NCBI RefSeq assembly: GCF_014764505.1
Contig: NZ_JACXWX010000042.1
Span: forward strand, 1 to 40,178
Source: Phormidium tenue FACHB-886
GTDB lineage: Bacteria > Cyanobacteriota > Cyanobacteriia > Elainellales > Elainellaceae
Reading direction: 5' to 3'
DNA: 40,178 bases
The stretch's first letter is position 1; every line of letters begins with the position of its first letter. Positions 1 through 40,178 of this stretch are shown here, piece by piece. The position numbers and the translations under genes were made by a program. The notes below the pieces were generated by a model that made no database searches, was not told the DNA's origin, and saw only the letters and a program-made list of their open reading frames with translations.

Positions 1-1723
1 CTACCAAACCCTTTCAGGGATTGAAACGGTTGGGAACTGCCAGGGGAGAGCTGAAAATCCAGGCGATGATCACTACCAAACCCTTTCAGGGATTGAAACC
101 TCGCCTCAGCAGGACACGGCGCGCCGGACATAGGCGATGATCACTACCAAACCCTTTCAGGGATTGAAACCCAGCGTGATCGCCCCATGCCAAAGATCCT
201 TATTGCGATGATCACTACCAAACCCTTTCAGGGATTGAAACGTGGTAGTGGATTTCGGAATCTACATCACAGAAAGGCGATGATCACTACCAAACCCTTT
301 CAGGGATTGAAACGTAATGCAAGTCCACAATCGTAGAGTTGCAGAAGGCGATGATCACTACCAAACCCTTTCAGGGATTGAAACCTAATTCCTTCTATCG
401 CGCTCGTAAACGATAACGCGCGATGATCACTACCAAACCCTTTCAGGGATTGAAACAGTACACTCCCAACCAAGGTGCTGTGCGTTCCAGGCGATGATCA
501 CTACCAAACCCTTTCAGGGATTGAAACCTGGAGATATCCGATAACGATACCAATTGGGCAATGCGATGATCACTACCAAACCCTTTCAGGGATTGAAACT
601 CATAAGGGGCTTTACGTCCTCTTCCTCCTACTGGCGATGATCACTACCAAACCCTTTCAGGGATTGAAACTGGATGTCGAGCGTCTGAGTGTGCTTACTG
701 TAGGGGCGATGATCACTACCAAACCCTTTCAGGGATTGAAACCGAGCCGGTTGACATGGGGGTGGGTGGGGGAGGTGCGATGATCACTACCAAACCCTTT
801 CAGGGATTGAAACTTGCTCTGTGGATAACCCCCCCTGACCCCCCAAGGCGATGATCACTACCAAACCCTTTCAGGGATTGAAACTGAAGCGCGTCCAACG
901 CCGTTTGCATCATTGATTGGCGATGATCACTACCAAACCCTTTCAGGGATTGAAACTGATACTTAGTGAAACCATAATAAATATCATAATGCGATGATCA
1001 CTACCAAACCCTTTCAGGGATTGAAACTAACTAAGTGTGTTTTTCTTACGGGGACTCTTCCGCGATGATCACTACCAAACCCTTTCAGGGATTGAAACAT
1101 CCCTAATCTACCATTCAAACTCCTGAGCGCAAGCGATGATCACTACCAAACCCTTTCAGGGATTGAAACTGGAGGGGTAGCCGATGCCCGTTAAAACTGC
1201 TGCGCGATGATCACTACCAAACCCTTTCAGGGATTGAAACGAAAGAAAACAGCTTAGATGACTGCCGATCGCCGGCGATGATCACTACCAAACCCTTTCA
1301 GGGATTGAAACTAAAGCAAGCGCTCGCTAGTAAAGCTGGTATAGAGCGATGATCACTACCAAACCCTTTCAGGGATTGAAACCTTAGGGTGAGGCGGCCT
1401 AGTAGAAAGTTGGTCTGGCGATGATCACTACCAAACCCTTTCAGGGATTGAAACTAACCCAATGGACGCCTTAATTCCGGTTCACAAACGCGATGATCAC
1501 TACCAAACCCTTTCAGGGATTGAAACAAGACTCGACACTGAAGCGAATGTCCGGTTGTTTGCGATGATCACTACCAAACCCTTTCAGGGATTGAAACGGA
1601 GCAAATCGAGATGGGGGGACTTGAGGATCAGCGCGATGATCACTACCAAACCCTTTCAGGGATTGAAACGAGATCTCCCAATTGCAACAAGCCCAAAACG
1701 CCGCGCGATGATCACTACCAAAC
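1..1723 (+). CRISPR. CRISPR array, 25 repeats (both terminal ones partial), 24 spacers
   Basis: The repeat is 37 nt; it begins GCGATGATCACTACCAAACC and ends CTTTCAGGGATTGAAAC. Twenty-three full copies start at 63, 134, 205, 277, 348, 420, 491, 563, 634, 706, 777, 848, 920, 991, 1062, 1133, 1204, 1275, 1346, 1418, 1490, 1561 and 1633. The first (1-27) is clipped by the window edge; the last (1705-1723) keeps about 19-20 nt and is cut by an insertion sequence. All 24 spacers are 34 or 35 nt and none repeats. The ATTGAAAC end is the usual crRNA 5' handle, so the array should be transcribed on the plus strand with its leader to the left of the window. CCCT-TTC-AGGG within the repeat can form a small hairpin. 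No cas gene is in the window, so the subtype is open; the handle type is shared by several type I and III systems. Confidence 0.98.
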
Positions 1724-3012
1724 CTGCTTGACTGACAAAACTAAGAAGCTGGAAAACGGCTGAGGACAATAAATTCACGCTCGAAAGAAGCATTTTGTTG
1801 TCGCTTGGATGCAATGGCAGGTTGAGGGTCAGGCAGACTTGAGAGAAACGGATAAACCTGAACTTTCCATTGCTGGGTGATGGCAAGACGAATCCAATTC
1901 CAACCAAGCTTGAGATAACTCATCCCCCGATTCCAGTGGGCATCGACTTGGCGACGCTTGCCTGAAATGACGACCTGTACTCCCTGGAGCACCAGAAACA
2001 GCATTGTTAAAGCAATCACTCCGCACAACTGGGAGAGGGCAAACTTGTCCCGCAGCCTAGAGGCTTCGAGATTGAATCCGTTGGACTTCAAATCCAAAAA
2101 CGATTCCTCCACACAAAACCGGAGTCGGTATTGAGTAAAGGTTTGCAAGTTCGTCGGTTCGTCGCTCACAATCGTCCAGTCCTCACCACTTTGCTTGTCG
2201 TGGGCGAACGCTAGATAAACATCGGGATAAGGTTTAGTTTTACCGACAGATAGCGCATCTGTGAAGTAAGCCTGTCCAGGCTGTAATTGCACCGACGACA
2301 CTTTGCGCCATTGTCCCTGGTGCTGAAACTGAAACGAACGTTTAATGCGAATCCGAAAATGCCAGCCCAGATTGTCTCGCAGGTATTTCATCAACTTGCC
2401 ATCAGCAAAGCCTCGGTCTGCCAGCAGGACAATCGCTACACCATCGGGCAGGATTCTTTGAGCTTGTCGCAGCACTCTCTGAATCGTCCACAACCTGACG
2501 CTACTGCTAGATTGTGCCACCACTCGCCACGCCACGGGAACGGTTCTGCCCCTATACACCACGCCCACCCATACGATGCAAAAACAATTCCAGACGACGG
2601 TTGTGTCCAAGCTTAGATACAACCGTTCACGGCTCCACTGAGACAAGGCTTGCCTGATCAGGACATGATGAGCAGCAACGACGTCAATCCGTCGATTCGA
2701 CAACCAGCGGCGAAACCGTCTTTGGTGTGACTGAGCAACTTGGGCGCGGCTTTTGACATACACGCCAAACCCATTGAGATGAACGCTCTGACTCTGAATC
2801 ATACCGATGATCATCCAACATAGGGTTTGTAGATGACGGACATCTTGCCACTGAATTTCACATTGACTCAAATAGCGCGACAGCGCATCATAAAGACGGG
2901 AAGTCGGAGACATTGATTTAGTTGATTTGTGTGGTTACTCATCAGCTTAAATCAGACTTTGCTTCCCTCCTAGCTTTCCTTTCACCCTCCTCCCGTTTTG
3001 TCAGTCAAGCAG
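1724..3012 (-). mobile_element. IS4-family insertion sequence, copy 1 (1289 bp)
   Basis: The element is bounded by perfect 18-bp terminal inverted repeats, CTGCTTGACTGACAAAAC on the left and its reverse complement on the right. It carries one transposase gene on the minus strand. Its length and encoded protein match the copy at 19595-20883. It lies inside a CRISPR repeat on its left, while the right flank (GGGGCTTGGC) neither completes the repeat nor repeats the left flank (ACTACCAAAC). No target duplication is therefore visible here, unlike the second copy. The first C could belong to either the repeat or the element. Confidence 0.95.
1741..2913 (-). CDS. IS4-family DDE transposase, copy 1
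   Basis: A 390-residue transposase. The likely catalytic acids are D103 (in SLDTTVV), D166 (in LLADRGF) and E269. The IS4 signature Y-(2)-R-(3)-E-(6)-K is exact at Y262, R265, E269 and K276. The gene starts with ATG about 99 bp inside the right terminal repeat and ends just inside the left one. No strong Shine-Dalgarno is seen, which is common for transposases. The protein is identical to that of copy 2, which suggests recent transposition and a functional enzyme. Antisense reading frames within it look like shadows. Confidence 0.95.
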   Translation of the reverse strand: MSPTSRLYDALSRYLSQCEIQWQDVRHLQTLCWMIIGMIQSQSVHLNGFGVYVKSRAQVAQSHQRRFRRWLSNRRIDVVAAHHVLIRQALSQWSRERLYLSLDTTVVWNCFCIVWVGVVYRGRTVPVAWRVVAQSSSSVRLWTIQRVLRQAQRILPDGVAIVLLADRGFADGKLMKYLRDNLGWHFRIRIKRSFQFQHQGQWRKVSSVQLQPGQAYFTDALSVGKTKPYPDVYLAFAHDKQSGEDWTIVSDEPTNLQTFTQYRLRFCVEESFLDLKSNGFNLEASRLRDKFALSQLCGVIALTMLFLVLQGVQVVISGKRRQVDAHWNRGMSYLKLGWNWIRLAITQQWKVQVYPFLSSLPDPQPAIASKRQQNASFEREFIVLSRFPAS

Positions 3013-3036
3013 GGGGCTTGGCAATAACCAAGCCCC
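3013..3036. terminator. GC-rich hairpin abutting the IS end
   Basis: GGGGCTTGG, a six-base CAATAA loop, then CCAAGCCCC form a perfect 9-bp stem. It begins at the first base after the insertion sequence. The position, about 90 nt downstream of the small minus-strand peptide gene stop, fits a terminator for that gene. On the minus strand no T-run follows, because the next bases are IS sequence; a native T-tract may have been displaced by the insertion (inference). On the plus strand only TT follows. Confidence 0.5.
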
Positions 3037-3128
3037 TTAGAGATCAGAAAAAGAGTTGAAGAATGAGGGTGGTTTGAGATGCTAGCTCAAACATACAAAA
3101 CTAATATTTCGCTAATCAAGTTGCACTG

Positions 3129-3251
3129 CTAGTATTTGCTGGCTGCTTCTGGTAAAGAAGAATTGACGGTCACAACTTGAGCTTTTCCAGCAGGAACTAA
3201 GACAGTAGCTAAAGCTAAAGTTGACAGAACGTTAATAATCAAACGCTTCAT
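3129..3251 (-). CDS. small secreted peptide, 40 residues
   Basis: An ATG at 3251 opens a 40-codon frame beginning MKRLIINVLSTLALATVLV and ending EAASKY. It has a basic N-terminus, a hydrophobic core of about 15 residues and an A-x-A-like region (AGKAQ), so it looks like a signal peptide with a mature tail of only about 15 residues. GGGAG lies about 8 nt upstream of the ATG. I do not recognise a functional family. It is a lone gene between the insertion sequence and an OmpR-type regulator on the same strand. It could be a short exported peptide or, less likely, a truncated remnant. Confidence 0.6.
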   Translation of the reverse strand: MKRLIINVLSTLALATVLVPAGKAQVVTVNSSLPEAASKY

Positions 3252-3436
3252 GGCAAAACTCCCGTTCTATGGGAGAAACATCAAAAGCTTATAGGTTTAG
3301 AATCCACTCGAATACTTCTGCTATGGGTAGAAATGACTGTGAAGTTAAAGATGAACTTATACCGTTTCAACAAACTCCCGTTTGGATGAGATAACGGCGA
3401 AATAAAAGCTTTTAAGTTCTATATAGATTGGCTCAT

Positions 3437-4171
3437 CTACAGTACAAGCCTATACCCAACTCCGTATACTGTTTGAATCAGACGCCTCTGACTATACTGT
3501 TCTAACTTGAAACGCAATCGGCAAATGTAAGCTTCAACCACGTTAGAAGATACATCGTATTCGGATCCCCAAAGATGCTCCATCAGTTCGTATCGAGGAA
3601 CAACCTGCTGGTAGCGAACCATTAGATATTTGAGTAAGTCAAATTCTTTAGACGTTAGTTTGATCTCTTGATCGCTCCAATGCACTTTGCGTTTCTGACA
3701 ATTCAATATCAATTTGTCAAATTGCAAAATAGGTGGTTTCTCCTTATGGATGTAGCGCAATCGTACCCGAATTCTGGTTAATAGTTCTTCAATCTCGAAC
3801 GGATGATAAATGCAGTCATCAACCCCAGCCTCAAACCCAGCGTTAGAGTCAGTTAGCTCATAGGTAGAAGCTAATAAAATAATTGGTACCTGGCTTAGCC
3901 GCCGTAAGTAGTGACAAATCTCAAGACTCGCTAGGGTTGAATGTCGTCCATCTAGAATAACAAGGTCGGAATGCGTTTTTTGAGTAGTGAGGTGTACTAG
4001 TTCCTTGCTATCGAGCGTATCAACCTGATAGCCTTGTCGACAAAGTTCGGTTTCGATAGCAGAATCTGCTGTCGTACCTTGCCCAACTATCAAAATACGA
4101 GTTAGTCCTACCCTGCCTACAGCATTGGGGAGACGGGATTGCATTCGTCTTGTACTCCATTTTAGAAGCAA
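3437..4171 (-). CDS. OmpR-family response regulator with degenerate receiver
   Basis: A 244-residue protein with an N-terminal receiver (about 24-140) and a C-terminal winged-helix DNA-binding domain (about 145-244, with LTSKEFDLLKYL and a GVGYRL end). The phospho-acceptor Asp is kept (D74 in VILDG). The acidic pair that normally follows the first strand is replaced by G30-Q31, and the conserved lysine of the KPF motif is His123 (YHPF). Mg2+ binding and phosphorylation are therefore doubtful; it may act without a kinase. No kinase gene is adjacent. The first ATG is used here; a later Met at residue 10 is also possible, since the receiver only starts near residue 24. Confidence 0.85.
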   Translation of the reverse strand: MLLKWSTRRMQSRLPNAVGRVGLTRILIVGQGTTADSAIETELCRQGYQVDTLDSKELVHLTTQKTHSDLVILDGRHSTLASLEICHYLRRLSQVPIILLASTYELTDSNAGFEAGVDDCIYHPFEIEELLTRIRVRLRYIHKEKPPILQFDKLILNCQKRKVHWSDQEIKLTSKEFDLLKYLMVRYQQVVPRYELMEHLWGSEYDVSSNVVEAYICRLRFKLEQYSQRRLIQTVYGVGYRLVL

Positions 4172-4470
4172 GCTGTACTAGTTTTCTCTGTGTTTTTATT
4201 ACGTTAAGACCTAAAATGACAACTACATAACTCAGCTACAATCTTTTATCTAGCTCCTGGAAGCTTACAGAGTCAGATGCTAAAGGTCACCCGCCTGTAG
4301 AATTATTGTTGTCCCTTCAAAGCGCCAAGTTTGACCCACTCTTAAGGATGGGTTGATCCCTCAACTTTTGATTGGTTTTGAGTTATTGTGTTGCGATTGG
4401 GCAGGCGAGGGGTTGTGACTAGATTAGCAATTAGGTTAAGAGTATAAGTGAATAGGTTTACTATAAAACC
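4172..4470. other. intergenic region between divergent regulators
   Basis: About 300 bp between the minus-strand OmpR-type regulator and the plus-strand GAF kinase. It should hold two divergent promoters. No convincing operator repeat, RNA gene or small reading frame was seen. Confidence 0.5.
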
Positions 4471-5865
4471 GTGTCAAACTCCAACTCAGAACAGGATCAA
4501 CAGACTGCTCAACTTGAAGAACGCATCGCTGCTCTGGAGTCGGAGAATGCGAGGTTGCAATCGCAACTCACCTCCTCCCGGTCGCCCACTTCATCTTACA
4601 ACTCAAATCTAGAAGCAGCTTATGCTGCACTGCAAGCAGAGGTTCTTGAATACAGGCAGCGGGAGGGGTTTATTTACGAGCAAGAGCAAGCTGCGCAAAA
4701 GCGAGTCGTAGAACTCAGTGAAGCCAACGAAGTTCTGCAAGCTTCACTGCGAAAATTGGCAGAAGAGCCAGAGTTAGAAAAGTTTTTAGGACATCTGTTA
4801 ACGGTTTGTACCAAACGGTTTGCAGCCTCAGAGGCAGGGCTTTGGCGTTATGAAGAAGGCACCTTTCGCCTGTTTGTCTCCTTTGAAAATGAAACGATTA
4901 AACTGCGATCGGAGGCGGCTCATCCGGGTGGCAGTCTGGAGGTCGCTAAAAAGATTCGGAATCAAGATATATTGGCTCACCTGCGAAAACGTGAGATTGT
5001 CGCAGATTACGAAGAAGATTTTGAGACTCAACCTGCCTATGAGCAGTATCGAGATTACTTTAAACAGCGGCAGATTAAAGCGGCGTTGAAAGTTCCTATG
5101 TTTCTAGGCGATGAACTACGAGGAATCTTGGTGCTGCGATTTACCGATCGCCACCGCTTTACTCCGGAGGAAGCTGAACTCGCTCATGCTCTGGCTAACC
5201 AAGCGGTACTGGCTCTAGAGCTAACCCGACTGGCAGAAGAAGCTCAGCGCGCGGCGATCGCCCAAGAACGCAACCGTTGGGCAGGCGAGATTCACGACAC
5301 GCTAGCTCAAGCTTTCACAGCGATTTCGATTCAACTGGGCGTAGCAAAACGTATTGCTCAACATAGCCCAGACGAGGTGGCGCAAATTCTCGATCGCGTT
5401 ATGGAACTTGCTAATACAGCCCTCTCTAAAGCGCGGCAATCTGTTTGGGCTTTGCATCCAACGGCAGAAGAATTTGCCGATTTAGCTACAAAGCTCTCCC
5501 AGTACATTGAACAAATGACCCAAGGAACGGACATTCAATTTCAGATGCAGATTGTAGGAAACTCTCGTCCACTTTCTCCACTCATTGGTAAAAATTTGCT
5601 GCGGGTTGGGCAGGAAGCCATTACCAATACGCTTAAACATGCTTGTGCGACTCAGCTTCAGGTGAAGTTAACCTACGAGGCTGAATGGGTCAGTTTATGT
5701 ATTCGAGATGATGGGCGCGGCTTTTTGTTTCCTGCTGATACAGGTGGTTTTGGACTGATTAGTATGTCTGAACGAGCCGATCGCATTAACGGCAATTTGA
5801 CTATTCAGAGCCAACTGGGACAAGGCACTAATATTTGCGTTCAAGTACCCGTGGAGTTACCATGA
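4471..5865 (+). CDS. GAF-domain sensor histidine kinase (NarL-type, HisKA_3)
   Basis: A soluble 464-residue kinase with no membrane segment. Residues 8-95 are coiled-coil-like, about 100-250 form a GAF-like sensor, and about 262-330 form the HisKA_3 dimerisation domain with H275 in EIHDTLAQ. The C-terminus is an ATP-binding domain with an N-box at 381-391 (EAITNTLKHA), DDGRGF at 413-418 and GGFGLISM at 425-432. The start is GTG at 4471; no ATG lies nearby upstream in frame. Its stop overlaps the start of the next gene (ATGA), so kinase and regulator are translationally coupled and almost surely a cognate pair. The signal is unknown; the GAF domain could bind a small molecule or chromophore, but no bilin-type signature was identified. 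Confidence 0.92.
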   Translation: MSNSNSEQDQQTAQLEERIAALESENARLQSQLTSSRSPTSSYNSNLEAAYAALQAEVLEYRQREGFIYEQEQAAQKRVVELSEANEVLQASLRKLAEEPELEKFLGHLLTVCTKRFAASEAGLWRYEEGTFRLFVSFENETIKLRSEAAHPGGSLEVAKKIRNQDILAHLRKREIVADYEEDFETQPAYEQYRDYFKQRQIKAALKVPMFLGDELRGILVLRFTDRHRFTPEEAELAHALANQAVLALELTRLAEEAQRAAIAQERNRWAGEIHDTLAQAFTAISIQLGVAKRIAQHSPDEVAQILDRVMELANTALSKARQSVWALHPTAEEFADLATKLSQYIEQMTQGTDIQFQMQIVGNSRPLSPLIGKNLLRVGQEAITNTLKHACATQLQVKLTYEAEWVSLCIRDDGRGFLFPADTGGFGLISMSERADRINGNLTIQSQLGQGTNICVQVPVELP

Positions 5866-6491
5866 TTTCCTCTACGCCGATTCGGATTTTGATTGTCGAT
5901 GATCATCCCATTGTTCGTAATGGCTTAGTGCTGATGGTCAAGTATGAATCAGGTATGGAAACGGTAGCTGAAGCTAGCAGTGGCGCCGAAGCGATCGCCC
6001 AGTTTCACCAACATCAGCCCGATGTAACTCTGATGGATTTACGTTTAGGTGACATGAACGGCGTAGAAGTAATTGCCAGCATTCGCCAGAATTTTCCTAA
6101 TGCCCGCATTGTTATCTTGACAACCTATGATACTGACGAAGATATCTACCGAGGGCTGCAAACTGGGGCAAAGGGCTACATCCTTAAAGATGCTCCCCTG
6201 GATGAATTGCTTAAAGCGATTCGCACGGTTCATGCGGGGAAACAATACATCCCGCCTGAAGTCGGCGCAAAATTGGCAGAACGCTTAAGCCGCCCTCAGT
6301 TGAGCGATCGCGAACGAGAAGTGCTGCAACTAATGGCGCAAGGCAAAAGTAATCAAGATGTGGCGGATAATCTACACATTGCAGAAAATACCGTTAAATA
6401 TCACGTGAATAATATCTTAAGTAAATTGGGAGTGGGCGATCGCACTCAAGCGGTACTCTTGGCGCTGAAGCGGGGCATCGCGAATTTGTAG
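5862..6491 (+). CDS. NarL/LuxR-family response regulator
   Basis: A 209-residue regulator. The receiver carries acidic residues D13 and D14, phospho-acceptor D59 (TLMDLRL), T87 and K109. A LuxR-type HTH follows at about 146-203 (LSDREREVLQLMAQGKSNQDVA, broken after position 20 here: the key elements are DRER and the recognition helix near NTVKYHVNNIL). All receiver residues are intact. The ATG at 5862 overlaps the kinase stop by 4 bp; an upstream in-frame TTG at 5835 is less likely. It should be phosphorylated by the preceding GAF kinase and bind DNA as a dimer. Confidence 0.93.
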   Translation: MISSTPIRILIVDDHPIVRNGLVLMVKYESGMETVAEASSGAEAIAQFHQHQPDVTLMDLRLGDMNGVEVIASIRQNFPNARIVILTTYDTDEDIYRGLQTGAKGYILKDAPLDELLKAIRTVHAGKQYIPPEVGAKLAERLSRPQLSDREREVLQLMAQGKSNQDVADNLHIAENTVKYHVNNILSKLGVGDRTQAVLLALKRGIANL

Positions 6492-6621
6492 GAACAGCAC
6501 TTTGATTTTAACGATAACCGTGCTGCTCTGCTCTAAAATAATGCTTAAGTTCAATGTTATCTTATACCTTAAAATTACCAGTTAAAGTAGTTTGTCAGGA
6601 TGAGAATGGGATGAGAGGCGA

Positions 6622-7368
6622 TTGCCTCTCAAGAAAAAGCTTTTGCTGCTTATGGTTCCCATCCCTTATTCCAATTCCTCGCCTCTCACTCTAGTTATGC
6701 AGCCAGGCAGCACCAATCCAGCACTACGTCGGTTTCTAGTTATTGATGACCACGAAGCTATTTTGGGGGGAACGGTTCCTGCGCTTCAAACGAAGTATCC
6801 AACGGTTGAAATTTTAACGGCAAAAAGTCAGCAAGAAGCAAAACAGTGCATCAAACGATGTTGCCCGGAGTTTGTTGTGGTTGACCTCGGTTTACCTGCC
6901 TCTCCTACTGCTGTTCCCAGTACTGAAATTGGGCTTCAACTTTTAGAATTACTCATGCGTACTAATCCGGCACCTAACATTATGGTGTTGAGTGTTAATG
7001 TGAAACCTTTACTGCGACTTAAGCCTGCTATCCACATTTATGAAGGTGGCTTTGTAGCGTTAGATAAATCTTTACCGATTCGAGAGATGTTGAAGTATGT
7101 AGATTTAGCGTTGCGAGGCTCAATCTACTTACCTTCAGAGGTGCGATCGCGCCCAGAGTTCGACCGACGGTGGCTGGAAGTTCTAATGCTCAAATATCAG
7201 GATGGCTTATCTGATAGAGCGATCGCAGAACGGATGGGAATTAGCGATCGCACTATTCGCAACTATTGGCTTAGAATTCAAGATGCTCTGAATGTTTATG
7301 ATCATCCTAATCAGGATCTACGCATTCAGATTCAAATCGCAGCCCGAAAAGCGGGTTTAATCAGTTGA
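6622..7368 (+). CDS. response regulator with LuxR-type HTH, partner of CHASE2 kinase
   Basis: A 248-residue regulator if read from TTG at 6622. ATG at 6652 (residue 11) or 6697 (residue 26) are alternatives, and the receiver begins only near residue 36, so the true start is uncertain. The receiver has D42-D43, phospho-acceptor D88 (VVVDLGL) and K149. A HTH follows at about 180-245, with a recognition helix near DRTIRNYWLRIQ. The stop is one base before the GTG of the downstream CHASE2 kinase, so the two form an operon and probably a signalling pair. The gene order is regulator first, kinase second. Confidence 0.88.
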   Translation: MPLKKKLLLLMVPIPYSNSSPLTLVMQPGSTNPALRRFLVIDDHEAILGGTVPALQTKYPTVEILTAKSQQEAKQCIKRCCPEFVVVDLGLPASPTAVPSTEIGLQLLELLMRTNPAPNIMVLSVNVKPLLRLKPAIHIYEGGFVALDKSLPIREMLKYVDLALRGSIYLPSEVRSRPEFDRRWLEVLMLKYQDGLSDRAIAERMGISDRTIRNYWLRIQDALNVYDHPNQDLRIQIQIAARKAGLIS

Positions 7369-7369
7369 T

Positions 7370-9289
7370 GTGTTAATTGCTCTCTGGCAACGGTTTAGAC
7401 AACAAGCAAGCGTTTGGTGTGAAGCTGCTTTACCAGGGTTACTGATCATCATCCTTGTGCTGCTAATTCGCTGGATTGGTCTACTACAGATTCAGGAATG
7501 GATGGCGTTCGATTCCCTATCAAGCCGCTGTCCCTCCTCAACGGCAGAACGATCTATTGTGATTGTGGGAATTGATGAAGCGGATCTGAATGGGATCGGA
7601 GGTTTCCCTATTCCCGATCAGACACTGGTAGATTTGCTAAAGACATTACAAGGTTATAGCCCCGCTGTAGTTGGGCTAGGTTTATTTCGAGATATGCCCG
7701 TACAGCCTGGATACGACGCGCTTGCCCAGATGCTCACTCAAAGCTCGAACCTGATTGGCGTTGAGATGGCATTAAATCCGGAACCAGGCTTAAACATCAA
7801 GCCACCTCCTATGCTGCCATCAGAGCGGATTGGTTTTGTGGATGTTAGCGTCGATGAGGATGGCAAATTACGCCGAATGATTTTGGCAAGTCAAACTGAG
7901 CAAGGAACGCTGAAGTATTCGTTTGCACTACAGCTGGTGCAGAGATATCTTGCAAATCAAAATATTCCATTTCAGGCTGAAAATCTCACCAGTCAATCCA
8001 TTCAACTGGGTGAATCTAAGCTGAATCAATTTCAAGCTAATTCCGGAGGTTACATTCGGGCTAAAACAGTTGGTCATCAAACACTGTTTAATTTTTGTGC
8101 CAACCAACGACTCTTTCAAACGCTCTCGTTAACCGATGTTCTACAACAAAATTTTGCACCAGAGTGGATTCGCGATCGCATTGTCATCATTGGAATGACC
8201 GCTCCCAGCGTCAAAGATGTGTTTTTTACCTCTGCCTTAAGGGAAACGTTATCGTCTCGCCTGATTAGTAAATTGATTCCAGCAACTCAACTCATTTATG
8301 GCGTGGAGGTACAGGCTCATGCCGTCAACCAAATCATCAACATAGCACTCACGCGACAGCCCCAGCTTCAAGTTTGGGCTGATGCTTGGGAGTATCTGTG
8401 GATTGTCTCCTGGGGACTGCTCGGAATTATGTTAGAAATTCTGCTGCAATCTCCCTGGAAAAGTGTATTAAGCCTTTTAGTTGCCACAGCTATCCTGCTT
8501 GGTATTAGCTTTTTTAGCTTAGTTCTGGGATGGTGGATTCCTCTAGTTCCGGCGGGACTGGCGCTGAGTGGAGCCGGATTGGTTACAGCCTTTTTGGAGC
8601 GCAACCTGCGGTTTGAACTGGAGTATCGTCGCGTTGCGGTTGAGCGGACGTATGAAGCCATTCACAATGGCCCATTGCAACATTTGGCTGTCATTCTTAG
8701 AAACCTTGATGAGAGCAATTCGCCTGGGGAATTGCAGCACCAACTACAATCACTGAATGAGGAGCTACGCAGTATCTTTCAACACATGCGGCAGGAGATG
8801 TTAACCCGCAGCGACAGACTTTACCTGAGGGGAAATCTAATTCTAGATTTACAAGCCCCAATTTCAGAACTGCTTTATCAAGTTTACAACTACACCCTGG
8901 AGATGCAGGCGCCCGGTTTTGCTAAAATTCAGACTTATATTTCACCTGATTTTGAAGTTCTCAAGCGTAATCATTTCAGTGTTAAGCAAACACGGGGACT
9001 GTGCCTATTTCTGCAGGAAGCGTTGTGGAACGTGGGAAAGCACGCGATGGGTACGACTCGTTTAGATGTAATGTGCCTACGAGAAGGAAATAATTATGTA
9101 TTGCGGATTACTGATAACGGTTCGGGTCTTGCATCTGCTCACGAAGGTCAGGGAACGAAACAAGCAAAAGTTATTGCCTGGGAGCTAAGAGGGCGATTTC
9201 AGCGGCGAGCGCATTATCCCAAAGGAACAATTTGCGAACTCATTTTTCCCATGCAAAGAAACTGGTTAGGAGGTTGGAGAAGGACTTAA
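7370..9289 (+). CDS. CHASE2-domain sensor histidine kinase
   Basis: A 639-residue membrane kinase. One N-terminal TM segment (about 20-40) precedes a large extracytoplasmic CHASE2 domain (about 45-330, with IVIVGIDEADL and DRIVIIGMTAPS). A block of TM helices spans about 340-408. The cytoplasmic part has a HisKA_3-like helix with H432 in AIHNGPLQHL, an N-box EALWNVGKHA at 550-559 and DNGSGL at 582-587. The usual G2 glycine-rich motif is poorly conserved (around GTKQAKVIAWELRG). GTG at 7370 sits one base after the regulator stop. The ligand of CHASE2 is unknown in general. Confidence 0.9.
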   Translation: MLIALWQRFRQQASVWCEAALPGLLIIILVLLIRWIGLLQIQEWMAFDSLSSRCPSSTAERSIVIVGIDEADLNGIGGFPIPDQTLVDLLKTLQGYSPAVVGLGLFRDMPVQPGYDALAQMLTQSSNLIGVEMALNPEPGLNIKPPPMLPSERIGFVDVSVDEDGKLRRMILASQTEQGTLKYSFALQLVQRYLANQNIPFQAENLTSQSIQLGESKLNQFQANSGGYIRAKTVGHQTLFNFCANQRLFQTLSLTDVLQQNFAPEWIRDRIVIIGMTAPSVKDVFFTSALRETLSSRLISKLIPATQLIYGVEVQAHAVNQIINIALTRQPQLQVWADAWEYLWIVSWGLLGIMLEILLQSPWKSVLSLLVATAILLGISFFSLVLGWWIPLVPAGLALSGAGLVTAFLERNLRFELEYRRVAVERTYEAIHNGPLQHLAVILRNLDESNSPGELQHQLQSLNEELRSIFQHMRQEMLTRSDRLYLRGNLILDLQAPISELLYQVYNYTLEMQAPGFAKIQTYISPDFEVLKRNHFSVKQTRGLCLFLQEALWNVGKHAMGTTRLDVMCLREGNNYVLRITDNGSGLASAHEGQGTKQAKVIAWELRGRFQRRAHYPKGTICELIFPMQRNWLGGWRRT

Positions 9290-9423
9290 TAAGATAACTT
9301 GAAAAAGCTTATTATCCTAACTTCTTAATATAAACTTTTGCTTTTCCAAAATTGGAAAGTAATTTGTTCCTAAATTAATGTTCTTCTCAGGATATCAAGT
9401 CATGATAACGACAACCGTTAGAA

Positions 9424-10902
9424 ATGCTTGGAGTAGAATCCGTAATGGCAAAAACTTTGCATGGTCCTCAAAGATACCGTGGTTTTGTCTTGACTGTTGC
9501 GGGTTTGCAAAAGCTACAAGAACAAATTAAGCAGCTAGAAGTCCAAACTCGATTGCGACAAAGCCCTCGGACAATTGCAGAGCGAGTTCAATTGAGTGAG
9601 CCTGAGGGTATTCACCCAATAACGGTTAGAAAGATTCTCACTGGAGAAAACGGCGTAGATAAGCGGTCGCTCCAACTCATCTTTCGGGTGCTGCAGATCC
9701 AGCTTGAGGAGGGAGATTATGCTCATGCAGGCTTATGTCATCAAGCCGCTAAAGTTCAGTCATCTGTGAAAGCATCCACAAAAGCATCTTTAAAGGTAGT
9801 CTCTTCAGCTCAGCATCAGGATTGGAGTGAAGCAGTAGACGAGGCTCACGTTTGCGGACGGGTTCATGAGTTAACTCAACTTAATCAAGCAGTCATTACT
9901 GAGCACTGCCGATTTGTGCAAGTTTTAGGAATCGCAGGGGTCGGAAAAACGGCTTTAGCGAGGATGCTAGTCAAGATGGCCGAACCTGAGTTTGAGTTTG
10001 TGATTTGGAAGTCTTTCCACTATATCCCGACAATCCAAACCGTTCTAACCAGTATTCTTCAGTTTTTGAGCAAACGAACTCAAGAAAATATTCAATTACC
10101 GACTCGTACTGAAGAATTGAAAGGATTGTTCATTGAACAGCTCCAGAAACACCGCTGTTTATTAGTGTTTGATCACCTTGATGCAATTCTGTGTGGCAAG
10201 CAATATGCAGGCTATTGTCGCCCAGGATATGAAGCTTATGGTGAATTGCTCCGGTTTGTTGCAGAAGTTCCTCACCAGAGTTGTTTGATCATCACCAGTC
10301 GAGAAAAGCCAAGAGCTATTGGACTTGAAGGAGAATCTTACATCCGATCCCTTCAACTTGAGGGTTTATCAGTATTAGAATGTCAAGAGCTGTTTAACAA
10401 CCATAGTGAACTTGTTAGATCTACAGATGAGTGGCGAGCGCTAGTTGAACTGTTTGCTGGAAATCCATTGGCGTTAAAAATGGTTGTGGTTTGTATCCGA
10501 GACTATTTCAACGGACACATTTCTGACTATCTTCGACTTCTCAATCGTGGGCAATTGCTATTTGGCGATCTGCGTGATTTACTCAGTCAGCAGTTCGAGC
10601 GCCTCACTGAAATAGAAAGAGAGCTGGTTTGTCAGCTGGCTCTCCATCAGGCACCAGTTTCAGCATCACAGTTTCGCAAGAATATTACTTCATTAACTAA
10701 TCAACCATACCTGCTAGAGGGATTAGACTCACTCAATCGGCGATCGCTGCTACAGCGGCAGGGAGCTTACTTCAGTCTTAATCCAATGATGCAGATGTAT
10801 ATCAACGAGTGTCTGACTAATCAGCAGGATGATTTTTCATTGAAGCCAAAGCTCAAGCTCGTATCCTATCAAAATCAGCCTCTTAATGTTGAAGTGCCAT
10901 AA
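9424..10902 (+). CDS. NB-ARC (STAND) ATPase with N-terminal HTH-like region, no repeats
   Basis: A 492-residue protein. Residues about 20-100 look like a helix-turn-helix region (TVRKILTGENG). The NB-ARC domain runs from about 145, with Walker A G-I-A-G-V-G-K175-T, Walker B CLLVFD (D250), a sensor-like ITSRE at 290-294 and a GNPLAL motif at 346-351. A winged-helix part follows. Cyanobacterial NB-ARC proteins often continue into WD40 or TPR sensor repeats; this one stops soon after the ATPase. It may therefore be a stand-alone regulator or a truncated form. ATG at 9424 is used; ATG at 9445 is an alternative. The function, signalling or defence, cannot be decided from sequence. Confidence 0.82.
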   Translation: MLGVESVMAKTLHGPQRYRGFVLTVAGLQKLQEQIKQLEVQTRLRQSPRTIAERVQLSEPEGIHPITVRKILTGENGVDKRSLQLIFRVLQIQLEEGDYAHAGLCHQAAKVQSSVKASTKASLKVVSSAQHQDWSEAVDEAHVCGRVHELTQLNQAVITEHCRFVQVLGIAGVGKTALARMLVKMAEPEFEFVIWKSFHYIPTIQTVLTSILQFLSKRTQENIQLPTRTEELKGLFIEQLQKHRCLLVFDHLDAILCGKQYAGYCRPGYEAYGELLRFVAEVPHQSCLIITSREKPRAIGLEGESYIRSLQLEGLSVLECQELFNNHSELVRSTDEWRALVELFAGNPLALKMVVVCIRDYFNGHISDYLRLLNRGQLLFGDLRDLLSQQFERLTEIERELVCQLALHQAPVSASQFRKNITSLTNQPYLLEGLDSLNRRSLLQRQGAYFSLNPMMQMYINECLTNQQDDFSLKPKLKLVSYQNQPLNVEVP

Positions 10903-11187
10903 CGGTATTGGTGTTGCGAAGATAGAAGAGTAGTTCTTCTGTCGGTCTGACCCCTGAGTTGATCAGCTTTATGCCTTTGTATTAATTTGTCGATTGGTAG
11001 AAGAAGGTAAAGGACTAGACCTGTGGATGAGGTTCAGACATCTAGCTTGGATAATTCATGAGTGGTAAGAGATAAACAGAAAAGAGAACCTGAAACGAAA
11101 CTGTCAGAACTGGGTACTCGGCTTGAAGGCAGAAGCCCCGACTTGATAGACTGCTACTGCCCCCAATCTCTGCCCAGCAGACTCTCT

Positions 11188-11870
11188 ATGAACTGCCCTG
11201 ATTGTGGCTCACCCACACGCCTGCAACGCAGGACAAACTTGGGCTATACAACGTTTCGCTGCAAGGCGTGCCGCCGCACCTTCAATGAGCGCACAGGCAC
11301 CCCCTTCAACTTCACCTTCGGTGCCCACCGATATCGTCTTTCAGGTGTTGCTGTGTCGGTTGCGCTACAAACTGAGCTTTCGCGATATCTCAAAGTTTTT
11401 CCTGCTACGAGGGTTCGAGTTTACCCATGAAACCGTGCGCGACTGGGAAGAACGCTTTGCTTCCCTGTTTGCCCAGCAGTTAAGAGCCAAACGCCAGGGA
11501 AAGGTTGGCAAAATCTGGTTTGTGGACGAAACTTACCTTCGAGTCAGCGGTAGATGGTGTGACTTGTATCGAGTCGCCCAACACTCCCCGCACCAAGTAG
11601 CAACGGATGGACACAGGAGCTATCCCACAGCTATAGCAGAAGAACTGGGAGAAGGGGTGGAACATGAAGTCATAAGCTGCCCTTGAGAATCCGATAGAGC
11701 AGAGCCATCGAGGCATAAAGCAACGCTACTATCCAATGTTAGGCTTTGGAGCGTTTGAATCAGCGCGGCGATTTTGTCAAGTGTATGATGAGGTAAGGAA
11801 TTTTATGAGAGTACAGTGCTATATGACAGAAGTAGTGTCTCTAGCTGAGCGAAGAGAACGATTTATATAA
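11188..11870 (+). pseudogene. IS6-family (IS240-like) transposase, broken
   Basis: From ATG at 11188 the frame encodes a zinc-finger start (MNCPDCG, with a second CKAC pair) as in IS6/IS240 transposases. A frameshift near 11315 moves the match to another frame (VPTDIVFQVLLCRLRYKLSF). After the first catalytic Asp (WFVDETYLRV) the middle of the catalytic domain is deleted: LYR is joined to SPHQVATDGHRSYP, which carries the second Asp. Another shift near 11685 leads to the last part (IEQSHRGIKQRYYPMLGFG), ending at TAA 11870. It cannot make active transposase. No clear terminal inverted repeats were found. Confidence 0.9.
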
Positions 11871-11957
11871 TAAGTTAATGAATTACAAGCGATCTTCAAA
11901 GCTGCTTAACAAAGAAACAGGGAAGGGAAGATATATTTAAGAAAAGACGAGATCTGA

Positions 11958-12098
11958 ATACTCAGTTCTGACAATTTCCTCAAGGTTGTGTACCTAGCAA
12001 TTGAGAACATTTCCAAAAAGTGGACAATGCCGATTGGGGATTGGAGACCTGCTTTAAATCGCTTTGCGATTATGTATGACGATCGCTTTCCTGTTTGA
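11958..12098 (+). pseudogene. IS256-family transposase C-terminal remnant
   Basis: A 46-codon open stretch ending in TGA reads LKVVYLAIENISKKWTMPIG followed by DWRPALNRFAIMYDDRF. The SKKWTMP-x-x-x-W pattern followed by an (I/F)xxxYxxR end is the usual C-terminus of IS256-type (Mutator) transposases. It has a stop codon upstream and no start, so it is a fragment. It lies directly after the IS6 remnant, which marks this as a repeated insertion site. Confidence 0.75.
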
Positions 12099-12152
12099 AT
12101 CTAGATCTTTGACACAAATTTATTTACATACTCGAACTTTGAGACTACCAAC

Positions 12153-13259
12153 TTATGAAGCGGTAGAAAGTTCTCGGTTCACAACAACCTGCACCTTTTG
12201 AGCAAGCTCATCTGACAGCGGTACATAGCCCAGTTCTTTTGCATACTGATCGCCTTCACTAAAAGCCCACTTGACAAAATTCTGCAGTGTAGCTGCATTC
12301 TCAATGTTGTCATAATCGTTGTACAGCAGCAACCAGGTTAAACCCACGATCGGATAAGCTTGTGCTGAGGTTGGATCAGGAATCTCCAGAGCAAAGTTGG
12401 CGGGAATGGTTTGTCCCTCTAGAGCATTAGCAGCAGTATCAGAACTGGGTGAAATATACTGTCCTGATTTATTCTCTAACGCTGCCATATCTAAACCAGT
12501 TTCATTGGCATAGGCATATTCTACGTAGCCGATCGCTCCCTCTGTTTGCTGAACTTGAGCAGTAATTCCTTCATTACCTTTAGCGCCTGCACCCCTTGTC
12601 CAAGTCACCGATTTACCTACCCCTGCAGTCCACCCTGGACAAACTTCTGCAATGTGGTTCGTAAAAATAAAGGTTGTGCCACTGCCATCAGAGCGATGTA
12701 CAAAAGTAATCGGGAGATCAGGCAGACTAACACCAGGGTTTTGTTCGGCAATTTGCGGAGCAGCCCAACTGGTGATCTGACCGGTAACAATCCCACAATA
12801 TGCTTCGCGCGAAAGCTTTAGCCCTTCTACATTTCCAGGTAAATTATATGCAAAGACAACAGCTCCGCCTGTCATGGGAATTTGAATTGGATCAGCATTA
12901 TATTTTGCCCGGAACTTCGATCGCTCTTCCTCAGTCAAGGGGGCATCGCTAGCTCCAAAATCTACCGTTCCTGCTAAATACTGCTGAATCCCTGCTCCAC
13001 TACCCACTGATTGATAGCTGACTTGGATGTTAGAGTACTCTTCGTTGTATTCTGCAAACCAGCGTTGGTACAATGGTGCGGGAAAACTAGCCCCGGCACC
13101 GTTAAGAGAAATAGTTTCGCCTGCTTCAGCGATCGGGCTGGCATCGGCTGCGGGTGCATTGGCTTCAGGAGTAGAAGATCCACAAGCGGCTAAACCAGAA
13201 ACTAGGGTAATTCCAGAAGCAGCTAGAAACCACTGAGACACTGTGCGGTAAACAACCAT
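12153..13259 (-). CDS. pstS: phosphate ABC transporter substrate-binding protein PstS
   Basis: A 368-residue periplasmic phosphate-binding lipoprotein. From ATG at 13259 it has a signal peptide with lipobox LAAC (Cys26), then the PstS signature GAGASFPAPLYQRW, a phosphate-contact region near SVGSGAGIQQ, GASDAPL, and HRSDGSGTTFIFT. GAGAGG-like purines (GAGAGG) lie about 7 nt upstream of this ATG, which favours it over an ATG seven codons earlier. The pstCAB genes are not in the window, so this is an orphan substrate-binding gene here. It is normally induced by phosphate starvation; a hairpin and an 11-bp-periodic motif lie in its long upstream region. Confidence 0.95.
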   Translation of the reverse strand: MVVYRTVSQWFLAASGITLVSGLAACGSSTPEANAPAADASPIAEAGETISLNGAGASFPAPLYQRWFAEYNEEYSNIQVSYQSVGSGAGIQQYLAGTVDFGASDAPLTEEERSKFRAKYNADPIQIPMTGGAVVFAYNLPGNVEGLKLSREAYCGIVTGQITSWAAPQIAEQNPGVSLPDLPITFVHRSDGSGTTFIFTNHIAEVCPGWTAGVGKSVTWTRGAGAKGNEGITAQVQQTEGAIGYVEYAYANETGLDMAALENKSGQYISPSSDTAANALEGQTIPANFALEIPDPTSAQAYPIVGLTWLLLYNDYDNIENAATLQNFVKWAFSEGDQYAKELGYVPLSDELAQKVQVVVNRELSTAS

Positions 13260-13418
13260 TGGAAACCTCTCAAATAACAATAAAAAACTCTAGTGAGACG
13301 ATCTCTTCTAGCAAAAGTATGCGCAGCATTAAACGACGTAGCGAAACAGTCAAGGGCTAGGTTAATGCTTAGTTCCTTTGCTGAAGAATCTATATGTCTG
13401 AATATTTTTTGAAGGAAG

Positions 13419-13460
13419 CTAGCTCATAACTTTGCAAAACATGGCAAAGCTATGAGCTAG
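13419..13460. other. 17-bp stem hairpin upstream of pstS
   Basis: CTAGCTCATAACTTTGC at 13419-13435 pairs with GCAAAGCTATGAGCTAG at 13444-13460, with one non-Watson-Crick position and an 8-nt loop. No T-run follows on either strand, so it is not a classical terminator. It sits about 160 bp upstream of the pstS start and could be a palindromic operator or a leader structure. Confidence 0.6.
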
Positions 13461-13693
13461 TTATTGTACTATCTGACTGTAAGTTTTGGCTTACAGCCAT
13501 CTTATGAGGAATTTAATCTGCAACGATTACACCCTACCCTAGAAAAGTTAAGAAGACGTAGAGAAAAGGAGAAGAAATCGGTTAGCCCTAATTCTGCTTC
13601 TCAGTACAGTAGTTTGTGCTGTGAAAAGATATCCACCTTTCACTTTCTCAAAGGCTAGAGATGCCTATCAACAAGCACATTACAACTGCTCAA

Positions 13694-13726
13694 TTTCTAC
13701 CCGATTTCTATCCAATTTTTAACGTT
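13694..13726 (+). promoter_or_regulatory. three 11-bp direct-repeat units (TTTC-N7)
   Basis: TTTCTACCCGA, TTTCTATCCAA and TTTTTAACGTT follow each other without a gap. Eleven-base spacing of direct repeats is typical of OmpR/PhoB-class regulator sites. The same unit occurs at 21689-21729. The block is about 435 bp upstream of pstS (read on the other strand) and 85 bp beyond the kinase stop; the regulated gene is unclear. Confidence 0.5.
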
Positions 13727-13811
13727 TGAGAAATATACCTCTAAAATAGAAATACTTTAAAGACAGAGATTTTTGATAATACTAGCTTTCAGTTCAGCTA
13801 GTTCATTCAAT

Positions 13812-15191
13812 TTATAACGGCCACTTCTGATTAGTTCCTTGAGGAATAATGACCGTAAAGATTGTACCAACCCCAACTTCACTCTCTACTGAAATCTGTC
13901 CGCGATGCAAATCCAGGCAGGTTTTCACTACAGCTAATCCTAGTCCGCTACCAGCCACACTTTTAACTGTTTCACTCCGATAGAATGGCTCGAAGAGGGA
14001 CTGAAGATCTTCTGAAGAAATACCAATTCCTTGATCTTTTACTTTAAAGATAACTAAGTTAGACTCGCAGCTGAAGGTTAAGCAAACTGTTTTATCTGGA
14101 GTAGAATACTTGATGGCATTTGCTAGTAGATTGCTAAGAATGGAGTAGAGTAATTGTTCATCCAAACAAGCATGAGTACATTCTTCTTGATTCAGCAACT
14201 CGATCGAGCGTGATGGTTCTGTTGAGAATTGAATATCTTCAACCAGGTTAAGACAAAATGATTCTAAATCCATGCGCTTGGGCTTGCACTCCAACTTTCC
14301 GGCTTCAGCTCTGGTTAAGGTCAAAATGTCGGTGAGGAGTTTAGTCATCAGCCGGGCTGAAGACTCTATTCGGTGCAAATTCTTCAGCTTTTTAGGATTG
14401 ACTAACTGACTGTTCTCTAACAGTTGCACTGAGCCTAGAATGACACTCAAGGGGGTGCGAAATTCATGGGATACCATTGAAAAGAAGTTGAGTTTTAGCT
14501 CTCCTAATTCTTTTTCCTGCCTAAGCTGGCGTTGTAGTGACTCTGCCTGTTGCCGTTTCACCATTTGGCGATAAAGCAAAGCAAAAACACTCAGCAGCAT
14601 CACTAAGGTTAGCAGAGGACCGAAAACCTCTATCAGCATCCGATATTCAAAGCCCGATTGGGATTGGTTCACCTGCCGCTCTAGTAAGCGTTCTTCTTCG
14701 GTTTGGATCTCACCTACAACTTGACGAATCTCACGCTGATTCTGTCTGAGTTGGGCAAGGAGAGCCGCTTGGGCGGAAGTTGGATTACTGATCTTAAGTA
14801 GCTCGTTCGATCGCTGATACAACATTAACCGCTGCCCAATTAATGCATTAAGCCGAATTAAACGTTGCTGCTGATTGGCATCATTGACCACGAGCTGCTG
14901 TAGCCGAGTAATCTTTGGCTTAATACTCTCGATGGCGCTGTCGTAGCGTTCTAACTCCTCTTGAGCACCAAAGAGGAAATAACCCCGTCGTCCTGCTTCA
15001 GCATCAGTGAGAGTGCCAACAACATCTGTGAGAGCATTCAAAACTTGATTAGTATGCCGCACTTGGTTGGCACTGAGAATGAGCCGAGTTGCATTTTGAT
15101 AAGAGGCATAGCTAGCTGCCCCAAGTAGTAACAGAACTAGTCCCAAGGCACTCAATAACCATTTTCGTTCTGGAGACCATTTTGTCGTCAT
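13812..15191 (-). CDS. CHASE3-type sensor histidine kinase
   Basis: A 459-residue membrane kinase. TM1 is about 11-30 and TM2 about 185-207; between them is a helical CHASE3-like domain with the TDAEAGRRGYFLFG motif. A coiled linker leads to HisKA with H242 in SHEFRTPLSV, an N-box LSNLLANAIKYS, DQGIGIS and GSGLGLAVVK. All catalytic motifs are intact. It is divergent from the OmpR-type regulator at 15275, with 83 bp between the start codons, which suggests a cognate pair under a shared promoter region. Confidence 0.93.
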   Translation of the reverse strand: MTTKWSPERKWLLSALGLVLLLLGAASYASYQNATRLILSANQVRHTNQVLNALTDVVGTLTDAEAGRRGYFLFGAQEELERYDSAIESIKPKITRLQQLVVNDANQQQRLIRLNALIGQRLMLYQRSNELLKISNPTSAQAALLAQLRQNQREIRQVVGEIQTEEERLLERQVNQSQSGFEYRMLIEVFGPLLTLVMLLSVFALLYRQMVKRQQAESLQRQLRQEKELGELKLNFFSMVSHEFRTPLSVILGSVQLLENSQLVNPKKLKNLHRIESSARLMTKLLTDILTLTRAEAGKLECKPKRMDLESFCLNLVEDIQFSTEPSRSIELLNQEECTHACLDEQLLYSILSNLLANAIKYSTPDKTVCLTFSCESNLVIFKVKDQGIGISSEDLQSLFEPFYRSETVKSVAGSGLGLAVVKTCLDLHRGQISVESEVGVGTIFTVIIPQGTNQKWPL

Positions 15192-15274
15192 TACTAAATT
15201 CAGACTAGAAGGTGATTCGATATACTAACCAGTTAAGATACAGTCAAGTGAGTTATATTCCATTGAAATCTCAA

Positions 15275-15976
15275 ATGCGCGTTTTAGTAGTCGAAGATGA
15301 CGTTCAGTTAGCAGAAATGTTGACCGAGGCGCTAACCGATCGTCAGTATGTGGTGGATGTCGCTGAGGACGGGGAAATGGCTTGGGATTGGGTGAGTGCA
15401 TGGGAGTACGACTTAGTTGTTTTGGATTTGACCCTGCCGAAGCTTGATGGCGTGAAGTTATGCCAACGTTTGCGACAACAAAACACCACCCTGCCTATCT
15501 TGATGGTAACGGCTCGTGATACGGTTGCCGATAAGATTATTGGATTAGATGCTGGGGCAGATGACTATGTGGTCAAACCGTTTGACCTGCAAGAGCTAAT
15601 GGCACGAATCCGGGCACTGTTGCGTCGGGGCAGTGTGGCTCAAGCTCCTGGTCTGGCCTGGGGCAGCTTGCGTTTAGACTCCAGTACCTTTGAAGTCAGC
15701 TATGACAACACCCTTGTTCACCTCACCCCCAAAGAATTTGCCATTCTAGAAGTCCTGCTCTCAAGCGGGCGCCGAGTATTGAGCCGATCGAATATTATTG
15801 AACGCATTTGGTCGCTGGAAGAACCACCGACGGAAGAAACTATCAAGACTCACATTAAGAGCCTGCGCCACAAATTAAAAGCCGTAGGAGCGCCCGAGGA
15901 CTTAATTGAAACAGTTCATGGGTTAGGGTATCGTCTCAAACAGATCCAGAGCGATGGCTCATCTTATAGGTATTGA
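15275..15976 (+). CDS. OmpR-family response regulator
   Basis: A 233-residue regulator. The receiver has acidic E7-D8-D9, phospho-acceptor D51 (VVLDLTLP), T79 and K101 (VVKPF), all intact. The winged helix spans about 130-225 (LTPKEFAILEVLL; IKTHIKSLRHKLK; HGLGYRL). ATG at 15275 places the receiver at the very N-terminus, as is usual; an in-frame GTG at 15212 would add 21 residues of no known role. It is divergent from the CHASE3 kinase, its likely partner. As an OmpR-class protein it would bind direct repeats such as the 11-bp units described here, but this link is inference. Confidence 0.93.
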   Translation: MRVLVVEDDVQLAEMLTEALTDRQYVVDVAEDGEMAWDWVSAWEYDLVVLDLTLPKLDGVKLCQRLRQQNTTLPILMVTARDTVADKIIGLDAGADDYVVKPFDLQELMARIRALLRRGSVAQAPGLAWGSLRLDSSTFEVSYDNTLVHLTPKEFAILEVLLSSGRRVLSRSNIIERIWSLEEPPTEETIKTHIKSLRHKLKAVGAPEDLIETVHGLGYRLKQIQSDGSSYRY

Positions 15977-16042
15977 ACGCATCTACCAATAGATGGAATA
16001 TGCTTACCCGGCTGCTAGAAACACTGATGCGACACAGCGGAC

Positions 16043-16648
16043 TCAGCGCCGTTGAGGATGTGACTTAATCCGTTGTCTTTTATCTTTGTCTGGATGAGTC
16101 CATTCTTGCAATGTCCACAAACTCGTCAAGGCAGCTAGCCCAGCTCCAAGGCTGTCCATGAGCAAATCTATGATAGTATCATCCAGACTGCCGATCACCT
16201 CCGTTGCCAAAATCTTACCTGCTGACCACTCTACGACTTCCCACAGCGCCCCGATCGCAATACCAAAGCTGGCGATTGTCAGGAGATATAACAATTTGTG
16301 CTGACGAAAGATAGTTAGCATTGAGCGGTATACCCAAAAACTAAACGCTAACGTAATCGCAAATGTGGTGAAGGCATGAGTTATTTCATCGTAAGCACCA
16401 GGTTGATAGAACAGTCCCCAAACCCATCCCCCCGCATTCAACAGTGCCGCTACCACAAATAAAAAATCAAACAGGGTGGGCAGCCGATCGTCTCTCATTA
16501 CAAATATTAGCGAGGCAATGAGGAAACAGGCAAGGGCTAATGCATTCAACCCATTTTTCTGAACGATCGCAGCCAATACCGCAACTCCTAAAAGCGCTTG
16601 CCCACTCCAAGCGGCAATTCGATAACCTTGCCAATTTGTATTTAACAT
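16043..16648 (-). CDS. DUF2238/YjdF-like integral membrane protein
   Basis: A 201-residue protein with about five or six hydrophobic segments (about 13-30, 35-50, 57-77, 90-107, 118-140, 160-180). Conserved-looking stretches are YDEITHAFTTF, GALWEVVEW and SLDDTIIDLLMDSLGA, which fit the DUF2238 (YjdF) family of unknown function. The acidic, His-rich residues in or near membrane helices could bind a metal or catalyse a reaction (inference). It starts 40 bp after the DUF2254 stop on the same strand and probably ends the HtrA-MscS-DUF2254 operon. Confidence 0.8.
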   Translation of the reverse strand: MLNTNWQGYRIAAWSGQALLGVAVLAAIVQKNGLNALALACFLIASLIFVMRDDRLPTLFDFLFVVAALLNAGGWVWGLFYQPGAYDEITHAFTTFAITLAFSFWVYRSMLTIFRQHKLLYLLTIASFGIAIGALWEVVEWSAGKILATEVIGSLDDTIIDLLMDSLGAGLAALTSLWTLQEWTHPDKDKRQRIKSHPQRR

Positions 16649-16688
16649 TCGTACCTATCTCATCGGTCTTTTATTACTTGAGCTGCTG

Positions 16689-18032
16689 CTAAACGTTAGT
16701 CTTGTCATTTTGTTCAAGCGCTTTAATCACCTTGTTATAGTATGCTTCTACTTCTTTGCGATCTTGCTCCTCAGATAATCCTGCACGGCTGCCCTGCAGA
16801 ATCATTTTTGCATGACGATGCAACACAAATTGATGCGCTGGATGGCAGCTAGTTCTGGCAATGAGAGTAATTGCTGCTAACAAACGAATCGTAACAGCAC
16901 TATCAGACTGAGCATATTGCCGAATAGAGTTAAACGCTTGATCTACTAATTCCTGAAACAAAACAGGCTGAGCAATGACCCGCAGTTGGTGAGTTTCATC
17001 GTAGCGATAGGGAGAGGGAAAATGGCGCTGAGCTAGGCAAGACAATCCTGCACCAAGACGATCGATGCAGCGGATAGCGGTGAAGGGGTCGTTGACTGCT
17101 GGAGAAATAGCACGTAGCGCAATTTCTACTAATTGATTAATTGGAAACTCAATATCCTGTTGCTCTGTCCGCTCTTCACCCAGAATGAACGCCTTTCTAA
17201 GTTGATCTCCTGGCAATCGAGCGACCCAAGTTCCAGGATAGACTCTGACTAGCTCATCACCTCTGACGATGAACTGCCCTGGCTGAACCTGAAGTTTGAG
17301 CAACAAATTGTCCTGACTCGCAAGCTTGAGCAAGATATTATCATCAACCACCTGTAGGTAACCAGTGTTGGTAGCTCGAATAGAGTCAGATTTTTGATCA
17401 AAGTGCTCAGGGATTTCTCCGATAGAGAGTTGAGGAGGAGATGCACCTCGACCAATCTCCTCGGGAAATAAACAGTCGATCGCCTGCTCAAACTCGCGAC
17501 TGACACTAGAAATCACATGGGACGCTTGAATAATCGTAGAAGCGTGATGAATAAAGTAAATCAAAACGCCAATACTGGCAATGGCTAAAACAATTCCAAC
17601 GGTCACAGAAAGTTGGGGAACGAACAGGTTATAGTCTTCACCATGGATTGTTCGAAGCACCAGCAGACAATAGATAAATGTTGCAATAAATGTACCCAAG
17701 ACAAATTGGTTGCCGGTATCCTGCATGAAGTTCCGCAGCAATCTGGGTCCAAATTGCGAGGAAGCAAGCTGAAGCGCCACAATCGTGATCGAGAATGCAG
17801 TTGCAGTCACGGTTGCCAATGAGCCTGCTACCACAGAAAGCACAGCTCGTGCTCCATCTGGACCTCCCGTGTAAATCCACCCCAGTTGCTCAATCGGTCC
17901 ATCCCTGCCTGCTCGATCAAGAGAAAGCATTGCAAAGGTAAGTAAAACCGCCACGCTTGCCATAATGGTGGGCAAGAACCAGTAGCTAGAGTGGAGCGAA
18001 TCCCATAACTTACTAAATCTGGCGCTTCTCAT
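16689..18032 (-). CDS. DUF2254 membrane protein, copy 1
   Basis: A 447-residue protein with four hydrophobic segments in the first 165 residues (about 18-36, 63-90, 110-127, 142-162). A large soluble C-terminal part follows, with a motif QDIEFPINQLVEIALRAISP and NDPFTAIRCIDRLGAGL. This is the DUF2254 family, whose function is unknown. The start ATG overlaps the MscS stop by 4 bp (ATGA), so the two are translationally coupled. A paralogue with the same arrangement is at 32975-34306, and a decayed third copy at 31361-32690. Tight coupling to MscS suggests a role in the same membrane or osmotic response. Confidence 0.9.
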   Translation of the reverse strand: MRSARFSKLWDSLHSSYWFLPTIMASVAVLLTFAMLSLDRAGRDGPIEQLGWIYTGGPDGARAVLSVVAGSLATVTATAFSITIVALQLASSQFGPRLLRNFMQDTGNQFVLGTFIATFIYCLLVLRTIHGEDYNLFVPQLSVTVGIVLAIASIGVLIYFIHHASTIIQASHVISSVSREFEQAIDCLFPEEIGRGASPPQLSIGEIPEHFDQKSDSIRATNTGYLQVVDDNILLKLASQDNLLLKLQVQPGQFIVRGDELVRVYPGTWVARLPGDQLRKAFILGEERTEQQDIEFPINQLVEIALRAISPAVNDPFTAIRCIDRLGAGLSCLAQRHFPSPYRYDETHQLRVIAQPVLFQELVDQAFNSIRQYAQSDSAVTIRLLAAITLIARTSCHPAHQFVLHRHAKMILQGSRAGLSEEQDRKEVEAYYNKVIKALEQNDKTNV

Positions 18033-19039
18033 ACATCACTCGTAGATTCAGTGTGACTACTGTCATTTTGTTGTGCCTCTACTGCAACCAGTTGTCGCAG
18101 CCCATCTGCAATGCTGCGAGGTTTAGGAATCTTACACTTACCTGCTGCCCAGCCCTCGCGCTGAAAAGCTCGATCGCCATCAGTTTCCTCGGTTTGGTCA
18201 TGAAAAAGAATCTGCTGAGTCGGGAAGGGGAGATCGATACCGTTCGCTGTCAGCTTATTCTTGATTGCCGTTAACACGCTATCTTGTAAATCGAGTGCGG
18301 GCGCACGACGCGGCGGCTTAACCCACCAGCGAGCACGGATGTTGACTGTACTTTCAGCTAAATCCACAGCGATTGCATCAGGAGCAGGCTGGGACAGCAC
18401 TCCTTTCGTTTCCCGCATCGCTTCTAGAATTAACCGTTTAGCGGTATCGATGTCATCACCATACCCAATTCCAATGTCGTATTCTAAACGGCGATGCTCA
18501 AATGCAGTATTGACTGTGATTGAGTTGGTGAATAGCGCTGAATTGGGAATGACAATGCAGTGACCATCATAAGTCCTGATTGTAGTGGCGCGAGTTTGAA
18601 TGTTTTCCACCGTTCCTTCAAACGCGTTAAACACTATCTGATCGTCAATTTGAAAGGGTTCTGTTAATAGAATCAAGATCCCTGCTAGAAAGTTCTGCAG
18701 AATGTCTCGAAAGGCAAATCCGATCGCCACGCTACCAATACCCAACAGTTGGATTAAGTCCGCCGCTTTGAAGGAGGGCAGCACAATTGAAAGGGCAACG
18801 AACAAACCGATGAGTACGGTTCCCCCTTGTGCTAATCGTCCCAATACCAAACCTAAATTACGAGCATGGCGACGTTCACGAGTCAGACGCCGGACTAGAT
18901 TGCGAATTCCTCTAGCAACAATAATAAAAATAGCAAATACAATCAGTGCCAAAAACACATTAGGCAGCATGACAATCAGCCCATTGACCATGCCTTGAAT
19001 CTTTTGCCATGCTGCTGTTAGTGCTGCTTCTAAAGCCAT
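18029..19039 (-). CDS. MscS-family mechanosensitive ion channel, copy 1
   Basis: A 336-residue small-conductance channel. TM segments are at about 22-42, 64-87 and 95-126; the third includes the pore-lining helix (LLGIGSVAIGFAFRDIL), followed by ILLTEPFQIDD. The cytoplasmic beta domain (GTVENIQTRATTIRTYDG, PNSALFTN) and C-terminal alpha/beta part follow. It would release solutes under hypo-osmotic stress (family knowledge). It starts 9 bp after the HtrA stop and overlaps DUF2254 by 4 bp. It is closely similar to the copy at 34303-35343. The IS in the upstream protease gene may change its transcription. Confidence 0.94.
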   Translation of the reverse strand: MALEAALTAAWQKIQGMVNGLIVMLPNVFLALIVFAIFIIVARGIRNLVRRLTRERRHARNLGLVLGRLAQGGTVLIGLFVALSIVLPSFKAADLIQLLGIGSVAIGFAFRDILQNFLAGILILLTEPFQIDDQIVFNAFEGTVENIQTRATTIRTYDGHCIVIPNSALFTNSITVNTAFEHRRLEYDIGIGYGDDIDTAKRLILEAMRETKGVLSQPAPDAIAVDLAESTVNIRARWWVKPPRRAPALDLQDSVLTAIKNKLTANGIDLPFPTQQILFHDQTEETDGDRAFQREGWAAGKCKIPKPRSIADGLRQLVAVEAQQNDSSHTESTSDV

Positions 19040-19048
19040 ATTCTTTCT

Positions 19049-19594
19049 CTAAGAGCGATTGCTGTCGGTTGCAAGAGGTAACTGCTCTGGTATAACTGTA
19101 AGTTTTTCAGTTAACCCGATTCGATTAACGGTAACCTGTAATGTTTCTCCCAACGGGGTTGCCTCAACTTGATCTTGCACCTGAGCCGCCGTTTCGATCG
19201 TCGCGTCATTCACTTGAGTAATGATGTCACCTGCTCGTAACCCAGCTTGGGCTGCTGGAGAATCAGGAGCGACCGTAATAATCAAAACACCCTGATCTTG
19301 ATTCACTGCAAACTCTAGATCGCTTTGACTAATCTCCCTCTGGATTTCTGGCGTTAATTCAATCAGGCGAATACCCAAATAAGGGTGTTCCACTCGACCT
19401 GTTTCAATCAAATGATCTGCAATTCTTTCTGCTTGATCAATGGGAATAGCAAAGCCTAACCCTTGCGCACCCTGGATAATAGCAGTGTTCACTCCAACTA
19501 CTTCTCCTTTGGCATTGAGCAGCGGTCCACCCGAATTACCTGGATTAATTGCAGCGTCGGTTTGAATGAAATCAAGGCGTTTGTCTTGAATACC
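19049..19594 (-). pseudogene. HtrA/Deg serine protease, 3' half, separated by IS
   Basis: This half encodes [20 protein letters not shown] with the catalytic Ser (about residue 220 of the restored protein), the end of the protease domain, and one PDZ domain ([14 protein letters not shown]). It joins exactly to the half at 20884-21490 when the IS and one copy of the 10-bp duplication are removed. A TTG inside the IS (19609) is in frame and could start a fragment lacking the catalytic His and Asp, which would not be a working protease. It sits 9 bp upstream of mscS. Confidence 0.93.
19585..19594. repeat. 10-bp target-site duplication, left
   Basis: CTTGAATACC directly precedes the IS left end; the identical ten bases follow the right end at 20884-20893. 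This is a direct mark of transposition and within the range known for IS4-family elements. Confidence 0.97.
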
Positions 19595-20883
19595 CTGCTT
19601 GACTGACAAAACTAAGAAGCTGGAAAACGGCTGAGGACAATAAATTCACGCTCGAAAGAAGCATTTTGTTGTCGCTTGGATGCAATGGCAGGTTGAGGGT
19701 CAGGCAGACTTGAGAGAAACGGATAAACCTGAACTTTCCATTGCTGGGTGATGGCAAGACGAATCCAATTCCAACCAAGCTTGAGATAACTCATCCCCCG
19801 ATTCCAGTGGGCATCGACTTGGCGACGCTTGCCTGAAATGACGACCTGTACTCCCTGGAGCACCAGAAACAGCATTGTTAAAGCAATCACTCCGCACAAC
19901 TGGGAGAGGGCAAACTTGTCCCGCAGCCTAGAGGCTTCGAGATTGAATCCGTTGGACTTCAAATCCAAAAACGATTCCTCCACACAAAACCGGAGTCGGT
20001 ATTGAGTAAAGGTTTGCAAGTTCGTCGGTTCGTCGCTCACAATCGTCCAGTCCTCACCACTTTGCTTGTCGTGGGCGAACGCTAGATAAACATCGGGATA
20101 AGGTTTAGTTTTACCGACAGATAGCGCATCTGTGAAGTAAGCCTGTCCAGGCTGTAATTGCACCGACGACACTTTGCGCCATTGTCCCTGGTGCTGAAAC
20201 TGAAACGAACGTTTAATGCGAATCCGAAAATGCCAGCCCAGATTGTCTCGCAGGTATTTCATCAACTTGCCATCAGCAAAGCCTCGGTCTGCCAGCAGGA
20301 CAATCGCTACACCATCGGGCAGGATTCTTTGAGCTTGTCGCAGCACTCTCTGAATCGTCCACAACCTGACGCTACTGCTAGATTGTGCCACCACTCGCCA
20401 CGCCACGGGAACGGTTCTGCCCCTATACACCACGCCCACCCATACGATGCAAAAACAATTCCAGACGACGGTTGTGTCCAAGCTTAGATACAACCGTTCA
20501 CGGCTCCACTGAGACAAGGCTTGCCTGATCAGGACATGATGAGCAGCAACGACGTCAATCCGTCGATTCGACAACCAGCGGCGAAACCGTCTTTGGTGTG
20601 ACTGAGCAACTTGGGCGCGGCTTTTGACATACACGCCAAACCCATTGAGATGAACGCTCTGACTCTGAATCATACCGATGATCATCCAACATAGGGTTTG
20701 TAGATGACGGACATCTTGCCACTGAATTTCACATTGACTCAAATAGCGCGACAGCGCATCATAAAGACGGGAAGTCGGAGACATTGATTTAGTTGATTTG
20801 TGTGGTTACTCATCAGCTTAAATCAGACTTTGCTTCCCTCCTAGCTTTCCTTTCACCCTCCTCCCGTTTTGTCAGTCAAGCAG
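19595..20883 (-). mobile_element. IS4-family insertion sequence, copy 2 (1289 bp)
   Basis: Same length, ends and transposase as copy 1 at 1724-3012, and the same orientation. It has perfect 18-bp terminal inverted repeats and a perfect 10-bp target duplication. It interrupts the HtrA protease gene between the catalytic Asp and Ser. The IS provides a stop codon six bases into its right end when read from the protease. Confidence 0.98.
19612..20784 (-). CDS. IS4-family DDE transposase, copy 2
   Basis: A 390-residue protein identical to the one at 1741-2913, with D103, D166, E269 and the exact Y-(2)-R-(3)-E-(6)-K signature. It is transcribed in the same direction as the interrupted protease and the downstream mscS, so read-through from the IS could still drive mscS and DUF2254 (inference). 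Confidence 0.95.
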
Positions 20884-21490
20884 CTTGAATACCAATGTCT
20901 GACCCCCTGCGCCCTGTTGCACTGATAATGCCTTGAGTTACCGTGTTATTTAATCCCAATGGATTGCCAATCGCAATTGCCCATTGTCCTGGCACTAAAT
21001 TTTGTGGGTCTCCCAGTTCAACGATTGGTAGTGCATCAGCTTCTACTTTAATTACCGCCACATCGGTAACAGAGTTAGCCCCTAACACTTTCCCCTCAAA
21101 GCTACGCCCATCCTTGAGGACGACGGCAACAGCGTCTGCCTCTTCTACTACATGGGCGTTCGTTATGATAATGAATCCAGAGCCAGTACCTTGTTGGACT
21201 CTCTGTTCTGGTGGAAAGACCTGATTACCAAAGATCCGCTCGATCAGGGGATTAGATACTGAAGGCTCTATAGTGCGAGTTGCATCAATACGGACAACCG
21301 CAACCCCAATGGATTTAACCACCTCTGCAATAAAGTTGGCATCGTTTGGAGCTGTGCGATCGGCAGGCAAAAGTTGTGCCTGCGTCTCGTTGCCTCTGAG
21401 ATGGGTGCATCCGGTACTACTGAGCAGCACTACCGTCAAATATAAGGCGGGCTGCTTGAGTAAATACCTTATCCTTCCTTTATTCCACAT
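20876..21490 (-). pseudogene. HtrA/Deg serine protease, 5' half, truncated by IS
   Basis: This half encodes 204 residues: a signal sequence with a weak lipobox-like end (SSTGC, Cys28), then the trypsin-like domain with H113 (TNAHVV) and D143 (SVTDVAVIKV) and GNPLGL near 176-180. It ends two codons into the IS (TGA). The catalytic Ser and PDZ domain are in the other half. The stretch GTGSGFIIITNAHVV is about six residues shorter than usual for Deg proteases, which have a short turn between GSGF and TNAHVV; this in-frame loss is independent of the IS. Before the insertion this would have been a periplasmic or membrane-anchored quality-control protease. Confidence 0.95.
20884..20893. repeat. 10-bp target-site duplication, right
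   Basis: CTTGAATACC directly follows the IS right end and matches 19585-19594. Confidence 0.97.
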
Positions 21491-21539
21491 TGCTAATTTC
21501 TAGCGTACCTACTGACTCTAACCTTAATCAATAGAGGTG

Positions 21540-21553
21540 GAGAAATCGGGGAG
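21540..21553 (-). promoter_or_regulatory. 14-bp CTCCCCGATTTCTC motif facing the HtrA operon
   Basis: Read on the minus strand the sequence is CTCCCCGATTTCTC, identical over 14 bases to 21689-21702 on the plus strand. It lies about 50 bp upstream of the HtrA start codon, a good position for a promoter-proximal regulator. Confidence 0.55.
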
Positions 21554-21688
21554 ATTAATACAGCATCTTGAAGATCATACTTAAGATGTATGCCTAATAA
21601 AAGTTATGTATCTATCGACGTGTAAAACTGCTCTCTAGCACTTCTTTAGGATGACAGCCTTGAACAATTGCACTTAAAGCAATTTTTA

Positions 21689-21729
21689 CTCCCCGATTTC
21701 TCTCCGATTTCCATTCCATTTCTAAACTT
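21689..21729 (+). promoter_or_regulatory. CTCCCCGA plus three 11-bp units facing the PRC-barrel operon
   Basis: After CTCCCCGA come TTTCTCTCCGA, TTTCCATTCCA and TTTCTAAACTT, three consecutive 11-bp units each beginning TTTC. The unit resembles that at 13694-13726. It lies about 195 bp upstream of the PRC-barrel gene. The 11-bp period matches tandem binding by OmpR/PhoB-class regulators. Confidence 0.55.
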
Positions 21730-21923
21730 TAATGTAATAAGCTTTGATTTCATAAGCGTTATATGGCGCTCCTAAATCGCTTTGATTCAGTTCAATCCTA
21801 GACAAAAAGTATGATCTGTTTATCTCAGAGCTGCTGGAACGGCAGCAAGGATTGTAGTTTTACAGTGTAGGCATTCCTGATTGAGCGGCGAGACGGAAAT
21901 ACTGCACCTAATGGAGAAAAAAC

Positions 21924-22448
21924 ATGACACTGATGAAGTTAAGTGATTACTATCCTAATCACACAAAAGATTCGTTCAACGGACATAACATTACAGATTT
22001 TTCTGTGCACGCAAATGACACAGATGGCGACGATCGAGATGAAGTGGGCTCAGTGAAAGGCATACTGGTTGATGAAGAAGATGGACGCTTCCGCTATTTC
22101 ATCGTCGACACCGGTTTTTGGGTACTTGGCAAGAAAGTCTTGCTTCCTGTCGGCATGGCGCAGCTAAACTATGACAAAGAACAGCTTTACGTTTCTAGAC
22201 TGACCAAAGAGCAGGTGAAAAATTTACCTGAATTCAGCGATGATCTAAAGATCGACAACAACTATGAAGACCAAGTGCGAGCGGCATATCGCCCATTGAT
22301 TCCAAGCTCGACGATTGTTCAATCTTGGGCTGGTGGTGCATACAGCTATCAACAAGAGCCTTACTTCTACGATCTAAACGATACTGCATTCCGTTCTTAT
22401 GAGCAGCGAATGCGCGATGGCAGACCTACAGAAGCCTCTCGTTTCTAA
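21924..22448 (+). CDS. PRC-barrel domain protein
   Basis: A 174-residue soluble protein, rich in Asp and Tyr. Residues about 18-95 form a PRC-barrel-like fold (VGSVKGILVDEEDGRFRYFI; LGKKVLLPVGMAQL). The tail (95-174) has no known domain. Relatives in cyanobacteria are often longer with a DUF2382 region, which is absent here. GGAGAAAAAAC precedes the ATG. It heads a run of plus-strand genes for lipoproteins and a transporter; PRC-barrel proteins are often found with stress genes, but the role here is unknown. Confidence 0.85.
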   Translation: MTLMKLSDYYPNHTKDSFNGHNITDFSVHANDTDGDDRDEVGSVKGILVDEEDGRFRYFIVDTGFWVLGKKVLLPVGMAQLNYDKEQLYVSRLTKEQVKNLPEFSDDLKIDNNYEDQVRAAYRPLIPSSTIVQSWAGGAYSYQQEPYFYDLNDTAFRSYEQRMRDGRPTEASRF

Positions 22449-22549
22449 TTGTACATTTTCTCTCAGGTTCAATTGCTGTCTATTAGGGCGAAGAGATTCG
22501 CCCACTTCATCCCCTCCCAGCAAGCTATTTGATTAATTTGAGGAATTTT

Positions 22550-22741
22550 ATGGCAGAAGTCATGATGGACAAAGCTGTCAAGACCGTTGTGTTCAGCCTG
22601 TTTTTGGGAGCAGTTACTCTTGGTGCAGCCGGATGTGAACTGGGCTATGAACGAGAAGAAATTGAGGAAGAAAGAGAGAGAGAAGGAATTGTTAGAGAAG
22701 AGGAAATCCGTGAAGGCGAAGAAATTGAAGAGGAAGATTAA
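22550..22741 (+). CDS. small Glu/Arg-rich lipoprotein
   Basis: A 63-residue protein. The ATG at 22550 has GAGG 6-9 nt upstream, better than a TTG seven codons earlier. A hydrophobic segment (VVFSLFLGAVTLGAAGC) ends in a lipobox-like GAAGC, so the mature part is a lipid-anchored tail of about 35 residues made almost wholly of Glu, Arg, Ile and Gly (EEIEEEREREG and similar). The strongly charged, repetitive tail could be helical or bind cations. No family is recognised. It lies 32 bp upstream of the next lipoprotein gene. Confidence 0.75.
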   Translation: MAEVMMDKAVKTVVFSLFLGAVTLGAAGCELGYEREEIEEEREREGIVREEEIREGEEIEEED

Positions 22742-22773
22742 GCTTCGCAGTTCAGTGATTTAGGAGGTTTACA

Positions 22774-23625
22774 ATGACGGAATTTAAGATACCAGAAGAG
22801 CATGGTTCTACTAATTTTTTTGCTAAGGAATGGGCAGTACGCAGCACAATGGCGCTGGCATTGGTCACAGCATTGCTAACAGGTTGCCAATCTCCTGAGC
22901 AGCAAGCTACTGTATCAGATCAAACCAACGTATCTACGGAAGAAGTTGCTGAAAATACGAATCGGTACATTGGTCAAACAGTGACGGTCAGAAGCGAACC
23001 GATTAAAAAGATCAGTTCGAGTACATTCACAATCGAGGATAATCAATTCTTTGGTGATGAACCAATTTTAGTTGTGAATGCTTCTGGAAAACCTTTTGCT
23101 TTTCCAGAAGCTGGTACTGATATACAAATCACAGGCGAAGTCCGCAACTTTGTGTTTGCGGATGTTGAACGTGAATACAAGCTCAGTTTAGATGTAAATA
23201 CTTACCAAGAGTATGAAAACAAGCCTGCTATTCTTGCTCAATCGATCGCCATTGCTCCAAAACCTGGTGAACTAACTCGTAATCCTCAGCAGTACTATGG
23301 CAAACCGCTCGCGGTTACAGGTGAAGTCGAAGAAATTCAAGGTGCAAATGCCTTTACCTTGGACGAGGATCAGTTGATTGGAGGACAAGAGTTATTAGTT
23401 CTACGTGCAACACCAGCAGCGGCCAACCAGCCTGCAATTCAAGATGGGGAAAAAATTGCAGTAACAGGGGTATTACGTCCGTTTGTTATTGCTGAATTAG
23501 AGCGCGATTACGACTTTAATTGGGATACGGGAATTCAGCAAACGTTGGAAGCTGAGTATCGTAATAAGCCTGTGTTGATTGCGGAGAATGTTTATCCCTC
23601 TGCCATTCCAGATAGTGCTCAATAA
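22774..23625 (+). CDS. lipoprotein with two internal OB-like repeats
   Basis: A 283-residue lipoprotein. GGAGG lies just upstream of ATG 22774. A signal segment ends in LLTGC (Cys38) after an unusually long 25-residue N-region; a Met at 26 is an alternative start. The mature protein has two homologous halves, about 64-160 and 174-275. Each begins YxGxxxxVxxE and ends with a pattern (V/I)xA(D/E)(V/L)ERxYx..., then EYxNKPxxxA. The beta-rich pattern suggests OB-type folds. It sits 19 bp upstream of the Nramp-related transporter gene and may work with it at the membrane surface (inference). Confidence 0.8.
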   Translation: MTEFKIPEEHGSTNFFAKEWAVRSTMALALVTALLTGCQSPEQQATVSDQTNVSTEEVAENTNRYIGQTVTVRSEPIKKISSSTFTIEDNQFFGDEPILVVNASGKPFAFPEAGTDIQITGEVRNFVFADVEREYKLSLDVNTYQEYENKPAILAQSIAIAPKPGELTRNPQQYYGKPLAVTGEVEEIQGANAFTLDEDQLIGGQELLVLRATPAAANQPAIQDGEKIAVTGVLRPFVIAELERDYDFNWDTGIQQTLEAEYRNKPVLIAENVYPSAIPDSAQ

Positions 23626-23644
23626 GAGCCAGGAGTAACCTCAG

Positions 23645-25057
23645 ATGGATCAACAGTATCGCGCTCAAGCTTCAACTCAATTATCGCGTTCAAATTCACA
23701 GCAAAACCAGCAAATTCCTCGCCCCCCACAAGGAGCAGAACAGCTGAAGTGGCTTGGTCCTAGTTTTATCTGGATGCTATCTGCTGCAGGTTCTGGGGAA
23801 CTCCTATTTACTCCACGCATCGCTGCCCTTTATGGTTATGCTTTACTGTGGGCATTACTTGCAGCAGTCATCCTTAAGTGGTTTATTAATCGCGAAGTTG
23901 GACGTTTCACTGTTTGCACGGGTGCAACCATCTTAGAAGGATTTAAACAACTGCCTGGACCCAAAAACTGGGCAGTCTGGCTCATTTTAGTGCCGCAGTT
24001 TGCAGTTGCAGTTTCTACCGTTGCAGGGATGGCAGGAGCAGCAGCAACGGCACTAATTCTGGTGACAGGTGGAACTGTTCAACTCTGGACGGTCATTGTT
24101 ATTTTGGTGACAGCGGCGATCGTCTTTCTGGGGCAGTACAACGTCGTTGAAAAGTTCTCGTCGTTTGTAGGAATTGCCCGCACTCTAGCTGTGGTTACGG
24201 CTGCAATTTTTGTCTTTCCCAATGTCCGCAATTTTGCTTCTGGTTTAGTGCCGCAAATTCCTCAGGATGTGCAGTATCAGGAAGTGTTGCCCTGGTTAGG
24301 ATTCATGCTGGCAGGCGCAGCCGGAATGATGTGGTACTCCTACTGGGTAGATGCGCGAGGTTATGGTGCAACGGCACTGAAGCAGGAAGAACCCCTTAAG
24401 GTCAAACAGCTTGATTCGGAGCAGCAGCAACGATTGCAGGGCTGGGTTAAGCTAATGACCCTCTCGAATACGCTAGCAGTGGTTGGAGCCTTGCTGGCGG
24501 CACTGGCATTTCTGATTTTGGGGGGTGAGTTGTTGCGTCCAGAGGGACTTGTGCCTCAAGAAAATCAGGTAGCAGAAACATTGGGTAACTTATTAGGCAA
24601 TATTTGGGGACCCTTTGGCTTCTGGTTCATGATTGCGATCGTTTTCATCACCTTTTGCAGTACCACACTATCGGTGCAAGACGGCTTCGGACGTATGTTT
24701 GCCGATGGTACACAAATTCTCCTGCAAGGGTTTGGAATGCGGCAGGGTCGCTGGACGAATGAGAAGTTTCTGCGGAAATTTTACATTGCGGTTTTACTAG
24801 CAATTCTTCCAATCGCCGTTTATCTATTTTTCGGCAAACCGGTTGGATTACTACAAACGGCTGGGGCAATTGAAGCGGCGCATATTCCCGTTGTCGCCGG
24901 TCTGACACTATTCCTCAACTGTCAAATGCTGTCTCATAAGCTGCGCCCTTCCAGGTTCACCTTTTGGGGAACAGTGATTGCCGCATTATTCTTTGCAGTG
25001 TTTGCAGTTATTTATCTGCTGCAACTAATAGGAGTTTTTGGTTTGGGTGGTGGCTAA
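23645..25057 (+). CDS. Nramp-family-related metal transporter
   Basis: A 470-residue integral membrane protein with about 11 TM helices and a 35-residue Gln/Ser-rich N-terminal tail. The start LGPSFIWMLSAAGSGELLF resembles TM1 of the Nramp (MntH) family, as does LYGYALLWALL in TM2. The DPGN metal-binding motif of TM1 is replaced by GSGE (49-52), and the MPH motif of TM6 by a region around GMMWYSYWVD (227-235). Substrate may therefore differ from Mn2+/Fe2+; Mg2+ or a non-metal substrate is possible. It is flanked by lipoprotein genes at 19 and 48 bp, in one operon. Confidence 0.85.
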   Translation: MDQQYRAQASTQLSRSNSQQNQQIPRPPQGAEQLKWLGPSFIWMLSAAGSGELLFTPRIAALYGYALLWALLAAVILKWFINREVGRFTVCTGATILEGFKQLPGPKNWAVWLILVPQFAVAVSTVAGMAGAAATALILVTGGTVQLWTVIVILVTAAIVFLGQYNVVEKFSSFVGIARTLAVVTAAIFVFPNVRNFASGLVPQIPQDVQYQEVLPWLGFMLAGAAGMMWYSYWVDARGYGATALKQEEPLKVKQLDSEQQQRLQGWVKLMTLSNTLAVVGALLAALAFLILGGELLRPEGLVPQENQVAETLGNLLGNIWGPFGFWFMIAIVFITFCSTTLSVQDGFGRMFADGTQILLQGFGMRQGRWTNEKFLRKFYIAVLLAILPIAVYLFFGKPVGLLQTAGAIEAAHIPVVAGLTLFLNCQMLSHKLRPSRFTFWGTVIAALFFAVFAVIYLLQLIGVFGLGGG

Positions 25058-25105
25058 TCAACCGTAGCAAGTCTCGTCTATCACCCAAAAAACTTTGTTG
25101 TTTAG

Positions 25106-25723
25106 ATGGCTTATCTAATGAAATCACAGATCTTAGTTTCTAAAAAAGCTTTTTCACTCGCTTTTATTCTCTTTTTGATTCCTTTGGCATCCTGCCAGGT
25201 AGAGCAGGAAAAAGCAGGGAAGTTACCTGATGTGGATGTGGCTGTCGAACCTGGACGGTTGCCGCAATACGACATTGAAGGTCCTGATGTAAACGTGGGA
25301 GTGGCAGAGCGCACAGTTACAGTGCCTAAAGTTATCGTTGTGCAGGAAGAACAAACAGTTCAAGTTCCCTATATTGATGTGGATATCCCTGGGGTAGACC
25401 GACAAGAGCGTACCATTACGGCTGAGGTTGAAGTTCCTTCAGGTGGCTACAATCTTGAAATCCAGAATGTCTATGCAGTCAACAATGAGTTGTGGGTTAT
25501 TTCTCGCCTTGAGGAAACAAATCCGAATGCACCGCAAGCTGTGACGCGAGCCTCTGATCGCATTGTGATTAATGCTCCAGACATGTCTGTGCGTCATTAC
25601 ATTGTTGGAAAACGTCCAAGCGGCGTCTTTAATGAACAATATGAGTTCATTGGTAACCGTCAGCAGATTTTACCTCAACTAGAAGCAGGGCGACAGTTGT
25701 ACGAACGGGAAGCGGCAAGCTAA
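25106..25723 (+). CDS. beta-rich lipoprotein of unknown function
   Basis: A 205-residue protein with a signal peptide ending in a lipobox IPLASC (about Cys30). The mature part is rich in Val, Pro and Asp, with repeated (V/P)-x-V-x-V stretches (LPDVDVAV, GPDVNVGV, YIDVDIPGV), then a compact C-terminal domain (about 115-200). Protease-inhibitor-like folds cannot be excluded. I do not recognise the family. ATG at 25106 or 25118 could start it; neither has a strong ribosome site. It probably closes the lipoprotein/transporter operon. Confidence 0.75.
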   Translation: MAYLMKSQILVSKKAFSLAFILFLIPLASCQVEQEKAGKLPDVDVAVEPGRLPQYDIEGPDVNVGVAERTVTVPKVIVVQEEQTVQVPYIDVDIPGVDRQERTITAEVEVPSGGYNLEIQNVYAVNNELWVISRLEETNPNAPQAVTRASDRIVINAPDMSVRHYIVGKRPSGVFNEQYEFIGNRQQILPQLEAGRQLYEREAAS

Positions 25724-25815
25724 ATCATGCTCGATTGGATGACTAACACGATCGCTACTTAATGCAAACAAATTCCCTAAGGCAGCTCGGCGCTGGGGAA
25801 TAGAGATAGGTGGAT

Positions 25816-26083
25816 ATGAATAAGCATCTGTGGCGACGAATTAAATATTTGCTGTTAGGCGTAGCAGGGTGCTTACTTGTGGATGACGTTTGTAGAAGAT
25901 AAACTGAGTTGGTTATAGCTTTCCCAGATTAGAGGCGATACTGCGCGCGTATCCAGTTGGATTCCGGGATACGGCAATGCAGGTAATCGTCTCTATATCA
26001 ATCGCGGCATTGGTTTTAATCTACCCATTCGTTTTAACTGTCCACCTGAATTAACTGTATTAACATTGCAAGCAAAGACGTAA
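25816..26083 (+). pseudogene. metallophosphoesterase, internally deleted
   Basis: The frame starts MNKHLWRRIKYLLLGVAGCL and ends NRLYINRGIGFNLPIRFNCP-PELTVLTL, which are the start and end of cyanobacterial membrane-linked metallophosphoesterases. A frameshift follows GCLL, an in-frame TAG lies in the middle, and the entire metal-binding core (the GD, GNH and GHxH motifs) is missing. The gene would normally be about four times longer. It is non-functional. Confidence 0.8.
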
Positions 26084-26119
26084 CTCACGAGAGCCGATCG
26101 TACGACTGGAGCAATCCCC

Positions 26120-26974
26120 ATGACCCGCCGAAATTCCCGCCTCTCTGATCTACAACAGCCTGCTCGACAGGCGGCATCCCATCCCTGGGTTGAACGACTG
26201 GCACGGTTTGGCTATGCTGCCAAAGGCATTGTCTACTTTATTGTTGGAATATTGGCAGCACAGGCAGCCTTTACAACAGGCGGTAGAACAACTGATACGA
26301 GTGGTGCGTTAACAACTATCGTCAACCAGCCTTTCGGGAAATTTCTGCTCATTTTAGTGACGATCGGCTTAATGGGTTACGCCCTCTGGCGCGTTGTCCA
26401 AACCATCTTCGATCCAGAGCATTCAGGCGAGGAAACGAACGCGAAGCACATTGTGCAGCGCATTGGCTACACATTCAGCGCGATCGCCTATACCGGGTTA
26501 GCTTTGACGGCAGTAAAACTTATCATGGGCACTGAAACTAGCAGCGGTAGCGCAACCCAGGATTGGACAGCCCACTTTATGGCTCAACCATTCGGGCGGT
26601 GGCTAGTCGGATTGGCAGGGCTAGTGGTGATTGGAGTGGGAATTTCGTACCTCTATCAGGCATATAAAGCTGAGTTCCAACACCATTTCAAACGCTATCA
26701 GATGAGCCAAACAGAACGTAACTGGGCAAAATGGATGGGCCAATTTGGGATTACGGCGCGCGGCATTGTATTTAGCATCATTGGGCTATTTCTAGTTCTG
26801 GCTGCCCTTCATGCCAATGCCAGTGAAGCAAGGGGGTTAGGCGGTGTATTAGCTACTTTAGCTCAGCAACCGTTTGGTTCCTGGTTATTAGGAATCGTTG
26901 CCCTCGGATTAATCGCTTACAGCATTTACTTATTAATTGAAGCTCGATATCGACGAATTACTCAACCTCAATAA
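26120..26974 (+). CDS. DUF1206 membrane protein
   Basis: A 284-residue protein with six TM helices arranged as three similar pairs. Each pair starts with a pattern like FGYAAKGIVYFIVGILA (about 30-47), with related segments at 109-130 and 209-230, and ends with PFGKFLL, PFGRWLV or PFGSWLL followed by a Gly-rich helix. This triple repeat is characteristic of DUF1206. GGAG lies 8-11 nt upstream of the ATG. Function is unknown. Confidence 0.92.
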   Translation: MTRRNSRLSDLQQPARQAASHPWVERLARFGYAAKGIVYFIVGILAAQAAFTTGGRTTDTSGALTTIVNQPFGKFLLILVTIGLMGYALWRVVQTIFDPEHSGEETNAKHIVQRIGYTFSAIAYTGLALTAVKLIMGTETSSGSATQDWTAHFMAQPFGRWLVGLAGLVVIGVGISYLYQAYKAEFQHHFKRYQMSQTERNWAKWMGQFGITARGIVFSIIGLFLVLAALHANASEARGLGGVLATLAQQPFGSWLLGIVALGLIAYSIYLLIEARYRRITQPQ

Positions 26975-27058
26975 CAGATAACAGATCTAGATGATTTAAG
27001 AGAGCAGGTGATGAATCCCGAATATATTGATTTGCCGTTGGTGTAGCATTTCTAATCG

Positions 27059-27223
27059 CGTCCCTCTTATCTGGTTGTGAATGCATCGGGAGAACGATAT
27101 CATTCTGCGATTATTGCTCAAGCTACAGCAACACTGGCAGAGATGTTTCCCGATCGATTCTGGATCACGGTTGGAAGTGATCAGTCGTCGCAAGGTCAAT
27201 CGAGAGTAAGAACAGTTTATTAA
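27059..27223 (+). pseudogene. LLM-class flavin oxidoreductase fragment
   Basis: An open stretch reads YLVVNASGERYHSAIIAQAT followed by ATLAEMFPDRFWITVGS, matching the N-terminal barrel of luciferase-like (LLM) flavin/F420-dependent oxidoreductases. It then goes astray and ends at TAA 27221. The preceding segment of the family is absent or shifted and all of the C-terminal two thirds is gone. It is a relic between DUF1206 and the PerM-type transporter genes. Confidence 0.7.
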
Positions 27224-27295
27224 GATACTTGGTGAGAAAGTTTTACCCGCATTGCAGTAAATTTTCAATCACGTTTCTAATTAGGAGGTGGAGTT

Positions 27296-28318
27296 TTGAC
27301 ACTAGGGCAATGGTTAGGACTGTTGACGATTATCATCTCTATTTGCGTCCTGTGGCAGATCCGGGCAATCATATTCCTCTTTCTTGCTGCAGTTGTGATT
27401 GCCACTGCTTTAAATCGTTTAGTCAGACGATTCAGGCGATCGCATATCAAACGAGGATATGCAGTTCTATTGGCAGTCATCGTTATCCTCAGCTTGTTAG
27501 GAATTCTAATAACACTGATTCTCATTCGCTTAGTCGATCAGTTTGATCAACTTCTGACTTTGATTCCTGTTTCAATTGATCAGCTTCAACTGTGGAGCTA
27601 TGAGCTTCAATCTAGAATTCCTGATGGAATGATGACGAATCTTCCCAGTTTAACTAACTTCGCCCAACAGCTACAGACTGCCGCAAATTGGATTATTGGA
27701 AATATTTATCTTTTCTTTTCAGATTCACTGACCTTAATCCTGAACATTCTATTTGTCTTTGTATTGACAATAATGCTGCTCGTAAATCCTCAACCGTATC
27801 GACACGGCTTAGTTAGTATTTTTCCTGCTTTTTACCGCCAGCGAGCTGATGAAATTTTTTCTAAATGCGAAGTGAAATTAGTGAATTATGTTGCAGGAAT
27901 CGCGCTGAGCATGTTTTTCGTTGGAGTTACTTCCACAATTGGTCTACTAGCGTTGCAGATTCCCCTTCCAGTTGTGAATGGAGTACTGGCTGGATTATCA
28001 GCTTTTATCCCTTACATCGGTGCAATCGCAAGTGCTATTCCACCTATATTGCTGGCACTGCTAGACCAACCCTGGAAAGCAGGAGCTGTTCTCTTACTGT
28101 ACTTTACGATTCAACAAGTAGAAGGAAATTTTGTCACACCTATCATCATGAAGCGGCAGGTTGCTCTACTTCCAGCAACAACACTGGCTTTATTAACAGC
28201 TTTCGGAAGCTTCTTTGGTTTTTTAGGCTTGCTGCTAGGATTACCAATTTTAGTTGTAGCCCAAACATGGTTAGAAGAAGCTGTTATACATGACATTTTG
28301 GATCGCTGGAAGGATTAA
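27296..28318 (+). CDS. AI-2E/PerM-family membrane transporter
   Basis: A 340-residue protein with about eight TM helices and the family pattern: an N-terminal pair (about 7-40), a long extramembrane helical region (80-145), then LSAFIPYIGAIASAIPPILLAL and EGNFVTPIIMKRQV. The start is TTG at 27296, supported by AGGAGG just upstream and by the MTLGQWLGLL beginning usual in this family. Members export small molecules or act as Na+/H+ antiporters; the substrate here is unknown. Confidence 0.92.
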   Translation: MTLGQWLGLLTIIISICVLWQIRAIIFLFLAAVVIATALNRLVRRFRRSHIKRGYAVLLAVIVILSLLGILITLILIRLVDQFDQLLTLIPVSIDQLQLWSYELQSRIPDGMMTNLPSLTNFAQQLQTAANWIIGNIYLFFSDSLTLILNILFVFVLTIMLLVNPQPYRHGLVSIFPAFYRQRADEIFSKCEVKLVNYVAGIALSMFFVGVTSTIGLLALQIPLPVVNGVLAGLSAFIPYIGAIASAIPPILLALLDQPWKAGAVLLLYFTIQQVEGNFVTPIIMKRQVALLPATTLALLTAFGSFFGFLGLLLGLPILVVAQTWLEEAVIHDILDRWKD

Positions 28319-28392
28319 AAAAGCACATAAACTTGCAACGTAAGATAGACGATATTGAATTGATAAATTGATAAATTGTAAACAACATTGAG

Positions 28393-29358
28393 ATGAACAC
28401 AATCATGAATTTTCGTTCCTCGTATCGATCAGCTGCATATGTCATGGTTTTAGCTCTGGGAATAGTGACTAGTGCATTTCTGCCTCGCTTAGATCCAATC
28501 CTGGCTCCAGCGGCTGCGGCTGCACCTGACGATATCAGTTTCCCTGACACTCAAAACTACTGGGGACAGCCGTTCATTCAAGCTTTAGCGGAACGTAACA
28601 TCGTCAAAGGTTATCTTGACAACACCTATCGTCCTGAGCAAGCTGTCAACCGTGATGAATTTGCTGCAATTGTGCGGCAAGCCTTCTCTCAGGATCCAGA
28701 GCGGCAGATTAGCAGTGGTAGTGTTTACAAAGACATCCCCAAAGGATATTGGGCATCCCCAGCAATTCAAGAAGCATATGAGATGGGATTCATGACAGGC
28801 TATCCGGGCGGAGAGTTTCGTCCCAATCAACCTGTTACAAAGGTTGAAGTATTGGTTTCGCTGGCTCAAAACTTAGAATTACCTACAGCAAAGACCGAAG
28901 ATACTGGTAGTCAGGTTGCTCCTACTACTCCAGTGACTACTTCACAACAGCCTGTTAGTCGTCGAAGAGTCAAAAGACCTTTGATGTTTCCGATTGCAAT
29001 GACCGCACTCATGCAGCCTTTGATAGCAATCAGAGCGCAAGCAGCGGCTCCCGCTAATGTTCCACCTACGGATCAGCCTGCTGCCAGCACCACTCCTTCT
29101 CAACGTCCAGTTTCGCTCATTGTCAGTGATTACTACCAAGATGCAGCACAGATTCCTCAGTATGCTGTTGATGATGTGGCTAGGACAACAGAAGCTGGAA
29201 TTGTTGTAAATCACCCCGACCCAAGAACGTTGAATCCCGACCAACCTGCGAGTCGTGGAGAAGTAGCTGCCTTAATTCATCAAGCTCTGGTACATCAAGG
29301 GAAAATCAGTTCACTTCCTGCTGATGAGACAGCAACGAATTACATCGTGGGTCGTTAG
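28393..29358 (+). CDS. secreted protein with S-layer homology domains
   Basis: A 321-residue protein. A signal peptide (about 1-43) ends near AAAAAPDD. Two clear SLH repeats follow at about 49-98 (FPDTQNYWGQPFIQALAERN, GYLDNTYRPEQAVNRDEFA) and 109-160; a third, weaker one is at 246-302. A Pro/Thr/Gln linker with a hydrophobic stretch (about 200-215) separates the second and third. It should bind the cell wall or outer envelope. No porin barrel is present, so it differs from the larger SLH porins. Confidence 0.9.
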   Translation: MNTIMNFRSSYRSAAYVMVLALGIVTSAFLPRLDPILAPAAAAAPDDISFPDTQNYWGQPFIQALAERNIVKGYLDNTYRPEQAVNRDEFAAIVRQAFSQDPERQISSGSVYKDIPKGYWASPAIQEAYEMGFMTGYPGGEFRPNQPVTKVEVLVSLAQNLELPTAKTEDTGSQVAPTTPVTTSQQPVSRRRVKRPLMFPIAMTALMQPLIAIRAQAAAPANVPPTDQPAASTTPSQRPVSLIVSDYYQDAAQIPQYAVDDVARTTEAGIVVNHPDPRTLNPDQPASRGEVAALIHQALVHQGKISSLPADETATNYIVGR

Positions 29359-29396
29359 TATGTGGAATGATTGCAACTCAATTAGATAGGTAAATT

Positions 29397-30029
29397 ATGC
29401 AAACTGACATAAAGATAAAATCGTCAGGTGATCATCTTGAGCAAATCGCTACTGTCCTGCGCCTTGCTGGGTGGTCTAGCTTTGTAATCCAGATTGGGTT
29501 GGCGGCTGCTTCCAGTGTGTTGTTGCTGCTAGCCGTTTCTGGGCGGACTTTTAATCAAGCGATCGTCGCTGCGCCTGGCGTTCCTGGAACTCAGATCACC
29601 ACTACTCAAGCAACGACTCCTGGCTTAGGAATTGGCATTTTTTGGGCAGTTTGCGGTTTTCTCGTTTTGCTGTTTGGAATTTATCTTGCCTTTCGGCTCA
29701 TTCGTTTTTCCAAACGGCTCCGCAATCCTAATCCTGTGATTCACCCTAGACGAGCTAAGGTCATGGAAGTTTTACGACTGACTGTAATTACGGGACTTGT
29801 TGGAATGTTGTTAACGATATTGGGAACTGGAGCAACCATTGGAGTACTATTAGCGAAATCGATTGCTCAGCCGCAAGGAGTTGCAATCTATAACCCTAAT
29901 CGAATTATTCGATCGCTGGACGTGTTTGTGGCAGCAGCGAACACAACGGGAGTAACGGCTCATTTTGTCGGGGCAGTTGCTTCACTCGGTGTATTTAACT
30001 GGTTGCATCGTCCTTCCGATCCAATGTAA
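29397..30029 (+). CDS. DUF3611 membrane protein
   Basis: A 210-residue protein with four TM helices (about 20-47, 75-100, 125-150, 180-200). The pattern IATVLRLAGWSSFVIQIGLA, RRAKVMEVLRL, GMLLTILGTGATIGVLLAKS and QPQG is that of the cyanobacterial/plastid DUF3611 family. Function is unknown. It starts 38 bp after the SLH gene and is probably co-transcribed. Confidence 0.85.
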   Translation: MQTDIKIKSSGDHLEQIATVLRLAGWSSFVIQIGLAAASSVLLLLAVSGRTFNQAIVAAPGVPGTQITTTQATTPGLGIGIFWAVCGFLVLLFGIYLAFRLIRFSKRLRNPNPVIHPRRAKVMEVLRLTVITGLVGMLLTILGTGATIGVLLAKSIAQPQGVAIYNPNRIIRSLDVFVAAANTTGVTAHFVGAVASLGVFNWLHRPSDPM

Positions 30030-30032
30030 ATC

Positions 30033-30625
30033 TGTCACAGTACCAGCAACAAGGCAGCCATACCTAATTGCGCCTACAGCAAATGTCCAGAAGCGCCTTT
30101 CTCGCTCTTCTGGCAGTTCTTCTCTCAGAACGGTAAGAATCACACTTCCTGCTAAAAATGAAAATAGAACAGCAGTCCCCACTTTAGAGATTTCTGTACT
30201 GCTAATCGCTCAACCTGTAATAACAGCAGCAGCTAAAATCCAGCGTCCCATCTGATCATCATTTTCTTGTGGTGTTCGCACAAGCCGTAGTCATTCACCA
30301 AAAATGCAATGCTATTGCAATTGTAAAAAACAACAGACTGGTTACTCCGGGAACTCCTTGGCGCAGTAGCAGCTAGCTAATCGACGATTATAGATAGCAA
30401 ACGAAACTATGTGCAGCCAGAAAATTCCCGCAATGGTAACGTCATTATTCCCTGCTTCTAGGCTTCGTTGCCGTGACACTTTGGTTGCCCGCTCTAGCCC
30501 ATAAAATATAGCTAGATCCAGTAACGCTAGCAAATAGACGTGATGTTCTAAAAACGCCAGTCCCAGTGATACGAGCCATGCACTTTGATAGAACTGCTTA
30601 AACTTACATCTGGCAAACTCAGTAT
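30033..30625 (-). pseudogene. decayed polytopic membrane protein
   Basis: Pieces in different frames of the minus strand read WLVSLGLAFLEHHVYLLALL, then FYGLERATKVSRQRSLEAGN, IFWLHIVSFAIYN, a short LHFW/VNDYGL junction, RWILAAAVITG (followed by an in-frame stop), and VLFSFLAGSVILTVLREELP-EERERRFWTFAVG. In order they make one multi-spanning membrane protein of a kind common in cyanobacteria (its LREELPEE...FWxFxxG end recalls ZIP-like proteins). At least two frameshifts and stops separate the parts, so it is non-functional. Confidence 0.75.
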
Positions 30626-30688
30626 CCTAAACTTAAACTCCTCAGATTTATTAAGTTTATAAGTTTGTACTTATTGCACAATAGCATG

Positions 30689-30755
30689 AAAGCGATCGCG
30701 TCTAGCTGGGATAGGCTTAGAGCTCTATCCCAGCTAGACGCGATTTATCGCTTTT
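30689..30755. terminator. long 20-bp stem hairpin
   Basis: ATCGCGTCTAGCTGGGATAG at 30695-30714 pairs perfectly with 30725-30744; AAAGCG and CGCTTT extend the stem past a 4-nt bulge. It begins 13 bases after the stop of the minus-strand secreted protein gene, so a terminator is likely. It contains a HIP1 octamer (GCGATCGC). The stem is unusually long for a simple terminator; a bidirectional barrier or a small mobile repeat are other readings. Confidence 0.7.
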
Positions 30756-30767
30756 GCAATCAAAGGT

Positions 30768-31364
30768 TTATTCTAGGAAGCTTGAATTTTCTAGTAATAT
30801 TAAGAGTTGATTGAACATTCCATCACAATCACAGCCTGATGAAATGACAACAACCTCTGATGCCATTTCTGGGCTTATCCAAAATTGAGCAGACCTATCC
30901 ATTCTCGATCGCACAAGATATCCTTGTTTGTCGTGCCAAACATAGGGAGTAATGCTGCCATTGAGTCTGGTGTTTTGCTCAACAAATTGACGCAGATTCA
31001 TGTTACTTGGATTAGGCAGCGATCGCACAATGGTAGAAGTATATCCTCGCCCTAATGCCTGCCCTCCCTGAGCAACACAGCGCAGCACTTGATACGTGCC
31101 AGGATTGAGGATTTCAACAGCCCCACTATGGCGAAGAATCGCTCTAAAATTCTCAGGAATGGTGAACTTCAGGGCAAACTGGGGCAGTTCCAGCGATCGG
31201 GTTGCTTCAGAGGCAGGAATGGGTCCTGGATCAGGGCAAAACTCTGTCTGAGCGATCGCAGGGTTCAACTGTGTCTGTAGCACTCCAGTCATCACAATCA
31301 CTGGTAGGAGTAATTGTCCTGCCCCAGTAAAAATGGTGCAGCATTGATGCTTTGTATTAATCAT
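30768..31364 (-). CDS. secreted protein of unknown function
   Basis: A 198-residue protein with a signal peptide (about 1-39, ending NPAIAQ). The mature part has no recognised domain; it has four cysteines (one near the start, one near 95, two in GCDCDG near 178-180) and a beta-rich middle (ALKFTIPENFRAILRHSGAV). Its ATG overlaps the stop of the decayed DUF2254 gene by 4 bp (ATGA), which shows it was once translationally coupled to that gene. Confidence 0.75.
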   Translation of the reverse strand: MINTKHQCCTIFTGAGQLLLPVIVMTGVLQTQLNPAIAQTEFCPDPGPIPASEATRSLELPQFALKFTIPENFRAILRHSGAVEILNPGTYQVLRCVAQGGQALGRGYTSTIVRSLPNPSNMNLRQFVEQNTRLNGSITPYVWHDKQGYLVRSRMDRSAQFWISPEMASEVVVISSGCDCDGMFNQLLILLENSSFLE

Positions 31365-32690
31365 GATTTTATGTCATTTAACCTATCTTGATCGATCCGT
31401 ATTTTTCTTTCCTCCAGCATTATTAGAATCTTTTGGTATTGTTCTTCTATGATTTGGCGATCGTAGGCTTCCGACAATTGGTTACAGCTACTTTGAAAAA
31501 CTTGCTTAGCTGTTGGCGTAATACAGAAAGATATTTGAAATTAGCGGCATAAGTGATAATTAGCTTGATTGCTTGCAGCAACCGAACAGTCACTGCTACA
31601 TCTAAATCAGCATAGCGCCAAATTTGGCTAAAAGCTGAATCAACCTTTCAAACGACACAGGTTCTGCAATCACCCACCGATTAAACGCATTGTCATAACG
31701 GTATGCAGAGGGCACTGGACGTTGTACGAGTTGGTCAATCCGGCACCGAGGCAATCGATACATCGAATTGCGGTAAAGGAATTGTTAATTCCGGGAGAAA
31801 GCGCCCGTAGCACAATCTCGACCAACTGGTTGAACGGGAACTCAATATCCTGTTGCTCTGTTCGCTATTCACCCAACAAAAAAGCCTGATTCACCTGCTT
31901 GATGAGTTTGGGATTAATTTGTTCTCCTGGGTATACTAGCAATAAAGGCTTGCATTTGACAATAAATTCTCCTGGTTTCAGTGCCAGCCGTAGCAATAAA
32001 TTGTATTGACAGACAAGTTGCAACAACAGTTGGTCATCAATCACCTGCCAATAGCTTATATGAGTCGATTCGATGCGGCAGGCCTGGGTATCAAAGGCTC
32101 TAGGAAAGACTATACTTTGCTGTTCATTGTCAGGTTTATTCTGTCCTACATCTTCGGGAAAGAGGCGATCGCCTCATCCAGTTCCTCTGCTACACCTGCA
32201 ATCACATGAAATTCCTGAATGATAGTTGACGCATGATGAATAAAGTAAATTAACACACCAATACTGGCAATTGCTAACACAATGCCAACTGCGATCGAAA
32301 GTTGAGGTACAAAGAGGTTGTAATCTTTTTCATGAATCGTTCGCAGTACTAGCAGACAGTACAGAAACGTCGCATGAATGTGCCGAGTATAATTTGATTC
32401 CCTGTATCCTGCATGAAGTTTTGCAGCAATCGAAGTCCAAAATTGAACGCGGCAAGCTGTAGAGCAACAATTGTGATGGAAAAGGCTGTTGCTACCACCG
32501 TTACCATTGAACTGGCAACCGCAGAAAGTAAACCCCTTGCACCTTTTGATCCACCCCTATAGATCTAACTGAGTTCTTCAGTCTTGATTGCTTCTGCCTG
32601 ATCTACTGCCAGCATCTCAAATGCCAGTGCCATCAAACCCCGCAAAAACTAGTAGCTCGATCGCAAAGAGTCCCAAAATTTCCCTCATTA
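31361..32690 (-). pseudogene. DUF2254 membrane protein, third copy, decayed
   Basis: Fragments in changing frames follow the two intact DUF2254 proteins from end to end: KFWDSLRSSY then a stop and FLRGLMALAFEML, GGSKGARGLLSAVA, TAFSITIVALQLA, NFMQDTGNQIILGTF (frameshift), QLSIAVGIVLAIASIGVLIY, then LLGE followed by a TAG, RTEQQDIEFPFNQLVEIVLR, ALSPGINNSFTAIRCID, and a C-terminal part ending at TGA 31361. At least four lesions make it non-functional. No adjacent mscS partner is left. Confidence 0.93.
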
Positions 32691-32869
32691 GTCACTTTTG
32701 GTAAAGGAAAATCGAACAAAAACGGTGAAGCTCTTGTGGAAGAAGGCAATTCACGGTCACGGCTCATCCTGATTGCTCTAAGTAGTTGTGAGTGCTGCGT
32801 GACCGCGAATAGGCTGCTATACAAACCTTTCAGCCCTTTAAGGTGAATTTTATTTACCGGAAGTGACAA

Positions 32870-32970
32870 ATGAAGGATACAACGAAACGGTCCTGCAAAC
32901 TGGGTAGCCATAGTCGCAAGAGTCAGCTGTATCAAACTTTTCGAGAATTAGGGCAGGTCATTGAACTATT
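32870..32970 (+). pseudogene. possible Tn3-family transposase fragment
   Basis: The plus strand reads CKLGSHSRKSQLYQTFRELG followed by QVIELFLL, which resembles the LGxxSRxNxLYxAFRELGRVxRTxFLL stretch near the C-terminus of Tn3-type transposases. No start, catalytic region or terminal repeat is present. It lies between the decayed and the intact DUF2254 genes and runs into the 3' end of the latter. The rest of 32691-32974 holds nothing I recognise. Confidence 0.5.
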
Positions 32971-32974
32971 TTTA

Positions 32975-34306
32975 TTAGTGTTGCTCAATTGCTTTCACAG
33001 CGGCTAGATATCGCCCTTTAATTGCTTTGCGATCTAACTCCTCTGCAATTCCTGTCTGGCTACCGCGCTCAATCATATCGGCATGACGCCTCAGCGGGAT
33101 TTGGTCTAATGTTTGATGGGTGAAAGATGCAATTACAGCGATTGCCTCTAGCAGCCGGATTGTGACGGCAACACTTGACTGTCCATATTGTCGAATTTGA
33201 TTAAAAGCAGCATCTGTTACCTCTGCAAAGGTGATGGGTTCAGCAATAACGCGAAGCTGGTTGTTATGGTCGTAGCGATAAGGAGAAGGAATTTCTCGTT
33301 GGGCAAAATGACAGAGAGCAGCATTCAACTGGTCAATACATCGGATGGCAGTAAATGGATCATTAATTCCTGGAGAAAGCGCCCGAACTGCAATTTCAAC
33401 CAGTTGATCAATCGAAAACTCAATATCTTGCTGCTCGGTGCGCTGTGAACCCAATACAAAAGCATTATTGATTTGGGCGGTAAGCTGCTTATTTACCTTT
33501 TCTTCGGGAAAGACGCGTACCAGTTCACTGCCTTTGACAACAAAGCGACCAGGGCGCTGCTGAACCCGTAATAACAGATTTTTGTCTGTGGCAATCTGCA
33601 TCAGTCGGTTGTCATCAATCGCTTGGACGTAGCCGCTGTTGCCCGCTTTAATGGAACAGGAAACGCGATCGAACTCGAGTGGAATATTGGCGATGCTTTG
33701 CTCTTGCTGTTTTGGAGCACTGCGTCCAATCTTTTCAGGAAAGAGTCGATCGATCGCATTATCGAGATCGCAACCCACTTTTTTGATCACCTGATCGACT
33801 TGAATCGACGAGGCGGAATGATGAATGAAGTAAATCAATACGCCAATGCTGGCGATCGCCAAGCCAATGCCACAGGTCACTGCACTGTGCGGCACAAACT
33901 CATTTTCTTCTACACCATTAATCGTTCGCAGCACCATTAAGCTGTATACAAACGTAGAGATAAAGGTTCCTAGCACCACCTGATTGCCCGTGTCTTGCAT
34001 AAAGTTACGCAGCAATCGCGGACCAAACTGAGAAGAGGCAAGCTGAAGGGCAACAATCGTAATGGAAAAAGCCGTGGTGGCAACACTCACCATAGAACCC
34101 GCGATTGCAGAAAGAATGGCGCGTGAACCGTTAGGTCCGAGGGAATAAGCCCAGCCTAACTCCCCAATAATGTTCGTTTCTCGGCTCTGGTCGATCGCAA
34201 TGGTGATAAACGACAGCCCGATCGCTAGTACCACCATGAGGGTTGGCACAAACCAGAAGCTGGAATGCAAGGAATTCCACAGTTTGCTTAACTTGGCGTA
34301 TCTCAT
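32975..34306 (-). CDS. DUF2254 membrane protein, copy 2
   Basis: A 443-residue paralogue of the protein at 16689-18032, with the same four N-terminal hydrophobic segments and C-terminal motifs (QDIEFSIDQLVEIAVRALSP; NDPFTAIRCIDQLNAAL). The stretch FSITIVALQLASSQFGPRLL is identical in both. Its ATG overlaps the mscS stop by 4 bp, exactly as in copy 1. It is the last gene of a DUF389-channel-MscS-DUF2254 operon. Function unknown. Confidence 0.9.
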   Translation of the reverse strand: MRYAKLSKLWNSLHSSFWFVPTLMVVLAIGLSFITIAIDQSRETNIIGELGWAYSLGPNGSRAILSAIAGSMVSVATTAFSITIVALQLASSQFGPRLLRNFMQDTGNQVVLGTFISTFVYSLMVLRTINGVEENEFVPHSAVTCGIGLAIASIGVLIYFIHHSASSIQVDQVIKKVGCDLDNAIDRLFPEKIGRSAPKQQEQSIANIPLEFDRVSCSIKAGNSGYVQAIDDNRLMQIATDKNLLLRVQQRPGRFVVKGSELVRVFPEEKVNKQLTAQINNAFVLGSQRTEQQDIEFSIDQLVEIAVRALSPGINDPFTAIRCIDQLNAALCHFAQREIPSPYRYDHNNQLRVIAEPITFAEVTDAAFNQIRQYGQSSVAVTIRLLEAIAVIASFTHQTLDQIPLRRHADMIERGSQTGIAEELDRKAIKGRYLAAVKAIEQH

Positions 34307-35343
34307 TGATCATGCTGAGTCGGGTTGTGATTCGTTGAAGATCCATTCCCCGCTCTAGTGCCATTGCGTTGAGATTGGATCTCAGCCAACTGTTTAAGGG
34401 CATGGCTGATACTGCGCGGCTTCGGAACGTCGCTGGTTCCGGCGGGCCAGCCTTCTCGTTGACGGGCGCGATCGCCATCACTAGCTTCGGTTTGGTCATG
34501 GAACAAAATCTGTTGGGTTGGGAAGGGTAGATCGATCCCGTTCGCTGTCAGCTTATTTTTAATGTTCGTCAAGACGCGGTCTTGCAAGGCTAAGACATCA
34601 GCTCGACGGGGCGGCTGCACCCACCAGCGAGCGCGAATGTTAACGGTACTATCTACCAGTCCTACCACGATCGCATCAGCCACAGGATTGTCTAACACGC
34701 CGTCCGTCTCATGAATTGCCTCTAGAATTAACCGTTTGGCAGTATCAATATCATCACCATAGCCAATACCAATGTCGTACTCTAGGCGGCGATTTTCAAA
34801 TGCCGTGTTAACAGTAACTGAGTTAGTGAATAGCTCTGAATTGGGAATCACAATGCGCCGACCATCGTAGGTTCTAATCGTTGTTGCGCGTGTTTGAATT
34901 TGTTCGACGGTTCCCTCAAAGTCTTTAAATACGATTTGGTCGTCAATCTGAAACGGCTCAGTCAGCAGGATCAAAATACCCGCTAAAAAGTTTTGTAGAA
35001 TGTCTCGAAAGGCAAACCCAATTGCAACCCCACTGATTCCCAATAGCTGAACGAGATCGCTTGCTTTGAGAGATGGAATGACGATCGACAGAGAAATAAA
35101 TAATCCTGCCAAAATTGTTATGCCTTGAGCCAATCGTCCCAGCACTAATCCTAAATTGCGAGCTTGGCGACGATTGCGAGTTAGCTTCCTCACCGTTTGC
35201 TTAATCACTCTGGCGATGAAGAAAAATATCGCAAAGACGATCAACGCCAGCACAATATTAGGCAACAGGGCAAAAAAGCCATTTGCCATTGCCTGAATTT
35301 TGTCCCATACAGTAGATAGTTCTGCGTTCATTACATTCTCCAA
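34303..35343 (-). CDS. MscS-family mechanosensitive ion channel, copy 2
   Basis: A 346-residue channel closely similar to that at 18029-19039. The pore-helix segment (LLGISGVAIGFAFRDIL), ILLTEPFQIDD, the beta domain (GTVEQIQTRATTIRTYDG) and the C-terminal motif GIDLPFPTQQILFHDQTE are shared. The C-terminal tail differs and is rich in Asn, His and Gln. It follows the cation channel gene by 45 bp. Confidence 0.94.
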   Translation of the reverse strand: MENVMNAELSTVWDKIQAMANGFFALLPNIVLALIVFAIFFFIARVIKQTVRKLTRNRRQARNLGLVLGRLAQGITILAGLFISLSIVIPSLKASDLVQLLGISGVAIGFAFRDILQNFLAGILILLTEPFQIDDQIVFKDFEGTVEQIQTRATTIRTYDGRRIVIPNSELFTNSVTVNTAFENRRLEYDIGIGYGDDIDTAKRLILEAIHETDGVLDNPVADAIVVGLVDSTVNIRARWWVQPPRRADVLALQDRVLTNIKNKLTANGIDLPFPTQQILFHDQTEASDGDRARQREGWPAGTSDVPKPRSISHALKQLAEIQSQRNGTRAGNGSSTNHNPTQHDQ

Positions 35344-35388
35344 GCTGCAACCAAACCTTACACAGAATGGGCAAAACCAACTTCTATC

Positions 35389-36204
35389 TTAGGTTGAGCG
35401 ATCACTTTGTCGCAGGTTTTGAATTTCTGTTCGCAGTGCAATGATTTCATTCCGCAATGCCTCGATCGATTTTGCTCCGGCAAGCTCAGCTTCTTCGTCA
35501 TCTGCATCTTGCCCGACAAAAAATGTCGCCAGCGTTGCAGTCACATAGCCAAACACCGCAAAGGCATATAGCGCTAGCAGAAAGAACAAGATGCGACCTT
35601 CTGCCGTCTGTGGGCTGTAATCGGATCCCATTGTGGTCATCAGCATGGCTGTCCACCATAAGGCAGTGCCATAGTGCTCAAATCCAGGTGCATTTGGTGC
35701 TGCTTGCTCAAAGGCGTACATTCCAGCCGCACCTGCAAAGGTAACGATCGCGGTTAGCAGCATGACATAGCCAAATCCGCGTCGGGAGAAATTTGCAGCT
35801 AGCGATCGCATACTGCGATTGGTTCGCGTCAGCACTCGCAGCAGCTGTAAGCCGCGCATTGCCCGCGCTGTTTGCAGCACCCGGAGAACTCTGACAATCC
35901 TCAACGTTCTGAGTGCGGGAAGCAGCAGTGAGATTGCAGTTATCCACTGCGCCTTGAGATAAGCCACTTTGTGAGGAGCCAGAAGCAGCTTAACGCCAAA
36001 CTCGATAATAAACACGATCCAAATGGTGATGCTTAAACCTTCTAGCAATGGATTTAAGCCATAGGTGAGCTCAAGCACAAACAGGGCTACCCAGAGAAAG
36101 CTGAGTACTAACATTGGTACATCGAGCCAGTCTTCAAGCTGCTGCAAAATCTCAGAACGTTCGCGTTCGAGGGCCATTTTTTCAGGAAGCTTTGGTGAAT
36201 TCAT
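35389..36204 (-). CDS. voltage-gated-type ion channel
   Basis: A 271-residue six-TM channel subunit. S1-S3 are at about 30-50, 57-75 and 85-97; S4 carries regularly spaced arginines (RTLRIVRVLRVLQTARAMRG, 99-118). S5 is near 143-165, then the pore with TTMGSDY (190-196) in place of the K+ filter TVGYGD, and S6 at 205-230. A charged coiled-coil-like tail (about 238-268) may help assembly. Ion selectivity cannot be inferred with certainty because the filter is atypical. It starts 11 bp after the DUF389 stop. Confidence 0.88.
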   Translation of the reverse strand: MNSPKLPEKMALERERSEILQQLEDWLDVPMLVLSFLWVALFVLELTYGLNPLLEGLSITIWIVFIIEFGVKLLLAPHKVAYLKAQWITAISLLLPALRTLRIVRVLRVLQTARAMRGLQLLRVLTRTNRSMRSLAANFSRRGFGYVMLLTAIVTFAGAAGMYAFEQAAPNAPGFEHYGTALWWTAMLMTTMGSDYSPQTAEGRILFFLLALYAFAVFGYVTATLATFFVGQDADDEEAELAGAKSIEALRNEIIALRTEIQNLRQSDRST

Positions 36205-36215
36205 CCGTAGGTTAA

Positions 36216-37499
36216 TTAGTTAAGCGCAGGCGTTTCTAACACAGTAACTTCGACCAAAGGGGTGACATTGAACCCCTGCTGTAACAAGCGAGTTTGAATC
36301 GATCGAGTCAGGTCAGCACGAATTTGTTCAGCGGACCGCGTGATGCTGGGCTGGCGCTGAACATAAACCACACACAGCAACGTCTCCTGTCCTGAAATAT
36401 CGGCTCCAGTGAAGCGAACGTTGGATTCTACCAGCTTGGCTAAATTGCTTTGCTGCACCACCTGCTGCACTTCAGCGTTTGCTCGCTGAGCGCGGCTAGA
36501 TCGCTGTAGATTCGGTGCGTCGGAGAACTGCCAGAGCATTAGCCCCGCTAGCACGGTCGCACTCACCCCCACTGAGAGGGGAAACACACCGCGTTTGCCT
36601 CGTTGGTAGCGAGATCCCTGCGTTGATAAACCAAACAGGCGAAACAGCAGAGCGGCTGATAGATTAATTCCACCCAATTGCAATAACAGCAGAAAGAGTC
36701 CATTGGTGACTAGATCCCAACGTCCGACCGCACCCGCCATACCAACAATGCCTGCAGGGGGAGCTAGAGAAGCAGCAACGAGCATTCCAGTTGCGGCTCC
36801 AGACACTAAACTACTGCGATCAGACTGAATTAGGGTCAGTGCACCCGCCGCGCCTGCTGCCAGAGGGATCAAGACAGACACGGTTGAAATCTGACTGCTA
36901 TCGATCATGAGATTAGTTGGAGTCTGTTGACCCAGAAGCCAACTCAGTAGGGCAGTTGTGGCGATCGTGACGCTCAAGGCTGCAAAGTATCGTATAAGGC
37001 TATGCCGGAGAAGTTGGCGATCGCCCCTGGCTGTTGCCAAGGCAGTGTTCATGGCTGGTCCAGCAAATGGAGCCAACAGCATTGCGGCAACTAGCAAGTA
37101 GCTGGTGCTTGTGTACAAACCAATCCAGACGATAATTCCAGCGATAGCAGCATAGCTAAGAAATCCTTTCCAGGAGCCTGTACTCTGCAAACCGGATAGG
37201 AAGATCTCGATCGGGCTGCGTTCCTCAACGTTAGTAACTTGTTCAGCCGCAGCATTAGCAGGGGGATGCAGCGCCATTACGCCCGTTGGTAACAATGTAA
37301 AACTTAAGTCCGGTAAGGCTTGCAGTTTGTCGAGAAGCTCCTCAACTTTACCGTTAGAAACATGAATCAACACCAGATCGATCGGTTGCTCAACGCCTGT
37401 TGCTTCAATTTGCGCTAAATTTGTGCCATCACAAGCTTCTGCAATCTCTAGAACGGTTTTTCCACATCCTTGTGGTGCTTGCACAAATAACTGACGCAT
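36216..37499 (-). CDS. DUF389 membrane protein
   Basis: A 427-residue protein. Residues 1-75 form a small ferredoxin-like domain (MRQLFVQAPQGCGKTVLEIA). The membrane core (about 115-325) holds six or more TM helices with SYLLVAAMLLAPFAGPAMNT, PLAAGAAGALTLIQSDRSSL and AASLAPPAGIVGMAGAVG, the DUF389 hallmarks. A C-terminal soluble domain follows (about 340-427). Function is unknown. It heads the minus-strand operon with the ion channel, MscS and DUF2254 and is divergent from the HPP gene. Confidence 0.9.
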   Translation of the reverse strand: MRQLFVQAPQGCGKTVLEIAEACDGTNLAQIEATGVEQPIDLVLIHVSNGKVEELLDKLQALPDLSFTLLPTGVMALHPPANAAAEQVTNVEERSPIEIFLSGLQSTGSWKGFLSYAAIAGIIVWIGLYTSTSYLLVAAMLLAPFAGPAMNTALATARGDRQLLRHSLIRYFAALSVTIATTALLSWLLGQQTPTNLMIDSSQISTVSVLIPLAAGAAGALTLIQSDRSSLVSGAATGMLVAASLAPPAGIVGMAGAVGRWDLVTNGLFLLLLQLGGINLSAALLFRLFGLSTQGSRYQRGKRGVFPLSVGVSATVLAGLMLWQFSDAPNLQRSSRAQRANAEVQQVVQQSNLAKLVESNVRFTGADISGQETLLCVVYVQRQPSITRSAEQIRADLTRSIQTRLLQQGFNVTPLVEVTVLETPALN

Positions 37500-37548
37500 T
37501 TTCCTGATTAAACTCCTGATAGCATCGAGTCAGTCCCTCAAGAGAACG

Positions 37549-38169
37549 TTGTCTCTTATAGGCGGCTTCGCTCAAACTACTGACAGAACCGAATTGAATC
37601 ACGAGCAGGAACCTATTTTGAGCAAGCGCCCCTCGCATCAATCCGATCACAACCCTAAGAAATCCAGTTTGAAGCCGATTGAAGGTGCCAATCGATCGCT
37701 GCGAAGCCGATTGAGTTTACAGGGTGAATTCGCTTTAGCGTTAGCACCAACCGTAGTGATCTTGGTAGTTCTGGCATTTGTAGAAGCGCTAAGCCGTCAA
37801 CGTCTTTTGTTTGCATCTTTAGCTTCCAGCGCATTTCTCATTTATCTAGATCCGCAACATGGCACTAATACCGTCCGGACCCTGACAATTTCTCAACTTA
37901 TGGCAGCGACGATCGGCTTAGTGACGTACCTCCTGTTTGGTTCGAGTTACCTGTCGGCGGGCGTTGCGATGATTTTGACTATCACTTTAATGATTGTGCT
38001 GGATGCCGTGCATCCCCCGGCAGTTGCAACATCACTCAGCTTTGCCCTGCGAGCAGGAAATGAAACCAATTTAGCGCTGTTTGGCTTGGCGGTGGGGGTG
38101 ATCGCGTTACTGATTGCCATAGAACGCTGTGCGCTTTGGCTGCTGGCACATTACAGTCGGTCGCGCTGA
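37549..38169 (+). CDS. HPP-family membrane protein
   Basis: A protein of up to 206 residues with four TM helices and the family motif LDAVHPPAVATSLSFAL (about 150-166); DPQHGTNTVRT precedes it. HPP proteins are linked to nitrite transport into plastids and cyanobacterial cells, but the family is broad. No ATG exists near the N-terminus. TTG at 37549 is the longest start; TTG at 37618 has AGGA upstream and would remove 23 residues of a disordered N-terminus. The start is uncertain. Confidence 0.85.
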   Translation: MSLIGGFAQTTDRTELNHEQEPILSKRPSHQSDHNPKKSSLKPIEGANRSLRSRLSLQGEFALALAPTVVILVVLAFVEALSRQRLLFASLASSAFLIYLDPQHGTNTVRTLTISQLMAATIGLVTYLLFGSSYLSAGVAMILTITLMIVLDAVHPPAVATSLSFALRAGNETNLALFGLAVGVIALLIAIERCALWLLAHYSRSR

Positions 38170-38196
38170 AACTTAATCGAATTCAATAAGTGATTA

Positions 38197-39753
38197 TTAA
38201 CCCTCTTCTGAAAAGTCTTGCTGAAGGAAGGGAGCCAGTTCCTGGTTCAGTTGTCCTGCTCGGACTAACTCGGCATACGTGTCTGCCTCAATTGCCAGTA
38301 GTTCTAGCCTGAATTGTTCAGCAGCAAACGCGCGTAAATCCGGATGCTCGTCTTGCAAGGTATGGATCTCTTCCTCCAGACGCCCAATTTCTCCTTGAAT
38401 TAGAGTCTCCTGATAACGGTAAAACTCTGGCTCAATTACCGGACGATCAGTGGTTTGGATCAGATGCTGCAACACTCGTTTCAGCGCAGCTAAGCGAGCG
38501 AGCGCTTCTGAAAGTTGCTGTTGCAACGGTTGATTTCCGAGTAGGTTGAGCCGTTGTAGCAAGGGTTTAATCGTCAAGCCCTGCACCAGCAAGGTGAACA
38601 ACACTACTCCAAACACGGTGGCAATAATTTCTTCGCGATCGGGCACAATGGCAGGCACACTTAGTGCTAGAGCAATCGACACCGATCCTCGCAGCCCTCC
38701 CCAAAGCAGCACGCTTTGTTCTTTGAGTGGAACCTTAGACTCACCGAATCGGTTACTAAGGGCACTCAATCCATAAATGGCAATTGCCCGTGTCCCTATC
38801 ATCGCAATCAGCGTAATCGCAATGATGCTGAGGTTTTGTCCCAGGATATTAAATCGAATTTGATCGCCAATCAGCAGGAAGACGATCGAGTTAACGAAAA
38901 ACGCTAGAAATTCCCAGAACTCGCTCACAATAATCCGAGTCCGAGGATTCATACCAATGCGAGAACCAAAGTTCCCCAATATCAATCCCATCGTCACGAC
39001 GCCAATCACCCCGGAACCCCCTAAATCCTCGATGATTAAATAGGTGCCATAGGCAGATACTAACGTGAGCGATTGCTCTACTAAAGGCAGGTCAAATCGT
39101 TGCGTCAGGTAAGAAATCCCAAATCCGATTAAGCTAGCTACTGCAATACCAATGCCGACCACACGCACAAACTCAATGAGCGCCGACTGAATGGATAAAT
39201 CCGCTGTGCCCATCGGCAGGGCAACCAGAAAACTGAAGGCAACGACTGCCATGCCATCGTTAAATAGGCTTTCTCCTTCCATCAAAATGCTGAGTCGGCT
39301 GCCTACACCCAGATCCCGAAATAATGCAATGACAGATACAGGATCAGTGGCAGATAGGCTCGCTCCGATCAGGAGTGCCGTTGTGAGCGGCACTCCCGCT
39401 AGTTGATTCAGCCCTAGAGCCATGCCTGCGATTGCAATCATCACCCCAAGCACGGCATAAAGACAAATGGGTAAAAATTCCTGCTTCAGTTCTGACCATT
39501 TCAAATTCCAGGCGGCTTCAAACAAGAGCGGGGGCAAAAAGATTGACAGAATCAACTCTGGCGACAAATCTACCAAGCGCACATCCACAAAGGCCAGTCC
39601 CAACCCCACAATCACCAGCAAGAGGGTGTAGGGAATCTGACGAAACCAGCTAAAGATGCGGGGCAAGGTTGCCACACTCAAGGAAATCGACAGCACCAGC
39701 AGAAATTGTTTCAGGTTTGTCTCGATCGTCATTTCACTTAACGTCGCATCCAT
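38197..39753 (-). CDS. CPA1-family Na+/H+ antiporter (NhaP-like)
   Basis: A 518-residue antiporter from ATG at 39753; a GTG at 39786 would add 11 residues. About 12 TM helices fill the first 390 residues. The ion-binding region has SATDPVSVIAL and EGESLFNDG, as in NhaP/CPA1 exchangers, and LWGGLRGSVSIALALSVP in a later helix. The cytoplasmic C-terminus (about 395-518) is helical, with a charged coiled-coil-like stretch. It would exchange cytoplasmic Na+ or K+ for protons. It is convergent with the HPP gene. Confidence 0.94.
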   Translation of the reverse strand: MDATLSEMTIETNLKQFLLVLSISLSVATLPRIFSWFRQIPYTLLLVIVGLGLAFVDVRLVDLSPELILSIFLPPLLFEAAWNLKWSELKQEFLPICLYAVLGVMIAIAGMALGLNQLAGVPLTTALLIGASLSATDPVSVIALFRDLGVGSRLSILMEGESLFNDGMAVVAFSFLVALPMGTADLSIQSALIEFVRVVGIGIAVASLIGFGISYLTQRFDLPLVEQSLTLVSAYGTYLIIEDLGGSGVIGVVTMGLILGNFGSRIGMNPRTRIIVSEFWEFLAFFVNSIVFLLIGDQIRFNILGQNLSIIAITLIAMIGTRAIAIYGLSALSNRFGESKVPLKEQSVLLWGGLRGSVSIALALSVPAIVPDREEIIATVFGVVLFTLLVQGLTIKPLLQRLNLLGNQPLQQQLSEALARLAALKRVLQHLIQTTDRPVIEPEFYRYQETLIQGEIGRLEEEIHTLQDEHPDLRAFAAEQFRLELLAIEADTYAELVRAGQLNQELAPFLQQDFSEEG

Positions 39754-39874
39754 TGACCACTGCTCTCCAAAAGATCGAACCTTCACTATCTTCAGCCCAT
39801 CGGACCACGATTGCTACAATCACGATTACCTGCGCCAATAAGCGATTTGCTTACGCTAGCAAGGAAAGCGATTT

Positions 39875-40033
39875 ATGGATATCGCAGGCTACCTGGGAGT
39901 GCACCGCAATACGGTTTCAGATTGGTGGCAACAGTACCTAAAAGACGTTCAACTACCTCGCTGCGTTTGCTCCAGATTCGACCATGACCAATTTCATCGT
40001 CGAGTGCGACCCATTGTAAGAGAAAAGCACTAA
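39875..40033 (+). pseudogene. transposase-type HTH fragment
   Basis: A 52-codon frame starts MDIAGYLGVHRNTVSDWWQQ, the HTH pattern (I-A-x-x-L-G-V-x-R-x-T-V-x-x-W) found at the N-terminus of IS630-type transposases. The following residues do not match a catalytic domain and the frame stops at 40031. It is probably a relic of an insertion element; a small stand-alone HTH protein is less likely. Confidence 0.5.
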
Positions 40034-40178
40034 ATGAAATGGCTGTACATTGCAGCAGGTATCGCCCTATTCATCAAATTCTTGATTATGTCAAACCCCA
40101 CCGCAGCGGTTCCCGATCTATCGATCGTTGAAGCGGTGATTCAGGATAGCGGTGTGCCCAATGCAGTATCGGGCATCA
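40034..40178 (+). CDS. secreted protein, 5' end only
   Basis: ATG at 40034, directly after the preceding stop, opens a frame that runs off the window after 48 codons. It begins MKWLYIAAGIALFIKFLIMS, then NPTAAVPDLSIVEAV; this looks like a signal peptide or membrane anchor. The visible part is too short to place in a family. Confidence 0.6.
   Translation, partial: MKWLYIAAGIALFIKFLIMSNPTAAVPDLSIVEAVIQDSGVPNAVSGI

Follow-up and report, generated by a model that had tools for sequence, protein, structure and literature searches.

Results

Gene content of the locus

The window, which is the whole stretch of 40,178 nucleotides from Phormidium tenue FACHB-886 analysed here, carries five open reading frames at 21924–25723, all on the forward strand and separated, in order, by gaps of 101, 32, 19 and 48 bp (Table 1); the close succession of five genes given in a preliminary description of this DNA is thereby borne out. 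Promoter and terminator scans of this one-strand stretch found nothing above chance. Lipobox cysteines were seen by eye in the two lipoproteins so listed in Table 1 and in OBlp (LLTGC), a double-OB lipoprotein. The surface anchoring proposed earlier for proteins on both sides of the transporter gene therefore stands for three lipoproteins, as surface candidates, but not for the PRC-barrel protein, in which no signal sequence was seen by eye. Six comparisons with relatives gave dN/dS ratios of 0.054–0.115 (for one OBlp pair no ratio was obtained), which are rough because dS is high (1.1–4.1).

Table 1. Features of the five-gene stretch and its surroundings (positions in the window)
Feature	Position	Strand	Basis
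DUF2254 and MscS-type channel genes, island neighbours	16689..19039	-	PF10011, PF00924
PRC-barrel protein, 174 aa, core gene	21924..22448	+	PF05239
Acidic mini-lipoprotein, 63 aa from ATG, Glu/Arg-rich tail	22550..22741	+	Lipobox GAAGC, sequence
OBlp, predicted lipoprotein with two OB-fold repeats, 283 aa, core gene	22774..23625	+	Alignment, AF2 model
Predicted Nramp-fold transporter, 470 aa, TM1 motif GSGE, core gene	23645..25057	+	PF01566, NF037982
Lp5, beta-rich lipoprotein, 205 aa, narrow distribution	25106..25723	+	Lipobox LASC
Calcineurin-like phosphoesterase gene remnant, two ends left	25810..26080	+	tblastn with L008 protein
DUF1206 membrane protein, frequent neighbour	26120..26974	+	PF06724, 210 bits
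AI-2E family transporter, island neighbour	27296..28318	+	PF01594, 234 bits

The PRC-barrel protein passes its Pfam family with 38.3 bits against a cut-off of 21.2, and counterparts at the same place in two relatives (L114 and L115) are 72% and 70% identical to it. According to the available part of one report, AvaK-type PRC-barrel genes are upregulated in alkane-overproducing Nostoc punctiforme and are called general stress genes by its authors (PMC7660261); the PRC-barrel domain is common to these proteins and to ours, and the two are likened by domain only. No paper describing the gene set was found among the matches listed in the literature searches. Anti-phage defence was set aside, as none of the five proteins matched PADLOC at E up to 0.01, and so was a plasmid origin: OBlp had no match in the plasmid collection, and Lp5 had a short, weak match in five Leisingera plasmids.

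An Nramp-fold transporter lacking the canonical metal motifs

The transporter passes both PF01566 (61.1 bits against a cut-off of 29.8) and NF037982, named ‘Nramp family divalent metal transporter’ (Nramp_1; 150.7 bits against a curated cut-off of 50). Its AF2 model (pLDDT 87) is predicted to adopt the Nramp (LeuT/Nramp) fold and matches DraNramp (6c3i_B) with a VIA Z of 40.5 and 2.5 A over 384 residues at 17% identity. The motifs were followed in an alignment (A3) of 36 transporters, picked from the window and 80 loci that had been gathered by two peptide patterns, MW[YF]SYWV in TM6 and [QHD]LPGPKNW. The position of the DPGN aspartate in TM1 is occupied by Gly in 34 of the 36 and by Ala in the other two, and the Asn position by Glu (20), Ser (11), His (4) or Ala (1) and never by Asn; the window reads GSGE, and its relatives mostly GSGS, with related GSGS-type proteins in Bacteroidetes, one actinobacterium and one alphaproteobacterium. 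The MPH columns of TM6 are gapped in all 36 (the window reads GAAGMMWYS there), a loss partly built into the sample because one gathering pattern lies in TM6 itself. No Glu was seen in the aligned TM3 column of the 36, where the alignment has gaps. A canonical MntH is encoded elsewhere in the same genome. As judged from these alignments, the transporter has lost the canonical metal-site motifs, in agreement with its earlier portrayal as an Nramp relative without them: GSGE replaces DPGN, and the MPH of TM6 has no counterpart.

The Pfam match and the fold are common to the transporter and the SLC11/Nramp (MntH) importers of PF01566, from which it differs in having neither DPGN nor MPH nor a Glu in the aligned TM3 column. 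The accessible part of one analysis describes the Slc11 metal site as TM1 DxxN plus TM6 A/CxxM, and has NRMTs retaining the TM1 Asp in a DxxG-TxxA/T site (PMC8806188). The best PDB profile match of our protein is such an NRMT, the Mg2+ transporter EleNRMT (7qia; E 3.3e-11), which has the same fold (Z 37.8), but the NRMT site is not found here, the TM1 Asp being missing from all 36 transporters. The available parts of two further papers present an orphan outgroup of PF01566 (Cellier) that lacks the metal and proton features of Slc11 and is said to keep one ancestral TM3 Glu (PMC9606685, PMC10606218). The loss of motifs is common to that outgroup and to our transporter, as compared by description rather than by sequences, whereas the aligned and gapped TM3 column of our 36 holds no such Glu.

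One alternative to be weighed at this point is that the protein still carries divalent cations, for example Mg2+, at a site remodelled to use Glu52 and backbone carbonyls, with the lipoproteins chelating or presenting the ion. NF037982 matches all 36 aligned transporters at E up to 1e-10, although the function in its name is a label only; the EleNRMT match points the same way, as does a ZIP-like family (under its Pfam cut-off) in 11 of 43 neighbourhoods. Against this stand the replacement of the TM1 Asp that NRMTs are reported to keep (PMC8806188, available part), the presence of Glu at the Asn position in no more than 20 of the 36 proteins, and the TM3 column without Glu. On balance, we regard the divalent-cation reading as somewhat unlikely. 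The database label ‘divalent metal transporter’ is doubtful, since the metal-site aspartate is missing in all 36 aligned members.

A predicted lipoprotein of two OB folds

An alignment (A2) of 32 sequences supports the two repeats of OBlp, and the AF2 model of this protein shows two barrels (mean pLDDT 75.7, but below 50 for most of residues 1–59); alignment and model agree on the two-repeat lipoprotein of the preliminary description. The model matches 6pqh_D with a VIA Z of 12.7 over 97 residues, mostly of the second repeat, while a sequence search of the PDB gave no match at E up to 1. OBlp is thus predicted to be a lipoprotein of two OB folds. Its repeats model as OB barrels and have PDB fold matches, as expected of OB-fold domains such as those of AsnRS, Ten1 and RPA14/32; unlike these, OBlp is a putatively lipid-anchored, tandem protein. 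No ligand can be named for OBlp because the fold matches are generic OB domains, and the fold was discarded as a clue to function. Assignment to the tRNA_anti-like family PF12869 was also rejected (17.7 bits, under the cut-off of 23.5).

Linkage of the core genes

OBlp, the PRC gene and DUF1206 are linked to the transporter gene well above uniform placement. Of the 19 transporter genomes searched, 17 have OBlp no more than 10 kb from the transporter, against 0.12 expected and a maximum of 3 over 200,000 simulations, and all 19 have it within 30 kb; the corresponding counts within 10 kb are 13 for DUF1206 (0.07 expected) and 11 for PRC (0.22 expected), under a null that is a simple uniform placement and in 19 genomes that are related to each other. 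The preliminary description took the five genes as a unit, and for these three part of it stands: PRC, OBlp and transporter are consecutive in L114 and L115, which belong to two other genera of the family (three with the window), but this arrangement is missing from G191, G185 and G179. These are the other three of the six close-type carriers that a search of 36 genomes of the taxonomic order gave (the second-type transporter of G173 and the fragment in G183 were not among the six). Records taken as identical (G191 and G146, the source of L008; L118 and L032; L117 and L065) were counted once.

Among 41 close-type loci, 13 have a PRC and an OBlp gene upstream of the transporter and on its strand, within the flank, and seven have none of OBlp, PRC and DUF1206, four of these seven being under 12 kb. 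These three families were counted from E-value queries (E <1e-20 for OBlp, <1e-5 for PRC, and a phmmer E of at most 1e-3 for DUF1206 and the remaining queries) because the single-linkage OBlp cluster had taken in unrelated proteins. In 9 of 43 loci the gene immediately before the transporter belongs to the cluster labelled OBlp, namely six full-length cases (L028, L035–L039), two partial ones (L012, L024) and one clustering artefact (L048); the gene-order tally leaves out unnamed ORFs of <100 aa. Distances among OBlp and transporter sequences are correlated (Spearman 0.58, 30 pairs, 0 of 999 permutations), a co-divergence that is not evidence of interaction because shared species history gives the same.

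The rest of the neighbourhood is shuffled, with genes for DUF1206, HAD, GH13, luciferase-like, AI-2E and MscS/DUF2254 proteins around the core, and we read it as an osmotic/desiccation island. Single-linkage clustering, taken as it stands, gave HAD in 28 of 43 loci, GH13 in 19, luciferase-like in 17, AI-2E in 9, GH15-like in 8, MscS in 8 and DUF389 in 6 (L006 and L044 are the same record, leaving 42 distinct loci); by the E-value queries, the AI-2E family transporter is found in 8 of 41 loci and DUF2254/MscS-type genes in 6 of 41.

Such an island might simply collect stress genes, so that the core genes share regulation or a niche without any joint function. The wide variation in order and partners, the diversity of the neighbour families and the fact that three of six OBlp loci away from the transporter are without the listed island families in their flanks are all consistent with this. 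On the other hand, the 17 linked genomes and the recurrence of the three-gene order in three genera argue for more than collection, as does a second cyanobacterial transporter clade, in which OBlp is near in one of seven loci; OBlp pairing therefore goes with the transporter type. We consider collection alone a serious contender, though one we are inclined to doubt. It overlaps with a functional core as regards the island itself.

Mini-lipoprotein and Lp5

The mini-lipoprotein (ATG at 22550, alternative TTG at 22529) is patchy, being found in the window and, of 63 further sources that were scanned, in three: L015, L018 and L019 have similar lipoproteins of 38–45 aa directly upstream of the transporter, which are short and of putative homology, and a match in L062 was left out of the count (other strand, unlike the rest). 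What we read as its degraded remnant may be present in L115. Lp5 occurs in the window and two more of the 36 genomes of the order, G191 (65%) and G179 (66%, partial), in both on contigs other than the transporter's, and in a draw of 146 genomes of the phylum it occurs in one, the window genome itself. A PrcB-like identity was rejected for Lp5 (PrcB_C, PF14343, 16.6 bits against a cut-off of 24, not seen in two homologues, neither of which matched a Pfam family at E up to 1).

The membrane assembly of all five products suggested earlier would be consistent with the short gaps and with the four terminator-like sites, all of which fall inside the transporter gene, although 4.4 are expected by chance. 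Yet the mini-lipoprotein is present in only 4 of the 64 sources, and outside the window Lp5 was found only on contigs other than the transporter's. The recurrent PRC, OBlp and transporter core of the assembly is retained, whereas its five-component form, with the mini-lipoprotein and Lp5 included, seems to us very improbable.

Discussion

We propose, with a confidence about midway between doubt and conviction, that PRC, OBlp and transporter form the core of a modular osmotic/desiccation island of mostly filamentous cyanobacteria, in which the transporter has some solute or ion as its substrate rather than Mn/Fe and OBlp is its membrane-anchored partner. The gene cluster probably helps the cell against drying or salt. 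The transporter would keep the alternating-access mechanism of the Nramp fold and possibly works during drying or salt; OBlp, held to a membrane by its lipid, might present two OB domains beside it as a ligand-binding or envelope-contact partner. The PRC protein may be a scaffold or regulator that is induced by stress and acts in the cytoplasm, and the mini-lipoprotein and Lp5 would be later, lineage-level additions. The carrier cyanobacteria are presumably of terrestrial habitat. The linkage provides an uncharacterized branch of a well-studied transporter superfamily with a genetic partner that recurs and with a likely setting, and it makes the genes a candidate set for cyanobacterial drying and salt tolerance.

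A more specific possibility, which we think quite unlikely, is that OBlp and the GSGE transporter constitute an undescribed two-part Nramp-fold transporter for an osmolyte or monovalent ion, with OBlp as the extracytoplasmic partner, serving desiccation tolerance in terrestrial cyanobacteria. Were this true, public databases would misname the clade as ‘divalent metal transporter’, and the GSGS-type transporters of Bacteroidetes, the actinobacterium and the alphaproteobacterium would share a new substrate class.

The wider island lies outside the 21924–25723 stretch covered by the preliminary description. Downstream of Lp5, the Pfam-named phosphoesterase of L008 aligns by tblastn through residues 1–24 and 249–316 only, and a second DUF2254/MscS-type pair is present in the window at 32975–35343.

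A three-gene core in a shuffled neighbourhood

The PRC-barrel protein, the lipoprotein of two OB-fold repeats (OBlp) and the Nramp-fold transporter form a recurrent three-gene core that sits in a shuffled neighbourhood. In the window, which belongs to a genome of 8.9 Mb, they are part of a run of five ORFs separated by intergenic gaps of 101, 32, 19 and 48 bp; the preliminary description of this run is borne out. Promoter and terminator scans of the five-gene stretch gave nothing above chance. Six comparisons with relatives, covering PRC, OBlp, the transporter and the fifth-gene lipoprotein Lp5, gave dN/dS of 0.054–0.115 at high dS, one OBlp pair yielding no value.

Features of the window in order of position
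Feature	Position	Strand	Place in run	Family matches
CRISPR array	1-1722
Insertion sequence, first copy	1723-3012
DUF2254/MscS-channel pair	16689-19039
HtrA-type protease gene, two parts	19049-19609 and 20876-21490
Insertion sequence, second copy	19594-20883
PRC-barrel protein	21924-22448	+	first	PF05239, 38.3 bits
Acidic mini-lipoprotein		+	second
OBlp, two-repeat lipoprotein	22774-23625	+	third
Nramp relative (transporter)	23645-25057	+	fourth	PF01566, 61.1 bits; NF037982, 150.7 bits
Lp5, further lipoprotein	25106-25723	+	fifth
Phosphoesterase remnant	25810-26080
DUF2254/MscS-channel pair	32975-35343

The transporter family is uncommon: the phylum draw of 146 genomes has four carriers, counting the window's, and one of these (G008, 44%) carries the second type, a separate cyanobacterial clade. 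OBlp occurs in eight of the same 146, among them all four transporter carriers. A scan of genome contigs retained 80 of 89 loci, 41 of them (L008–L048) of the close type, that is, like the window's. Their fetched flanks hold OBlp in 29 loci, PRC in 20 and DUF1206 in 20; in the 23 loci whose flanks are long both upstream and downstream, the counts are 20, 14 and 16. When 19 of the close-type genomes were searched whole, 17 had an OBlp copy no more than 10 kb from the transporter, against 0.12 expected under uniform placement, and all 19 had one within 30 kb; the corresponding 10-kb figures are 13 against 0.07 for DUF1206 and 11 against 0.22 for PRC.

The check named in the preliminary description was whether the five genes are neighbours in related genomes. 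This holds in part for PRC, OBlp and the transporter, which are consecutive in L114 and L115, each from another genus of the family, but not for Lp5, which in the two other genomes of the order that have it lies on transporter-free contigs. Among 36 genomes of the order there are six close-type carriers; three (the window, L114 and L115) have the PRC–OBlp–transporter order, which is absent from G191, G185 and G179. Both PRC and OBlp lie upstream of the transporter on the same strand in 13 of the 41 close-type loci, and seven, four of which hold less than 12 kb, have none of OBlp, PRC and DUF1206. Gene order around the transporter is shuffled across 43 loci: the cluster label directly upstream is OBlp in nine, PRC in six, peptidoglycan-binding in six and HtrA in three, and the nine OBlp labels comprise six full-length copies (L028, L035–L039), two partial ones (L012, L024) and a clustering artefact (L048).

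OBlp was found in just one of seven loci of the second type, which ties it to the GSGE type and means that relatives without OBlp exist too. The seven second-type loci are L007, L049, L051, L053, L054, L063 and L065, of which L063 is partial, and their TM1 motif is GSGS (GSGA in L053). Some have LLM genes as neighbours, others what by eye are FAD-monooxygenase-like or glucosidase-like genes, and both transporter types coexist in some genomes. More distant homologues with TM1 ATGE occur in Micromonospora and Verrucosispora (L052, L057), with a GH13 gene within 10 kb.

Fold and site of the transporter

Among named relatives met in the contig scan, Oculatella comes closest (88% in the transporter), which makes the source of the window a cyanobacterium, probably a filamentous one. 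The AlphaFold2 model of the transporter, built with 36 sequences (pLDDT 87), matches DraNramp (6c3i_B; Z 40.5, 2.5 A, 384 residues) and the Mg2+ transporter EleNRMT (7qia; Z 37.8). The same genome has a canonical MntH (L099) elsewhere; in the alignment its TM1 motif DPGN corresponds to GSGE, and its TM6 motif MPH has no counterpart in the window transporter. Of the 36 aligned transporters, 34 have Gly and two have Ala in place of the TM1 Asp; at the Asn position 20 carry Glu, 11 Ser, four His and one Ala. The sample was collected by two peptide patterns, one of them situated in TM6, which to some extent predetermines the TM6 result; the TM1 result is free of this bias. NRMTs, by contrast, retain the TM1 Asp (DxxG) according to PMC8806188; judged by its predicted site, therefore, the transporter belongs with neither classical Nramp proteins nor NRMTs. 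Its likeliest placement is the orphan outgroup of PF01566 that lacks Slc11 features, as Cellier describes it in PMC9606685 and PMC10606218, matched here by description rather than by its sequences. All 36 transporters match NF037982, 'Nramp family divalent metal transporter', a name that the predicted site residues do not support. That the protein is a remodelled divalent-cation transporter, as the family name suggests, we consider rather unlikely given these residues. Short PF01566 fragments lie elsewhere in the window's genome (G000:C190:314667-314816 and G000:C221:135-317), one with two stops.

The lipoproteins

In an alignment of 32 OBlp sequences the lipobox Cys is invariant and two repeats can be told apart; the model, whose mean pLDDT of 75.7 comes with low values across most of residues 1–59, has two OB barrels. 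Together they confirm the two-repeat nature first read from the sequence. Its structural matches in the PDB are OB domains of a generic kind, among them 6pqh_D (Z 12.7, 97 residues).

The five products had also been proposed to form one membrane assembly. No signal sequence is visible by eye in the PRC protein, which leaves three products as surface candidates. The mini-lipoprotein resembles acidic lipoproteins of 38–45 aa whose genes lie a short way upstream of the transporter gene in L015, L018 and L019, homology being unproven for sequences so short, and a stretch between PRC and OBlp in L115 is read as its degraded remnant. Among the 146 genomes of the phylum draw, the window's alone was found to have Lp5; in the order it was found in three of 36, the window's included. 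In both others its contig lacks the transporter: its neighbours are GH31, a short OBlp relative and a second secreted family in L105, and MscS/DUF2254, DUF389, ion-channel and AI-2E genes in L106. With Lp5 so distributed, a five-part assembly is very improbable.

Neighbouring families and possible function

Neighbours at the 43 loci (one a duplicate) include HAD (28), GH13 (19), luciferase-like (17), SLH (14), AI-2E (9), GH15-like (8), MscS (8) and DUF389 (6) genes, and within 17 kb the window has two MscS/DUF2254 pairs, an ion channel, DUF389 and a Na/H exchanger. The two DUF2254/MscS-channel pairs are paralogous. The reading we hold most likely, at about an even chance, is that the transporter moves a solute other than Mn/Fe when cells dry or meet osmotic stress, OBlp being its partner; the stress part of this reading is drawn from the neighbour families. 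Many host strains are from what we take to be soil, desert or subaerial habitats (Microcoleus vaginatus, Nostoc flagelliforme, Gloeocapsopsis). Somewhat less probable, and overlapping with stress transport of this kind, is that the genes are merely co-resident in an island; in three of six OBlp loci away from the transporter (L120, L121, L123) the fetched flanks held no listed neighbour family.

Local history

The locus is under remodelling, and PRC, OBlp and the transporter remain together in the window. The order in L008 is transporter, HAD, phosphoesterase, DUF1206; HAD has no match in the window, Lp5 occupies its position, and of the phosphoesterase before DUF1206 just the two ends can still be matched to that of L008. 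Upstream, the HtrA-type protease gene is split by the second insertion sequence, with a 9–10 bp target duplication. The two insertion sequences are identical across 1290 bp; the first starts within a further repeat of the CRISPR array, which has 23–24 regular repeats at 71–72 nt spacing.
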